Source: Rhodocyclales bacterium
GTDB taxonomy: Bacteria > Pseudomonadota > Gammaproteobacteria > Burkholderiales > Rhodocyclaceae
Length of the DNA: 56,849 bases
Direction: 5' to 3'
NCBI GenBank assembly: GCA_016235165.1
Contig: JACRLX010000049.1
Coordinates: 1 to 56,849 of the forward strand
The position numbers were made by a program, and so were the translations under genes. Shown piece after piece: positions 1 to 56,849 of this stretch. Position 1 is the first letter of the stretch, and every line of letters begins with the position of its first letter. The notes under the pieces were generated by a model. It did no database searches, had not been told where the DNA came from, and was given only the letters and a program-made list of their open reading frames with translations.

Positions 1-89
1 CCGTCCATGCGCGCCAGAAACTCCGCCTTGCGCGTCGCCCGGTTGTGCTTCTCGAATCCTCGTGTCGCCGCCAGCGTCATCTGCTTCAT
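1..89 (-). mobile_element. IS5-family-like transposase, N-terminal fragment cut by the window edge
   Basis: Reading leftward from an ATG at 89, an open frame runs off the window for 29 codons. It starts MKQMTLA and continues through a basic stretch to EFLARMD, which is the usual opening of IS5-type DDE transposases. Only the N-terminus is present, so the catalytic residues cannot be checked. I could not define the terminal inverted repeat in the following 40 bases. It suggests that an insertion sequence borders the left end of the nif region. Confidence 0.6.
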
Positions 90-380
90 CAGTTCGTCCC
101 TTGTGATCACAACTCTTTGTCTGACTTCATGACAAAAAAAATCGTTCACAGTGTTTGTACCTTATTCAGTATTTCCCTAGACCCGCAGTTCAGTCAGCCG
201 GGCCTGCAAGTGAATCAGGTGGTTGTACCTTCACGGCCCTCAACCAGTCGCGCCAACTGAGAGCGGAGTGGCCCGTCGATCCCAGGAAAATGACCGAGAT
301 AACGAGGAGTGGATTTTCGGACCAGGCTTAGCACAGAGGCGGACCGGCTTGGGAGCAATTTCGAAACACGTTCCTCGGTT
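90..380. other. non-coding stretch between IS fragment and nifB promoter
   Basis: This is about 290 bases of lower GC than the flanking genes, including an A-run near 136. I see no convincing gene, RNA or terminator. The short open frames here lack ribosome binding sites and recognisable products. It may include the end of the insertion sequence. Confidence 0.5.
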
Positions 381-396
381 TGTCGCTGTTACGACA
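381..396 (+). promoter_or_regulatory. NifA upstream activator sequence of nifB
   Basis: TGTCGCTGTTACGACA matches the NifA consensus TGT-N10-ACA and extends it to TGTCG-N6-CGACA. It lies 55 bases upstream of the -24 element of the nifB promoter. Binding is inferred from the match and its place. Confidence 0.8.
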
Positions 397-451
397 ACGA
401 CGGCTTTTCCTCAAACTACGTGCATTCAGTGAGTTAGCGGCGATTGCGGCA

Positions 452-466
452 TGGCATGCCAGTTGC
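452..466 (+). promoter_or_regulatory. sigma-54 promoter of nifB
   Basis: TGGCATGCCAGTTGC has the invariant GG and GC separated by exactly ten bases, as required for a -24/-12 promoter. It sits 40 bases upstream of the nifB start and downstream of a NifA site. Confidence 0.85.
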
Positions 467-505
467 TCAACCCAGGCTGACCCCAGCCCACAAGGGAAGC
501 TCAGC

Positions 506-2038
506 ATGGACCTGCCCGTCATCGAGAACACGCCCGCCCAGAGCGGCGGCTGCAGCGCCGGCAGTTGCGGCTCCAGCACCAGCCAGATGGATGGACTCGC
601 GGACGAGATCCGCGCCAGGGTGCAGGACCACCCCTGCTATTCGGAGGAGGCCCACCACTACTTCGCGCGCATGCACGTGGCGGTGGCGCCGGCCTGCAAC
701 ATCCAGTGCCACTATTGCAACCGCAAGTACGACTGCGCCAACGAATCGCGCCCCGGGGTCGTTTCCGAACTGCTGACGCCGGCGCAGGCGGTGAAGAAGA
801 CGCTGGCCGTTGCCGCCACGATTCCGCAAATGACGGTGCTCGGCATCGCCGGCCCCGGCGACCCCCTGGCCAACCCCGAACGCACTTTCGAGACCTTCCG
901 CGAACTGGCGGCAAAGGCACCGGACATCAAGCTCTGCGTATCGACCAACGGCCTGTCGCTGCCCGACCATGTCGAGGAATTGTCGAAGCACAACATCGAC
1001 CACGTGACCATCACCATCAACTGCGTCGACCCGGATGTCGGCGCGAAAATCTATCCGTGGATCTTCTGGCAGAACAGGCGCATCCACGGCCGCGAGGCCG
1101 CCGCGATCCTGATCGAGCGGCAGCAGCAGGGGCTGGAGATGCTGGTGGCGAGGGGCATCCTGGTCAAGGTCAACTCCGTGCTGATCCCCGGCGTCAATGA
1201 CGAGCACCTGAAAGAAGTGTCGAAGATCGTCAAGGCCAAGGGCGCCTTCCTGCACAACGTCATGCCGCTGATCGCCGAGGCCGAGCATGGCACCTTCTAT
1301 GGCGTGATGGGCCAGCGCAGCCCAAATCCGGAAGAGCTCAAGAACCTGCAGGACGCCTGCGAGGGCGACATGAACATGATGCGCCACTGCCGCCAGTGCC
1401 GCGCCGATGCCGTCGGCCTGCTGGGCGAAGACCGCGGCGACGAATTCACCATGGACAAGATCGACGCCATGGAGATCGACTACGAGGCGGCGATGCAGGT
1501 GCGTGCCGAGTTTCGTGCCCAGGCCACGGCGGAGCTGGAAGCCAAGCGCGCCCGGGCGCATGCCCCCAAACAACCGCAGGCCCAGGTGGTGCAGTTCATG
1601 CCGCGTGTTTCCAGGACCGTGGCCGAGGCGGCCCCGACCACGCCGGTGGGCCGCCCGGTGCTGATGGCGGTCGCCGCCAAGGGCGGCCTGGTCGCGGTGC
1701 ACTTCGGCCATGCGAAAGAGTTCCTGGTGTATGAAGCCTCAACCGAGGGTGCCAAGTTCGTCGGCCACCGCAAGGCCGATGCCTATTGCGCCGGCGACGA
1801 TACCTGCGGCGATGCGGAATCGATACTCGACCGCACCATCAAGGCCCTGGCGGGCTGCGAGGTGGTGCTGTGTTCCAAGATCGGCTACGAACCCTGGGGC
1901 AATCTCGAAGCGGCAGGCATCCAGCCCAATGGCGAGCACGCCATGGAACCGATCGAGGACGCGGTGATGGCGGTATGGAATGAAATGCTGGCCGCCGGCA
2001 AGCTGGCGACGGCCGCAATGGCGACGAGGTGCGCGTAA
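506..2038 (+). CDS. nifB: nitrogenase cofactor biosynthesis protein NifB
   Basis: NifB is the radical SAM enzyme that makes NifB-co, the 8Fe-9S-C precursor of FeMo-co. The 510-residue product has the CxxxCxxC radical SAM motif at Cys64, Cys68 and Cys71, following a Cys/Gly/Ser-rich N-terminus. After a linker near residue 360 comes a NifX/NafY-like cofactor-binding domain, giving the long two-domain NifB seen in proteobacteria. The ATG at 506 was chosen over an upstream in-frame start at 380 because it follows GGGAAG and lies just downstream of the -24/-12 promoter, which the longer frame would run through. The stop overlaps the start of the next gene (TAATG). Confidence 0.97.
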   Translation: MDLPVIENTPAQSGGCSAGSCGSSTSQMDGLADEIRARVQDHPCYSEEAHHYFARMHVAVAPACNIQCHYCNRKYDCANESRPGVVSELLTPAQAVKKTLAVAATIPQMTVLGIAGPGDPLANPERTFETFRELAAKAPDIKLCVSTNGLSLPDHVEELSKHNIDHVTITINCVDPDVGAKIYPWIFWQNRRIHGREAAAILIERQQQGLEMLVARGILVKVNSVLIPGVNDEHLKEVSKIVKAKGAFLHNVMPLIAEAEHGTFYGVMGQRSPNPEELKNLQDACEGDMNMMRHCRQCRADAVGLLGEDRGDEFTMDKIDAMEIDYEAAMQVRAEFRAQATAELEAKRARAHAPKQPQAQVVQFMPRVSRTVAEAAPTTPVGRPVLMAVAAKGGLVAVHFGHAKEFLVYEASTEGAKFVGHRKADAYCAGDDTCGDAESILDRTIKALAGCEVVLCSKIGYEPWGNLEAAGIQPNGEHAMEPIEDAVMAVWNEMLAAGKLATAAMATRCA

Positions 2039-2316
2039 TGGCCCTGGAAATCATCGAAAGCTGCGTGAACTGCTGGGCCTGCGCGCCCCTGTGCCCGAAC
2101 CAGGCGATCTACGAAGCGGCGCCCCACTTCCTCATCGACGCCGACAAATGCACCGAGTGCGTCGGCGATTTCGCCGATGCCCAGTGCGTGGCGATCTGCC
2201 CGATCGAAGGCGCGATCCTCGACGAACTCGGCGTCGAGCTGAACCCGCCCGGTTCACTGACCGGCATCCCGCCGGAACGCATGGCCGCCGCGATGGCGGA
2301 AATCCGGGCGCGCTGA
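2038..2316 (+). CDS. fdxN: nifB-linked 4Fe-4S ferredoxin (FdxN type)
   Basis: This is a 92-residue bacterial-type ferredoxin with two cluster motifs: CxxCxxCxxxCP near residues 9-20, and CxxC-x8-CxxxCP near 37-54. The enlarged second loop is typical of nif-linked FdxN proteins. Family members donate electrons for NifB-co synthesis or to nitrogenase. Its ATG overlaps the nifB stop, so translation is probably coupled. It resembles the ferredoxin at 23614 but has a longer C-terminal tail. Confidence 0.85.
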   Translation: MALEIIESCVNCWACAPLCPNQAIYEAAPHFLIDADKCTECVGDFADAQCVAICPIEGAILDELGVELNPPGSLTGIPPERMAAAMAEIRAR

Positions 2317-2317
2317 C

Positions 2318-2806
2318 ATGGCCCACATCATCTTCTTCGAGAAGGCCGGCTGCTCCGGCAATGCGCGGCAGAAGCAACTGCTGCTCGATTCCGGCCACCT
2401 CGTGCTGGCGCGCGACTTGCGCAACAAGGACTGGACAAACTTCGCCTTGCTGGAATTCTTCACCGGCCTGCCGGTGGCACAGTGGTTCAACCGCTCGGCG
2501 CCGGCCGTGAAATCCGGCGAAATCGTGCCGGAACAGCTCGACGAGCCTACGGCGCTGGCCCTGCTGCGCGACGACCCGCTGCTGATCCGCCGCCCGCTGC
2601 TGCAGGTAGGCGATGAGCGCCGCGTCGGCTTCGATGCCAGGGCGATACACGCCTGGATCGGGCTCGCCAGCCTGCCCGCGGAGAAGCTCGACGCCTGCGT
2701 CCATGCCGCGCCATCGCGCGTGGTCTATGCGCATTCCTCCGGCGGCGCCATCGCCTGCCGCTTCGGCGATGACGACCACGATGCGGGCCACTGCCGATCG
2801 CGCTGA
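2318..2806 (+). CDS. nifO: NifO, ArsC/Spx-like nitrogenase-associated protein
   Basis: The 162-residue product opens with the thioredoxin-fold ArsC-like segment IIFFEKAGCSGNARQK, with one Cys at the active-site position. This is the hallmark of the nitrogenase-associated ArsC/Spx family called NifO. Work in Azotobacter links NifO to partitioning molybdenum toward nitrogenase rather than nitrate reductase; the role here is inferred. It starts two bases after the ferredoxin stop. Its His/Asp/Cys-rich tail (DDDHDAGHC) overlaps the start of the next gene. Confidence 0.8.
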   Translation: MAHIIFFEKAGCSGNARQKQLLLDSGHLVLARDLRNKDWTNFALLEFFTGLPVAQWFNRSAPAVKSGEIVPEQLDEPTALALLRDDPLLIRRPLLQVGDERRVGFDARAIHAWIGLASLPAEKLDACVHAAPSRVVYAHSSGGAIACRFGDDDHDAGHCRSR

Positions 2807-4067
2807 CCCCGTCGAGCTGGCGCGCGGCGTGCACTGGATCGGCGCCTTCGACCCGGACTTGCGCAGCTTCGACATCATCCTGCGCACCGCCAACGGCACC
2901 AGTTACAACGCCTACGCGGTGCGCGGCGATGCCGGCGTGGCGGTGATCGACACGGTCAAGGCCGGCTTCGGCGAACGCTTCTTCCGCCGCCTGGAAGCCG
3001 TCGCCGACTACGACGAGATCAGCACCGTGGTGCTGAACCACCTCGAACCCGACCATTCCGGCGCCCTGCCGGAGCTGCTGCGACGGGCACCGCGCGCGCA
3101 GCTTTACGTCTCGCACCAGGCGCGGCCGATGCTCAAGGGCCTGTTCGATCCGGAGGAGTTCGCCGGCCGCATCACCGGAGTCGGCACCGGCGACACGGTG
3201 GACCTGGGCGGGCGCACGCTCGAATTCTTCAACACGCCCTACCTGCACTGGCCGGACACGCAATGCACCTGGCTGGAGGACGAAGGCCTGCTCTTCTCGG
3301 GCGATTTCCTCGGCTGCCATTACTGCGACATGCGCCTGTTCAACGATGCGGTCGGCGACTTCCGCTTTTCCTTCGACTACTACTATGCGCACATCATGCG
3401 GCCGTTCCGCGCCCATGTGCGCAGCGCCCTGGACCTGATCGAGCCGCTGTTGCTGCGGACCATCGCCCCGGCGCACGGCCCGGTGCTGCGCGAGGACCCG
3501 CGCGACTACGTGCGCCGCTATCGCGCGTTGTCGAAGAGCGGCCTGCACCGCCACCAGGTGAAGACCCTGGCGATCTTCTACATCTCGGCCTACGGCGCCA
3601 CGCGGCGCATGGCCGAGGCCATCGCCGCCGGCGCCGAATCGGCAGCCGGCGATACCGATGCCCCCGCCGGCGGCGTGCGCGTCTCGCTCTACGACATCGA
3701 AGGCAGCGAGCCCCATCCTTTCGTCGACCTGATCGAGGAGGCCGATGCCCTGATCTTCGGCAGCCCGACCATCAACGGCGACGCCGTAAAGCCGGTGTGG
3801 GACCTGCTCGCCACGCTGACCATGGTCGACGTCAAGGGCAAGCTCGGCGCGGCCTTCGGCTCCTACGGCTGGAGCGGCGAGGCCGTGCCAATGATCGAGG
3901 ACCGCCTGCGCCGCCTCAAGCTGCGCGTGCCGGTGCAGGGCGTCAAGGCGCGCCTGGCGCCGACGCCCGAGGAATTTTCCGCCTGCCATGCACTGGGGCA
4001 CGACATCACCCTGCACCTGCTGGGCCGCGCCGAGGCGCGCGCCGTCGACATGGCGGAACTGGTTTAA
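2769..4067 (+). CDS. A-type flavodiiron protein (FprA/Fdp family)
   Basis: Flavodiiron proteins reduce O2 to water or NO to N2O at a di-iron site using FMN. The 432-residue product has the metallo-beta-lactamase-like di-iron domain with the HxExDH motif at His91, Glu93, Asp95 and His96, a second GDFLGCHYCD segment, and a C-terminal flavodoxin domain from about residue 255 (YISAYGATRRMAEAI). No rubredoxin or flavin reductase domain follows, so it is class A. The start overlaps nifO by 38 bases; an ATG at 2781 is an alternative. Lying in the nifB operon, it is probably expressed with nitrogenase, perhaps scavenging oxygen. Confidence 0.88.
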   Translation: MTTTMRATADRADPVELARGVHWIGAFDPDLRSFDIILRTANGTSYNAYAVRGDAGVAVIDTVKAGFGERFFRRLEAVADYDEISTVVLNHLEPDHSGALPELLRRAPRAQLYVSHQARPMLKGLFDPEEFAGRITGVGTGDTVDLGGRTLEFFNTPYLHWPDTQCTWLEDEGLLFSGDFLGCHYCDMRLFNDAVGDFRFSFDYYYAHIMRPFRAHVRSALDLIEPLLLRTIAPAHGPVLREDPRDYVRRYRALSKSGLHRHQVKTLAIFYISAYGATRRMAEAIAAGAESAAGDTDAPAGGVRVSLYDIEGSEPHPFVDLIEEADALIFGSPTINGDAVKPVWDLLATLTMVDVKGKLGAAFGSYGWSGEAVPMIEDRLRRLKLRVPVQGVKARLAPTPEEFSACHALGHDITLHLLGRAEARAVDMAELV

Positions 4068-4084
4068 CACTACGGAGCAATTTC

Positions 4085-4372
4085 ATGCCAAAAGCACAAG
4101 TCACATTCCAGGACATCGGCGTCACCGTCACGGTGCCGGCCGGCACCCGTTTGATCGAGGTCTCGGAAAAAGTCGGCGCCGGCATCACCTACGGCTGCCG
4201 CGAGGGCGAGTGCTGCACCTGCCTGACCAAGATCGTCTCCGGCCACGAGAACCTGGCCGCGCCTTCGGTGCTGGAGGACCAGGTGCTGAAGGACAACCTC
4301 GCGCCCCGCCACCATCGCCTTGCCTGCCAGGCGCAAATATTGGGCGGCACCATCGTCGTCAAACCCACCTGA
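4085..4372 (+). CDS. 2Fe-2S plant-type ferredoxin
   Basis: The 95-residue beta-grasp ferredoxin has cluster ligands at Cys38, Cys43, Cys46 and Cys81 (CREGECCTC, then LACQ) with the normal C-x4-C-x2-C spacing. An extra Cys44 sits inside the loop. It follows the flavodiiron gene by 17 bases, so it may be that protein's electron donor or another nif electron carrier. Its stop codon lies inside an 11-bp inverted repeat (4371-4412). Confidence 0.85.
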   Translation: MPKAQVTFQDIGVTVTVPAGTRLIEVSEKVGAGITYGCREGECCTCLTKIVSGHENLAAPSVLEDQVLKDNLAPRHHRLACQAQILGGTIVVKPT

Positions 4373-4412
4373 ATTTCATGACTCCTCGGCTGCGCCTCCG
4401 ATCATGAAATTC
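4371..4412 (+). terminator. inverted repeat over the ferredoxin stop codon
   Basis: GAATTTCATGA and TCATGAAATTC form a perfect 11-bp stem with a 20-base loop. The stem is AT-rich and no T-run follows, so it is more likely an mRNA-end or attenuation structure than a strong intrinsic terminator. Confidence 0.4.
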
Positions 4413-4552
4413 GGTGTTCGCCACATTGCCCCCCACCCCCTTCCCCCGCCCCGGGGCGGGGGTTGAAGACTGCTCGCTACGCTCGAGATCCACCCGGAAA
4501 TCCCTCGCCCCTTTTCAGGTCATTTTTCATCAATCACCCTTAGGAGCCCACC

Positions 4553-4927
4553 ATGGCCAATGTCACATTCTCCAGCCCGCTGCACAAGGACAAGACCGTC
4601 TATGCCGTTGCCGGCAGCCACAAGCAGACCATCCTCGAACTGGCCAAAGAGAACCATATCACGATCGACTTTTCCTGCGGCGACGGCGAGTGCGGCACCT
4701 GCCTGGTCAAGGTCAGCAGCATCGACAAGTCCAGCCACAACAAATACGGCCACATGGGCGGCCCGCTCAATGCGCGCGAGGTCACGGTGCTCAAGGAAAT
4801 GGGCAAGATCAAGCAGGCGCAGATCGAGCAGATGTACGTTGACGACCTGCCGCCCACGGAATGGCGCCTGGCCTGCCAGTACATCGTGCGCGACGAGGAC
4901 ATCCTGGTCGAATACCCCAGCAAGTAA
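4553..4927 (+). CDS. Shethna FeSII-like 2Fe-2S ferredoxin (nitrogenase protection)
   Basis: The 124-residue product starts MANVTFSSPL and has ligands Cys42, Cys47, Cys50 and Cys108. The unusually long insert between the third and fourth Cys, the DLPP segment and the C-terminal DEDILVEY are all features of Azotobacter FeSII (Shethna protein II). FeSII forms an oxygen-stable complex with nitrogenase and shields it during oxygen stress. The function here is inferred from similarity and nif context. A good ribosome binding site (AGGAG) precedes the ATG. The upstream gap of 180 bases holds repeats, so expression may be partly independent of nifB. Confidence 0.82.
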   Translation: MANVTFSSPLHKDKTVYAVAGSHKQTILELAKENHITIDFSCGDGECGTCLVKVSSIDKSSHNKYGHMGGPLNAREVTVLKEMGKIKQAQIEQMYVDDLPPTEWRLACQYIVRDEDILVEYPSK

Positions 4928-4946
4928 GGTTCATGAACCTTACTTG
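4921..4946 (+). repeat. 26-bp perfect palindrome over the FeSII stop codon
   Basis: The 26 bases equal their own reverse complement (core GGTTCATGAACC). The TAA of the FeSII-like gene (4925-4927) lies inside. It could be a protein-binding site or an mRNA 3' structure; no T-run follows. Confidence 0.7.
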
Positions 4947-4980
4947 CATTCGATCACCCACCCCCCTTCCCGCCATGCGG

Positions 4981-5090
4981 CCCACGGCTGGCTTTGCACA
5001 GCCAGCCGGCTGCGGCGGCGCGACGCATGCGTCGCGAATTCCCGCCTCGCCCCCTCAAGGGGGGGTCCTGATCGGCTCGCTGCGCTCGAA
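4981..5090. repeat. dispersed GC-rich repeat, copy 1
   Basis: This intergenic segment holds a palindromic core (GGCTGGCTTTGCACAGCCAGCC, shown broken as GGCTGGCTTTGCA / CAGCCAGCC) at about 4986-5007 and the 17-mer GGCTCGCTGCGCTCGAA at 5074-5090. Both recur at 23904-23962, where the core is inverted. A variant of the 17-mer, CTCGCTACGCTCGA, occurs near 4473. It fits a REP-like intergenic repeat family. Confidence 0.6.
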
Positions 5091-5123
5091 GCCACGAAGC
5101 GCTGATCCTGTTCCTCGTTAGCA

Positions 5124-6014
5124 ATGGAGTGCGCGTCCGAGGACGTCCTGGCGCGCGCGGAGGCGGCCTGCCTCGGACTGGCGTTGGGCGATGCGCTCGG
5201 CGCCACGGTCGAGTTCATGACGCCGCGCGAGATCGCACATACCCACGGCGTGCACCGCGAACTGGTCGGCGGCGGCTGGCTGCGCCTGCAACCGGGGCAG
5301 GTCACCGACGACACCGGCATGGCGCTGGCGCTGGGCGAGGCCATCCTCGCCCGCCGCGGCGAGATCACGCGCCTGACCTGCGCGCGTGCCTTCGACGCCT
5401 GGATGCGCAGCAAGCCGGTGGACATCGGCAACACGGTGCGGCGCAACCTGCTGCTGTTCCGCCGTACCGGCTATCCCACCGCACCGGCGTCCGAGCACGA
5501 CGCCGGCAACGGCGCGGCGATGCGCGTCCTGCCGGTGGCGCTGGCCACGCTGGGATGGCCCGAATACGAAGTGCGCGAGGCCTGTCGCATCCAGGCCCAT
5601 GTCACGCACAACAATCCGGTATCCGATGCCGCCTGCGAGTTCATCGCCCTTGCGGTGCAGGACTTCGTCCGCGGCGCCTCGCTGCGCGAGGTGTATCGCG
5701 GACGCATCCGGCCCCTGGTCGAGACGCAGCCGGCGTTTGCCTTTCGCGGCAAGCTGCGGCGCGAGAACCCCAGCGGCTGGATCGTCGAAACCCTGCAAGC
5801 GGTGCTGCAGGGCCTCGTTGATGTCGGCGGTTTCGAGAACTGCCTGGTCGACGTCGTCAATCGCGGCGGCGATGCCGACACCACCGGCGCCATCGCCGGC
5901 ATGCTGGCCGGTGCGCTCTACGGTCGGGACGCCATCCCGGCGCGGTGGATCAAGGCGCTCGACCCGGAAGTGCGCGAGCGCTGCGTCGCACAAGCCAGCG
6001 CGTTGCTGACCTGA
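5124..6014 (+). CDS. draG: ADP-ribosyl-dinitrogenase reductase glycohydrolase DraG
   Basis: DraG removes ADP-ribose from the NifH arginine and so restores nitrogenase activity. The 296-residue product has the ADP-ribosylglycohydrolase metal motifs TDDTGM at 61-66 and GGDADTTG at 248-255, and matches DraG in length. The partner draT is 12 kb away, next to nifH. A degenerate copy of its last third lies at 15190-15430. No sigma-54 promoter is visible in the 196 bases upstream, which are filled by repeats. Confidence 0.92.
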   Translation: MECASEDVLARAEAACLGLALGDALGATVEFMTPREIAHTHGVHRELVGGGWLRLQPGQVTDDTGMALALGEAILARRGEITRLTCARAFDAWMRSKPVDIGNTVRRNLLLFRRTGYPTAPASEHDAGNGAAMRVLPVALATLGWPEYEVREACRIQAHVTHNNPVSDAACEFIALAVQDFVRGASLREVYRGRIRPLVETQPAFAFRGKLRRENPSGWIVETLQAVLQGLVDVGGFENCLVDVVNRGGDADTTGAIAGMLAGALYGRDAIPARWIKALDPEVRERCVAQASALLT

Positions 6015-6200
6015 TCGCTTCCAGCACAGGCGCAGCCCCGCGGCACATCCCCGTAAATTTCGCGTCAGCCGCGCCCGGAACCCGAGCGCTACGTAAGCCT
6101 CGGTGCTTGCGGTGGGCACGCAGTAGGCTGAAGTCCGGATTCACCGATTCTGCGAGGCGTGTCCCGCATCGAGGGCTGCGCCAGGCATCGGAATTTGGCC

Positions 6201-6509
6201 CTAACCGTCTGCGAATCTGCGCCGCAGCTTTCCAATCACGGAAAGCACAATGGCGCTGACGGGCTTGACCCGGCATGCCAGAACCACGCCGTCGCGCTCT
6301 TCATCCTCGCTGACGTGAGCTCGGCTCATTACCTGCGAGGTGTATTCACCCTGCACTACCTGCACTTTGCAAACTCCGCACCCGCCGCTTCTGCATCCGC
6401 AGGGAATTCCCTTCTTGCCGAGCGCCAACATGCCTTCGAGCAATGACTTGGCATCGGCACAGGTGTACCGCTCGTTGGTCTCCTGGATCGTGATTCGATA
6501 TTTGGCCAA
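6201..6509 (-). CDS. XylT-like 2Fe-2S ferredoxin
   Basis: The 102-residue plant-type ferredoxin has ligands Cys39, Cys44, Cys47 and Cys79 (CRSGGCGVC, then VLACR). XylT-type ferredoxins reactivate catechol 2,3-dioxygenase by re-reducing its oxidised iron. The catechol 2,3-dioxygenase gene is 1.3 kb away, which supports this role, although the ferredoxin here is on the opposite strand, 109 bases downstream of the LysR gene. The only start in frame is TTG at 6509, so the N-terminus is less certain. Confidence 0.75.
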   Translation of the reverse strand: MAKYRITIQETNERYTCADAKSLLEGMLALGKKGIPCGCRSGGCGVCKVQVVQGEYTSQVMSRAHVSEDEERDGVVLACRVKPVSAIVLSVIGKLRRRFADG

Positions 6510-6618
6510 ATCCGGCTTCCCCGAGGTGGGTTTGTCGAAGTTCGACGGACATGTTTACTTGGGGTGCGTGCTGCGTCCAATACCTTCTGGATTGTCCGGG
6601 GATACCCGACGGGTAGGG

Positions 6619-7560
6619 TCAGTCCGGAGCTTGGTTCATCCTGTTCAATTCGGTGAAATCCGGACTCTTTGCCACGGTGCGCATGGAGGTCAGCAGCGCC
6701 TGGAGGATCGGAGAATCATCGTCGGCGCGGTAGATGCAGCACAAGTCAACACGCGACTGTGGCAAGTGATGCAAGGGCTTGTAGATGAGACCCGGCAAGG
6801 CCAATACAGTGGCGGAACGGGGCACCAATGTCGCGCTGAATCCTGTCGCCACCAGGGCCAGGGCGTGCACTACGTCGCCAACTTCCTGCGCGACCAGCGG
6901 TGTGAAACTGCTGGCCCGGCACATATCGCGAACCTGGTCGATGAAACTGGGGCGTGCGCCGGAAGGATACAGGACCAGCGGCACGTCCTTGAGCTCACTC
7001 ATGGTCACCACGGAGTGTTGGGCCAGGTGGCTATTGGATGGTACGGCCACGTACAAGGCCTCGGTCAGCAGGGGTTCGCTGATCAAGCCTTCTATAGGTC
7101 GCATCAGGCGATTGAAGGCAAGCGTAATGCGACGTTGGCGCAAGGCATCGATTTGCTCCTCCTTGATCATGTTGTGCAGGAACACGCTGACTTCCGGGTA
7201 CGACTCCCTAAACGCCCGCATCAAGCGAGGAATCGCCCAGAATATCCCGGAACCGAAAATCGCGACGTCAACCCGTCCCAACAGGCCTTGGGCGGCTTTG
7301 CTGCTTCGTTCGATTGCGCGTTCAGTCATGCCGAGAATGTCACAGGCATCGTTGTACAGCACCTTCCCCGCATCAGTAAGTTCAACCCCGCGATTCGTTC
7401 GACGCAACAACTGAACGCCCAACTGATCTTCCATCTGTTGGATTTGCCGCGTCAACGGAGGCTGCGAGATATGCAATCGCAGCGCGGCGCGACCGATGTT
7501 CCTTTCTTCGGCCACGCAGACGAAATACCGAAGATGACGAAGTTCGAGGTTGATTCTCAT
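6619..7560 (-). CDS. LysR-family transcriptional regulator
   Basis: The 313-residue product has an N-terminal winged helix-turn-helix (MRINLELRHLRYFVCVAEE through a PPLTRQIQQMED recognition helix), and an inducer-binding domain from about residue 90. The N-terminus resembles the CatR/BenM group of aromatic-catabolism regulators. I chose the ATG at 7560 because the family starts with MxLRHLRYF; a start at 7611 would add 17 residues. Divergent orientation from the catechol 2,3-dioxygenase gene suggests it controls the meta-cleavage block. GC content appears lower than in the nif genes. Confidence 0.88.
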   Translation of the reverse strand: MRINLELRHLRYFVCVAEERNIGRAALRLHISQPPLTRQIQQMEDQLGVQLLRRTNRGVELTDAGKVLYNDACDILGMTERAIERSSKAAQGLLGRVDVAIFGSGIFWAIPRLMRAFRESYPEVSVFLHNMIKEEQIDALRQRRITLAFNRLMRPIEGLISEPLLTEALYVAVPSNSHLAQHSVVTMSELKDVPLVLYPSGARPSFIDQVRDMCRASSFTPLVAQEVGDVVHALALVATGFSATLVPRSATVLALPGLIYKPLHHLPQSRVDLCCIYRADDDSPILQALLTSMRTVAKSPDFTELNRMNQAPD

Positions 7561-7787
7561 GGCGATGAGATTGTCACGATGGGCAGATTGCGTCGAAACA
7601 CGGTCAAACATACCAGAGAACCATGTTTGGTTGCCGTTGCTATACGCACGAGGTATTACAGCCAGAGTTCGATGGTATTGGACGAGCCAAGCTTCCCCCT
7701 TCTAAAGTGGGGGTACTTACAACGAGCGAGTGCAAATTCGTCAGAGGCACTGAAAGCTCACTTCGAGTGACGAGAGGAGAAATTGAA

Positions 7788-8723
7788 ATGGCAGTCAATG
7801 GCGTCGTGCGTCCGGGACATATCCAAATTCGTGTGATGAACCTGGAAGAGGGGGTTCACCACTATCGCGATGTGCTGGGCATGGAGGAAACGGGCCGTGA
7901 CGCATCCGGTCGCGTGTACCTGCGCGGCTGGGACGAGCGCGATCACCACAGCCTCATCCTGCGCGAGGCGGATCGGGCCGGAATGGACTTTTTCGGCTTC
8001 AAGGTAGATAACGAAGCCACCCTGAACAAGCTGGAAAAGGACCTGCAGGCATGGGGCGCCAAGACCGAGCGCATTCCCGCCGGCGACCTGTTGGAAACAG
8101 GGGAGCGCGTACGCTTCGAGATTCCCAGTGGCCACGTGATCGAGCTGTTCGCCAAGAAGACCTTCAGCGGCTGCGACCGGGGTGAAAAGGATCCTGCGCA
8201 CTATTCGCCTAAGATGGACAGAGGCATTGCTCCGATGCGCTTCGACCACGCCCTGCTCTACGGTCCCAATGTTGACAAGGTGCTCGACTTGTTCACCAAC
8301 GTGCTGGGCTTCCACCTGGCGGAGTATGTCACGCTGCCCGATTGCGACGTCAAGGGCGCGCTGTGGCTCTGCTGTTCGAACAAGGCGCATGACATCGCCT
8401 TCGTCGTTCACCCGGAGCCGGCGAAACTGCACCATGTGTCGTTCTACATGGAATCCGTGGAGCGCGTTTTCCGCGCCGCCGACATCATGGCCGCCAACGA
8501 CGTGAAGGTGGATATCGGCCCGACCCGCCATGGCATTACCCGTGGCGGCACCATATATGCATGGGATCCGTCCGGGAACCGTTTCGAAACCTACTCCGGC
8601 GGAAACATCACCTACCCCGACCAACCGCCGATCGCCTGGACCTGGGAAGGCCTGGGCGAAGGCGGCGGACTCGATGTGGCCCACCGGAAGCTGCACGATA
8701 CCTTCCTGACCGTGGTGACCTGA
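7788..8723 (+). CDS. xylE: catechol 2,3-dioxygenase
   Basis: This enzyme opens the catechol ring beside the hydroxyls to give 2-hydroxymuconic semialdehyde. The 311-residue extradiol dioxygenase has two vicinal-oxygen-chelate domains, and the Fe(II) ligands are in place: His154 (FDHALLYG), His216 (LHHVSF) and Glu267 (NRFETYSGG). Length and motifs match XylE/DmpB. The ATG at 7788 follows a GAGAGGAG ribosome binding site; an upstream in-frame ATG at 7623 has none. The hairpin at 8744-8765 separates it from the rest of the pathway. Confidence 0.93.
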   Translation: MAVNGVVRPGHIQIRVMNLEEGVHHYRDVLGMEETGRDASGRVYLRGWDERDHHSLILREADRAGMDFFGFKVDNEATLNKLEKDLQAWGAKTERIPAGDLLETGERVRFEIPSGHVIELFAKKTFSGCDRGEKDPAHYSPKMDRGIAPMRFDHALLYGPNVDKVLDLFTNVLGFHLAEYVTLPDCDVKGALWLCCSNKAHDIAFVVHPEPAKLHHVSFYMESVERVFRAADIMAANDVKVDIGPTRHGITRGGTIYAWDPSGNRFETYSGGNITYPDQPPIAWTWEGLGEGGGLDVAHRKLHDTFLTVVT

Positions 8724-8743
8724 TCATCCGATGCCGAACTTAC

Positions 8744-8770
8744 CCCGCAGCGCCCAGGCTGCGGGACTTT
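8744..8770 (+). terminator. intrinsic terminator after catechol 2,3-dioxygenase
   Basis: CCCGCAGC and GCTGCGGG form a perfect 8-bp stem with a six-base loop, followed by ACTTTTC. It would end or attenuate transcription between the dioxygenase and the downstream pathway genes. Confidence 0.65.
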
Positions 8771-8807
8771 TCAGTCTTGGTAGCAATCCCCATCGAGTGA
8801 ACAACAA

Positions 8808-9254
8808 GTGCCCGTTGCCAATATCCATGTCCTCGCCGGACACCCCAGGTCGGTACTGAAGCAGTTGCTCCGGGAGTTTTCAGCCGTCTTTGCCAGAGAA
8901 ATCAACGCGCCCGCAGACCGTCTTCAAGTCTGGATCACCGAAGTGGATCCGGAGCTGTGCGTGATTGCCGGCGAGCCGGCCGACGAAGTCTTGAAGCGTC
9001 AGGGCCGCGCGGATACGGAAGTACCATTTATTCGAATGGCGCTGATGGAAGGGCGTTCGGTGGAAACGCTACACAAGCTCATGCATGCGCTCAGCGACGT
9101 CACTGCCCGTCATCTCGGTGGAGACCCCAAGCGCGTACGGGTGCAAATTGACCATGTCCATCCGGATCGCTGGTCCATCGGCGGTGTCGCCGCAAGCATC
9201 ATCCGTGCTGACGAGCTCGCAAATCGCGCCGCCTCTCCGGCACACGCGGCCTGA
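8808..9254 (+). CDS. 4-oxalocrotonate tautomerase family protein, two-domain form
   Basis: The pathway needs a tautomerase for 2-hydroxymuconate, normally a peptide of about 62 residues with catalytic Pro1. This 148-residue product starts MPVANIHVLAGHP from a GTG, giving Pro1 after methionine removal, and its second half (from about residue 72, VPFIRMALMEGRS) looks like another tautomerase unit whose proline is internal. It is therefore probably a tandem fusion in which only the first unit has a free N-terminal proline. The GTG start is set by Pro1; the ribosome binding site is weak. Position between dioxygenase and dehydrogenase supports a meta-pathway role. Confidence 0.72.
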   Translation: MPVANIHVLAGHPRSVLKQLLREFSAVFAREINAPADRLQVWITEVDPELCVIAGEPADEVLKRQGRADTEVPFIRMALMEGRSVETLHKLMHALSDVTARHLGGDPKRVRVQIDHVHPDRWSIGGVAASIIRADELANRAASPAHAA

Positions 9255-9288
9255 CTGGCGCTTCCGAATTCCGGAGAGGAGCTTCACT

Positions 9289-10749
9289 ATGCAGACCTTC
9301 AATCATTTCATCGACGGCCGATTCCAACCGGCAAGCAACGGAAGGACCTTCGAGAAGCGTTCGCCCACGGACAATCAATTGATGGGCCAAGTGGCCGAGG
9401 GAACGCAGGCCGACATTGACGCGGCGGTTGGCGCAGCACGCGAGGCGCTGCATGGCGATTGGGGTCGCATAGCCGTTGATAGGCGCATAGCCATGATGCA
9501 CGCGGTGGCCGACGGCATCACCAGACGCTTTGACGATTTCGTCGCGGCCGAGGAGGCTGATACTGGGCAACCGCATCATGTCATTGCGCACGCGTTTGTT
9601 CCCCGTGGCGCAGCCAATTTCAAGATCTTTGCCGACATTGTCAAGAACGTCCCTGCCGAGTCCTTTGTCATGGACACCCCGGATGGTGCCGGCGCCTTGA
9701 ACTATGCCCTACGCAAACCCAAGGGCGTGATCGCGGTCATCAGCCCGTGGAATGCGCCGCTGCTGCTGATGACGTGGAAGGTCGGTCCGGCCCTCGCTTG
9801 CGGCAACACCGTCGTAGTCAAGCCTTCCGAAGAAACCCCTGCCACCGCAACGCTGTTGGGTGAGGTAATGAACGAAGTCGGTGTGCCCAAGGGCGTGTAC
9901 AACGTCGTGCATGGCTTTGGCCCCGACGCCGCGGGTGAATTCCTTACCCGTCACGAAGACGTGGACGCCATAACGTTTACGGGCGAAACCGCTACCGGCA
10001 CGGCGATCATGAAGGCTGCTGCCGACGGCATTCGGGATGTCAGCTTCGAACTGGGAGGCAAGAACGCCGGAATCGTGTTCGCCGACTGCGATTTTGACGC
10101 CACCGTTGAAGGCATTTTTCGCTCGGCCTTCATGAACACCGGGCAGGTTTGCCTGGGTACCGAGCGGGTGTACGTCGAACGCGCCATTTTTGATCGTTTC
10201 GTGGCCGCGTTGAAGGCGCGCTGCGAGGGCGTCACTTACGGTCGGCCGAGTGACCTTGGCGTCAATTTCGGCCCGTTGATCAGCCAGGTGCACAGGCGCA
10301 AGGTTCTGTCCTATTACGGAAAGGCGATGGCCGAAGGCGCCACGCTTATCACGGGCGGTGGCGTACCCGACATGCCCGCAGAGCTGGCCGGTGGCTCCTG
10401 GATACAACCCACGATCTGGACAGGCCTGCCGGAAACCGCATCGGTAGTGCGCGAAGAGATCTTTGGTCCTTGCTGCCATGTCCGCGCGTTTGACGGCGAA
10501 GAAGAAGTGGTGCGCCTGGCCAACGCCAACCGCTATGGATTGTCCACCACGATCTGGACCGAAAACCTCAAGCGAGCGCACCGCATGGCCGCCGCCATCG
10601 ACGCAGGCATTGCCTGGGTCAATAGCTGGTTCCTGCGCGACCTGCGCACCCCGTTTGGTGGCAGCAAGCAAAGTGGTATAGGCCGCGAAGGCGGTGTGCA
10701 CTCTCTGGAGTTCTACACCGAGATGCGCAACGTTTGCATCAAGCTCTGA
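9289..10749 (+). CDS. xylG: 2-hydroxymuconic semialdehyde dehydrogenase
   Basis: This is an NAD-dependent aldehyde dehydrogenase of 486 residues that oxidises the ring-cleavage product to 2-hydroxymuconate. Visible motifs are PWNAPLLL, the Glu motif FELGGKNAG and the catalytic Cys in NTGQVCLGTERV. Sequence and context match XylG/DmpC. The ATG at 9289 follows GGAGAGGAG; the longer frame from 9085 overlaps the tautomerase and is not used. Confidence 0.9.
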   Translation: MQTFNHFIDGRFQPASNGRTFEKRSPTDNQLMGQVAEGTQADIDAAVGAAREALHGDWGRIAVDRRIAMMHAVADGITRRFDDFVAAEEADTGQPHHVIAHAFVPRGAANFKIFADIVKNVPAESFVMDTPDGAGALNYALRKPKGVIAVISPWNAPLLLMTWKVGPALACGNTVVVKPSEETPATATLLGEVMNEVGVPKGVYNVVHGFGPDAAGEFLTRHEDVDAITFTGETATGTAIMKAAADGIRDVSFELGGKNAGIVFADCDFDATVEGIFRSAFMNTGQVCLGTERVYVERAIFDRFVAALKARCEGVTYGRPSDLGVNFGPLISQVHRRKVLSYYGKAMAEGATLITGGGVPDMPAELAGGSWIQPTIWTGLPETASVVREEIFGPCCHVRAFDGEEEVVRLANANRYGLSTTIWTENLKRAHRMAAAIDAGIAWVNSWFLRDLRTPFGGSKQSGIGREGGVHSLEFYTEMRNVCIKL

Positions 10750-10761
10750 CTGGATGCCGGA

Positions 10762-11559
10762 ATGGACATGAAAACCATCACTCAGTGCGGTGACGAATTA
10801 TACGACGCCTGGCGCGAACGCAGAGTCATCGGCCCCTTGCGCGAGCGCTTCCCCGCCATCAGGATCGAAGACGCCTACGCCATTCAGTTGCGCATGGTCG
10901 AGCGCAGAGTGAAGGCGGGCGAAACCATCGTCGGCAAAAAGATCGGCGTTACCAGCAAGCCGGTACAGGACATGCTGGGCGTCTACGAGCCGGACTTCGG
11001 ACAACTCACTTCTGGCATGGTTTGCCACGAGGCCGACGGCGTCGACCTGAACGGCCTGATTCAGCCCAAGGCCGAAGCCGAGCTGGCATTCGTGCTGGAG
11101 CGAGATCTGATCGGGCCGGGTATCACGGCAACCGATGTCATTCGTGCCACGGCCTATGTGACGCCATGCTTCGAGATCGTCGACTCGCGCATTCTGGACT
11201 GGAACATCAAGATCCAGGACACGGTGGCAGACAATGCGTCGTGCGGAGTGTTTGTGCTGGGCGCGGCCAGGGGCAACCCGCGCAAACTTGATCTGCAGCT
11301 TGCGGGCATGAGCCTGCAGCGCAATGACGAGTTGCATTCGACCAGCGTGGGGGCGGCCGTACAGGGCTCTCCGGTGAATGCCGTGGTCTGGCTGGCCAAC
11401 ACCCTGGGCCGCCTGGGCTTGCCGTTTCGCGCTGGCGAAGTGATTCTGTCCGGTTCGCAATCACCCCTGATCGCCGTCGGCGATGGAGACGACCTTGTGT
11501 GCCGCATCTCCGGTCTCGGCGGATGCCGGGCCCGCTTTCACGGGAGTCCTGCGAAATGA
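10762..11559 (+). CDS. xylJ: 2-oxopent-4-enoate (2-hydroxypentadienoate) hydratase
   Basis: The 265-residue product belongs to the fumarylacetoacetase-related hydratase/decarboxylase family, with conserved IVGKKIGVTS, the acidic metal segment PKAEAELAFVLERDL and the EIVDSRILDW motif. In the pathway it hydrates 2-oxopent-4-enoate to 4-hydroxy-2-oxovalerate. Its sister gene downstream is the decarboxylase, and the two enzymes form a complex in known meta pathways. An ATG at 10768 is an equally plausible start. The stop overlaps the next start. Confidence 0.85.
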   Translation: MDMKTITQCGDELYDAWRERRVIGPLRERFPAIRIEDAYAIQLRMVERRVKAGETIVGKKIGVTSKPVQDMLGVYEPDFGQLTSGMVCHEADGVDLNGLIQPKAEAELAFVLERDLIGPGITATDVIRATAYVTPCFEIVDSRILDWNIKIQDTVADNASCGVFVLGAARGNPRKLDLQLAGMSLQRNDELHSTSVGAAVQGSPVNAVVWLANTLGRLGLPFRAGEVILSGSQSPLIAVGDGDDLVCRISGLGGCRARFHGSPAK

Positions 11560-12371
11560 CGACCGCTGCCTTGCGCATGCAGCGCCAGCTCGCTGATGCC
11601 GATATCTCCAGCTTGTGTGACCGGGTGTTCGTCGCGCAACGCGACGCCACCGCGATCCCCAAGCTCACAGATGACTATCCGCAAATGACCCTGGCCGATG
11701 GCTATGCGGTGCAGTTCGAACTGTTGCGCCGTCACATGGCCGCAGGACAGCGGCAAATCGGCTGGAAGGCCGGTTTGACATCCAAGGCAAAGATGGACCA
11801 GATGGGTGTCCGTGTGCCGACCGTCGGATTTCTGCTGGCGGATATGTTTCGGCCCGAAACGTCGACGATCCGCACAGATGACCTGGTTCACCCCCGTGTC
11901 GAATGCGAGATGGCGTTTGTCACCAAGACGCGGCTTTCCGGCGCCAATTGCTCGCGCGAAGAGGTGCTGGCGGCAACCGACTTCATTGTGCCGGCCGTCG
12001 AGATCATTGACTCGCGCTTTTCAGGCTTCAAGTTCGATCTGCCCAGCGTCGTGGCCGACAATAGTTCCTCCGCCCGTTACGTTACGGGCGGGCGGGCTCG
12101 GCTGCCGATGGATGTCGATATGTCCACACTGGGCGTGGTCATGGAAAGAAATGGCGAACCCGTGGCCATGGGGTCATCAGCGGCCGTCGCCGGACATCCT
12201 GCCGATGCGGTAGCGCTGGTAGTCAAGGTACTGGATTCGTTGGGCGAAGAACTGCCGGCCGGCAGCTTCGTCATGAGCGGTGGCATCACCGAAGCCATCG
12301 CGGTTTCGCCCGGAGATCACATAGGCGTACGCTTCCAGGAACTGGGCAGCGTCGCGATGCGGTTTTCCTGA
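11556..12371 (+). CDS. xylI: 4-oxalocrotonate decarboxylase
   Basis: The 271-residue paralogue of the preceding hydratase has QIGWKAGLTSKAK, PRVECEMAFV and EIIDSRFSGFKF. It decarboxylates 4-oxalocrotonate to 2-oxopent-4-enoate. Assignment of which paralogue is hydratase and which is decarboxylase rests on the motif flavour (IGWKAGLTS versus IGKKIGVTS) and gene order, so it is strong but not absolute. It overlaps the hydratase stop by four bases (ATGA). Confidence 0.83.
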   Translation: MTTAALRMQRQLADADISSLCDRVFVAQRDATAIPKLTDDYPQMTLADGYAVQFELLRRHMAAGQRQIGWKAGLTSKAKMDQMGVRVPTVGFLLADMFRPETSTIRTDDLVHPRVECEMAFVTKTRLSGANCSREEVLAATDFIVPAVEIIDSRFSGFKFDLPSVVADNSSSARYVTGGRARLPMDVDMSTLGVVMERNGEPVAMGSSAAVAGHPADAVALVVKVLDSLGEELPAGSFVMSGGITEAIAVSPGDHIGVRFQELGSVAMRFS

Positions 12372-12386
12372 ATTGGGATACATTTC

Positions 12387-13316
12387 ATGAAAAAGATCAA
12401 ATGCGCCTTGATCGGCTCGGGCAACATCGGTACCGACCTGATCTACAAGATACTGCGCAGCCCCGTGTTGGAGCCGGTATGGATGGTTGGCATAGACCCT
12501 GAGTCCGAAGGCCTCAAGCGTGCCAGCAGCATGGGCCTCAAAGTCACCGCCGAAGGCGTTGACGGCCTGTTGCCTCATGTCAGGAGCGACGGCATCCGGA
12601 TTGCCTTCGATGCGACCAGTGCCTACGTTCATGCCGAGAACAGCCGCAAACTCAACGAACTCGGCGTAATGATGATTGACCTGACGCCGGCGGCCATCGG
12701 GCCTTTGTGCGTTCCGCCAGTGAACTTGCGGGAGCATGCCGAACGCCAGGAAATGAACGTCAATATGATCTCCTGTGCGGGGCAGGCGACGATTCCCATT
12801 GTCCATGCGGTCAGCCGCATTCAGTCGGTGGCCTATGCGGAAATCGTCGCCAGCCTGGCCTCCAAGTCCGTCGGCCCCGGCACTCGGGCGAACCTTGACG
12901 AGTTCACCTATACAACCTCCGACGCGCTTGAAAAAATCGGGGGCGCACGCAAGGGCAAAGCCCTCGCGGTGATCAATCCCGCCGAGCCACCGCTGATCAT
13001 GCGCAATACGATTCAATGTTTGTGCGATGACGAGCCCGATCGGGTGCGCATTACCGAATCGATATTTTCGATGATCGCTGAAGTGCAGAAGTACGTGCCT
13101 GGTTACAAACTGGTCAACGGCCCATTGTTTGACGGCAAGCGAGTTGCGGTATTCATGCAGGTCGCCGGTTTGGGCGACTATCTCCCAACTTATGCCGGCA
13201 ACCTGGACATCATGACCGCCGCAGCGTGCCGCACCGCCGAAATGTTTGCCCAGGAGATTCTCGATGGCACGATCACATTGACTCCCGCCATGCCTGCCGC
13301 CCTTGAGGAGTTCTGA
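12387..13316 (+). CDS. dmpF: acetaldehyde dehydrogenase (acylating)
   Basis: The 309-residue enzyme converts acetaldehyde and CoA to acetyl-CoA. It shows the N-terminal nucleotide-binding motif GSGNIGTDL (10-18) and the catalytic Cys130 in [10 protein letters not shown]. It works as a channelling complex with the aldolase encoded three bases downstream. Length and motifs match DmpF/XylQ/BphJ. Confidence 0.93.
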
Positions 13317-13318
13317 CC

Positions 13319-14359
13319 ATGACAAACGAACACAAGGGCCGCAGGGTCACTTTGCACGACATGTGTTTGCGTGATGGCATGCACGCAAAGCGCGAGCAGA
13401 TCCCCCTGGAAAAGATGGTCGAGATAGCCGGCGCCCTGGATGAGGCGGGGATGCCGATGATGCAGGTCACGCATGGGGCTGGCGTAGGTGGCAACTCGCT
13501 GCAACACGGATTCGCTTTGGCCAGCAATGAGGAGTACCTCAGCGCCGTATGTGCGAAGGTGAAGCGGGCCACCGTGTCGGTCTTGCTGATCCCGGGCCTG
13601 GGGACCGTGAAGGAACTTCACAGTGCCTACGATTGCGGGGCGCGCAGCGTGCATGTGGCCACGCATTGCACGGAGGCGGACACCTCGCCCCAGCACATTG
13701 CCTACGCACGCAAGCTGGGCATGGATACCACGGGATTCCTGATGATGGCCCACCTCAATGACCCGGACGGGATTGCGCAGCAGGGCAAGAAGATGGAAAG
13801 CTATGGAGCGCAAACCATTTACATCACCGACTCGGCGGGCTACATGTTGCCGGACGACGTGAGGGCCCGTGTCCATGCGCTCAGGGACGTGCTCAATCCG
13901 GAAACGCAAATCGGCTTCCACGGTCATCACAACATAGCGATGGGGGTGGCCAATAGCATCGCCGCGATTGAAGCAGGTGCCGAACGCATCGATGCGGCGG
14001 CGGCCGGTTTGGGTGCGGGGGCAGGCAACACACCCATGGAAGTCCTGGTAGCGGTGTGTCGGCGCCTTGGAATCGAAACCGGCGTTGATGTCTGGAAGAT
14101 TCAGGATATCGCCGAAGACCTGGTAGTTCCGATGATGGACTTCCCGATCCGCGTTGATCGCGATGCGCTAACGCTGGGCTACGCCGGTGTGTATGGCAGC
14201 TTCCTGCTTTGGGCCAAACGGGCCGGCGAAAAGTATGGCGTCCCTGCTCGCGACATACTGGTTGAACTGGGGCGAAGAAAGATGATCGGCGGCCAGGAGG
14301 ACATGATAGAAGACACCGCCTTGACGCTGGCCAGGGAACGTGGGCTTCTGGCGGCCTGA
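13319..14359 (+). CDS. dmpG: 4-hydroxy-2-oxovalerate aldolase
   Basis: The 346-residue class II aldolase splits 4-hydroxy-2-oxovalerate to pyruvate and acetaldehyde. It has the DxxLRDGMHA segment near the N-terminus (RD metal/catalytic pair) and the [11 protein letters not shown] metal-ligand histidines near residue 200. The partner dehydrogenase is directly upstream, as in known pathways. Confidence 0.93.
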
Positions 14360-14373
14360 CGCCGGTGTCGGTC

Positions 14374-15129
14374 ATGTCTGCAACCAGGGAAATCGCCATT
14401 GTCGTGGGGGCGACCGGAGCCATGGGCCGGGTCATCACTCGGCGCCTGAGCGATGCCGGCCTTCAGGTGGTGGCGGTCGCGCGTAGCGCGAGTGCCCTGC
14501 TGGATCTGGCACACCGGATCCCCGGTATTCGCACTTGCGAAGCCGATATCGCTGACGATGCCTCGCAGGACGCCATTCGTGCTCACCTGGATGCTCCGGT
14601 GCGAATGGTGGTTCTAGGAGCCGGGGTGGCGACCGCCGGCGGCGTACTGGATGCGCCCGTGGCGGCGGTGGTCGATGCGGTCAATATCAAGGTCGGCGGC
14701 ATGCTGCGGCTGGTACGGGCCGTCGATTCCCGATTGATCCGCGGCTCCCGCCTGGTGGCCATTGGAGGCCATTACGGCTTTGAACCCAGCGCCTACGCGG
14801 CGACAGCTGGCGTGGCGAACGCCGCGTTGGCCAACCTCATCAAGCAGATGTCCTGGGGCTACGGCGAACGGGGTATCACCGCACACCTGATTGCGCCCGG
14901 CCCGGCAGATACGGAGCGATTGCATCGCGTGGCCACGGCAAGGGCTGCGCAGTGCAGATCGACGGCGGGGGACGTGCTGGAGCAAATGCGCGGCGAATCC
15001 GCCATTGGCGTATTTACAACCGTCGAACAAATCGCTTGGGCTGTTGCGATGTTGCTTGCATCCGAAGCCGACGCTCTTGCGGGCAGCACCTTGTTCATGG
15101 ATGCGGGGCGGCGCAAATCGCTGCCATGA
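14374..15129 (+). CDS. SDR-family oxidoreductase lacking the usual catalytic lysine
   Basis: The 251-residue Rossmann protein has the nucleotide motif GATGAMG near its start and an SDR-like C-terminal half. At the expected YxxxK site it reads YAATA, so the Lys is replaced by Ala, while a Tyr is kept. The natural substrate is unknown; it may act on a pathway intermediate or be non-catalytic. It is the last gene of the meta-cleavage block. The start is ATG at 14374; a GTG at 14365 would add three residues. Confidence 0.75.
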   Translation: MSATREIAIVVGATGAMGRVITRRLSDAGLQVVAVARSASALLDLAHRIPGIRTCEADIADDASQDAIRAHLDAPVRMVVLGAGVATAGGVLDAPVAAVVDAVNIKVGGMLRLVRAVDSRLIRGSRLVAIGGHYGFEPSAYAATAGVANAALANLIKQMSWGYGERGITAHLIAPGPADTERLHRVATARAAQCRSTAGDVLEQMRGESAIGVFTTVEQIAWAVAMLLASEADALAGSTLFMDAGRRKSLP

Positions 15130-15189
15130 AACAAGGCATGGCTTGCCTGAGGTTCGTCTGCACGGCTAAAGTGCCAGACGGGATGCCGC

Positions 15190-15430
15190 CAGTGCCGCGC
15201 AGCGAGAACCCCGGCGGTTGGATCGTCGAAACTCTGCGGGCGGTACTGTAGGGGCTGGTCGATGTCGGCGGCTTCGAGAATTGCCTGGCCGACGTGATCA
15301 ATCGCGCCAGCCACGCCGACACCATGGGTGCCATCGCCGGCATGGGGCCGGCGCGCTGACGGTAGGCGCTCGACCCGGAAGTGCGCGAGCGCTGCGTCAT
15401 GCAAGCACGGGCACTGCTGACCAGACCGCC
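15190..15430 (+). pseudogene. decayed duplicate of the draG 3' end
   Basis: Translation gives SENPGGWIVETLRAVL, stop (TAG at 15249), GLVDVGGFENCLADVINRA, then after a frameshifting deletion ALDPEVRERCVMQARALLT. This matches roughly the last 100 residues of the intact DraG encoded at 5124-6014, with a nonsense change, loss of the metal-site GGDADTTG (now ASHADTMG), a deletion of about 30 bases and loss of the stop. Similarity continues for some 60 bases beyond the end of each copy. Confidence 0.85.
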
Positions 15431-15519
15431 CCGGCGCAGGCATCCACCCGGCGTCGCACCCCATTAAAATTCACATCTCATCCACGCCCGGATCGCGGGC
15501 AACACCGAAACCAACCGCC

Positions 15520-15930
15520 ATGAGCCAGTATCGCCTTGCCTTTCCCGAGGTCGCCATCGACTTCATGAACCACGACCATCACGAGTTCGCCGCGCTGCGC
15601 GAGAAGCTGCTCACCCTGATCACCACAGACAGCACCGCCGCCAGTATCGAGCCCCTGCTCGACGAATTGCACAGGCACACGGTGCGCCACTTCGCCGACG
15701 AGGAAAAGCTGATGCAGGAAACCGGCTTCCCGGTCTATCCGGTGCATAAGGACGAGCATGACAACGTGCTCGCCGACATGGCCGCGCGCATCGCCCGGTG
15801 GCGGCAGACCGGCGACCATGGCGCGCTGCACGCCTGGCTGGAGCATGCCGTCGGCGATTGGCTGGTGGCCCACATCGCCGGCATGGACACCGTCACCGCG
15901 CGCTTTGCGGCGGGCAAGCAGGGGCGCTGA
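15520..15930 (+). CDS. bacteriohemerythrin
   Basis: The 136-residue four-helix protein carries the hemerythrin di-iron ligand pattern: a His in the NHDHHEF segment, HTVRHFADEE, HKDEH and the C-terminal HIAGMD. Single-domain bacteriohemerythrins bind O2 and are proposed to deliver or buffer it. The gene follows the draG remnant, so before insertion of the catabolic block it may have lain next to draG; a role in oxygen handling during nitrogen fixation is inference. Confidence 0.88.
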   Translation: MSQYRLAFPEVAIDFMNHDHHEFAALREKLLTLITTDSTAASIEPLLDELHRHTVRHFADEEKLMQETGFPVYPVHKDEHDNVLADMAARIARWRQTGDHGALHAWLEHAVGDWLVAHIAGMDTVTARFAAGKQGR

Positions 15931-16125
15931 AAGCGCGACATCGCCGCGGTGCCAGCGCCGACTTTTGTCGGGTTGGGTGAGTTGGTGGTTGTGTCTCATG
16001 GTTCTGAACGAGGTCGCCCAGGCAAGGCCTGTCGCCGCCACCCGCGCATTACACCTGCTACCCTATTCCTTCCCTGCGGTAAGCCTCATCCGCCCGCCGC
16101 GACGTGAAGCAAAGGAGCAAGTGCG

Positions 16126-17031
16126 ATGAAAACAGCGGTTCTCGGCGCCGGCGCGGTCGGCTGCTACTACGGCGGCATGCTGGCGCGAGCCGGGCGCGAG
16201 GTGGTGCTGGTCGGGCGCCCCGCGCACGTCGCGGCGATCGGGCGCGACGGCCTCTACATGGACACCCTGAACTTCAAGGAGCATGTGAAAGTCGGCGCCA
16301 GCACCGCGGCGGCGGCGATCGCCGGCGCGCGCCTGGTGCTGTGCTGCGTGAAATCGAACGACAGCCCGCAGGCCGCCGCCGAAATGGCACCCCACCTGGC
16401 GCCTGATGCCATCGTGCTGAGCTTGCAAAACGGCTACGACAATGCCGTGCGACTTGCCGCGGCACTGGGCCGGCCGGTGCATCCGGCGGTGGTGTATGTC
16501 GCCACCGAGATGGCCGGCCCCGGCCACCTGCGCCACCATGGCCGCGGCGAACTGGTGATCGGCCCCTTCGCCGAAAGCGCCGAGGTGGTGGCCGAGTTCG
16601 CCCTGGCCGGCGTGCCGGTGCAGGTCTCGGACGACGTCGCCGGGCAGCTGTGGGCCAAGCTGATCATCAACTGCGCCTACAACGGCCTGTCGGCGATCAC
16701 ACAACTGCCTTACGGCCGCATCGCGCCGGGCGAGGGCATCGCCGGCGTGATGGAAGACATCGTCGCCGAATGCCTGGCGGTGGCGACAGCCGACGGGGTC
16801 GCGGTGCCGGGCGACATTCGCGCTGCCGTGGCCGGCATTGCGCGCTCGATGGCAACGCAGAAATCCTCGACCGCGCACGACGTGGCACGTGGCCGCAAGA
16901 GCGAGATCGACCACATCAACGGCTACGTGCTGCGCCGTGCCGCGGCGCACGGCATCGCCGCGCCGGTGAATCGCACCGTGCATGCGCTGGTCAATCTGCT
17001 CGAAAACCGCCAGATCCACGGCGGACGCTGA
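16126..17031 (+). CDS. ketopantoate reductase family protein (ApbA/PanE)
   Basis: The 301-residue NADPH-dependent reductase has the N-terminal GAGAVGCYYGG dinucleotide motif and the KLIINCAYNGLSAIT segment with the catalytic-type Lys and Asn. Family members reduce 2-dehydropantoate in pantothenate synthesis, but many relatives have other substrates, so panE is not assigned. A good ribosome binding site (AAAGGAG) precedes the ATG. Its neighbours are nif-related, yet no direct link is apparent. Confidence 0.8.
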   Translation: MKTAVLGAGAVGCYYGGMLARAGREVVLVGRPAHVAAIGRDGLYMDTLNFKEHVKVGASTAAAAIAGARLVLCCVKSNDSPQAAAEMAPHLAPDAIVLSLQNGYDNAVRLAAALGRPVHPAVVYVATEMAGPGHLRHHGRGELVIGPFAESAEVVAEFALAGVPVQVSDDVAGQLWAKLIINCAYNGLSAITQLPYGRIAPGEGIAGVMEDIVAECLAVATADGVAVPGDIRAAVAGIARSMATQKSSTAHDVARGRKSEIDHINGYVLRRAAAHGIAAPVNRTVHALVNLLENRQIHGGR

Positions 17032-17043
17032 GCCGCGCCGGCG

Positions 17044-17910
17044 TCAGGCGACGGCCGCGCTCCACTCGCGCAGCAGGTCGGCCGCCGCCGCCTCGATCAG
17101 CTCCAACCCGAGGCGCTTGCAGTAGCGCCGCTCCTTGTCAGTCGGCTGCTCGATCAGCGCCCAGCCCGCCGGTTCCGTCGCCGCGCCATGGATCAGGTCG
17201 GAGAGCACCATGCGCTCGGAATCGCGGTCGAGGCGCATGCCCAGCAGCAGATAGCGCTTGCCGCGCCGGCGCTGCTTGACAAAGGCGGGAACGGCGAAAC
17301 CGCCCATCAGCTCGGTGATGTAATCGACATAGTCGGCGTCCGAGGCGATGTAGCTCGATTGTGGCAGCGGCGAGCCCATGGGCTTGAACAGCACCGGCAA
17401 CGCGGGGTCGGCGCGTTCGGCGTCAATCTCGGTATAGCTGTCGCCATCGTGGGCGTAGAGCTTGTAGCGATAGTCGGTGCCGCTGCGGTTGCCAACTATG
17501 CGGGCGCAGCCGAGCACCAGCAGGTGCGGCAGGTGGGCGTAGCTGTCCTGCAGTTGCGTGTCGCGGTTGATGTCGATCACATAGGGCGGGGCGAGCTCGG
17601 CCAGCCAGTCGTGCAGCGCGGCACGCGTCCATTGCCGCGAGGCGTAGGTGGCATCGAGGAAGCGCGTGACGGCGCTGCGGCCGCGCTTGAGCTCGACGTT
17701 CATCGCCGCGCGCGGGAATTCGTACATCAGCTTGGGCGCCATCGGCTGGCCGTTGTTCATGGCCAGGATCAGTTGCTCGCCGGTCGCCGGCATCGGCCTG
17801 CCGTCGGCGGTGGAACGTACGTCGGCGAGGACGTCGGGGCCGAGGTAGGGAACGATGCTGCCGTCGGTGAGTCCGGCCTGCCACTGGTCGAGAAGTTCGC
17901 TGGGTATCAT
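17044..17910 (-). CDS. SIR2-like domain protein of the draT locus
   Basis: The 288-residue product contains a SIR2-type segment IVPYLGPDVLADV near the N-terminus. Similar proteins are often found next to draT in diazotrophs; their role is not established, though NAD use would suit a neighbour of an NAD-dependent ADP-ribosyltransferase. The start at 17910 follows GGAG at good spacing; a longer frame from 18096 would read through the REP repeat and is rejected. It lies downstream of draT, separated by that repeat. Confidence 0.7.
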   Translation of the reverse strand: MIPSELLDQWQAGLTDGSIVPYLGPDVLADVRSTADGRPMPATGEQLILAMNNGQPMAPKLMYEFPRAAMNVELKRGRSAVTRFLDATYASRQWTRAALHDWLAELAPPYVIDINRDTQLQDSYAHLPHLLVLGCARIVGNRSGTDYRYKLYAHDGDSYTEIDAERADPALPVLFKPMGSPLPQSSYIASDADYVDYITELMGGFAVPAFVKQRRRGKRYLLLGMRLDRDSERMVLSDLIHGAATEPAGWALIEQPTDKERRYCKRLGLELIEAAAADLLREWSAAVA

Positions 17911-18024
17911 TTTGGGTGCTCCGAAGGGGATGCCTTCCTTCGTGCAAGAACCACACCTGCCTGCAAAGCCTTGTGCGGCAAGGCCCCACCACCGGATTGT
18001 CGGATTCGCTACAAGGCCGGCGCC

Positions 18025-18093
18025 GTCATTCCGGCGAACGCCGGAATCCAGGCCTGTCGCTGCACTGGACCCCGGCGTCCGCCGGGGTGACGG
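18025..18093. repeat. REP-type palindromic pair between draT and the SIR2-like gene
   Basis: Two perfect inverted repeats, ATTCCGGCGAACGCCGGAAT (18028-18047) and ACCCCGGCGTCCGCCGGGGT (18069-18088), are separated by about 20 bases. This is a common proteobacterial extragenic palindrome. A sister copy sits between nifD and nifK. Confidence 0.8.
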
Positions 18094-18097
18094 CAAT

Positions 18098-20013
<1,916 letters not shown>

Positions 20014-20047
20014 GGCCGACACCACCGCAACACCATCGCAAACCTTT

Positions 20048-20076
20048 GGCGCCGTGCACATATGAGTGCCGGCGCC
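20048..20076 (+). promoter_or_regulatory. nifH-nifD intergenic stem-loop
   Basis: GGCGCCGTGCAC and GTGCCGGCGCC pair with one bulged base around a loop of six bases. Stem-loops between nifH and nifD are known to stabilise nifH mRNA and raise NifH over NifDK; that role is inferred here. Confidence 0.5.
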
Positions 20077-20092
20077 CGACAAGGAGAAGCAT

Positions 20093-21568
20093 ATGTCCGC
20101 ATTGACACGCGAGGAAACCGAGGCCCTGATCCAGGAGGTGCTCGAGGTTTATCCCGAAAAAGCCAAAAAGGACCGCGCCAAGCACCTGGCGGTCAACGAC
20201 CAGACGGTCGAGCAGTCGAAGAAGTGCATCACCTCCAACCGCAAGTCGCTGCCCGGCGTGATGACCATCCGCGGCTGCGCCTACGCCGGCTCCAAGGGCG
20301 TGGTCTGGGGCCCGATCAAGGACATGATCCACATCTCGCACGGCCCGGTCGGCTGCGGCCAGTATTCGCGCGCCGGCCGCCGCAACTACTACGTCGGCGT
20401 CACCGGGGTGAATACCTTCGGCACCATGAACTTCACCTCGGACTTCCAGGAGAAGGACATCGTCTTCGGCGGCGACAAGAAGCTGGCCAAGCTGATCGGC
20501 GAGATCGAGACCCTGTTTCCGCTGCACAAGGGCATTTCGGTGCAGTCGGAATGCCCGATCGGCCTGATCGGCGACGACATCGAGGCGGTGTCGAAGAAGG
20601 CCGCCAAGGAGATCGAGAAGCCCATCGTCCCGGTGCGCTGCGAAGGCTTCCGCGGCGTCTCGCAGTCGCTCGGCCACCACATCGCCAACGACGCGGTGCG
20701 CGACTGGGTGCTGGACAAGCGCGACGGCGCCAACTTCGAATCCACGCCCTATGACGTTTCCATCATCGGCGACTACAACATCGGCGGCGACGCCTGGGCC
20801 AGCCGCATCCTGCTCGAAGAAATGGGCCTGCGCGTGGTGGCCCAGTGGTCCGGCGACGGCACCATCGCCGAGATGGAGCTGACGCCCAAGGTCAAGCTGA
20901 ACCTGCTGCACTGCTACCGCTCGATGAACTACATCAGCCGGCACATGGAAGAGAAGTACGGCATTCCCTGGCTGGAGTACAACTTCTTCGGTCCGACCAA
21001 GATCGCCGAATCCCTGCGCGCCATCGCCGCGCACTTCGACGACAAGATCAAGGAAGGTGCCGAGAAGGTCATCGCCAAATACCAGCCGATGATGCAGGCG
21101 GTAATCGACAAGTACAAGCCGCGCCTGCAGGGCAAGACGGTGATGCTCTATGTCGGCGGCCTGCGTCCGCGCCACGTGATCGGCGCCTACGAGGACCTCG
21201 GCATGGAAGTCATCGGCACCGGCTACGAGTTCGCCCACGGCGACGACTACGACCGCACCATCAAGGAAATGGGCAACGCCACGCTGCTCTACGACGACGT
21301 CACCGGCTTCGAGCTGGAGGAGTTCGTCAGGCGCATGAAGCCCGACCTGGTCGGTTCCGGCATCAAGGAAAAGTACGTGTTCCAGAAGATGGGCATCCCG
21401 CTGCGCCAGATGCACTCCTGGGACTACTCCGGCCCCTACCACGGCTACGACGGCTTCGCCATCTTCGCCCGCGACATGGACATGGCGATTTCCAACCCGT
21501 GCTGGAGCAAGCAGACCCCGCCCTGGCAGAAGCAGCCGGAAACGGAAGAGCTGAAGAAGGCCGCCTAG
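20093..21568 (+). CDS. nifD: nitrogenase molybdenum-iron protein alpha chain NifD
   Basis: The 491-residue alpha subunit carries FeMo-co. P-cluster ligands Cys62, Cys88 and Cys154 are present, and the FeMo-co His lies in the [12 protein letters not shown] segment near the C-terminus. The start at 20093 follows AAGGAG; the longer frame from 20066 would read through the stem-loop. It is followed by an unusually long, repeat-containing gap before nifK. Confidence 0.99.
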
Positions 21569-21587
21569 GAGTACGCCGAATGCCTCC

Positions 21588-21655
21588 GTCACACCGGCGC
21601 ACGCCGGTGTCCAGGACCCTCGAAGGCACTGGATTCCGGCGTGCGCCGGAATGAC
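21588..21655. repeat. REP-type palindromic pair between nifD and nifK
   Basis: CACCGGCGCACGCCGGTG (21592-21609) and ATTCCGGCGTGCGCCGGAAT (21633-21652) are perfect inverted repeats. The second shares the ATTCCGGCG/CGCCGGAAT arms with the copy at 18028. It occupies much of the 179-base nifD-nifK gap. Confidence 0.8.
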
Positions 21656-21747
21656 AAAGGAAGAGGTGTTTGGCAAGTTTCCGACAGTAGTTTCCCTCAA
21701 CCTGTGCCCGTATCCGCAAATGAGCGGTGCGGGCTAAGGAGATGACG

Positions 21748-23313
21748 ATGCAAACCGTAGATGAAATCAAGCCCTGTTACCCGCTGTTCCGCGACGACGA
21801 CTACAAGGAGTCGCTCGCGGCCAAGATCGCCTTCGAGGAAAAGCATCCGGACGCGAAAATCAGGGAAGTCTTCGACTGGACCACGACCAAGGAATACCAG
21901 GAACTCAACTTCAAGCGCGAGGCGCTGACCGTCGATCCGGCCAAGGCCTGCCAGCCGCTGGGCGCTGTCCTGTGTGCCCTTGGCTTCGAGAAGACCCTGC
22001 CCTACGTGCATGGCTCGCAGGGTTGCGTGGCCTACTTCCGCACCTACTTCAACCGCCACTTCAAGGAGCCGGTCTCCTGTGTCTCGGATTCGATGACCGA
22101 GGACGCGGCGGTATTCGGCGGCCAGAAGAACATGTTCGACGGCCTCGAAAACGCCAAGGCGATCTACAAGCCGGAGATGATCGCGGTATCGACCACCTGC
22201 ATGGCCGAGGTGATCGGCGACGACCTCAATGCCTTCATCAACAACGCGAAGAAGGAAGGTCACGTGCCGCAGGATTACCCGGTGCCCTTCGCCCACACGC
22301 CCTCCTTCGTCGGCTCGCACGTCACTGGCTGGGACAACATGTTCGAGGGCATCGCCCGCTACTTCACGCTCAACCACATGGAAGACAAGGCGCCGGGCAA
22401 GAACGGCAAGCTCAACTTCGTGCCCGGCTTCGAGACCTACCTGGGCAACTTCCGCGTCATCAAGCGCATGATGGCCGAAATGGGCGTCGACGCGACCCTG
22501 CTGTCCGACCCGACCGAAGTGCTCGACACCCCGGCCGACGGCGAGTTCCGCATGTATGCCGGCGGCACCACCCAGGCCGAGATCAAGGACGCGCCCAATG
22601 CCATCAGCACCGTCCTGATCCAGCCCTGGCAACTGGAGAAGACCAAGAAGTACGTCGAGAACACCTGGAACCACGAGGTACCCAAGCTCAACATCCCGAT
22701 GGGCGTGGATTGGACCGACGAATTCCTGATGAAGGTCTCGGAGCTCACCGGCAAGCCGATCCCCGAGTCGCTGGCCAAGGAGCGCGGCCGCCTGGTGGAC
22801 CTGATGTCGGACAGCCACGCCTGGCTGCACGGCAAGAAGTTCGCCCTCTACGGCGATCCGGATTTCCTCATGGGCATGGTCAAGATCCTCATGGAATGCG
22901 GTGCCGAGCCGACCCACATCGTCTGCCACAACGGCGGCAAGCGCTGGAAGAAGGCCATGGAAGCCCTGCTCGCCGGGAGCCCCTTCGGCGTCAATGGCAA
23001 GGTCTACATGGGCGCCGACCTCTGGCACATGCGCAGCCTGTGCTTCACCGACAAACCCGACTTCCTGATCGGCAACAGCTACGGCAAGTTCATCCAGCGC
23101 GACACCCTGTTCAAGGGCGAGAAGTCCGAGGTGCCGCTGATCCGCATCGGCTTCCCGATCTTCGACCGCCACCACCTGCACCGGCAGACCACGCTGGGCT
23201 ATGAAGGTGCCATGCAAGTGGTGACCACCCTGGTCAATGCCGTGCTGGAAAAGCTCGACAAGGACACCATGGGCATGGGCACGACCGACTACAACTTCGA
23301 CCTGGTGCGTTGA
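21748..23313 (+). CDS. nifK: nitrogenase molybdenum-iron protein beta chain NifK
   Basis: The 521-residue beta subunit shares the P-cluster with NifD; the conserved Cys segments CQPLGAV, YVHGSQGCVAY and TTCMAEVIGDD are present. The length and N-terminal extension are those of proteobacterial NifK. The ATG at 21748 was chosen because AAGGAG sits six bases upstream; ATGs at 21727 and 21742 are too far from or too close to it. Confidence 0.98.
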   Translation: MQTVDEIKPCYPLFRDDDYKESLAAKIAFEEKHPDAKIREVFDWTTTKEYQELNFKREALTVDPAKACQPLGAVLCALGFEKTLPYVHGSQGCVAYFRTYFNRHFKEPVSCVSDSMTEDAAVFGGQKNMFDGLENAKAIYKPEMIAVSTTCMAEVIGDDLNAFINNAKKEGHVPQDYPVPFAHTPSFVGSHVTGWDNMFEGIARYFTLNHMEDKAPGKNGKLNFVPGFETYLGNFRVIKRMMAEMGVDATLLSDPTEVLDTPADGEFRMYAGGTTQAEIKDAPNAISTVLIQPWQLEKTKKYVENTWNHEVPKLNIPMGVDWTDEFLMKVSELTGKPIPESLAKERGRLVDLMSDSHAWLHGKKFALYGDPDFLMGMVKILMECGAEPTHIVCHNGGKRWKKAMEALLAGSPFGVNGKVYMGADLWHMRSLCFTDKPDFLIGNSYGKFIQRDTLFKGEKSEVPLIRIGFPIFDRHHLHRQTTLGYEGAMQVVTTLVNAVLEKLDKDTMGMGTTDYNFDLVR

Positions 23314-23367
23314 TCAACCCGGCGGGGACGGTACGCCGTCTCCGCCGCCCGAGCGAAGGAAAGTCTC

Positions 23368-23592
23368 ATGGCCAACATCATGGTGCGCAAGGATGCCGCC
23401 GGCGCCTACTCGTTCTACCTGCCCAAGCGCGACCTGGAGGATGCCATCGTCAAGATGGAATTCGACAGCGCGGAAAAGTGGGGCGGCGAGATCAGGCTCA
23501 ACAACGGCGGCGCCTACTACATCGAACCCCAGGCCGCACCGGCGCGCTTCCCGATTTCGCTGCGCGCGAAACGACTGGACGCAGCCGAATAA
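23368..23592 (+). CDS. nifT: NifT/FixT family protein
   Basis: The 74-residue protein starts MANIMVRKDAAGAYSFYLPKRDLE and matches NifT, a small conserved protein encoded after nifK in many diazotrophs. Its exact role is unknown. It lies 54 bases after nifK and 21 bases before a ferredoxin gene, with a good ribosome binding site. Confidence 0.9.
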   Translation: MANIMVRKDAAGAYSFYLPKRDLEDAIVKMEFDSAEKWGGEIRLNNGGAYYIEPQAAPARFPISLRAKRLDAAE

Positions 23593-23613
23593 TTCATCTA
23601 CCGGAGAATCATC

Positions 23614-23811
23614 ATGGCAATGAAAATCATCCAGGCCGAATGCACCTCCTGCGGTGACTGCAAGCCGGTCTGCCCGACCAAGTCGATCACCGACAAGGGC
23701 GGCATCTACAAGATCAATGTCGAGACCTGCACCGAGTGCGAAGGCGAGCACGATTCCCCGCAATGTATCGACGCCTGCCCCGCCGGGGAAGCCTGCATCG
23801 TGTTCATCTGA
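23614..23811 (+). CDS. 4Fe-4S ferredoxin, FdxN-like
   Basis: The 65-residue ferredoxin has CxxCxxCxxxCP and CxxC-x8-CxxxCP motifs for two 4Fe-4S clusters, with the enlarged second loop of nif ferredoxins. It resembles the one after nifB without that protein's C-terminal tail. Its place after nifT suggests an electron donor to nitrogenase. An internal ATG two codons in (23620) could be an alternative start. Confidence 0.87.
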   Translation: MAMKIIQAECTSCGDCKPVCPTKSITDKGGIYKINVETCTECEGEHDSPQCIDACPAGEACIVFI

Positions 23812-23903
23812 ACACGATGCAATTGAATACCCGCCCCCTCCCAGCCTCCATCTCGCGGGGGGCGAAGGTGGGGTTTCGCGGAGCACTGCTCCGCGCCACC
23901 GAA

Positions 23904-23962
23904 GCCGGCTGGCTGTGCAAAGCCAGCCGTGGACGGTGACTATCTGGCTCGCTGCGCTCGAA
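23904..23962. repeat. dispersed GC-rich repeat, copy 2
   Basis: It contains GCCGGCTGGCTGTGCAAAGC (followed by CAGCCGTGG), the inverted counterpart of the copy near 4981-5010, and GGCTCGCTGCGCTCGAA at 23946-23962 in the same orientation as at 5074. It fills the gap before the NafY/NifY gene and ends four bases before that gene's ribosome binding site. Confidence 0.6.
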
Positions 23963-23974
23963 AGGAGTAGCCCA

Positions 23975-24682
23975 ATGTCGCAATCAATTACGCGCGAAGC
24001 CGCGCTGCGCATCGCGCTGGCGGCGCGCGAACTGGACGAGGTCGCGCCGCGCGACCTGGTCTCGGCGCTGGCCGAGCGCCTCGACCTGCCGCTGACCGAG
24101 ACCAAGCTGAAGTCGGTCACCGTGGCCGACCTGCAACTGATCCTGCAGGGCGACGAGGTAGTCGTCACCGGCGTCCCGCGCGAAAGCCTGAAGCAGGCCG
24201 TGCGCCTGCTCTGGGGCGAGGGCGTTTCCGGCAGCGAGCTGTCGCCGGTGCAGCCCTACGCCGATGGCGACCTGCCCGGCTCGATCCGCGTCGCCTGCGC
24301 CTCCAACAGTGGCGAGGAACTCGACGGCCATTTCGGCTCCTGCGAGCGCTTCCTGATCTACCAGGTCTCGCCCGCAGAGTCGCGTCTGATCGACATCCGT
24401 CCGACCCTGGAGGCCGACCAGGCCGAAGATCGCAACGTCGCCCGCGCCGAACTGATCAAGGACTGCCAGGTGGTCTATGTGCAATCCATCGGCGGACCGG
24501 CCACCGCCAAGGTGGTGCGCGCCGGCGTGCATCCTGTAAAAGTCGGCGCTGGTGGCACGGCGCGCGACACGCTGGCGCGGCTGCGGGCGGCACTGCTATC
24601 GCCGCCGCCCTGGCTGGCGCGCATCATGGGCGTCGAAGCGGCGACGCTGGCTAAATTCGCCACTGCCGACGAGGATGCCTGA
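23975..24682 (+). CDS. nifY: NafY/NifY-type FeMo-co carrier protein
   Basis: The 235-residue product has an N-terminal helical domain (about 1-95) and a C-terminal NifX/NafY cofactor-binding domain from about 105 (IRVACASNSGEELDGHFGSCERFLIYQV). This two-domain layout is that of NafY/NifY, which bind FeMo-co and apo-dinitrogenase. Which of the two names fits best is unclear. The ATG at 23975 follows AAAGGAG; the longer frame from 23654 reads through the repeat. Confidence 0.85.
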   Translation: MSQSITREAALRIALAARELDEVAPRDLVSALAERLDLPLTETKLKSVTVADLQLILQGDEVVVTGVPRESLKQAVRLLWGEGVSGSELSPVQPYADGDLPGSIRVACASNSGEELDGHFGSCERFLIYQVSPAESRLIDIRPTLEADQAEDRNVARAELIKDCQVVYVQSIGGPATAKVVRAGVHPVKVGAGGTARDTLARLRAALLSPPPWLARIMGVEAATLAKFATADEDA

Positions 24683-24963
24683 TGGATGCCGGCCTGCTGG
24701 CGCGCGTGGCCGATGCCGTTGCCGCCGCCGACCCCCGGCAGGCGGACATCGACCTGCAGAACCGGTTGCGCCTGCGCTTCGAGGGCCTGCGCATCGTCGT
24801 CTGCAATGACGACGATGTCGCGCCCAACGTGCCGGCAGCCCTGGAAACCCCGCGTTGCCGCCTCTACTACCTCGATGCCAATGACCACTGCGTGCGCCTG
24901 ACGCGCGAGCCGGAAGCCGCGAGCGGCCTGGTGGTCGGCCTGCGCGCCGATGATGGGAACTGA
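24682..24963 (+). CDS. small nif-cluster protein of unknown function
   Basis: The 93-residue protein follows nifY with its ATG overlapping the nifY stop. It has no transmembrane segment or cofactor motif; the sequence is acidic and contains one Cys pair spread over the chain. Conserved small genes occur at this place in other nif clusters, but I cannot name the family with certainty. It overlaps the start of the next tiny gene. Confidence 0.65.
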   Translation: MDAGLLARVADAVAAADPRQADIDLQNRLRLRFEGLRIVVCNDDDVAPNVPAALETPRCRLYYLDANDHCVRLTREPEAASGLVVGLRADDGN

Positions 24964-25099
24964 GGCTCACGCGCGCGAGCCCGACCGCGGACGCGGCCAT
25001 CCCTGCCCCGGCTGCCGCCATGCCGCCGAGGCCGAGGTGCGCGAAGCCGCCTGGCAACGCCTGCAACAGGGCATCCGCGAAACGGAGCAAAGGGAATGA
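24950..25099 (+). CDS. 49-residue CxxC protein, translationally coupled
   Basis: An ATG at 24950 opens a 49-residue frame (MMGTEAHAREPDRGRGHPCP, then GCRHAAEAE...) with one CPGC motif followed by a charged helix. It overlaps the preceding gene by 14 bases and its TGA overlaps the ATG of the following gene (ATGA). Such tight packing on both sides argues that it is real. CxxC suggests metal or redox use; the function is unknown. Confidence 0.6.
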   Translation: MMGTEAHAREPDRGRGHPCPGCRHAAEAEVREAAWQRLQQGIRETEQRE

Positions 25100-26067
25100 G
25101 CACAAACCGCTGGGACGAACTCTCGCGCCGCATCGGCGAGCTTTGCCTGCGCATTCCCGCCAATGCCGGGCCGGGCGCGCTGACGCGCGAGCTCGCCGCG
25201 CTGGCGCCCGACCTGGCCTTCCGCGAGGTGCTGGTGCGCGGCGGCTGGTACCGCCTCGGCGGGGTAGTCGACGCCGCGGGGCGCCGTTTGGCCGACGACC
25301 TCGAACGCTGGGCGGAAAGCGAGCTCGCCGCGCACGGCGACGACATGGCGGCACTGTGCGAAGACCACGCCGGCCGTGGCCTGCGCGCCACGCGCCTGAA
25401 CGGTCGCACGCGCTACCTGGTGGCGGCCACCGGCAGCGGCGCCACCGACTTCGTCCAGCTCGAAATCGAGGAATTGCAGGAGGTGGCCTGCCACCCGCTG
25501 TTCGCCGACGACGCGCTGCCCATCGGCATCGAGGAACTGGTCGATCCGCGCCACGCCGACCCCGATTGCGCCGGCGCCCCGCAGCCGCTGGGGCCGCCCG
25601 TGCTCGGCCTGCGCCGCCTGACGCCGATGGGTCTCTTCCTCGACCGCATGCGAGCGCAGAAGCCCGAGGCGCAGCCCGTGCATCGCTTCCTCTGGGCCTG
25701 GGAACACAGCAGCGCCGGCGCCGCGACACAGTTTTCCAACCATTGGGTGATCGCCGTGCGCGAGCACCTCGACCGCTACCGGCAAACCCTGCTCAATGCC
25801 ACGCCGGTGGCGGCGCTGAACGGCACGGCGCCGAAGTTCGCCGCCAGCTTCGGCCTGCAGGGGCTCGCCTTGCACGACGCCCTGGCGCGCCATGACAAGG
25901 CGGTGGGCTATCCGATGGCCTGGTTCTTCCACATGCTGACCACGCGCAGCGCGCCCCATGCGCTGGCGCGCGCCGTGATCGACGACCTGCAGGCCGGCTT
26001 CCGCTACCTGCCCGACCGCGACGCCGCGGTGGTCAAGGACTGGCTCTACCAGCCTTATGGGTTCTGA
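25096..26067 (+). CDS. nif-cluster protein of unknown function
   Basis: The 323-residue protein has no recognised domain. It is soluble, with a Trp/His-rich C-terminal half (FLWAWEHSS, NHWVIAVREHLDRYR, YPMAWFFHML) that suggests an all-alpha fold. Its ATG overlaps the stop of the tiny CxxC gene. It is the last gene of the nifHDK run and ends 12 bases from the convergent bactofilin stop. A role in nitrogenase maturation is possible only by position. Confidence 0.7.
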   Translation: MSTNRWDELSRRIGELCLRIPANAGPGALTRELAALAPDLAFREVLVRGGWYRLGGVVDAAGRRLADDLERWAESELAAHGDDMAALCEDHAGRGLRATRLNGRTRYLVAATGSGATDFVQLEIEELQEVACHPLFADDALPIGIEELVDPRHADPDCAGAPQPLGPPVLGLRRLTPMGLFLDRMRAQKPEAQPVHRFLWAWEHSSAGAATQFSNHWVIAVREHLDRYRQTLLNATPVAALNGTAPKFAASFGLQGLALHDALARHDKAVGYPMAWFFHMLTTRSAPHALARAVIDDLQAGFRYLPDRDAAVVKDWLYQPYGF

Positions 26068-26477
26068 GCTTCCGCCTGGGCAGGCGGAGACTCGGCAGGG
26101 ACACCGCGCGGTGGCGCGTTCTGCAGCAGTTGCCCGCTGACGACCGCCCCCGGATCGATTTCGGCCAGGGTATAGACGACATCGCAGTCGATGCGCGCCG
26201 TCGCGCGCAACTGGACCAGTTCGCAGGCATCGACGCGGCCGGTGACGACACCATGCACCACCAGGCGCGCGACATTGACGTCACCTTCGATGCGGCCCCG
26301 CTCGCCAATCACCAGCGTCCCCGAGCGGGCGTCGCGGGTGCGGACATTCCCCCTCACTTCGCCGTCGATGCGCAACGCGCCGGAAAACACAATGTCGCCG
26401 GAAAGCACCGTGCCGGCGCCGATCAGGGTTCCGGCAGCAGCCAGGCGGGCGTGTTCCTTGTCGACTTTGGCAAACAA
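26055..26477 (-). CDS. bactofilin (polymer-forming cytoskeletal protein)
   Basis: The product has the bactofilin right-handed beta-helix repeats (GTLIGAGTVLSGDIVFSGALRIDGEVRGNV and following) and a Pro/Ala-rich tail. No ATG lies near the domain start; a TTG at 26477 preceded by GGAG gives a 140-residue protein starting MFAKVDKEHA, much like other bactofilins. A longer frame from 26846 has an unlikely low-complexity N-terminus. The convergent unassigned nif gene overlaps its 3' end by 13 bases. Confidence 0.78.
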   Translation of the reverse strand: MFAKVDKEHARLAAAGTLIGAGTVLSGDIVFSGALRIDGEVRGNVRTRDARSGTLVIGERGRIEGDVNVARLVVHGVVTGRVDACELVQLRATARIDCDVVYTLAEIDPGAVVSGQLLQNAPPRGVPAESPPAQAEAQNP

Positions 26478-26761
26478 CTCGTGTACTCCCTGTGGCCGGA
26501 ATCCGCGAACCCCGTGCCCGTGAATGAATCCGATGGACGCCCGTGCCGCTGCGACTCGATGACCAGCGCCGCGCCCGTCGGGGATTCTGCCCGTCGGGTC
26601 TTGCGCGGAAGCAGTGCTTCCGGATCGGCCGGCGCAAGCTGCTCGATGGTGGAAATCTGGTACATGCGTTGAATCTTGCCGCGCGCCTCGGGTTCGCTGC
26701 GCGCCCAGACTTTCAGCCTGAGGATGGTCTGGAAGAACCGGACTTCGCATTTCCACCACAT
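26423..26761 (-). CDS. hypothetical protein upstream of bactofilin
   Basis: A 112-residue frame begins MWWKCEVRFFQTILRLKVWA and ends overlapping the bactofilin start by 55 bases. The first 70 residues look protein-like; the last 40 are read out of frame with bactofilin and may be chance. No domain is recognised. The overlap and shared strand suggest coupling, but the call is tentative. Confidence 0.4.
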   Translation of the reverse strand: MWWKCEVRFFQTILRLKVWARSEPEARGKIQRMYQISTIEQLAPADPEALLPRKTRRAESPTGAALVIESQRHGRPSDSFTGTGFADSGHREYTSCLPKSTRNTPAWLLPEP

Positions 26762-26932
26762 GGTCGGAAGGCCTCGCCTGAGGATGGTCGATTCGGCTCG
26801 ACCGGCAAAAGGCCGCACTATATCGATGGTTATAGGCGCAGGTCAAGCGGATTTCTGCGGCGAGGATTCACCATGCCCCTGGGATGAGTCCGATCAGGCC
26901 CCGGCGGGGCCGGGATCGGAAGCACCCGCCCC

Positions 26933-27385
26933 CTACAAGCGCCTGCGCCGTACCACCATCGCCGACTCTTCAAAACCCAGGGTTTGGTAAAAGCGCAGGG
27001 CGGCGGCGTTGTCGCGGTCAGCGAGCAGGGTGACGCGCGCCAGACCCGCGCCGCGCGCCCAGGCCAGCACATGCTCGACCAGCCGGCGGCCGTGGCCCTG
27101 CCCGCGATGCGACTCGGCAAGGATCACGTCCTCCAGCACCAGCACCGGCCCGCCTTCCGCGGTGCTGACGTTGATCAGCGCATTGGCCATGCCGACCACC
27201 GTTGCGCCATCGCGCAATACGAACAGTCGCCCCCGGTCCGGGTGGTCGAGCAGCCAGGCCAGCGCGACACGCTGCTTTTCGCGCCGGGGCGTGAAGTCGC
27301 TTTCGAGCGCAAACAGTTGGCCTAGCAGATCGGCCATGGCACCGAGGTCGGCCGCCGTGGCAAAGCCGATGTCGACCTCAGCCAA
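26933..27385 (-). CDS. GNAT-family N-acetyltransferase
   Basis: The 150-residue protein has the GNAT fold with the acetyl-CoA motif ESHRGQGHGRRLVEHVL (motif A, Q/RxxGxG/A) and a C-terminal RFYQTLGFEE segment. The substrate is unknown. Its start overlaps the modC stop by eight bases, so it is probably the last gene of the nifQ-modABC transcript. Confidence 0.82.
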   Translation of the reverse strand: MAEVDIGFATAADLGAMADLLGQLFALESDFTPRREKQRVALAWLLDHPDRGRLFVLRDGATVVGMANALINVSTAEGGPVLVLEDVILAESHRGQGHGRRLVEHVLAWARGAGLARVTLLADRDNAAALRFYQTLGFEESAMVVRRRRL

Positions 27386-28469
27386 CGAGGGCCACCGCCT
27401 TGATCTGCACCCAGACCTCGCGCCCCGGTGCGAGGTCGAGGCGCTGCGCCGAGCGCCGCGTCAGGCGGCCGAGCAGCAGGGTCTCGCCGACGCGCAACTG
27501 CACCAGCACCTGCGAGGGGTGGTCTTCGGCGGCATGCGCCAGCACCGTGGCCGGCAGCAGGTTGAGTATGCTGACGTCCTCATGCCGGCTGTTGGCGATC
27601 GACACGTCGCGCGCCAGGATGCGCACGCGCACCTCGCGCCCGACCGGCGTGCCGTTGTCGCGCACCCAGAGTTCGCCGCCGGGGAATTCGACGCGCGCCA
27701 AGTGCCATTCGGCGTCGCGCTCGGCCACCGTCGCCGCGAACACCGCGCCGGCATCCTCGCCGAGGCGGATCGGCAGGTCCACGCGCGCCAGGGTCTCGGC
27801 CAAGGGGCCCTGGGCCACGACACGCCCGGCCTCCATGACGACGATGTGGTCGGCCAGGCGCGCGACCTCGTCGGGGGCGTGGCTTACGTAGATCAGCGGA
27901 ATGTCGAGTTCGTCGCGCAGGCGTTCCAGCCAGGGCAGGAACTCCTGTTTGCGGGCGTGATCCAGCGAGGCCAGCGGTTCGTCCATCAAGAGCAGGCGCG
28001 GCGCCGTGAGCAGCGCCCGGGCGATTGCCACGCGCTGCTGCTCGCCACCGGACAGGCGCTGCGGCAGGCGGTCGAGCAGCGGGCCGAGGCCGAGCAGTTC
28101 GACGATTCCGGCACGCTTCGAAGAGTTATGCGCAGCGGTATCCACTTTTGGGACGGCGCCGGCGGAACGGCGCATCCCGTAGTCCAGGTTGCGCGCCACA
28201 TCCAGATGCGCAAACAGCCGTGCATCCTGGAACACATAGCCCAGCGGCCGGCGGTGCGTCGGCACGAAGATGCTGGTGTCCTGCCAAGTCTCGCCGTTGA
28301 CGACAAGCTTTCCCGTGCCCCTCTCCAGCCCGGCCATGCAGCGCAGCAGCGTGGTCTTGCCGCAGCCCGAGCGGCCGAACAGCGCCGTCACTCCGCTTCC
28401 CGGCAGATCGAGGTCGACATCGAGCGCGAAGCCGGCGTAGTCGACGCGGAAGCGCGCGGCGATGCTCAT
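27378..28469 (-). CDS. modC: molybdate ABC transporter ATP-binding protein ModC
   Basis: The 363-residue ATPase has Walker A (GRSGCGKTT at 32-40), signature LSGGEQQR, Walker [13 protein letters not shown], and a C-terminal molybdate-binding Mop/TOBE region from about residue 290. It overlaps modB by four bases. It powers molybdate uptake for FeMo-co. Confidence 0.93.
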
Positions 28470-29143
28470 GTCCTGCGCCTGCCGGTCGGGTTGAGCCAGT
28501 AGAGCGCGAGCAGCACGACGAAGGAGAAGGCCACCATGGCGCCGGCCAGCCAGTGCGCCTGGCCGTACTCCATGGCCTCGACGTGGTCGTAGATCTGCAC
28601 CGAGACCACGCGCGTCTTGTCCGGAATGTTGCCGCCTATCATCAGCACGATGCCGAACTCGCCGACGGTATGGGCGAAGCCGAGTATCGTCGCGGTGAGG
28701 AAGCCGGGCCTGGCCAGCGGCACGGCGACGCTGAAGAAGGCATCCAGCGGCGAGGCGCGCAGCGTCGCCGCCGCTTCCAGCGGGCCATCACCGATGGCCT
28801 CGAAGGCGTTTTGCAGCGGCTGCACGACGAAGGGCATGGAATAGATCACCGAGGCCACCACCAGCCCGGCGAAGCTGAAGGGCAGCAAACCGATGCCCGC
28901 CGCCGTGGTCAGCCGACCGACCACGCCCTCCGGGCCCATCAGCAGCAGCAGGTAGAAGCCGAGCACGGTGGGCGGCAGCACGATGGGCAGCGCCACCACG
29001 GCGCCGACCGGGCCTTTCCACCACGAGGGCGTGCGCGCCAGCCACCACGCGACCGGCGTACCGATCAGCAACAGCAGCACGGTGGTCACGCCCGCCAGCT
29101 TGAGCGTGAGCCAGATCGCGGCGAGGTCAGCAGGGGATAACAT
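28466..29143 (-). CDS. modB: molybdate ABC transporter permease ModB
   Basis: The 225-residue inner-membrane protein has about five transmembrane helices and the permease EAA-like loop ([25 protein letters not shown]). It follows modA by 45 bases and overlaps modC. Confidence 0.93.
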
Positions 29144-29188
29144 GAGGCAATGCTACCGCGACATCACGCGAAGCGGCGCCGACGGTTC

Positions 29189-29959
29189 CTATCTGGCGGC
29201 TTCCTGCGACAGCGAAAACCCCCAACGCACCAGGATGCTTCGCGCGACAGGGCTGCCCATGAAGTCGCCAAACCGCTGCGCGAGGGGATTCCCGGCAGCG
29301 CGCCGGGTAATGATGAAGCCTTGCTCCAGCGGCTGGTGCAGGGTTTCCGGGATCACGACATGGGAACCTTTGCTTGCCAGTTCCTGGTTCAGGGCGAGCG
29401 ACAGGGCGATCAGGCCGGCATCGGCGTTTCCGGTCTGAACGTATTGCGCCGCCTGGGCAATGTTCTCGCCCACGACCAGCCGGCTCTCCACCTGCTTCCA
29501 GACCCCGGCGGCACGCAGCGCCTCCTCGGCACGCCTGCCATAGGGGGCGTGCTTCGGATTCGCAATGGCGATCTTGCGAATTGCAGGATCGGCAAGGTCG
29601 GCCAGCGTCATCCGGCGCGCATCGCGTGAAATGCTCCACAGCACGATGCGTCCCACCGCATAGCGCTGCACCGCCGACGCGGCGAGGCCCTCCCTGGCCA
29701 ACAGGCGCGGGTACTCGATGTCGGCGGAGAAAAACATATCGAAGGGAGCGCCCTGCCGAATCTGGGTGTGGAACTTGCCGGACGAGCCGTAGGTGGTTTC
29801 GATCACATCGCCCGGGTTGGCGCTCCGGAACTCGGCCAGGATTTCCTCCAGCGCGAACTTGAGGTCCGCGGCGGCGGCAATCGTGATCCTTCCGCCGGCA
29901 AGGGATGGCAGCGAAAGCAGGCCGACAAGGATTGCAAAGACAAGGCGAAGTCTGTTCAT
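29189..29959 (-). CDS. modA: molybdate-binding periplasmic protein ModA
   Basis: The 256-residue protein has an N-terminal signal peptide ([20 protein letters not shown]), then ITIAAAADLKFAL and TYGSSGKFHTQI, which match the oxyanion-binding residues of ModA. The ATG at 29959 overlaps the nifQ stop by four bases, and an upstream frame from 29995 is rejected. Confidence 0.9.
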   Translation of the reverse strand: MNRLRLVFAILVGLLSLPSLAGGRITIAAAADLKFALEEILAEFRSANPGDVIETTYGSSGKFHTQIRQGAPFDMFFSADIEYPRLLAREGLAASAVQRYAVGRIVLWSISRDARRMTLADLADPAIRKIAIANPKHAPYGRRAEEALRAAGVWKQVESRLVVGENIAQAAQYVQTGNADAGLIALSLALNQELASKGSHVVIPETLHQPLEQGFIITRRAAGNPLAQRFGDFMGSPVARSILVRWGFSLSQEAAR

Positions 29960-30531
29960 CTTTCCGGTCCGAAGCAGACCGAATAATCGCAGCATTCAGC
30001 ACAACTGGGGGACTTGCAGATCAGCACTTCGGCCGCTTCGCACAGTTGGCGGTAGAAGAACTTCTTCCATTTCATGTCGCCGGCGTTCTTCAGCTTCAGC
30101 GCCGTGAAGCGGGTCTGCATCAGGGCATTGAGCTCGGCCCGGCTGGGCAGGCCGAGATCCTGCCAGAGGTGGTTGTCGGCCATGCTGGCGGTGGCCACGG
30201 CATGGGCGATCCATTTCGCATCCGGTGCGTCGACGCTGCTGTGATCCATCAGCAAGCCGACCAGATCGTCGAACTCGTGCATTTCCGGACGCGCCTCGGC
30301 TTCCGCCTGCTCGCGCCAGATATGCAGCAAGGGGCGCAGCGGCGCGGCGCCGGGGAAGTAGCTCAGCAGCACGGCGTCGAGCTCGCGCGCGGAAAGCCCG
30401 GCGAGCGGGGCGCGCCAGGGACCGCGGCGGCGCGGAGCCAACGCGATGGTGCCGGCCAGCGCCAGGGTTTCCGGCAAGTCGGGCCGCGCGGCAAAGGCCA
30501 GCAGGTGGGGGCGCAGGTCGGTGGCGTTCAT
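29956..30531 (-). CDS. nifQ: NifQ, molybdenum donor for FeMo-co
   Basis: The 191-residue protein ends with the NifQ cluster motif Cys172-x4-Cys177-x2-Cys180-x5-Cys186, which holds an Mo-Fe-S cluster and passes Mo to NifEN/NifH. It is first in a nifQ-modA-modB-modC-GNAT run and divergent from nifE. Its start is close to a candidate minus-strand sigma-54 promoter (30545-30559), leaving almost no leader. Confidence 0.93.
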
Positions 30532-30544
30532 ACCGCAAGGCGAT

Positions 30545-30559
30545 GCAGGATCGGTGCCA
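30545..30559 (-). promoter_or_regulatory. candidate sigma-54 promoter of nifQ
   Basis: On the minus strand TGGCACCGATCCTGC has GG and GC with ten bases between. It ends 13 bases before the nifQ ATG, so the transcript would be nearly leaderless, and the shared NifA site is only about 40 bases away, closer than usual. Tentative. Confidence 0.4.
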
Positions 30560-30599
30560 GCCGCGGAACCCGCATGGTTGGCAGGTCCCCGGACAGCAG

Positions 30600-30615
30600 T
30601 GTCGCAAACCCGACA
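30600..30615 (+). promoter_or_regulatory. NifA upstream activator sequence of nifE (and perhaps nifQ)
   Basis: TGTCGCAAACCCGACA fits TGTCG-N6-CGACA. It lies 71 bases upstream of the nifE -24 element, in the divergent nifQ-nifE region. Confidence 0.83.
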
Positions 30616-30686
30616 AACGCCGGCAGCGGCCCGACATCGCCGTCCTGCCAGCGCCGACTTTCACGCGGCGTCAAGGACTTGCGCTC

Positions 30687-30701
30687 TGGCATGGGGCTTG
30701 C
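30687..30701 (+). promoter_or_regulatory. sigma-54 promoter of nifE
   Basis: TGGCATGGGGCTTGC has GG-N10-GC spacing and lies 30 bases before the nifE start. Confidence 0.87.
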
Positions 30702-30731
30702 GAAACACACATCAACCCATCGAGGCCCGCC

Positions 30732-32144
30732 ATGAAGCCCGCCGAAATCGCCGAACTGCTGAACGAACCCGCCTGCGCCCACAACAAGAAGGAGAAGTCC
30801 GGCTGCGCCAAGACCAAGCCGGGTGCCACCGCCGGCGGCTGCTCCTTCGACGGCGCGCAGATCGCGCTCCTGCCGGTGGCCGACGTCGCCCACATCGTCC
30901 ATGGTCCGATCGCCTGCGCCGGATCGAGCTGGGACAACCGCGGCACGCGTTCCAGCGGGCCGACGCTCTATCGCATCGGCATGACCACCGACCTCACCGA
31001 GCAGGACGTGATCATGGGCCGCGGCGAAAAGCGCCTGTTCCACGCCATCAAGCAGGCCATCGACGACTACGCGCCGGCGGCGGTCTTCCTCTATTCGACC
31101 TGCGTGCCGGCGCTGACTGGCGACGACATGGAAGCCGTGGCCAAGGCGGCCACCGAGCGCTGGGGCACACCGGTGGTGCCAGTGGATTGCGCCGGCTTCT
31201 ACGGCACCAAGAACCTCGGCAACCGCATCGCCGGCGAGGCGATGTTCCGCCACGTCATCGGCACCCGCGAGCCGGACCCGGTGCCGGCTTCTGCCCAGCG
31301 GCCGGGCATCCCGGTATTCGACGTCAACCTGATCGGCGAGTACAACATCGCCGGCGAGTTCTGGCATGTCGCGCCCCTGTTCGATGAACTCGGCCTGCGC
31401 ATCCTGTGCACGCTCTCGGGCGACGCGCGCTTCCGCGAGCTGCAGACCATGCACCGCGCCAAGGTATCGATGGTGGTCTGCGCCAAGGCGCTGTTGAATG
31501 TGGCACGCAAGCTGGAAACCGATTTCGGCATGCCGTATTTCGAGGGCAGCTTCTACGGCATCACCGACACCTCGCAGGCCCTGCGCGACTTCGCCCGGCT
31601 CATCGGCGACCCCGGGCTCAGCCTGCGCACAGAACACCTGATCGCCCGCGAGGAAGCCAGGATCAAGGCCGCGCTCGCCCCGTGGGCGGCGCGCCTCAAG
31701 GACAAGCGCGTGCTGCTCTATACCGGCGGCGTCAAGAGCTGGTCGGTGGTCTCGGCACTGCAGGACCTGGGCATGAAGGTAGTGGCCACCGGCACCAACA
31801 AGTCCACCGAGGAAGACAAGGCGCGCATCCGCGAGATCATGGGCGATGACACGAAGATGATCACCGACGGCAGCCCGAAGGCGCTGCTGCAAGCCTACAG
31901 GGACCACCGCGCCGACATCCTGATCGCCGGCGGGCGCAACCTCTACACGGCGCTCAAGGCACGCATCCCCTTCCTCGACATCAACCAGGAACGCAAGTTC
32001 GGCTACGCCGGCTATGACGGCATGCTGGAACTGGTGCGCCAACTGGCGCTGACCCTGGAAGCCCCCGTGTGGCAGCAGGTGCGCGCGCCGGCGCCGTGGG
32101 CGACGCCCGCCCTGACGGGTGAACCGCTGGCGGCAGGGGGATAA
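30732..32144 (+). CDS. nifE: FeMo-co scaffold protein NifE
   Basis: NifE and NifN form the scaffold where NifB-co becomes FeMo-co. The 470-residue protein is a NifD paralogue with conserved Cys segments [23 protein letters not shown] and [12 protein letters not shown]. The ATG at 30732 follows the promoter at 30687; the longer frame from 30225 is rejected because it crosses the promoter. nifN follows three bases later. Confidence 0.97.
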
Positions 32145-32147
32145 GTC

Positions 32148-33545
32148 ATGGCCGAAATCCTCAAGCGCGCAAAAGCCCTGGCGGTCAATCCGCTCAAGGC
32201 CAGCCAGCCGGTGGGCGCGGCGCTGGCCTTCCTCGGCCTGAAGAACGCCATCCCGATGCTGCATGGCTCGCAGGGCTGCACGGCCTTCGGCAAGGTGTTC
32301 TTCGTGCGCCATTTCCGCGAACCGATCCCGCTGCAGACAACGGCCATGGACCAGGTGTCCACCATCATGAGCGCCGACGAGAACGTGATCGAAGGCCTGC
32401 GCGTGATCTGCGAGAAGAACAAACCCGATGTCATCGGCCTGCCGACCACCGGGCTTTCCGAAGTCCAGGGCACCGACATCCGGCGCCTGGTGCGCGAGTT
32501 CCGCGCCCTGCATCCGCAGTTTGATTCGACCGCCGTGGTGCCGGTGAATACGCCGGATTACACCGGCTGCCTCGAAACCGGCTTTGCGCTGGCGGTGGAA
32601 GCTATCATCGACACCCTGGTTGAAAAGTCGGCGCTGGCGGGACGGCGACGCAAGCAGGTCAACGTGCTCGCCTCGTCGATGCTGACGCCCGGCGACACCG
32701 AGGCGATCAAGGAATGGATCGAGGCCTTCGGCCTGCGCCCGGTGCTGCTGCCCGACATCGGCGATTCGCTCGACGGCCACCTGGTGGATGTCGAAACCAC
32801 GCCGCTGACCCTGGGCGGCACGCCGAAGAGCGAGATCGCGGCGATGGGCGAATCGGTCGCCACGCTGGTGATCGGCCGCTCGCTCGCCAAGGCCGCTGAC
32901 CTGCTGAAAGAACGCAGCGGCGTGCCGGATTTCCGCTTCGACCACCTGCTGGGCCTGGCCGCCTGCGATGCCTTCACCATGGCGCTGGCCGAAATCTCCG
33001 GCCAGCCGGTGCCGGCGCGGATAGACCGCCAGCGCCGCCAGTTGCAGGACGCGATGGTCGATACCCATTTCATGACCGGCTTCCTGCGTGTCGCGATTGC
33101 GGCGGATGCCGACCTGCTGGTGGGTCTCGGTCAATTCCTCGCCGGCGTCGGTGCCGAGATCGTCGCGGCAGTCGCGCCGGCGCGTGCCGAGGTGCTGGCC
33201 GAGATGCCGGTGACCAGCGTACAGATCGGCGACCTCGAGGACATGGAGAAGCTCGCCCGCGCCGGCCGCGTCCAACTGGTGATTTCCAATTCGCATGCGG
33301 CGCAAAGTGCCGAACGCCTCGGCGTGCCCCTGCTGCGCGCGGGCTTTCCGCAGTACGACTGGGTCGGCGGCTACACGCGGACCTGGGTCGGCTATCGCGG
33401 CGCGCGCCAGGCCCTGTTCGATGTCGCCAACCTTTTCCTCGGCAAGCCCCATGAGATCCCCGTCCATCGATCCATTTACCGCGATGCCAGCGAACCCGCC
33501 ACGCCTGCCCGGTCGCCGTCTGGCGCTGGCCTGGTCGGCCACTAG
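32148..33545 (+). CDS. nifN: FeMo-co scaffold protein NifN
   Basis: The 465-residue NifK paralogue has [27 protein letters not shown] and the [11 protein letters not shown] segment. The Cys in GSQGC is kept, whereas the TTC position is TTG, as usual in NifN. It lies directly after nifE. Confidence 0.97.
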
Positions 33546-33558
33546 CAAGGCGCCCGCC

Positions 33559-33981
33559 ATGCTGCGCGTTGCCTTCGCCAGCGCCGACCGCTCCTCGGTG
33601 GACCAGCACTTCGGCGCCGCGACCGGCTTCGTCATCTATGCGCTGGACAGCGAGCGGGCGCAACTCGTCGAGCTGGCCGAGTTCCCGCCCGAAACCATGG
33701 ACGGCAACGAGAACAAGCTGCCGGCGAAGATCGCCGCGCTGGCCGGCTGCGCCGCCGTGTATTGCCTCGCCGCCGGTGCCTCGGCGGTGAAGCAATTGCT
33801 CGCCGCCGGCATCCAGCCGGTGCGCCTGGACGACGAAACGGACATCGAGCCGCTGCTGAAACAGATCAGCCTGGCCATCCGCGAGGGTGGCATCGGCTGG
33901 GTGGACAAGGCGCTGCGCCAGGCAAAGGAAACCGGCGCGGACCGCTTCGCGCGCATGGCGGAAGAAGGCTGGGAAGAATGA
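33559..33981 (+). CDS. nifX: NifX, FeMo-co precursor carrier
   Basis: The 140-residue product is a single NifX/NafY domain (LRVAFASADRSSVDQHFGAATGF) that binds NifB-co or the VK cluster. The ATG at 33559 starts right at the domain; an in-frame ATG at 33484 would add 25 residues, overlap nifN and give the N-terminal tail common in NifX. Either is possible. It overlaps the next gene by four bases. Confidence 0.9.
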   Translation: MLRVAFASADRSSVDQHFGAATGFVIYALDSERAQLVELAEFPPETMDGNENKLPAKIAALAGCAAVYCLAAGASAVKQLLAAGIQPVRLDDETDIEPLLKQISLAIREGGIGWVDKALRQAKETGADRFARMAEEGWEE

Positions 33982-34412
33982 TGGAATGCACGGTGCAAGC
34001 CAGCGCGCGGGTGGTCGCGATCGGCGGCGCCCACGCCGATCTGCGCCTGTCGCCCCCGGCGGCCTGCGGCGGCTGCGGCGCGCAAGGCGTCTGCGGCGGC
34101 GCGCGGCCCCGGCAGGCACGATTCCCGATCGCGCCGGGCGTGGCGGCCGACGATTGCGTCACGCTGGCAATGTCCGCATCGCAACTGAACCGTGGCGCGC
34201 TGGCGGCCTACCTGTTGCCGGCCGCCTGCACCCTGACCGGCGCCCTGTTGCTGGCACCCGGCGGCGACACCCTGGCCGCGCTCGGCGCCGGCCTCGGCCT
34301 CGCCTTCGGCATCGTCTGCCTGCGACTGCTGGCACGTCGCCGCCTGAATGCCGAGATCCGCATCCTTTTGCCGCAACACGAGTTACACACCCTGCAAGGA
34401 GAGACACCATGA
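33978..34412 (+). CDS. RseC/MucC-like membrane protein in nif operon
   Basis: The 144-residue protein has the Cys motif CGGCGAQGVC (about 31-40) and two transmembrane segments (about 75-92 and 97-113), the layout of RseC/MucC, some of which assist SoxR reduction through Rnf-type complexes. In a nif operon it may link membrane redox to ferredoxin reduction; this is inference. It is coupled to nifX (ATGA) and overlaps the next gene by four bases. Confidence 0.75.
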   Translation: MMECTVQASARVVAIGGAHADLRLSPPAACGGCGAQGVCGGARPRQARFPIAPGVAADDCVTLAMSASQLNRGALAAYLLPAACTLTGALLLAPGGDTLAALGAGLGLAFGIVCLRLLARRRLNAEIRILLPQHELHTLQGETP

Positions 34413-34888
34413 CCACCACGCTGGCCGAACCCGTCGCCGCCGACACGCCCGACATCTACGAAACTGACTTCATCAAGGAGATGCTGCGCCAGACGCGGGC
34501 GCTCGACAGCTACGGCCAGTGGGACGGCCAGCCGGTGCAGAAGATCCTCGCCGGCTACGTGCTGAGCAAGGAACAGAAGCGGGCGCTGCCCATCGTCGGC
34601 GATCCCGATGACATCATCGTGGCGCGGGTCAAGGCCTTCCACAATGCCATCGCGGTGCTGATCGAAAAGGAATGCGGGCTGATGGCCGTGCCCTTCGTCC
34701 AGCTCACGCACGAAGGCTTTGGCCGTGCGCTGATCGTGGTCGGCAAGCTGGTGGTGATGGACCGCACCCTGCGCGACGTGCATCGCTTCGGCTTCGACAG
34801 CCTGTCGAAAATGAAGACCGAGGCCGACAAGTATCTCTCCGTGGCCGTCGAGATCATCGGCAAATACCCGGACGTGGCAGGGCTGTGA
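34409..34888 (+). CDS. NifX-associated protein (DUF269 family)
   Basis: The 159-residue protein matches the NifX-associated family: DIYETDFIKEMLRQTRALDSYG and RTLRDVHRFGFDSL are typical. It is nearly always encoded after nifX; the role in cofactor synthesis is not defined. AAGGAGA precedes the ATG. Confidence 0.9.
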   Translation: MTTTLAEPVAADTPDIYETDFIKEMLRQTRALDSYGQWDGQPVQKILAGYVLSKEQKRALPIVGDPDDIIVARVKAFHNAIAVLIEKECGLMAVPFVQLTHEGFGRALIVVGKLVVMDRTLRDVHRFGFDSLSKMKTEADKYLSVAVEIIGKYPDVAGL

Positions 34889-34889
34889 C

Positions 34890-35099
34890 ATGACCGACGA
34901 AGAACTCAAGGACCTCGACAAGGAGGTCAGGAAGCGCAAACGCATAGCCAGCGAATGGGCGTCGAAGCTGCACGACCTGGTCGAAGAACGCCTGCCCGCC
35001 GGGTGGGAGGAAATCCCCGGGATCTCGCAGGGCACGCTGGATGCCTGCAAGGCCTGGGCCGAAGCCAACGCGCGCCTGCAGGCGGCGCAGAAAGGATGA
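34890..35099 (+). CDS. DUF683/CCE_0567-type small nif protein
   Basis: The 69-residue helical protein (LKDLDKEVRKRKRIASEWASKLHDLVEERLP) matches the CCE_0567/DUF683 family regularly found between the DUF269 gene and fdxB. It is predicted to form a helical hairpin; a family member binds metal. Function in vivo is unknown. Confidence 0.87.
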   Translation: MTDEELKDLDKEVRKRKRIASEWASKLHDLVEERLPAGWEEIPGISQGTLDACKAWAEANARLQAAQKG

Positions 35100-35103
35100 C
35101 ATC

Positions 35104-35400
35104 ATGGCCATGATCACCGGCCGCACCCGCGGCGGCGTCGAATGGACGCCGCAGTTCGCCGTCGCCATCGACGGCAGGAAATGCATAGGCTGCGGCCGCT
35201 GCTACAAGGTCTGCCCGCGCGAGGTGCTCGACCTCGTCGAGCGCGGCGAGGAGCTGATGGCCGACATCGACGAGGACGACCTCGACGACGACCAGATGAT
35301 GGTGATGAGCCTGAAGAACGCCGCTGACTGCATCGGCTGCGGCTCCTGTGGCCGCGTCTGCCCCAAGGGCTGCTACAGCTATGCCAGCGCGGAAGCGTGA
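35104..35400 (+). CDS. fdxB: nif-specific ferredoxin III FdxB
   Basis: The 98-residue ferredoxin has CIGCGRCYKVCP and CIGCGSCGRVCP motifs for two 4Fe-4S clusters joined by a long acidic linker (DIDEDDLDDDQ), the signature of FdxB. The ATG at 35104 was chosen over a longer frame from 35041. It overlaps the next gene by four bases. Confidence 0.92.
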   Translation: MAMITGRTRGGVEWTPQFAVAIDGRKCIGCGRCYKVCPREVLDLVERGEELMADIDEDDLDDDQMMVMSLKNAADCIGCGSCGRVCPKGCYSYASAEA

Positions 35401-35738
35401 CTCCGTCGGAACTGCACCCGCTCGGCGAACTGGTACTCGACCGCCTGCGCGCACAGGCGGCGCAGTACGGTGTCGAGCTTCCCAGCGTGCATTGGGATGG
35501 CGCACGCTTCGCCTACGAGCGCGATCCCTCGACCGGTTGCGACGCCTTGGTCGCGCGCTGGGTCAAGGGCCCGCGCAACCTGCAGATCACCTTGCGGCCG
35601 GACGGCCACGTCCATGCCGAATTCGACCTGCTGATCGACCATCCGTCGCGCCCCGGCTGGTGGCTGGACGTGCTGACCATTTGGGGCCTGCCGCCCGCGC
35701 TGCGCCGCGAACCCGGCCTGATCAAGAAGCCCTCCTGA
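35397..35738 (+). CDS. hypothetical protein after fdxB
   Basis: The 113-residue frame uses GTG, overlapping the fdxB stop (GTGA). It lacks known motifs but looks like a folded soluble protein with many Trp residues in its second half. It is probably part of the nifEN operon and ends it before the convergent restriction block. Confidence 0.65.
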   Translation: MTPSELHPLGELVLDRLRAQAAQYGVELPSVHWDGARFAYERDPSTGCDALVARWVKGPRNLQITLRPDGHVHAEFDLLIDHPSRPGWWLDVLTIWGLPPALRREPGLIKKPS

Positions 35739-35772
35739 AACCTCACGAATCAACGCATGCAAAACCAGACTT

Positions 35773-36486
35773 CTATAGCAGCGCAGTTTCGAGCCGATGC
35801 TTTCGCTTCTCCCAGTCGGGCATCTGCTGCTCCAGCATGCGATAGAACGCCGCATCGTGATTGCGATGCCTGAGGTGGCACAACTCGTGGACCACGACGT
35901 ACTCGATGCAGGCGCGCGGCGCACGCACCAGGTTCGCATTCAAGGTCATCGTACCCGCCGGTGACAGGCTTCCCCAGCGCGATTGCATGGCCCGTACGAC
36001 CAACCGAGGACGCGTCCGGCCCTTGACAAGAGGAAGGTACTGCTCCAGCACTCGGTTGTAGATTTCGCGAGCGCGATCAAGATACCAGCGATGTAGCATC
36101 GCCTTCACACGCTCCGGACTCGCCCTGCCGAAAGGCACCGTCATCGCGATTTGACCACGACTCAGTATCACTTTCGCCGTGTCGCCAACGCCGACTTTCA
36201 GCCGATACTGGCGCCCCAAGTACAAGTGAGTTTCTCCGCTGACGTATTGGCGCTGTGGCGTTCGCGGACTGTAGCGCCGGAAATTTCTCAACTGCCGGCT
36301 GATCCATGAGGCCCTTTTCTCAATCCGTTCCTGTATAAGGTCTGGCGTGCAATCGAACGGAGCGCGGACGACCACCGACAAATCCGGATGCACCTCGATT
36401 CCAAGTGTGCGCCGGGTTGGCAAGAATCGGATTTCGTAGTCAATCGTTTCAGTGCCGAAAGCAATTTGTTGCCGCATTGCCTTCAC
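35773..36486 (-). CDS. YgjP-like zinc metallopeptidase
   Basis: The 237-residue protein has the zinc motif HELCHLRHRNH from about His200 and the RWGSLS segment typical of the YgjP/SprT-like M48-related family. Such genes often follow hsdR in type I restriction operons; the substrate is unknown. It overlaps hsdR by four bases. Confidence 0.85.
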   Translation of the reverse strand: MKAMRQQIAFGTETIDYEIRFLPTRRTLGIEVHPDLSVVVRAPFDCTPDLIQERIEKRASWISRQLRNFRRYSPRTPQRQYVSGETHLYLGRQYRLKVGVGDTAKVILSRGQIAMTVPFGRASPERVKAMLHRWYLDRAREIYNRVLEQYLPLVKGRTRPRLVVRAMQSRWGSLSPAGTMTLNANLVRAPRACIEYVVVHELCHLRHRNHDAAFYRMLEQQMPDWEKRKHRLETALL

Positions 36487-39400
36487 GCCGGCATCCGGTG
36501 TCGAGCCAATTGCATGGAACGGTCGATGATTTCGTCCATGTCCTCGGTGCTCAGGGGTATGCCCCGCTGACCGCGAATTTCGTCGTAGAGATAGTCGTCC
36601 ATCTCGTTCATCGTCCGCCGTTGCGCGTCCAGGTTGTCCCAGAAACCCACGACTTTGTTCCGTTCGACAATGGCCCAGATGCTGACCGCCGCCTCCGCCG
36701 CCGCAGCTTTTGCCTGCGCAACGTCCGCAACATGTCGGCCGAAATACGGCTCAAGGATCCCAAAGCAGGCAATCGCGTGATCCTTGCCGCGCAGGACGGT
36801 GGGTACATCATCGACCTTGCGATTGACCACAGCGTCCTTGATCGCGCTGGCCTGATTCAGATACTCCAGATCGGAAATTCGCCCGGCACGGTAGTCGTCA
36901 ATAGCCTGCTGAATCAGCTTGGAGAATTTCTCGAAGAAGGCCGGGTCTTCGTCCAGGTGCTCGGTGATCGCACGCTTGGTGGCATGCGCGATCATGTCCG
37001 CCTTGGCGGCCGTCGGTTTGCCGTGTCCCTGGTCCTCCAGCACCTGCTGAAAGGCGGCCACGTCGAAAATATTCACCGGCTCGTTGAGCTTGAGCACCTC
37101 ATTGGCCGAGATGTGGGTGTCGAGCAGTTTCTGTATCTTCGGTTCGTAGTCCCGGTAGTCGATCGATTCGGCGTAGCGCAGCTTCACTGCGGCCTTCAGA
37201 TTGGCGAAGCGCTTGAGGTCGGTCTTGTAGCCCTTGAGGCGATTCTCCGGGGTCGTGGTAATGAAAGCCTCGGATGACATGGCAATGGCCAGCGACCTGG
37301 CGTAGGCCGAGAGTCGGCCGTAGAAGCTCTCGCGAATCTTCTCGTCTGCCAGCAATTGCTCGAAAGCTTCCTCGTCCTTCCGGTTGGCCACGGTCTTGAA
37401 CACGTCCCACAACTCGGCGTGGCGTTGCGGCAGTTGGCGTACTTCGTCGTTGATGCTGGCCAGTGCTCCCGAGAGGTCATCATCTTCGAATCCTTCCAGC
37501 GCGCTGTAGGTGGTCAGCGCCTGATCCAGTTCGCCGAGGATGCCGGCATAGTCGATGATGTAACCGAATTCCTTGGGTTTTCTGCCGTCATCGTCGTCGT
37601 AAAGACGATTCACCCGCGCAATCGCCTGCAGCAGCGTGTGTTCCTTGAGGCTGCGCGCAAGGTAGAGCACCGTGTTGCGCGGCGCATCGAAGCCAGTGAG
37701 CAGTTTACTGACCACGATCAGGATTTCCGGCTCGCTGCCATGCTTGAAGCCGTTGACGATCTGCGTCTCGTAGGCCTCGGCATCGCCGTAGCGCTTCATC
37801 ATGCGCTGCCAGAAGGCCACCACGTCATCGGTGGATTCGTCGTCGTCCACGTCGTCGAAGCCTTCCCGCTCGTCGGGTGGGGAAATGACGACTTCGCTGG
37901 TCACTTCGCCGATGTCGTCGAGGAAGGCCTTGTACTTCAGCGCCGCTACCTTGGAAGGCGCTACCAACTGCGCCTTGAATCCCGTGCCCTGCCAGTTCTG
38001 GCGGAAATGCGCGCTGATGTCGAAAGCGCGCATGTAGATCACCTGGTCGGCCTTGTTGAGCATTTTCGCTCGGGCGTACTTCTTCTTGAGGTCGGCTTTC
38101 TGCGCCGGGGCCAGGCCCTGGGTGTGGCGCTCGAACCAGACATCGATCGCCGCCTTGTTCTGCTCGATCTCCACCAGCCGCCCCTCGTAGAGCAGCGGCA
38201 CGATGGCGCCGTCGGCCACCGCCTGGTTGATGGCGTAGGTGTGGATGATGCCGCCGAAGCGCATCACGTCGCTCTTTTCGCGCTTGAGCAGGGGCGTGCC
38301 GGTGAAGCCGATGTAACAGGCATTGGGGAACATCTGCCGCATGCGCGCGGCGAACATGCCCAGTTGCGTGCGCTGGGTTTCATCCACCAGCACGAATATC
38401 TCGCTGGATGGGTCCTGGAACTTGCGCGTGGATAGCGCCTTGTCGAACTTGTTGATCAGCGTCGTGACGATGTGCGCCTTGTTGTCGGCCACCAGTTCCA
38501 CCAGATGCCGCCCTGACTCGGCACGATCCGGCGTCAGGCCGCAGGCGGCGAAGGTGTTGCCGAGTTGCTTGTCGAGATCGACCCGGTCGGTGACCAACAC
38601 GATGCGCGGCGTGCGGATATCGAGGTCGAGCACCAGCGCCTTGGCCAGCATCACCATGGTCAGCGACTTGCCCGAGCCCTGGGTGTGCCAGACGATGCCG
38701 CCGGCCCGTCGCCCTTCGGCATCGCGTTCCTTGACGCGGCCAAGGATGCGTTCCACGGCGAAGAACTGCTGGTAGCGCGCAATCTTGCGCCGCCCGCCGT
38801 CGAATACCGTGAACAACAGCGCCATGCGCAGCAGGCGCTCGGGCCGGCACAGGGCATAGATGGTGCGGTCCTGCTCGGTCAGCGCCCGGCGCACCAGGTA
38901 TTCGGCATCGGGTTCGCGCACGCCGAAGCCCTCGGCCAGCAATTCGTAAAGTCCGGCCTTGGCCTCCTGCGGCAGGGGGCGGTCGAGCACCGCGCGCAAA
39001 GCCGCACCGTCTTCATCCTGCTCTTCCCGTTCTTCACGCCATACCGACCAGTACTTCGCTGCCGTGCCCACGGTGGCGTACTTGCAGTGGTTCTTGTTGC
39101 TGCCGATCACCAGTTGCGCGTAGGTAAACAGCGTTGGGATGTTCTCGTCGCGCTGGTTGCCGATCATCTGCGACACCGCCTGTTCCACCTCGATCATCGG
39201 CGATTTGCACTCGATCACCGCGAAGGGAATGCCGTTGACAAACAGCACGATGTCCGGCCGCTTTGTGCTATGACTGCGCGTGCGCTCCACCGAAAATTCG
39301 GCGGTGACGTGATAGACGTTGTTCTTTGGATTCTTCCAGTCAATGTAGTTGAGCGTAAAGCTGCGCACCGCGCCTTCCACCGATTGCTCCAGCGCCACAC

Positions 39401-39707
39401 CGAGGGTCAGCAGGTCGTAGACGGCCTCGTTGGTTTTCAGCAGGCCGTCGTACTTGACGTTCTTCAGGCGCTGGATAGCGGTTTGGAGGTTTTCCTCGCT
39501 GAAGAGATACTGGTCGCCCTTGTGCTGGATGCGGTTGATGCGCTTGAGGCTGTCGCGCAATACCTCTTCCAGCAGCACGTTGGAAAGGCGATTGCCGCGC
39601 ATCGCCAGCGCTTCGGCCGGCGTCAGATAGCGGAAGCCGAGATTGGCCAGCAGTTGCAGGGCGGGGATTTGCGAGAGATGCTTCTCGTCGAAGCGGAAGG
39701 CACTCAT
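36483..39707 (-). CDS. hsdR: type I restriction endonuclease subunit HsdR
   Basis: The 1074-residue motor/nuclease subunit has the nuclease core near 170-190 (GIPFAVIECKSP, with the ExK residues), Walker A HTQGSGKS and the DEAD-type LVDETQRTQLG. It cleaves DNA at a distance from unmodified sites after ATP-driven translocation. It overlaps hsdS and the YgjP gene by four bases each. Confidence 0.95.
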   Translation of the reverse strand: MSAFRFDEKHLSQIPALQLLANLGFRYLTPAEALAMRGNRLSNVLLEEVLRDSLKRINRIQHKGDQYLFSEENLQTAIQRLKNVKYDGLLKTNEAVYDLLTLGVALEQSVEGAVRSFTLNYIDWKNPKNNVYHVTAEFSVERTRSHSTKRPDIVLFVNGIPFAVIECKSPMIEVEQAVSQMIGNQRDENIPTLFTYAQLVIGSNKNHCKYATVGTAAKYWSVWREEREEQDEDGAALRAVLDRPLPQEAKAGLYELLAEGFGVREPDAEYLVRRALTEQDRTIYALCRPERLLRMALLFTVFDGGRRKIARYQQFFAVERILGRVKERDAEGRRAGGIVWHTQGSGKSLTMVMLAKALVLDLDIRTPRIVLVTDRVDLDKQLGNTFAACGLTPDRAESGRHLVELVADNKAHIVTTLINKFDKALSTRKFQDPSSEIFVLVDETQRTQLGMFAARMRQMFPNACYIGFTGTPLLKREKSDVMRFGGIIHTYAINQAVADGAIVPLLYEGRLVEIEQNKAAIDVWFERHTQGLAPAQKADLKKKYARAKMLNKADQVIYMRAFDISAHFRQNWQGTGFKAQLVAPSKVAALKYKAFLDDIGEVTSEVVISPPDEREGFDDVDDDESTDDVVAFWQRMMKRYGDAEAYETQIVNGFKHGSEPEILIVVSKLLTGFDAPRNTVLYLARSLKEHTLLQAIARVNRLYDDDDGRKPKEFGYIIDYAGILGELDQALTTYSALEGFEDDDLSGALASINDEVRQLPQRHAELWDVFKTVANRKDEEAFEQLLADEKIRESFYGRLSAYARSLAIAMSSEAFITTTPENRLKGYKTDLKRFANLKAAVKLRYAESIDYRDYEPKIQKLLDTHISANEVLKLNEPVNIFDVAAFQQVLEDQGHGKPTAAKADMIAHATKRAITEHLDEDPAFFEKFSKLIQQAIDDYRAGRISDLEYLNQASAIKDAVVNRKVDDVPTVLRGKDHAIACFGILEPYFGRHVADVAQAKAAAAEAAVSIWAIVERNKVVGFWDNLDAQRRTMNEMDDYLYDEIRGQRGIPLSTEDMDEIIDRSMQLARHRMPA

Positions 39708-40873
39708 GCCGACACCTCATCTTCCTCAGTCCTCATCCGCCATTGGCCGGTGAGGAGCTTTCGCATCAGGCCGCGTTTTTGCGCCTTGTAGGCACCGAGC
39801 AGGCTTTCCGTTGCTTCGATGTCCTGCTTCAGCGTCCGAAGTGCCGCCGCAACCTGACGCTGGACGTCAAGCGATGGCACTCGCAGGGGCGAGGCAAGAA
39901 AATCCGATGGATGAACTCGCCGCGCTTTGCGTTGCCCACGGGCCAATCCGACCTGCCGTGTGTAATAAATGGGGCGCGTCAGATATCCGTGCAACCAGTC
40001 GCGATCGACAACGGAATTGTCGATGTCGAAAGCCGGGAGATCGAGAGTGGATTCGTAGCCTTCGAGTTCGGCCGGGACGATGCCGAATGCGCCATTGAGA
40101 AAATCCAGCTTGCTGTAGACCAGTTGGCCCGCTTGGCGGACAAAGTATTGTGTCTGCTCGCTGCCGGTCCGTTTGTCATCCTTCGGGACAACGCCTTTGC
40201 CATAGAGCTTGATGGACAGCTTTTTTGCATGCAGCCCATTGGTGCCGGCCACCGACGACTCTTTGAGGAAGGCACCAAAGTGCGAATGCGAGCCCTCTCG
40301 ATTGGTGAATGCGTAGAGCTTCGCGGTCGCTGAAACGAGCCTCTTCACCTTCGCCGCGATCAGCCGCTCGGTTTTCTCGATGGCGGCGTCCCAGCACGCG
40401 AGCAAGCTTGCCACTGAGCTCTGCTCATCCTTACTTGGCAGAGCGACTTTCGCGCCCGTGATATCCGATTTGCGTACGTGGACAAGGTTCGTCTTGAACC
40501 CATGAGCCTTGGCTTCGATTTCCGAGGTAACTTCTGCAAGCGCGTAATGAAGCCAAGCCTTGTTGATTCCCGGTTCTGGCCGAATGCGGTAGATGTGCTG
40601 GTTGAGCACGCCCTTTGGGCCGTTCCAAATGGTGGGGCCGAATGAGACACCCTTCACCCCGGCCCACGCGAACAGAAGGTCACCAGGTTCCACGATCCAG
40701 TCTGGATTGGGCTCGCCGGCAAAATAGTTGAACAACTGCGATCCATTGAGGTTCTGAATGCGGATGATTGGAAGTCCGCTTACTTTCCAGTCTTGCGGAG
40801 TAAATCCATTTCCGCTCTCGAAATGGCACACATCTCCGATAGTGCAGAGCCCCCATGCTTTGCGGGTTTTCAT
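39704..40873 (-). CDS. hsdS: type I restriction specificity subunit HsdS
   Basis: The 389-residue protein has two target-recognition domains separated by conserved helices (SVASLLACWDAAIEKTERLIAAK and QVAAALRTLKQDIEATESLLGAYKAQKRGLMRKLLTG). It sets the DNA sequence recognised by the HsdMS methylase and HsdR. It overlaps neighbours by four bases. Confidence 0.92.
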   Translation of the reverse strand: MKTRKAWGLCTIGDVCHFESGNGFTPQDWKVSGLPIIRIQNLNGSQLFNYFAGEPNPDWIVEPGDLLFAWAGVKGVSFGPTIWNGPKGVLNQHIYRIRPEPGINKAWLHYALAEVTSEIEAKAHGFKTNLVHVRKSDITGAKVALPSKDEQSSVASLLACWDAAIEKTERLIAAKVKRLVSATAKLYAFTNREGSHSHFGAFLKESSVAGTNGLHAKKLSIKLYGKGVVPKDDKRTGSEQTQYFVRQAGQLVYSKLDFLNGAFGIVPAELEGYESTLDLPAFDIDNSVVDRDWLHGYLTRPIYYTRQVGLARGQRKARRVHPSDFLASPLRVPSLDVQRQVAAALRTLKQDIEATESLLGAYKAQKRGLMRKLLTGQWRMRTEEDEVSA

Positions 40874-41028
40874 TTCTTCTTCCCCCGCCCCTTGTCCTCC
40901 AGCTTCAGATTTCCCAGCCCCTCACGAACCTGTAAGTGTTCCTTACAAGTTGCCAAGTCGTGAGTTATCGGGAAACTCCGGATAACTGGATTCTTGATGA
41001 AATATAGCGGCAGTTCGTCCATTGTCAT
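40870..41028 (-). CDS. 52-residue coupled ORF between DinD-like gene and hsdS
   Basis: An ATG at 41028 overlaps the stop of the DinD-like gene (ATGA), and its TGA overlaps the hsdS ATG (ATGA). The product starts MTMDELPLYFIKNPVIRSFP and ends with a basic GRGKKK tail. No family is recognised. The exact fit between two genes argues for a real coupled gene or a deliberate coupling leader. Confidence 0.55.
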   Translation of the reverse strand: MTMDELPLYFIKNPVIRSFPITHDLATCKEHLQVREGLGNLKLEDKGRGKKK

Positions 41029-42017
41029 TTCTTCTTGCTTCGCAAGTCAGCGATGGCCTTTGCAGTCTTTGCCGCTACCCGTTTGCGAGTCTTGGGCTTT
41101 TCTGCCACCGACGGTGTCAGCGCATCGGTCTGCGTTTCAACAAAAAGCGTCACGCCGATTTCCGCCGAAGTCGCCTCGGATGACGCCAGATAATTCTGCC
41201 GGCTGACGACCGGCACACCGGTCCTGGCTTCCAGTTCCTTGCGCGCATTGCCGGCGACGGTGCCGCCTTCTTTCGCGGCCTGGTGGTTGTCGTCGAAGCC
41301 TTGGGCATCCTTGCGCTTGGCGATCTCGGTGGTGCCGGCTTCGCCGAGCATGGTGAAGATCAGTTCCAGGTCGGTCATGTGATCGCGCAGGTTGGCGGTT
41401 TTCGCCTGCGCCAGCCCCTTGAGCTTCTTGTGGTCGCCGGGGGTGACGCCAAAGGTGGCGCGGGCGATTTCGGCGGTGAGGATGGAGTATTCGCGGCCTT
41501 CGGCGACGCCGCGGGCTTTCCATTCGTCGGTCAGCGCGCCGCGGATGGCAATGGCGCGCATGCGCTTTTCGATCCAGTCCTTGGGGTAGCTTTTGGCTTC
41601 GTAGAGTTCGCGGGCGCGGGCGCTGGCCAGTTCCGGGTCTTCGATTTCCTTGACGCGCTCGTAGCCGACCTGCGCCAGCCAGCGCTTGAAGGGTTCGGCC
41701 TTGGGTGAGGGGATGGACTGGATGATGCGGAAGATGCCTTCGGTGTTGGCGCAGTTGGTCGCGCGAACCTTTCCATCCGGAGCAAGCAAGGGAAGGGGGG
41801 TACAAGTTGTACCCCAGTTGGCATCCAGTTGCGGATCGCGGCTGCGCATCTTCTTGATGTATTGCCGTGCATCTTGGGAATCCGTCAGGGCCGCCACGAC
41901 ATCGGTGACGGCGAACCACCATTCCTTGTTCTGCCATACGCGGCGAATGGATTTTTCCTGAAAGAGCACCACGCGGTCTTCCGCGCCCGTGGTCGGTACA
42001 GCAGCTTTCTTGCTCAT
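41025..42017 (-). CDS. BRO-N / DinD-like protein
   Basis: The 330-residue protein has a BRO-N-type domain near residues 20-115 (VVLFQEKSIRRVWQNKEWWFAVTDVVAAL) and a C-terminal part similar to DNA-damage-inducible protein D (IRGALTDEWKARGVAEGREYSILTAEI). DinD inhibits RecA filaments in E. coli; the role within a restriction operon is unclear. It has a basic Lys/Arg tail. It overlaps hsdM by four bases. Confidence 0.82.
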   Translation of the reverse strand: MSKKAAVPTTGAEDRVVLFQEKSIRRVWQNKEWWFAVTDVVAALTDSQDARQYIKKMRSRDPQLDANWGTTCTPLPLLAPDGKVRATNCANTEGIFRIIQSIPSPKAEPFKRWLAQVGYERVKEIEDPELASARARELYEAKSYPKDWIEKRMRAIAIRGALTDEWKARGVAEGREYSILTAEIARATFGVTPGDHKKLKGLAQAKTANLRDHMTDLELIFTMLGEAGTTEIAKRKDAQGFDDNHQAAKEGGTVAGNARKELEARTGVPVVSRQNYLASSEATSAEIGVTLFVETQTDALTPSVAEKPKTRKRVAAKTAKAIADLRSKKK

Positions 42018-43591
42018 ACGCCCAACTCCTTGAGGTAGCTTTTCATCTTCGCGCGCACTTCGGCCAGCTCGCCTTCGAGGCGTTCGATTTCCTTTTCCAC
42101 GGCGGCGACGTCGATTTCTTCCTCGTCCTCGAAAGTATCCACATAGCGCGGGATGTTGAGGTTGAAGTCGTTCTCAACGATCTCGGCCAGGGTGGCGACA
42201 TAGGCGTACTTATCGACGTTCTGCCGCGCATCGAAGGTGGCGACGATCTTGTCGAGGTGCGAATCGAACAGGGCATTCTGGGTCTTGGCGGCCTGGAAGT
42301 CGCGGCTGGCGTCGATGAACAGCACGTCGCGGCAGGCTTCGCGCTCGCCGCCCTTTTCCCGCGCCCGGTCGAAGACCAGCACGGCGACCGGAATCGAGGT
42401 GGTGGGAAAGAGGTTGGCCGGCAGGCCGATGACGGCATCGAGCAGGTTGTCCTCGATCAGCTTTTGCCGGATACGGCCTTCGGCGCCGCCGCGGAACAAC
42501 ACGCCGTGGGGCACCACCACGGCCACGCGACCGGCCTGGGGCAGGGCGGTTTCGACCATGTGGGAAATGAAGGCATAGTCACCCTTGGACTTGGGCGGCA
42601 CGCCGCGCCAGAAGCGGTTGAAGCGATCCGCCTCGGCATGCTCCGAGCCCCATTTGTCGAGGCTGAAAGGCGGATTGGCGACCACCACGTCGAAGCGCAT
42701 CAGGCGGTCGGCCTCGACCAGCGCCGGGCTGTTGAGGGTGTCGCCGTCTTCGATGCGCGCCGAGTCCTTGCCGTGCAGGAACATGTTCATGCGGGCCAGC
42801 GCCCAGGTGCTGTTGTTCGACTCCTGACCGAAAAGTGCGTAGTCATGGCTGCCGGCTTCTTCGATCAGCGTCGCGGCTTCGATCAGCAGTCCGGCGGAAC
42901 CGCAGGCCGGGTCGCAGATGCGGTCGCCGGGCTTGGGCTTGGCCAGACGGGCAAGCAATCGGGAGACCTGTTTTGGCGTGTAGAACTCGCCGGCTTTCTT
43001 GCCGGCATCGGAGGCGAAGCGCTCAATCAGATAGATGTAGGCATTGCCGATCAAGTCCTCGGAGACGCGGGAGGGACGCAGGTCGAGCTTCGCAAAATCT
43101 TCGAGCAGGTTTTTCAGCCGACGATTGCGGTCCTTGGTCTTGCCAATGTTGGCTTCAGAGTTGAAGTCGATGTTGCGGAACACGCGGTCGAGCTTGGCCT
43201 TGTTGGCATCCTCGATGCCATCCAGCACGATGTTGATCAACTCGCCGATGTTGGCCGCGTTGCGCCTCTCGTAGAGACTGGAGAAACTGGCCGCGAAACG
43301 GTCAATAACCGTGACGACTTTCTTGCCCTTTATCTCCGCCTCTTCCTTCAACTCGACAAATGGCAGGGTGAAACGCTCGCGGTCCAGCTTGCGCCGGATG
43401 CGCTCGTCGTCGTCGCCGTATTGCTGGCGATAGGCGTCGTAGTGGTCTTGCCACAGATCGCTGATGTACTTGAGGAACAGCATCACCAGGATGTAGTCCT
43501 TGTACTGGGCCGGATCGACGACGCCACGAAAGGTGTCGCAGGCGGCCCAGGCGGTGCTGTTGACGTCTTGCTGGGTGACTTGATCGCTCAT
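42014..43591 (-). CDS. hsdM: type I modification methylase HsdM
   Basis: The 525-residue N6-adenine methylase has the SAM motif (DPACGSAGLLIEA) and the catalytic NPPF (VVANPPFSLDKWG). The N-terminal HsdM domain and a C-terminal coiled coil (EKEIERLEGELAEVRAKM) are present. Confidence 0.95.
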   Translation of the reverse strand: MSDQVTQQDVNSTAWAACDTFRGVVDPAQYKDYILVMLFLKYISDLWQDHYDAYRQQYGDDDERIRRKLDRERFTLPFVELKEEAEIKGKKVVTVIDRFAASFSSLYERRNAANIGELINIVLDGIEDANKAKLDRVFRNIDFNSEANIGKTKDRNRRLKNLLEDFAKLDLRPSRVSEDLIGNAYIYLIERFASDAGKKAGEFYTPKQVSRLLARLAKPKPGDRICDPACGSAGLLIEAATLIEEAGSHDYALFGQESNNSTWALARMNMFLHGKDSARIEDGDTLNSPALVEADRLMRFDVVVANPPFSLDKWGSEHAEADRFNRFWRGVPPKSKGDYAFISHMVETALPQAGRVAVVVPHGVLFRGGAEGRIRQKLIEDNLLDAVIGLPANLFPTTSIPVAVLVFDRAREKGGEREACRDVLFIDASRDFQAAKTQNALFDSHLDKIVATFDARQNVDKYAYVATLAEIVENDFNLNIPRYVDTFEDEEEIDVAAVEKEIERLEGELAEVRAKMKSYLKELGV

Positions 43592-43643
43592 CTCATTTCC
43601 TCAGTATTCGATCAGCCGGGGCGACTGCCCCGGCTGCCTGGTG

Positions 43644-43946
43644 TTACCGATCGCCGCAGGGCGGCTTGTATTGCGCGCGGAGTTCCTGCTCGATCCGCAT
43701 GCGCTCGCGTTCGTTGCAGTAGTAGGCCGCATAGGCCAACCCGTTGCCACGATTGCGATTCCAGCAATCGGCGCGGTCATGATTCGATACGCGGCTGCGT
43801 ATCTGCTCCGATTCGCCTATATCGACGATCTTCCACGAATTCTCGCCGTTGCCGCCAAGGACCGCATAAACGCCCGACTGATCGCGAAGCGTGGCGGGAT
43901 CGCGGAAGGGGCCTTCAAAGTTGTACTTCCCAATTTGTATTGCCAT
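43644..43946 (-). CDS. GIY-YIG-like small protein
   Basis: The 100-residue product reads SGVYAVLGG...IVDIGESEQIRSRVSNHDRADCW...ELRAQYKPPCG, a layout like small GIY-YIG nuclease domains, with GVY in place of GIY and DIG in place of YIG, and a downstream Arg and Glu. The ATG at 43946 is preferred over 44057, which overlaps the half-HsdS gene. Catalytic ability is uncertain. It precedes hsdM by 52 bases. Confidence 0.65.
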   Translation of the reverse strand: MAIQIGKYNFEGPFRDPATLRDQSGVYAVLGGNGENSWKIVDIGESEQIRSRVSNHDRADCWNRNRGNGLAYAAYYCNERERMRIEQELRAQYKPPCGDR

Positions 43947-44037
43947 AATGTGTTGCCTTTCATGAGTGGTGACGCTGCTTGTGAAACCGGCGACAAGGGT
44001 GTTAGTAGCACCCTTGTCGCCACCCTGAACCCGGTTC

Positions 44038-44607
44038 TCACCGGGTATTCCGTGCATACCGCATCAAGACCCCATCCGCGAGACGCTTCCTTTCTTTCGC
44101 GATCTGCTCCAGCAGCCCTTGTTCGGCCATAGTCAGCTCCGATACTTGAACAATCAACTGCTGCCTGCGCCGGCTTGGCACCGGAACCTCCAGTGTCTCC
44201 ATCGCCGCCTTGCTGATCATCCGTACCGAGGTACCCTCGGCGAGGTCTGCCAACACCGCCTGGGTTGCCGGCAGGTTGATGTACCAATGCAGGTAGGCAG
44301 GTAACACCGCGACGGGCCGGATCAACAACATCGGTGCAGCAAGGATTGCAGGCCCGATATCTGCCGAAACCAGCGCCACCGTGTTCGTTCGCCCGCGCGA
44401 GCGAAATACCAGATCGCCCGGCCGAATCAGGTGGTGTACTTTGACATCCGCCAAATCCACCCGAACCGCGTCTTCCACATGCAGCAAGCTTGCATCGTCG
44501 ATGTCCTTCATCTGCACGACAGCGATGGCTCCCATTACCTCGTGCTCGAGGCGCGAACGAAACGGGTAACCCATGCGTATGTTTGCCAATTGGCCTAACT
44601 GCTTCAT
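44038..44607 (-). CDS. half-size HsdS-like specificity protein
   Basis: The 189-residue protein resembles one target-recognition domain plus one conserved helix of HsdS (LGQLANIRMGYPFRSRL at the start; VPVPSRRRQQLIVQVSELTMAEQGLLEQIAKERKRLADGVL at the end). It heads the restriction operon, with a full-size HsdS encoded downstream. It might dimerise as an alternative specificity subunit or act in another way. Confidence 0.75.
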   Translation of the reverse strand: MKQLGQLANIRMGYPFRSRLEHEVMGAIAVVQMKDIDDASLLHVEDAVRVDLADVKVHHLIRPGDLVFRSRGRTNTVALVSADIGPAILAAPMLLIRPVAVLPAYLHWYINLPATQAVLADLAEGTSVRMISKAAMETLEVPVPSRRRQQLIVQVSELTMAEQGLLEQIAKERKRLADGVLMRYARNTR

Positions 44608-44742
44608 AACTGTAGAAATCGCGTTTCTGGTGGTTTCTGAATATTAAGTCGCAGCACCGATAACGTCAACTGTTGTAACGTCTTTTCTGGTTTGTCGTGA
44701 CTTTCAGCCAAATTCCCGGGCAGCTCGTCTGCGGCCATACCC

Positions 44743-44758
44743 TGTCGCATCTGCGACA
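44743..44758 (+). promoter_or_regulatory. NifA upstream activator sequence of iscA-nifUS
   Basis: TGTCGCATCTGCGACA fits TGTCG-N6-CGACA and lies 52 bases before the -24 element, in the region divergent from the restriction operon. Confidence 0.83.
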
Positions 44759-44810
44759 AGATCGCCGTACCACCAGCGCCGACTTTCATAAATACAAGCA
44801 GTTGCGCGTA

Positions 44811-44825
44811 TGGCACGGCGCTTGC
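44811..44825 (+). promoter_or_regulatory. sigma-54 promoter of iscA-nifUS
   Basis: TGGCACGGCGCTTGC has the GG-N10-GC spacing and lies 39 bases before the iscA start. Confidence 0.88.
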
Positions 44826-44864
44826 GGAGTGAAGGCTGCCCCCCAACACTTCCAGGAGACCACG

Positions 44865-45188
44865 ATGATCACCCTGACCCCCGCCGCCGACAAAGCCATC
44901 AAGCGCTTCCTGCGCGGTGCCGAGAATCCCGTTGCCGGCCTGCGCATCTTCGTTTCCGGCGGCGGCTGCGCCGGACTCCAGTACGGCCTGCGCCTCGAAC
45001 GGGACAAGTCCGACGACGACTACGAATTCGACCTCGACGGCACCACGCTGCTGGTCGACCCGATGAGCCGGCCGATGCTCGAAGGCCTGACCGTCGATTT
45101 CGTCGACTCGCTGACCCAGACCGGCTTCAAGTTCAGCAACCCCAATGCCACGGGTGGCTGCGCCTGCGGCCAGTCGTTTTCCGCCTGA
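44865..45188 (+). CDS. iscA: nif-specific IscA-type Fe-S carrier
   Basis: The 107-residue A-type scaffold has Cys35 (GGGCAGL) and the C-terminal CxC at Cys99 and Cys101. Genes at this place are called nifIscA (orf6 in Azotobacter). It passes Fe-S clusters to nitrogenase proteins. AGGAG precedes the ATG; the frame is under the NifA promoter at 44811. Confidence 0.9.
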
Positions 45189-45199
45189 GGAACGCCGCC

Positions 45200-46087
45200 A
45201 TGTGGGATTACTCCGAAAAAGTCCGCGAGCATTTCTTCAATCCGAGGAATTCGGGCCCGCTGGAGAATGCCAACGGCGTCGGCGACGTCGGCTCGATCAA
45301 GTGCGGCGATGCGCTGCGCCTGATGCTGAAGGTGAATCCCGAGTCCGAGATCATCGAGGATGCGCACTTCCAGACCTTCGGCTGCGGTTCGGCCATCGCT
45401 TCGAGCTCGGCGCTGACCGAGATCATCAAGGGCAAGACGCTGGACGAAGCGCTCAAGGTCAGCAACCAGGACATCGCCGACTATCTTGACGGCCTTCCGC
45501 CCGAGAAGATGCACTGCTCGGTAATGGGCCGCGAGGCGCTGCAGGCCGCCGTGGCCAACTATCGCGGCGAGGAGTGGAAGGACGACCACGAGGAAGGCGA
45601 CCTGGTCTGCAAGTGCTTCGCCATCGATGCCGTGATGATCGAAGAGACCATCCGCGGCAACGGCCTCAAGACCATGGAGGACGTCACCAACTACACCAAG
45701 GCCGGTGGCGGCTGCTCGGCCTGCCACGAAAAAATCGAGGACATCCTGATCGCGGTGAACGGTCGCCTGTATTCGAATGAGCCCAAGGTGAAGAAGGCGC
45801 CCAGGGAATCGCCGCTCAGTTCCCCAATGCGGCCGCAACTCACCAACTACCAGCGCATCCGCAAGATCGAGGACACGCTGGAAGCCATCCGCCCCATGCT
45901 GCAGCGCGACCACGGCGACGTGACCCTGGTCGAGGTCGACGGCAAGAAGATCTACGTCGCGCTCTCCGGCGCCTGCCAGGGCTGCGCGATGGAGGCGGCG
46001 ACGCTGGGCGGCATCCAGCACAAGCTGGTCGAAGCCCTGGGTGAGCTGGTTCAGGTGCTGCCGGTCGTCGCCCTGGCCAACGCCTGA
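45200..46087 (+). CDS. nifU: Fe-S cluster scaffold NifU
   Basis: The 295-residue three-domain NifU has an IscU-like N-terminus (Cys35, Cys62, Cys106), a central 2Fe-2S domain (Cys137, Cys139, Cys172, Cys175) and a C-terminal Nfu domain (Cys259, Cys262). It receives sulfur from NifS and builds clusters for NifH and NifB. Confidence 0.97.
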
Positions 46088-46104
46088 ATCGCGGAGACCC
46101 GACC

Positions 46105-47313
46105 ATGAAGCCGATCTACATGGACAACAACGCCACCACGGCCTGCGACCCCGCCGTGGTCGAGGCCATGCTGCCCTTCTTCACCGAGCAGTTCGGCAAC
46201 GCCTCGTCGATCCACAGCTTCGGCGCCCAGGTCGGCAAGGCGCTCAAGACCGCGCGCTGCCAGGTGCAGTCGCTGCTCGGCGCGGCCCACGATTCCGAAA
46301 TCGTGTTCACTTCCTGCGGCACCGAATCGGATTCGACGGCCATCCTCTCCGCGCTCAAGGCCTACCCCGAGCGGCGCACGATCATCACCACCGTGGTCGA
46401 ACACCCGGCGATCCTGACCCTGTGCGAGCACCTCGAAAAGGACGGCTACGTGGTGCAGCGCCTGCGCGTGGACAAGAAGGGCCGCATCGACCTCGACGAG
46501 TACAAGTCGCTGCTCGACGACCGCGTCGCCATCGTTTCGGCGATGTGGGCCAACAACGAAACCGGCACGCTGTTCCCGGTCGAGGACATGGCCGATCTGG
46601 CGCATGCGAAAGGCATCCTGTTCCACACCGACGCGGTGCAGGCGGTGGGCAAGCTGCCGATCGACCTGAAGAACACGAAGATCGACATGCTGTCGCTGTC
46701 GGGCCACAAGCTGCACGCGCCCAAGGGCATCGGCGTGCTCTATGTCCGCCGCAACACGCGCTTCCGCCCCCTGCTGCGCGGCGGCCACCAGGAGCGCGGC
46801 CGGCGCGCCGGCACCGAGAACTCGGCCTCGATCGTCGGCCTCGGCGTCGCCTGCGAACTGGCACAGCAGCACATGGAAACCGAGAACACCACGGTCAAGC
46901 AACTGCGCGACAAGCTCGAACGCGGCATCCTGGCCAAGGTGAAGAATGCCTTCGTCAATGGCGACCGCCTGCTGCGCCTGCCCAATACCGCCAGCATCGC
47001 CTTCGAGTACGTCGAGGGCGAAGGCATCCTGTTGCTGCTGAACAAGCTTGGCATCGCCGCATCGAGCGGCTCGGCCTGCACCTCGGGTTCGCTGGAGCCC
47101 TCGCACGTGATGCGCGCCATGGGCATCCCCTACACGGCGGCGCACGGCACCATCCGCTTTTCGCTCTCGCGCTACAACACCGAGGAAGAAGTCGACCGCG
47201 TGATCGCCGCCGTGCCGACTATCATCGCCCAGCTGCGCAAGCTGTCGCCCTACTGGGAGGGCGACGGCCCGGTGGCGAATCCGGAGCAGGCCTTCGCCCC
47301 CGCCTACGCCTGA
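46105..47313 (+). CDS. nifS: cysteine desulfurase NifS
   Basis: The 402-residue PLP enzyme has Lys202 (SGHK) for PLP and the active Cys325 in SSGSACTSGSLEPSH. It supplies sulfur to NifU. It lies 17 bases after nifU and ends the nif region. Confidence 0.97.
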   Translation: MKPIYMDNNATTACDPAVVEAMLPFFTEQFGNASSIHSFGAQVGKALKTARCQVQSLLGAAHDSEIVFTSCGTESDSTAILSALKAYPERRTIITTVVEHPAILTLCEHLEKDGYVVQRLRVDKKGRIDLDEYKSLLDDRVAIVSAMWANNETGTLFPVEDMADLAHAKGILFHTDAVQAVGKLPIDLKNTKIDMLSLSGHKLHAPKGIGVLYVRRNTRFRPLLRGGHQERGRRAGTENSASIVGLGVACELAQQHMETENTTVKQLRDKLERGILAKVKNAFVNGDRLLRLPNTASIAFEYVEGEGILLLLNKLGIAASSGSACTSGSLEPSHVMRAMGIPYTAAHGTIRFSLSRYNTEEEVDRVIAAVPTIIAQLRKLSPYWEGDGPVANPEQAFAPAYA

Positions 47314-47321
47314 ACCATCGC

Positions 47322-47339
47322 CCCCGGCATCGCCCGGGG
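47322..47339 (+). terminator. possible hairpin after nifS
   Basis: CCCCGG and CCGGGG can pair around a six-base loop just after the nifS stop. There is no T-run, so termination is uncertain. Confidence 0.35.
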
Positions 47340-47434
47340 AAAGATTGCAGGTAACATCGCGGCAAGCCATCCTCGCCTGCCGCAATCATGAGCATCATCG
47401 TCCCGCACTTTTCCGGAGCGGCCGCCAAACCGGC

Positions 47435-47749
47435 ATGAGCCCGACCACGCCGCAAACCAGCCTGCCGGGAAAGATCGTCGGCCTCGTTGCCGCGACCATC
47501 CTGCTGGTGCTGGGTTTCATGTTCTCGCTGGCGCTGCTCGCCGTGTTCGCCGTCGTCGCGCTGGCGCTGGGCCTGTGGTTCTTCTGGAAGACGCGCCACC
47601 TGCGCAAGGCGTTGCGGGAAGCCCGAGCGGAGGCAACCCCGCCGGCGGACGGCCACGTGATCGAGGGCGAAGCCATCGTCGTCGAGGACTACCGGGTCGA
47701 CACTACCGCCGTGCTGCCGGATGACCGAACCAGGTCCGACCCGGCCTGA
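47435..47749 (+). CDS. small membrane protein of unknown function
   Basis: The 104-residue product has two adjacent hydrophobic segments (about 13-35 and 37-48, ending GLWFFW) followed by a basic then acidic cytoplasmic-type tail. No family is recognised. The start ATG was chosen just before the membrane segment; an upstream start at 47345 adds an unlikely His-rich region. Confidence 0.6.
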   Translation: MSPTTPQTSLPGKIVGLVAATILLVLGFMFSLALLAVFAVVALALGLWFFWKTRHLRKALREARAEATPPADGHVIEGEAIVVEDYRVDTTAVLPDDRTRSDPA

Positions 47750-47861
47750 TCCGCATGGGCAAGCCCTGCCCTTTCCCCAAGCTGTCTGCCTCGCGGATTC
47801 CTGGCGGCGGCGAGCCGACCGTCATGGAACCCGGGCGCGCGGTCAAGTCGGCAAGCATCGC

Positions 47862-47981
47862 TTGAGCCCGCGCGCGATCATCGTCGCATTGCTGATTGCT
47901 TCGGCGCTGGGCGGCTGCCTGTTTTCCGTCGGCATCACCAACAGTCCGCCAATGCCGGGCGAGAGCAGATCGGCGCCGTAG
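47862..47981 (+). CDS. possible small lipoprotein-like ORF
   Basis: A TTG-started 39-residue frame reads a hydrophobic segment ending ALGGC, like a lipobox, then a short Pro/Ser tail. A longer frame from 47721 exists. It is small and has no clear ribosome binding site, so it is tentative. Confidence 0.3.
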   Translation: MSPRAIIVALLIASALGGCLFSVGITNSPPMPGESRSAP

Positions 47982-48007
47982 TTCGGAGCAAGGCAAGGCG
48001 GGGAAAA

Positions 48008-48083
48008 TGGCGCGCTCGGCGGGGATCGAACCCACAACCCCTGGCTTCGGAGGCCAGTACTCTATCCATTGAGCTACGAGCGC
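48008..48083 (-). tRNA. tRNA-Arg (anticodon CCG)
   Basis: On the minus strand the sequence folds as a cloverleaf: acceptor GCGCTCG/CGAGCGC, D arm AGCTCAATGGATAGAGT, anticodon stem CTGGC/GCCAG with loop CTCCGAA (anticodon CCG), T arm with GGTTCGATCC, discriminator G and an encoded CCA (48008-48010). It reads CGG codons. Confidence 0.95.
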
Positions 48084-48177
48084 GCGGAGGGGGCGAAGCA
48101 TAGCGCTTTCGGCCCCGGCCGTCCATGCGGGGCAAGCGATTCCGCTATAATTGCGCGTTTTCCACGACCTTTCCGGG

Positions 48178-48621
48178 ATGAAGCTCATGGTCACTTCGAA
48201 TCTTCGCGCGTATGCCCTGGCGGGAGCGGTCCTCGCCTCTGTCAGCAGCCTTGCCATCGCCGCGCCGAAGGGCGACGACGAAGGCGCCGCCAAGCGCATC
48301 GCGCCCGTGGCCCGCGTCGAACTGGCCCCGGCCACTGCGGGCGCCGCCGCCGGCAGCCGCAGCGGCGAGCAAATTTACAAATCGATCTGCGCCGCCTGTC
48401 ACGACTCCGGCGCTGCCAACGCGCCCAAGCTCGGTGACAAGGCCGCCTGGGCCGCACGCATCAAGCTCGGGCTCGATGGCCTGGTGAAGTCAGCCATTGC
48501 CGGCAAGAATGCAATGCCGCCCAAGGGTGGCTCCGATGCCAATGAAGTCGAAATGGCACGAGTCGTCGCCTTCATCGCGAACAAGTCCGGCGCCAGCTTC
48601 AAGGAGCCGGCCGCGAAGTAA
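48178..48621 (+). CDS. c-type cytochrome (c5-like)
   Basis: The 147-residue protein has an N-terminal signal peptide (AYALAGAVLASVSSLAIAA), one heme motif CAACH (Cys71-Cys74-His75) and a likely distal Met in AMPPKGG. It is a periplasmic electron carrier like the cytochrome c5/c555 group. An ATG at 48187 is an alternative start. Confidence 0.87.
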   Translation: MKLMVTSNLRAYALAGAVLASVSSLAIAAPKGDDEGAAKRIAPVARVELAPATAGAAAGSRSGEQIYKSICAACHDSGAANAPKLGDKAAWAARIKLGLDGLVKSAIAGKNAMPPKGGSDANEVEMARVVAFIANKSGASFKEPAAK

Positions 48622-48639
48622 TCTGCGCTCGGCGTCGCA

Positions 48640-48672
48640 CAAAAGGGACCGCGTGCGGTCCCTTTTGCTTTT
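48640..48672. terminator. strong intrinsic terminator between cytochrome c and rep
   Basis: A 13-bp perfect stem (CAAAAGGGACCGC / GCGGTCCCTTTTG) is followed by CTTTT on the plus strand, and preceded by bases that would suit the convergent gene, so it may work in both directions. Confidence 0.85.
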
Positions 48673-48681
48673 CAGCGCGGT

Positions 48682-50661
48682 TCAGCGCTTGCCCGCCAGC
48701 ATCGCGCGCAGCGCGCTGGCCTTGGCGCGCGCGGCCTCGGGCTCGGGGACGGTGTTGCGCCGGTTCGCGGCAGCGGCGACTTCGGCCCCCATCTCGGCGA
48801 TGAAGCGCGAGGGTTCGCGCGCCATCAGCTCGCGCCCCTGCTTGCGCTTGTCGCAATGGCTGACGGTGAGGCTGGCCTGGGCGCGGGTGATGCCGACGTA
48901 CATCAGGCGCCGCTCTTCTTCGAGCTTGCCCGGCTCCAGCGAATCGCGGTGCGGCAGCAGGCCCTCTTCGACACCGACCAGGAAGACGTGGCGGAATTCG
49001 AGGCCCTTGGCGGCGTGCAGGGTGGCGAGCTGCACGGCATCGGCGCCTGCCTCGTCCTTGTCCAGCATCGACAGCAGGGCCACCGACTGCGCCAGTTCCA
49101 GCAGCGTCTTGTTTTCTTCGAGGCCCTTTTTCTCCAGCCACTCGACAAAATCGGAGACATTGGCCCAGCGGCTTTCGGCTTCGCGCGGTTCCAGCGATTC
49201 AAACAGCCAGCTTTCGTAGCCGATGGCGCGCAGGATGTCGGCCAGCAGCTTGCCGGCCGGCTCTTTCGCGGCGCGCGCTTCCATGCGCTTGATGAAATCG
49301 CCGAACTCGCGCAGGGCGGTGCGCTGCTTGACGTTGAGCTCAACCTCCAGCCCCGGCGCGTAGATCGCGGCGAACAGGCTCTGGTGGCGGCGCCCGGCGG
49401 CGCGGCCCAGCGCCTCCAGCGTGGTGCCGCCAATGCCGCGCTTGGGTGTGGTGACGGCGCGGATGAAGGCCGGATCGTCGTCCTGGTTGGAAAGCAGGCG
49501 CAGGTAGGAGGTGAGGTCCTTGATCTCGGCGCGCTCGAAGAAGGACTGGCCGCCGGATATGACATAGGGGATCTTCTGCGCGCGCAGCTGCTGCTCGATG
49601 ACGCGCGCCTGGTGGTTGCCGCGATAGAGGATGGCATAGTCGGAAAACTTCGTCCGCCGCTCGAAGCGATGCGCGGAGAGGCGCGACACCACCCACTCGG
49701 CCTCGTGCTCGCCGTCGCGGCAGTTCTGCACGTGGATCGCATCGCCCTGGCCGTGCTCGGACCAGAGCTGCTTGTCGAAGAGCTTGGGATTGTTGGCGAT
49801 CAGGGCGTTGGCCGCGGTGAGGATGCGCGCCGTGGAACGGTAGTTCTGCTCCAGCTTGACCACTTTCAAGCTCGGGTAGTCGTCGCGCAGCAGGCGCAGG
49901 TTCTCGCTGTCGGCGCCGCGCCAGGCGTAGATCGACTGGTCGTCGTCGCCCACCGCGGTGAAGGAATCGCGCCCCCTGGTGAGCAGGCGCAGCAGTCGGT
50001 ACTGGCCGCGGTTGGTGTCTTGGTACTCGTCGACCAGCACATGCCAGAGGCGGCTGCGCCAGCGCTCGGCGACGTCATCGTTGTCGCCGAAAAGCTTCAC
50101 CGGCAGGCGGATCAGGTCGTCGAAATCCACGGCCTGGTAGGCGCGCAGCGTGCGTTCGTAATCGGCATAGAGCTTCGCCGCCGCCGCTTCGATGTCGTCG
50201 GCGGCGGCGGCCAGCGCGGCCTCGGGTTCGACCAGCTGGTTCTTCCACAACGAGACGCGCGATTGCAGGGCGCGCAGACGCAGCTTGTCCACGTTGCCGG
50301 CCAGCTCCTGGTACAGCGCCGTGGTGTCCGCCGCATCGAGGATGGAGAAGCCGGGCTTGAGGCCCAGCTTGCCCGCCTCCTGGCGCAGGATGCGCACGCC
50401 CAGGGCGTGGAAGGTGCTGACGATCAGGCCCTCGGCGCGGCCGCCGATCTGCTTGCCGACGCGCTCCTTCATCTCCTTCGCCGCCTTGTTGGTGAAGGTG
50501 ATGGCGGCGATCTGCGAAGGCTTGACGCCGTAGTCCTCGACCAGCCAGGCGATTTTCTGCGTGATCACCCTTGTCTTGCCCGAGCCGGCGCCGGCCAGCA
50601 CCAGCAGCGGGCTGTCAAGGTGGCGCACGGCTTCGAGTTGCGCCGGATTGAGCTTGAACAT
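48682..50661 (-). CDS. rep: ATP-dependent DNA helicase Rep
   Basis: The 659-residue superfamily 1A helicase has LAGAGSGKT (Walker A), VDEYQDTN (Walker B), DDDQSIYAWRGA, LEQNYRS and ITRAQ motifs. Length and motif spacing fit Rep rather than the longer UvrD. It removes roadblocks ahead of replication forks. Confidence 0.92.
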   Translation of the reverse strand: MFKLNPAQLEAVRHLDSPLLVLAGAGSGKTRVITQKIAWLVEDYGVKPSQIAAITFTNKAAKEMKERVGKQIGGRAEGLIVSTFHALGVRILRQEAGKLGLKPGFSILDAADTTALYQELAGNVDKLRLRALQSRVSLWKNQLVEPEAALAAAADDIEAAAAKLYADYERTLRAYQAVDFDDLIRLPVKLFGDNDDVAERWRSRLWHVLVDEYQDTNRGQYRLLRLLTRGRDSFTAVGDDDQSIYAWRGADSENLRLLRDDYPSLKVVKLEQNYRSTARILTAANALIANNPKLFDKQLWSEHGQGDAIHVQNCRDGEHEAEWVVSRLSAHRFERRTKFSDYAILYRGNHQARVIEQQLRAQKIPYVISGGQSFFERAEIKDLTSYLRLLSNQDDDPAFIRAVTTPKRGIGGTTLEALGRAAGRRHQSLFAAIYAPGLEVELNVKQRTALREFGDFIKRMEARAAKEPAGKLLADILRAIGYESWLFESLEPREAESRWANVSDFVEWLEKKGLEENKTLLELAQSVALLSMLDKDEAGADAVQLATLHAAKGLEFRHVFLVGVEEGLLPHRDSLEPGKLEEERRLMYVGITRAQASLTVSHCDKRKQGRELMAREPSRFIAEMGAEVAAAANRRNTVPEPEAARAKASALRAMLAGKR

Positions 50662-50708
50662 GTCGGGGGTACCGTCGGCGCCGTACCGCGGGCGCCGACT
50701 TTCAGGAC

Positions 50709-50885
50709 TTACTTCAGGGCGCCGAACACCTTCTGCGCCAGCTTGCCGGCGCCCTGGGTCAGCGCCTCCCTGAGGCCGCTGCCGGCGTCCTTGCCGGAGA
50801 TGTCGGCCAGGCTCAAGGCATGGGCGGAGGTAGCCAGCAGCAGGCCGGCGGCAAAGGCGATCAGGCGCGTGCGCATCCCCGTCAT
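50709..50885 (-). CDS. short DUF4197-like secreted protein, apparently truncated
   Basis: The 58-residue product has a signal peptide (LIAFAAGLLLATSAHA) and then LSLADISGKDAGSGLREALTQGAGKLAQ, like the start of DUF4197 proteins, which usually run to about 230 residues. Here the frame stops after FGALK. Its ATG overlaps the fadD stop by four bases. It may be a remnant or a genuinely short form. Confidence 0.55.
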   Translation of the reverse strand: MTGMRTRLIAFAAGLLLATSAHALSLADISGKDAGSGLREALTQGAGKLAQKVFGALK

Positions 50886-52552
50886 TTCGGCCGCAGTTCG
50901 CGGCGCAGGATCTTGCCCACCGGCGTCTTGGGCAGGTCGGCGCGGAACTCGAGGTACTTCGGCCGCTTGTAGCCGGTGAGGTTTTCCTTGAGGAAATCCA
51001 TCACCTGCGCCTCGGTCAGGTTCGGGTCCTTCTTGACGATGAAAATCTTCGGCACTTCGCCGGAATGCTCGTCGGGCACCCCGATCACCGCCGCCTCCAT
51101 GACGCCGGGGCACTTCATCGCGACTTCCTCCAGCTCGCTCGGATAGACGTTGAAGCCGGAGACCAGCACCATGTCCTTCTTGCGGTCGACGATGCGCGTG
51201 GCGCCGGTTTCATCCATGATGCCGACATCGCCCGACTTGAAGAAGCCGTCGGCGCTCATCACGTTGGCGGTCTCCTCCGGGCGCTGCCAGTAGCCGGCCA
51301 TCACCTGCGGGCCGCGGATGCAGATCTCGCCCGATTCGCCCAGCGGCACGTCCTTGCCGTCTTCGTCGCGGATGGCGATCTCGGTCGAGGGCATGGGCAG
51401 GCCGATGGTGCCGGTGAAGCCCTTGAGGTTGGCGATGTTGCAGGTCGCCACCGGCGAAGTCTCCGAGAGACCGTAGCCTTCGACGATGGCGCTGCCGGTA
51501 ATCGCGGTCCATTTGTCGGCCACCGCCTTTTGTGTTGCCATGCCGCCACCGAGGCTGATCTTCAGGCTGGAGAAATCCAGCTTGGCGAATTCCGGGTTGT
51601 TGGCCAGGGCATTGAACAGGGTGTTGAGGCAGGGAAAGACATTGAACCTGAAGCTCGACAGTTCCTTGACAAAGCCCGGGATGTCGCGCGGGTTCGGGAT
51701 CAGCAAGTTGCAGGCGCCGATGCGCGTGCCGATCATGTTGCACACCGTCAGCGCAAAGATGTGGTACAGCGGCAGGGCGCAGACGAAGTTCACCTGTTCG
51801 TTGGCGCTGCGCGTGTCGATCGCCGGTTGCAGCCATTCCTCGACTTGCAGCATGTTGGCGACCACGTTGCGGTTGAGCAGGGTCGCGCCCTTCGACACAC
51901 CCGTGGTGCCACCCGTGTATTGCAGGAAGGCGACGTCATCGGCCTTGCGCGGCACCACCTTCAGCGCCATGCCGGCGCCCTGCGCCAGCACGTCGCTGAA
52001 ACGGAAGGAGCCCGGCAGCGAGAACTCGGGCACCATCTTTTTCACCTTGCGCACCACGAAATTCACCAGCATGCCCTTGAGGCCGCCGAGCAGGTCGCCC
52101 ATCGCCGCGACCACCACGTGCTTGACCGGCGTGTTGGCGACCACCTTCTCCAGCGTGGTGGCGAAGTTCTCGATGATGACGATGGCCTGGGCGCCGCTGT
52201 CCTTGAGCTGGTGTTCCAGTTCGCGCGGCGTGTACAGCGGATTGACGTTCACCACCACGTAACCGGCGCGCAGCACGGCGGCGACGGCCACCGGGTACTG
52301 CATGATGTTGGGCATCATGATCGCGACGCGGCCACCCGGCTCGATGCCGCGAGACTGTAGCCAGGCCGCGAGCTTGCGCGAGGCGGCGTCGAGCTCACCG
52401 TAGGTGATAGCCTTGCCCATGCAGATGAAGGCGGTGCGCACGGCGTACTTCTTCATCGATTCCTCGAGCATCGACGCCACGGTTTCGTACTGCGTCGGAT
52501 CGATTTCGGCGGGCACGCCGGCGGGATAGCTCTTGAGCCAGATTTTTTCCAT
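50882..52552 (-). CDS. fadD: long-chain fatty acid-CoA ligase
   Basis: The 556-residue adenylate-forming enzyme has the AMP-binding motif YTGGTTGVSKGAT and the C-terminal GxxxxPxxxEE and KTPVGKILRRELR segments. It activates fatty acids for beta-oxidation. The start at 52552 follows GGAG; the longer frame from 52597 adds only a short unlikely extension. Confidence 0.9.
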   Translation of the reverse strand: MEKIWLKSYPAGVPAEIDPTQYETVASMLEESMKKYAVRTAFICMGKAITYGELDAASRKLAAWLQSRGIEPGGRVAIMMPNIMQYPVAVAAVLRAGYVVVNVNPLYTPRELEHQLKDSGAQAIVIIENFATTLEKVVANTPVKHVVVAAMGDLLGGLKGMLVNFVVRKVKKMVPEFSLPGSFRFSDVLAQGAGMALKVVPRKADDVAFLQYTGGTTGVSKGATLLNRNVVANMLQVEEWLQPAIDTRSANEQVNFVCALPLYHIFALTVCNMIGTRIGACNLLIPNPRDIPGFVKELSSFRFNVFPCLNTLFNALANNPEFAKLDFSSLKISLGGGMATQKAVADKWTAITGSAIVEGYGLSETSPVATCNIANLKGFTGTIGLPMPSTEIAIRDEDGKDVPLGESGEICIRGPQVMAGYWQRPEETANVMSADGFFKSGDVGIMDETGATRIVDRKKDMVLVSGFNVYPSELEEVAMKCPGVMEAAVIGVPDEHSGEVPKIFIVKKDPNLTEAQVMDFLKENLTGYKRPKYLEFRADLPKTPVGKILRRELRPK

Positions 52553-52648
52553 TGTGGTCTCCTCGGTTTTAGTGTCGGGCATTATTGCATTTGCCATCGC
52601 CGCCGTCAGTACGCTTGCCGGCGTTTCGCGAGTGCGGAGCTCAGCCGG

Positions 52649-54373
52649 TCAGCGGGCGAGGACGGACCCGGTGACGCCTGCCGCCCCGGCCTTGAGGTCG
52701 TAGGACGAAATCACAGCCTGTATCGAAGTACTGCCTATCGCCGCACCATGGGCACTGCCGGCGCCAGCCGTCACCGCGCAGCCGGTGCAGGTGACGTTGA
52801 GCGATGCCCCCCCCTGTCCACCCAGGAACTTGGACAGGCTGACCGGGCCGCCGGAGAGCGATGCGTTCCAGTTGCGGGCAATGGCATCGGAGACGCTGAG
52901 CGTATAGGCCGTCACCGATGGCACCGAAGACAGGTTGTTGAGCGTGATGCTGAGCCCGACGGTACCGCCGACCGCGCCGGTTTCGGCAATGGGCTTGGTG
53001 TACTCGTTGTTAGCCGCAGCGGCGGTGAAAGTCATCGGCCCGCCCGCGGTCAGCACTGGCACCAGCACAGAGTTCGGAGTCGCATTCGGCGCGCCCATGA
53101 AATGGAAGCGGCTCGGGTTTCGCACGCCCATGCTGTCGCTGATCTGGCCCCCGGCATAGATGCCCCAATGCACCGGGATGCCGCCGACGGTGGCCGCGCC
53201 CTGCTGAATCAGTGGCGCTGCATTGCTGTTGTAGGAAAAATTGCTGCCGCCCACGCTCAGCATGTTGCCGTTGGCATCGAGGGCGACGCCGAAGTTGTCG
53301 CCCACGACGCCGGCGCCGCTACCCACCGACGAGCCGGAGAGATCGCCACCGGTGGCAATGAATCTGTTCGGCGCGGCAACGAAATTCTGCGGCGGGCTCG
53401 TCAGGTCCAAGGTACCCTTGATCGGCGGCGGCAGGGGCGGCGCGACGGTCCCCGGCAGTGGCAAGCCTCCGGGAAGGGGGGCATGTATGCCCGCCGGGGC
53501 GGGCCCGACCGGCACGCCGCCCGGTGGCATCTGGACACCGGAACCGGCCGGTTGCGCAGCGCTACCCGTAGCCTGGGTTCCACTCGGCGCCGGACCCGCC
53601 GGCTGCTGGCCTTGCCCGGTCTGCGGAGCGCCCTGTCCGCCCGGCGCCTGGCCGCCGGCTGTGCGTCGTTTGTCGCCCTCCGCGCCACCATCCTTGCGCT
53701 GCTCGCCTTCGCGCGATCCACGCGCCTCGCCCTTGCCGGCGGCCATCTGGCGCATGAACGCCGGGATCTGCGGCAGGCGCACCGGCGCAAGGTTCGGCGA
53801 CAATGGAGCGAACCCGGCCTGGTTTGGTCCCAACTCGATGCGGCCGCTGGCGTTTTCGATGAAGGTCTGCCCGACGTTGACCTTGTCGTAGGTTCCGGGA
53901 GGCCCGGGCGGCGTCTCGCCGGGCGCCGGCTGCGGAATGTACATTGGCTCGTGGTCGGTGCCGCGGATGCCGATGGTCGCCGTCGGCGTGGAGACGCGGT
54001 AGGCACTGGGCCGTTTGCGCCCGATCAAGCCGGTGATGCTGCGAAAGCTGCCCCGCAGCAGGGCCATGAAACCTTCCTCTTCGCCCTCCGCGCCGCCGCC
54101 GGTGCGGTAACGGTCGAAGCGCAGTCGCGTCCCCTGCCGCACGGCGAGTTGCGCGCCATCCACCATCAGCAGTTGCGCCTGGGCCTCGCGACCGGTGACG
54201 ACCGTGTCGCCTTCGTCGAGCTCGTCGCCCTTGCGAAGCTGCTTCTGCTGTCCGGTCGCCGATTCGACATGGACCACGCCGGCAACGAACTGCACACGCC
54301 CCACCGGCGCGGCAAGGGCCAGCGCCGCCGGCAGGAGAAGAACGAGTAACAGGAGTCGCACGCCCAGTGCCAT
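52649..54373 (-). CDS. secreted FecR-domain protein with C-terminal barrel-like domain
   Basis: The 574-residue protein has a signal peptide (to about residue 22, no lipobox Cys), a FecR domain (about 25-160, with TPTATIGIRGTDHE), a Pro/Gly/Gln-rich linker (about 225-320), and a C-terminal Gly/Ser/Asn-rich region ending HGAAIGSTSIQAVISSYDLK, which looks like a small TbpB-type beta barrel. It directly follows a Slam-like outer-membrane gene, so it may be that protein's export substrate. FecR domains otherwise occur in signalling and surface proteins. Confidence 0.72.
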   Translation of the reverse strand: MALGVRLLLLVLLLPAALALAAPVGRVQFVAGVVHVESATGQQKQLRKGDELDEGDTVVTGREAQAQLLMVDGAQLAVRQGTRLRFDRYRTGGGAEGEEEGFMALLRGSFRSITGLIGRKRPSAYRVSTPTATIGIRGTDHEPMYIPQPAPGETPPGPPGTYDKVNVGQTFIENASGRIELGPNQAGFAPLSPNLAPVRLPQIPAFMRQMAAGKGEARGSREGEQRKDGGAEGDKRRTAGGQAPGGQGAPQTGQGQQPAGPAPSGTQATGSAAQPAGSGVQMPPGGVPVGPAPAGIHAPLPGGLPLPGTVAPPLPPPIKGTLDLTSPPQNFVAAPNRFIATGGDLSGSSVGSGAGVVGDNFGVALDANGNMLSVGGSNFSYNSNAAPLIQQGAATVGGIPVHWGIYAGGQISDSMGVRNPSRFHFMGAPNATPNSVLVPVLTAGGPMTFTAAAANNEYTKPIAETGAVGGTVGLSITLNNLSSVPSVTAYTLSVSDAIARNWNASLSGGPVSLSKFLGGQGGASLNVTCTGCAVTAGAGSAHGAAIGSTSIQAVISSYDLKAGAAGVTGSVLAR

Positions 54374-54387
54374 TCGCCCTCCGGGTA

Positions 54388-55707
54388 TCAGCGGAAGTCT
54401 CGCCGCAAGCTCAGGGACACATCGTAACGCATCGTGTCATAAATGGCGACATTGGAATCGGTGCGGGTCACCGCCACTTGTGGCCGCAAGGTCCAGTCCG
54501 GCGCGAAACGCCAGTTCGCTCCAAATCCGACGTCATACTGCGCCTCGCGCCTGCGCACCAGAAACAGGCCGTTGTAGCGGCTGTAGAGTCCGACCTGGGC
54601 GGCCGCGTTGGCGAACAAGTCGACCGTCGCATCGGCTGCCAGCGACGCCCCAAGGCGAACTCCACCGAGGACACGGTTGCCGTCAGTTCGTGTGCGCTCC
54701 TCGCGTTCGCGACCGACGAAACCGCCGACGAAACCCGTGACCGGCCGGCTGCCGGCGAAGGCATGCTGCAAGCCGGCGCCGAGCATCACGATATTGACGT
54801 CGTTGCCGCGCTGGTCGGCGGTGACGTAGCGCACCTCGTTGTATTGCGCGGAAAGCGCCAGGCTGGTGCGCTCGTCATGGGCATGGCGCCATTCGCCGAG
54901 CGCGGTGGCGACGCCGCGATAGCGATCGCTTTCCAGGCGGTAATCGTTGTAACCGGCGCTGAGCCGATAGAGATTGCGGCCGGTGCCGAAGGCAATGCCC
55001 GCGCGGGCATCGAGGCTGCCGACGTCGTAGGCATTGAGATCGTCGTGATCGCGCAGCATCAGGTCGCCTCCGGCATACAAGCTAACGGTCTCGTCCAGCG
55101 CGAACTGCGCCTCGCCGCCCAGCATCGCCACGGCGTAATCGTCACGCTGGGCGCGGCTGGACGCGCCGAGGGAAAAACTGCCGCCGAAGGCGGGAATCGC
55201 CACGGTGGTGGCATTGGTGGCCTGGTTGACGTTGCCGTCGGTACCCCCGGCAAGTTCCACGTATCCGGTGAGCCGCAGGCGCGAAGGATCGCGCTTGGCG
55301 GCAATGGCTTTCTCGTAGTTGCGTATCGTTGCCAGCGCATCGGGCGGCGGGTTCAATTCCCGAGCCTGTGCGAAGGCCTGCTCGGCGCGCTCGAAGTCGC
55401 CCTGTGCGTAATGCGCGCGCCCCATATCGACATGCGCGGCGGCGAAGTTCGGCTCTACCGCCAGAACGCGCTCGAAAGCCAGCATCGCCTGTCCGGATCG
55501 GCCCGAGGCCAGCGCCACGAGGCCGAACAGGTAGTCGAAATCGATTTCCCCGGCACGGTCGAATTCCTCGGGCGCCAGTTGCCGATAGGCGTCGTCGGAC
55601 TTGCCGGCAGCGAGCAGCGCGCGCACGGCCACCAGATCCGCGTTGGCAAAGGCCAGCGGCACCAGGCCCAGCCCCAACAGAAAAACAAGACATCGAATCA
55701 TTAACAA
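54388..55707 (-). CDS. TPR plus beta-barrel outer-membrane protein (Slam-like)
   Basis: The 439-residue protein has a signal peptide, TPR-like repeats (about 25-130, AHVDMGRAHYAQGDFERAEQAFAQARELN) and a C-terminal domain of alternating beta strands (145-439) ending YDVSLSLRRDFR. This is the layout of surface lipoprotein assembly modulators (DUF560). An ATG at 55701 is an alternative start. The FecR gene is 14 bases downstream, in the same operon. Confidence 0.75.
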   Translation of the reverse strand: MLMIRCLVFLLGLGLVPLAFANADLVAVRALLAAGKSDDAYRQLAPEEFDRAGEIDFDYLFGLVALASGRSGQAMLAFERVLAVEPNFAAAHVDMGRAHYAQGDFERAEQAFAQARELNPPPDALATIRNYEKAIAAKRDPSRLRLTGYVELAGGTDGNVNQATNATTVAIPAFGGSFSLGASSRAQRDDYAVAMLGGEAQFALDETVSLYAGGDLMLRDHDDLNAYDVGSLDARAGIAFGTGRNLYRLSAGYNDYRLESDRYRGVATALGEWRHAHDERTSLALSAQYNEVRYVTADQRGNDVNIVMLGAGLQHAFAGSRPVTGFVGGFVGREREERTRTDGNRVLGGVRLGASLAADATVDLFANAAAQVGLYSRYNGLFLVRRREAQYDVGFGANWRFAPDWTLRPQVAVTRTDSNVAIYDTMRYDVSLSLRRDFR

Positions 55708-55944
55708 TCATATTGTTAGTGTGGTTTTCTAAAGTTAATTCAACCTTCATGGCAAGGTCAAGTTGCATCGCATGCGATACGCGGGCCGTGACTACCGCTG
55801 TCGCGGCGGCGCAACGAATTCGCATCCCTCCGGGTACCATCCGACGATACCGATCGGACCATCGGCAGCGCCTCGGCAGGATTTGCTTCCCCCCGAACGC
55901 AGGCCGGTGGATGCTGGCGCCATTCCATCGCCAAGGAGCAAAGC

Positions 55945-56766
55945 ATGTACCCCGATTCACCCAGCCGCCATTTGCCTGCCGCCGTAACGCTGCTGCTCGC
56001 CGCCGCCGCCCTGTTCCACGGCCCGATCCACCAGCCCGAGGGCTACCACGACTTCGCCGACCAGTCGCTGGTCTGGGGCCTGCCGCATTTCTGCGACGTG
56101 ACGTCCAACCTCGGTTTCGCCCTGGCGGCCTTCTGGGGCTGGATCAAGCTGGCCCCGGCGCGCGAGCATCCCGAACTGCGCCACGGCTGGGCCGGCTACC
56201 GGCTGTTTCTGCTTGGCCTTTTCCTCACCGCGCTGGGCTCGACCTGGTACCACCTGGCGCCGGACAATGCGCGACTGGTCTGGGATCGGCTGCCGATCGC
56301 CCTGGCCTGCGCCGGGCTGCTGGCCGGTGTGCTGGGCGACGTGCGCCAGCGCGCCAGCGGCGGCATTGCCGGCCTGCTGGCGCTGGCGGCGGTTGCGAGT
56401 GTCGCCTGGTGGCGTTTCACCGACCTCGCCGGCGCCGGCGACCTGCGTCCCTACCTGCTGCTACAGGGCCTGCCCATCCTGCTGATTCCGCTCTGGCAGT
56501 GGATTTACCAGGCACCGGCCGCCGACCGCCTGGCCTTCGGCGGCGCCCTGGCGATCTACATCATCGCCAAGCTGACCGAGGCCAACGACCACGCCATCGC
56601 CGCAGTCTTGAGCCCGGTCACCGGCCACACGCTGAAACACCTGCTGGCGACAGGGGCAGCCGCCCTCATCGTCGGCCGCCTGGTTTGGCGGCTGCGGGCG
56701 CCGCACCCGGCTTGCGCCGCTGCATGTCCGCCAGCGCCGCCATCAGCCATGAACGCATGCCGATGA
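55945..56766 (+). CDS. ceramidase-like membrane protein (CREST family)
   Basis: The 273-residue protein has about seven transmembrane segments and the CREST metal-hydrolase pattern: GSTWYHLAPDN with Ser and His, a Trp-Asp pair (VWDRLP), and GHTLKHLLA with two His. Alkaline ceramidases have this layout; the substrate in this bacterium is unknown. AAGGAGC precedes the ATG. Its 3' end overlaps the convergent edge gene. Confidence 0.75.
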   Translation: MYPDSPSRHLPAAVTLLLAAAALFHGPIHQPEGYHDFADQSLVWGLPHFCDVTSNLGFALAAFWGWIKLAPAREHPELRHGWAGYRLFLLGLFLTALGSTWYHLAPDNARLVWDRLPIALACAGLLAGVLGDVRQRASGGIAGLLALAAVASVAWWRFTDLAGAGDLRPYLLLQGLPILLIPLWQWIYQAPAADRLAFGGALAIYIIAKLTEANDHAIAAVLSPVTGHTLKHLLATGAAALIVGRLVWRLRAPHPACAAACPPAPPSAMNACR

Positions 56767-56849
56767 CGATGGTGTAGGGCCGGCGCTGGTCGGCCGGCAG
56801 CTTCTGGTCGGCCAGGTGCTGGTTGGAAAAATCCTGGCCGACGCGCATC
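56666..56849 (-). CDS. C-terminal fragment of an unidentified gene at the edge
   Basis: An open frame enters from the right edge and ends at 56666 with about 60 visible residues, including RRPYTIVIGMRSWLMAALADM and a basic Ala/Pro tail. No family can be named from this part. It overlaps the ceramidase-like gene convergently by about 100 bases, so part of one call may be wrong. Confidence 0.4.
   Translation of the reverse strand, partial: MRVGQDFSNQHLADQKLPADQRRPYTIVIGMRSWLMAALADMQRRKPGAAPAAAKPGGRR

Follow-up and report, generated by a model that had tools for sequence, protein, structure and literature searches.

How did ten genes for catechol degradation come to lie inside a nif cluster, between an intact draG and a decayed copy of the last third of the same gene? 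The locus belongs to a Rhodocyclales bacterium (GenBank assembly GCA_016235165.1, contig JACRLX010000049.1), and the window is the whole stretch of DNA analysed, 56,849 nucleotides long. The ten genes of the original prediction are borne out by gene calls and profile matches:

5124-6014, plus strand: draG, dinitrogenase reductase activating glycohydrolase, intact, 296 aa (TIGR02662, 367.5 bits, cut-off 337; PF03747)
6089-15193, no strand: inserted segment, about 9.1 kb (bounded by two repeat copies; GC3 of the ten genes)
6201-6509, minus strand: 2Fe-2S ferredoxin, xylT/dmpQ-like by position (PF00111)
6619-7611, minus strand: LysR-type regulator (PF00126, PF03466)
7788-8723, plus strand: catechol 2,3-dioxygenase, C23O (TIGR03211, 392 bits, cut-off 320; PDB 3hpv, 1mpy)
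8808-9254, plus strand: tautomerase family protein, 148 aa, C-terminal half 4-OT-like (PF01361; TIGR00013, 61.4, cut-off 56.9)
9289-10749, plus strand: 2-hydroxymuconic semialdehyde dehydrogenase, HMSD (TIGR03216, 861.7, cut-off 693)
10762-11559, plus strand: 2-oxopent-4-enoate hydratase, dmpE-like (TIGR03220, 406.3, just below the cut-off of 408.8)
11559-12371, plus strand: 2-oxo-3-hexenedioate decarboxylase, dmpH-like (TIGR03218, 384.7, cut-off 350.6)
12387-13316, plus strand: acetaldehyde dehydrogenase (acetylating), dmpF-like (TIGR03215, 459, cut-off 282)
13319-14359, plus strand: 4-hydroxy-2-oxovalerate aldolase, dmpG-like (TIGR03217, 538.8, cut-off 286)
14365-15129, plus strand: SDR-family oxidoreductase (PF13561, PF00106; an SDR stands in the same place on the Sphaerotilus plasmid discussed below)

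The features of a dmp/xyl-type pathway are present in this block, namely C23O, the oxalocrotonate branch and the lower pathway (with the hydratase marginally under its cut-off). The C23O carries the extradiol motif at residue 246; the tautomerase falls above the subfamily model TIGR00013 and below three equivalog models among those listed, and the ferredoxin matches that of a second meta-cleavage cluster at the 50% amino acid level. To judge from its protein families, the operon presumably cleaves the catechol ring in the usual way, controlled by its own LysR-type regulator. Upstream of the C23O gene, neither NifA sites (TGT-N10-ACA) nor -24/-12 promoter motifs were found, the single TGT-N10-ACA inside the block lying at 12113; the sequence offers no support for co-regulation of the block with nif.

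By composition the block is foreign. The GC comparison that the original prediction called for sets it clearly below its flanks, with GC3 values of 0.66-0.78 in the ten block genes and 0.84-0.91 in nine flanking genes, a range that leaves out nifB and the frame called fdx (no Pfam match). Its aldolase has no near relative in 31 genomes of the genus; genome G007 holds one at the 66% amino acid level, in a cluster that is ordered differently. Among plasmid records, pSna507_unt10 of Sphaerotilus sulfidivorans (NZ_CP035710) matches best: 73.8% of nucleotides are identical across 94% of the stretch 7700-15130 used as the query. Both share the order C23O, HMSD, hydratase, decarboxylase, acetaldehyde dehydrogenase, aldolase and SDR; they differ in the tautomerase gene, which follows C23O here but the SDR on the plasmid, and in the setting, since the block here sits in a nif cluster.

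The borders of the block, and the genes to its right, are as follows:

5753-6088, plus strand: left copy of a direct repeat, comprising the draG 3' third, its stop and about 75 bp resembling the hemerythrin upstream region
15194-15501, plus strand: right copy of the repeat, comprising the draG 3' remnant (15194-15425) and the hemerythrin upstream region
15520-15930, plus strand: hemerythrin-domain gene, half of a chromosomal hemerythrin-apbA pair (TIGR02481)
16126-17031, plus strand: apbA/panE-like 2-dehydropantoate 2-reductase, the other half of the pair (TIGR00745)
17044-18096, minus strand: SIR2_2-like gene beside draT (PF13289, 28.1 bits, cut-off 24.5)

Ungapped identity between the copies is 83% over 151 nt (5753-5903 and 15194-15344) and 80% over 82 nt (5937-6018 and 15348-15429). 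The gapped alignment of 5753-6088 with 15194-15501 reaches a local score of 248, against at most 32 across 300 mononucleotide shuffles, and places the match between the draG end and the right-hand region far above chance; among 186 contig windows compared with 5753-6088, scores of 136 and 124 belong to the two that overlap the remnant, and no other window exceeds 36. Each of the lesions first read from the letters is present in the alignment: a nonsense change at 15249 (CAG to TAG), a deletion of about 30 nt (28 plus two single bases in one alignment, a single run of 30 in another), and the loss of the draG stop (TGA to AGA); the search tool counts one TGA and two TAG stops in the remnant. The similarity said to run on for about 60 bases past both copies extends over about 75 bp; scored as an extension of the draG match it is real (48, maximum of 28 in 300 dinucleotide shuffles), but in a free local search it barely stands out from chance, with a score of 27 where the second-ranking of 1202 windows has 26. 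A further resemblance links the left tail to the sequence upstream of hemerythrin in genome G018, with a score of 34 where 300 shuffles reach no more than 31, a narrow margin obtained with an anchor chosen from the alignment; three-way identities over 90 tail positions are 56 for left and right, 54 for left and G018, and 67 for right and G018, figures that do not give the order of the splits. The duplicated unit (ca. 0.33 kb) spans the draG|hemerythrin junction, so that the duplicated draG end of the original prediction holds for the last third of the gene, but the unit also covers the hemerythrin upstream region.

Immediately at the right border, a 17-bp exact match connects 15184-15200 with nifB (1388-1404), without extension on either side. 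Its score of 34 compares with a shuffle 95th percentile of 31 and a maximum of 39 (n = 300; the shuffled piece measured 64 nt, the real one 71). The lack of extension and these shuffle scores speak for chance. Against chance, the pattern occurs at two further places in the window with at most two mismatches, where 0.11 are expected, and none of 100 shuffles reached three. A right copy that once reached back to nifB would be one reading of the match; yet the same 17 bp appear in many relatives' loci, about 1.5-4.3 kb before draG, in what is taken as nifB, and being common to these presumed nifB genes they provide no independent support. The explanation preferred below makes no use of them.

Each of the eight other draG-bearing genomes of the genus has one draG 3' place (8/8), and an intact second draG-like gene, which would speak against an insertion, is not seen there: none of the eight has a second draG end. 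Likewise, none of 80 named loci, at least 6 of which hold less than 750 bp downstream of draG, contains a second draG C-terminal stretch (tblastn, E < 0.1, at least 15 aa). A second draG fragment in genome G021 (C305) was considered as another duplication and rejected; two contigs overlap there with identical sequence. These counts bear on the possibility that draG and its downstream region were first duplicated in tandem, and that the block then landed between the copies and removed the front of the second one. The final anatomy would be identical, and the tree allows the copies to be sisters; we nonetheless regard this course as unlikely, since it requires two or more events and a precursor that appears in neither set of relatives, and since the block exactly fills the space between the copies. 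The same scarcity weighs on recombination between two draG copies, the other route originally envisaged, which would need a tandem draG pair, seen in 0 of the 80 loci.

Cargo in this position is itself common: in 19 of 42 loci, draG and draT stand more than 1 kb apart, and the original remark that a catabolic pathway here is unusual is not supported for cargo in general. Where relatives among the loci and genomes searched carry different cargo between these genes, no second draG end is seen. This argues against a mobile element that integrated site-specifically with the draG 3' end as its attachment site, a reading that would account for a gene 3' end duplicated at both borders; it is very improbable, as no integrase or transposase occurs among the Pfam/TIGRFAM profile matches of the ten block genes, and as the repeat, at about 0.33 kb, crosses into the upstream region of the next gene. 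In Dechloromonas aromatica RCB, nifB ... draG and draT-nifHDK are split by non-nitrogenase genes (PMC2907700, Table 4). Unrelated genes thus lie between draG and draT there as here; unlike the window, that cargo consists of urea, urease and cyanate genes, and the part of the account concerned with it mentions no duplicated draG end (PMC2907700). Among the titles and abstract openings listed from an open-access library, none deals with a meta-cleavage operon lying inside a nif cluster.

In relatives, the draG gap is bordered on its right by the SIR2_2-like gene. The hemerythrin-apbA pair is evidently an ordinary chromosomal pair and not nif DNA; it lies outside the nif cluster in G006, G013 and G030, and G018, where nothing matches draG better than at 27-34%, carries it too. 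In the genomes searched, draG was not found directly against hemerythrin without the block. G005 comes nearest, with draG, an opposite-strand open frame and hemerythrin; the expectation that draG adjoins hemerythrin where the block is absent holds roughly in this genome, but not in the three whose pair lies outside the cluster. G018 was rejected as a clean empty site, since modCBA lies beside apbA there and other genes precede hemerythrin. In the window and in G013, modCBA adjoins nif, so that G018, arranged in this way, may have lost nif DNA.

The two copies have fared differently. With the first gap placement, 43 of 232 aligned sites differ, of which 24 changes fall to the remnant (8/7/9 by codon position), 16 to draG (3/1/12) and 3 are ambiguous (Fisher p 0.027); with the second, 37 differ, distributed as 8/6/7 in the remnant and 2/1/11 in draG with 2 ambiguous (p 0.015), and p is 0.097 when the three nearest relatives only serve as reference. 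Changes spread evenly over codon positions in the remnant, and concentrated at third positions in draG, indicate that the right copy is a dead duplicate and the left one a gene under constraint. An assembly chimera is very improbable, even though the genome is a draft in 57 contigs: the way in which the remnant has decayed is biological, the assembler would have had to make two false joins, and copies about 81% alike should, in our judgement, not mislead it. Third-position differences between draG and remnant (22/78 and 19/78 for the first and second gap placement) resemble those between G000 and G018 for hemerythrin (0.22) and apbA (0.24), which suggests that the insertion is about as old as the G000-G018 split. 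With copies so diverged, the breakpoints are blurred, and no microhomology is legible at them, the junction sequence being too decayed.

Over the shared stretch, identity is 0.81 between draG and remnant, 0.83, 0.83 and 0.82 between draG and loci L034, L115 and L116, and 0.80 between remnant and L034. That draG is slightly closer to these three loci than to the remnant, and that the tree groups draG with the remnant only weakly (82/34, not starred), are points against the explanation preferred here, as are the weaker codon contrast with three reference relatives, the blurred breakpoints and the failure to find draG directly against hemerythrin in a genome without the block. The copies differ as species do, as they would if draG and the block had arrived together from a related strain by recombination and the remnant were the original draG tail. 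We consider this quite improbable; part of the sequence upstream of hemerythrin follows the left draG, which means that the donor would need the same draG|hemerythrin junction, and the best tree, however weakly, still joins both copies.

The repeat, the GC3 contrast and the single draG end of the relatives all support the original view that the block was inserted and the draG end duplicated, the remnant marking the right junction. We think it probable that a foreign dmp/xyl-type operon was added, not in the manner of a transposon, at the draG|hemerythrin point, and that about 0.33 kb was directly duplicated in the process. The operon (6089-15193) would have entered where draG abutted the hemerythrin gene, duplicating the last third of draG together with the hemerythrin upstream region. 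As the repeat spans this junction, the junction would predate the block, and the extra copy would consequently derive from the lineage's own DNA or from that of a very near relative. One possible route is a single crossover with an incoming molecule in which the operon was linked to a copy of the junction; the other is repair or replication that departed from the chromosome at 6088, ran along the operon as a template and came back upstream at 5753. Additive, non-transposon insertion, whether by crossover or by template switch, appears likeliest. The left copy would have remained the working draG, and the right copy would have decayed because it was redundant.

Laboratory transformants offer a partial parallel. 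In the transformant strain R3022, the extra cassette is described as lying in a duplicated stretch of 3.3 kb that lacks flanking repeats, and the authors regard the mechanism as unclear (PMC3784515). As in homology-facilitated illegitimate recombination (PMC3240628) and in this additive transformation insertion (PMC3784515), DNA would have been added rather than exchanged; unlike these laboratory events, as reported there, the window preserves an old scar, and the route read from it is putative.

More speculatively, the space between draG and the SIR2-like gene and draT could be a preferred landing place for cargo in the nif clusters of Rhodocyclales and their allies, since an insert at this point would leave the two arms of the nif regulon intact, and cargo could have entered it repeatedly by duplicative, transposon-free events; the window would then be the only example with a scar that can still be read, while hemerythrin and apbA, in the same gap, would go back to an earlier round of such insertion. 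As a whole, this reading is unlikely.

The ingredients of this locus are ordinary, and its insertion scar is unusually clear. The known biochemistry of the nif and meta-cleavage systems is unchanged. Legible scars of a catabolic operon joining a chromosome without a mobile element are judged rare; here the duplicated target was retained, one copy under selection and the other drifting. Since nif genes lie here around a piece of ordinary chromosome, the hemerythrin-apbA pair, the locus helps to follow nif clusters as they move and acquire cargo.

The window corresponds to contig C44 in a 4.47 Mb draft genome whose nearest named records, judged by draG, are Rhodocyclales, Sulfuritalea and betaproteobacterial metagenome assemblies. 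As originally predicted, the last third of draG is repeated at position 15194, on the far side of ten meta-cleavage genes; gapped alignment of the two copies scored 248 (maximum 32 in 300 shuffles), and the predicted lesions of the second copy (nonsense change, deletion and lost stop) were all found in the sequence. The elements are arranged as follows:

5124-6014, intact draG (DraG by NCBIfam TIGR02662)
5753-6088, left copy of the direct repeat
6089-15193, catechol block of ten genes
15194-15501, right copy, containing the draG remnant
15433-17034, hemerythrin-apbA gene pair
17044-18096, SIR2_2-like gene, a frequent draT neighbour in these bacteria

A draG DNA query against the source genome returned both copies and one further 35-base match (E 5e-4). 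The start of the right copy (15184-15200) shares an exact 17-bp match, without extension, with nifB (1388-1404), which may be a chance resemblance. Separately, a dispersed repeat of ~120 bp lies directly before draG (4957-5090), recurs in opposite orientation at 23844-23932, and is found at two places of contig C61 in the related genome G013.

The similarity said to continue past both draG copies is weak when searched for freely (27, with the next best of 1202 windows at 26), and emerges when the tail after the stop codon is scored as extending the draG match (48, against a maximum of 28 in 300 dinucleotide shuffles); in 12 relatives the stretch behind draG, taken at the best of four offsets, scored 6-23 in the same test. 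On the right-hand side the tail is the hemerythrin upstream region, and it is matched by that of genome G018 (score 94; 67 of 90 sites identical), in which draG-like matches occur only at 27-34%; the left-hand tail matched the G018 region by a narrow margin, with an anchor chosen from the alignment (34, against a maximum of 31 in 300 shuffles). Judged from these alignments, the duplicated unit spans two genes that do not adjoin each other in the examined relatives. Because it includes both draG and the hemerythrin upstream region, the extra copy is best explained as having arisen in the organism's own lineage, not with distant foreign DNA; this two-gene span is the strongest evidence for that origin.

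The intact gene and the remnant differ at 43 of 232 aligned sites. When changes were polarised by the majority of eight relative rows (from seven genomes, G021 giving an additional short row by way of a second contig), the remnant had 24, spread over codon positions as 8/7/9, and draG had 16, spread as 3/1/12, with 3 further sites ambiguous. Treating sites as independent, these patterns differ (Fisher p 0.027), and draG departs from evenness (p 0.0016) while the remnant does not (p 0.88). An alternative gap placement (37 differing sites; remnant 8/6/7, draG 2/1/11) gave p 0.015, and the three nearest relatives alone as reference gave p 0.097. Over the shared stretch, the likeness of draG is 0.81 to the remnant versus 0.83 to two other loci (L034 and L115); a tree of 36 rows joined draG and remnant with weak support (82/34).

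All ten block genes have intact open reading frames; besides a ferredoxin and a LysR regulator, they encode the lower meta pathway and the oxalocrotonate branch. The tautomerase (8808-9254) has 148 aa, about twice the usual length of 4-oxalocrotonate tautomerase, and its recognised domain lies in the second half. Compared with a similar operon on Sphaerotilus sulfidivorans plasmid pSna507_unt10 (NZ_CP035710), seven block genes diverge most at third positions (C23O 0.16, 0.09 and 0.38 by codon position; SDR, the least clear, 0.33, 0.21 and 0.54), the pattern expected of functional genes. The suggested GC comparison sets the block apart, with GC3 of 0.658-0.776 in its ten genes versus 0.838-0.911 in nine flanking genes (ranges with two rows dropped). 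A search of 81 genomes for its 4-hydroxy-2-oxovalerate aldolase (E up to 1e-60) found the gene in 8; among the 31 genomes of the genus, many of them incomplete (70-90%) so that it may have been missed in some, the number is 2, the source genome and G007 (66% aa). The source genome also carries a second, different meta cluster with another gene order on contig C8 (L130, ~98-106 kb; aldolase 70% aa). When the block was compared as DNA with 399 genomes from the order, two candidate places being scored in most, 25 including the source gave matches; no single match covered the block except the block itself, and among the places scored the best series of pieces (genome G435) spanned ~3322-8272 of its 9105 bases at 71-75%. 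Among plasmid records, 325 of 72,556 match, one covering at least 80% of the query.

Many relatives share the order nifB ... draG, gap, SIR2-like gene, draT, nifH. At 42 loci, 40 of the 80 named ones plus two others, draG and the SIR2-like gene occur together on a single stretch; in the remaining 40 the stretch ends too early or lacks a SIR2-like match. Measured from one match end to the other, the gap ranges from 15 to 9205 bp and exceeds 1 kb in 19 of the 42, compared with 11,030 bp in the window. Chosen open frames from the gaps of seven relatives gave:

L035 (G013), acyl-CoA synthetase-like, DsbA-like and binding-protein genes
L036 (G006), dienelactone hydrolase-like gene and PIN gene
L037 (G015), AbiGi-like gene
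L044 (G016), cation efflux gene, apbA and papain-like gene
L116 (G005), hemerythrin
L034 (G030) and L117 (G035), frames with no Pfam match

In Dechloromonas aromatica, urea and cyanate genes lie between DraG and DraT (PMC2907700). Given this varied cargo, the draG-draT site is permissive and cargo in it is not exceptional.

The succession of left flank, repeat, cargo, repeat and right flank is likely the anatomy of an additive insertion; the finding itself is real, and the core of the original prediction, insertion with a duplicated draG end, stands. No integrase or transposase is encoded among the ten block genes, and a transposon target duplication is far shorter than the ~0.33 kb repeat. 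The block could have entered by a single crossover with a molecule carrying a draG-hemerythrin junction, or through erroneous copying that rejoined the chromosome upstream; either route agrees with the anatomy. Published work describes R3022, isolated after transformation, in which a cassette was added inside a small duplication without flanking repeats, by a mechanism that its authors call unclear (PMC3784515). One-sided illegitimate integration is described for species that are competent and, as a low-frequency event, for E. coli (PMC3240628).

Hemerythrin-apbA stands here in the middle of the nif genes, but in G006, G013 and G030 this chromosomal pair lies outside nif, on a different contig from the draG-SIR2 stretch; the loci compared are L179-L182, from G018, G013, G006 and G030. 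In G006, G013 and G030 a conserved stretch, U, precedes the pair, and the genes that follow it are found in the window from ~48 kb. In the source genome U lies on contig C13 and is followed at that contig's end by nifV, cysE and frames that match NifW and a cut-off NifM, both below curated cut-offs (L204, 1-3812). This left nif arm probably extends into the beginning of the window; from that adjacency we infer the layout U, left nif arm, block, remnant, hemerythrin-apbA, right nif arm and downstream chromosome, in which the nif cluster appears split around hemerythrin-apbA. Since the same gap holds apbA in G016 and hemerythrin in G005, the association of nif with this pair may be older than the block. 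G018, without a close draG, carries modCBA beside apbA (L179, contig C97), a hint that a nif cluster once stood there and was lost. The finding clearly exemplifies an event of a known kind, involving known genes; it is of value chiefly for a legible insertion scar and for a nif cluster that appears split around chromosomal genes.
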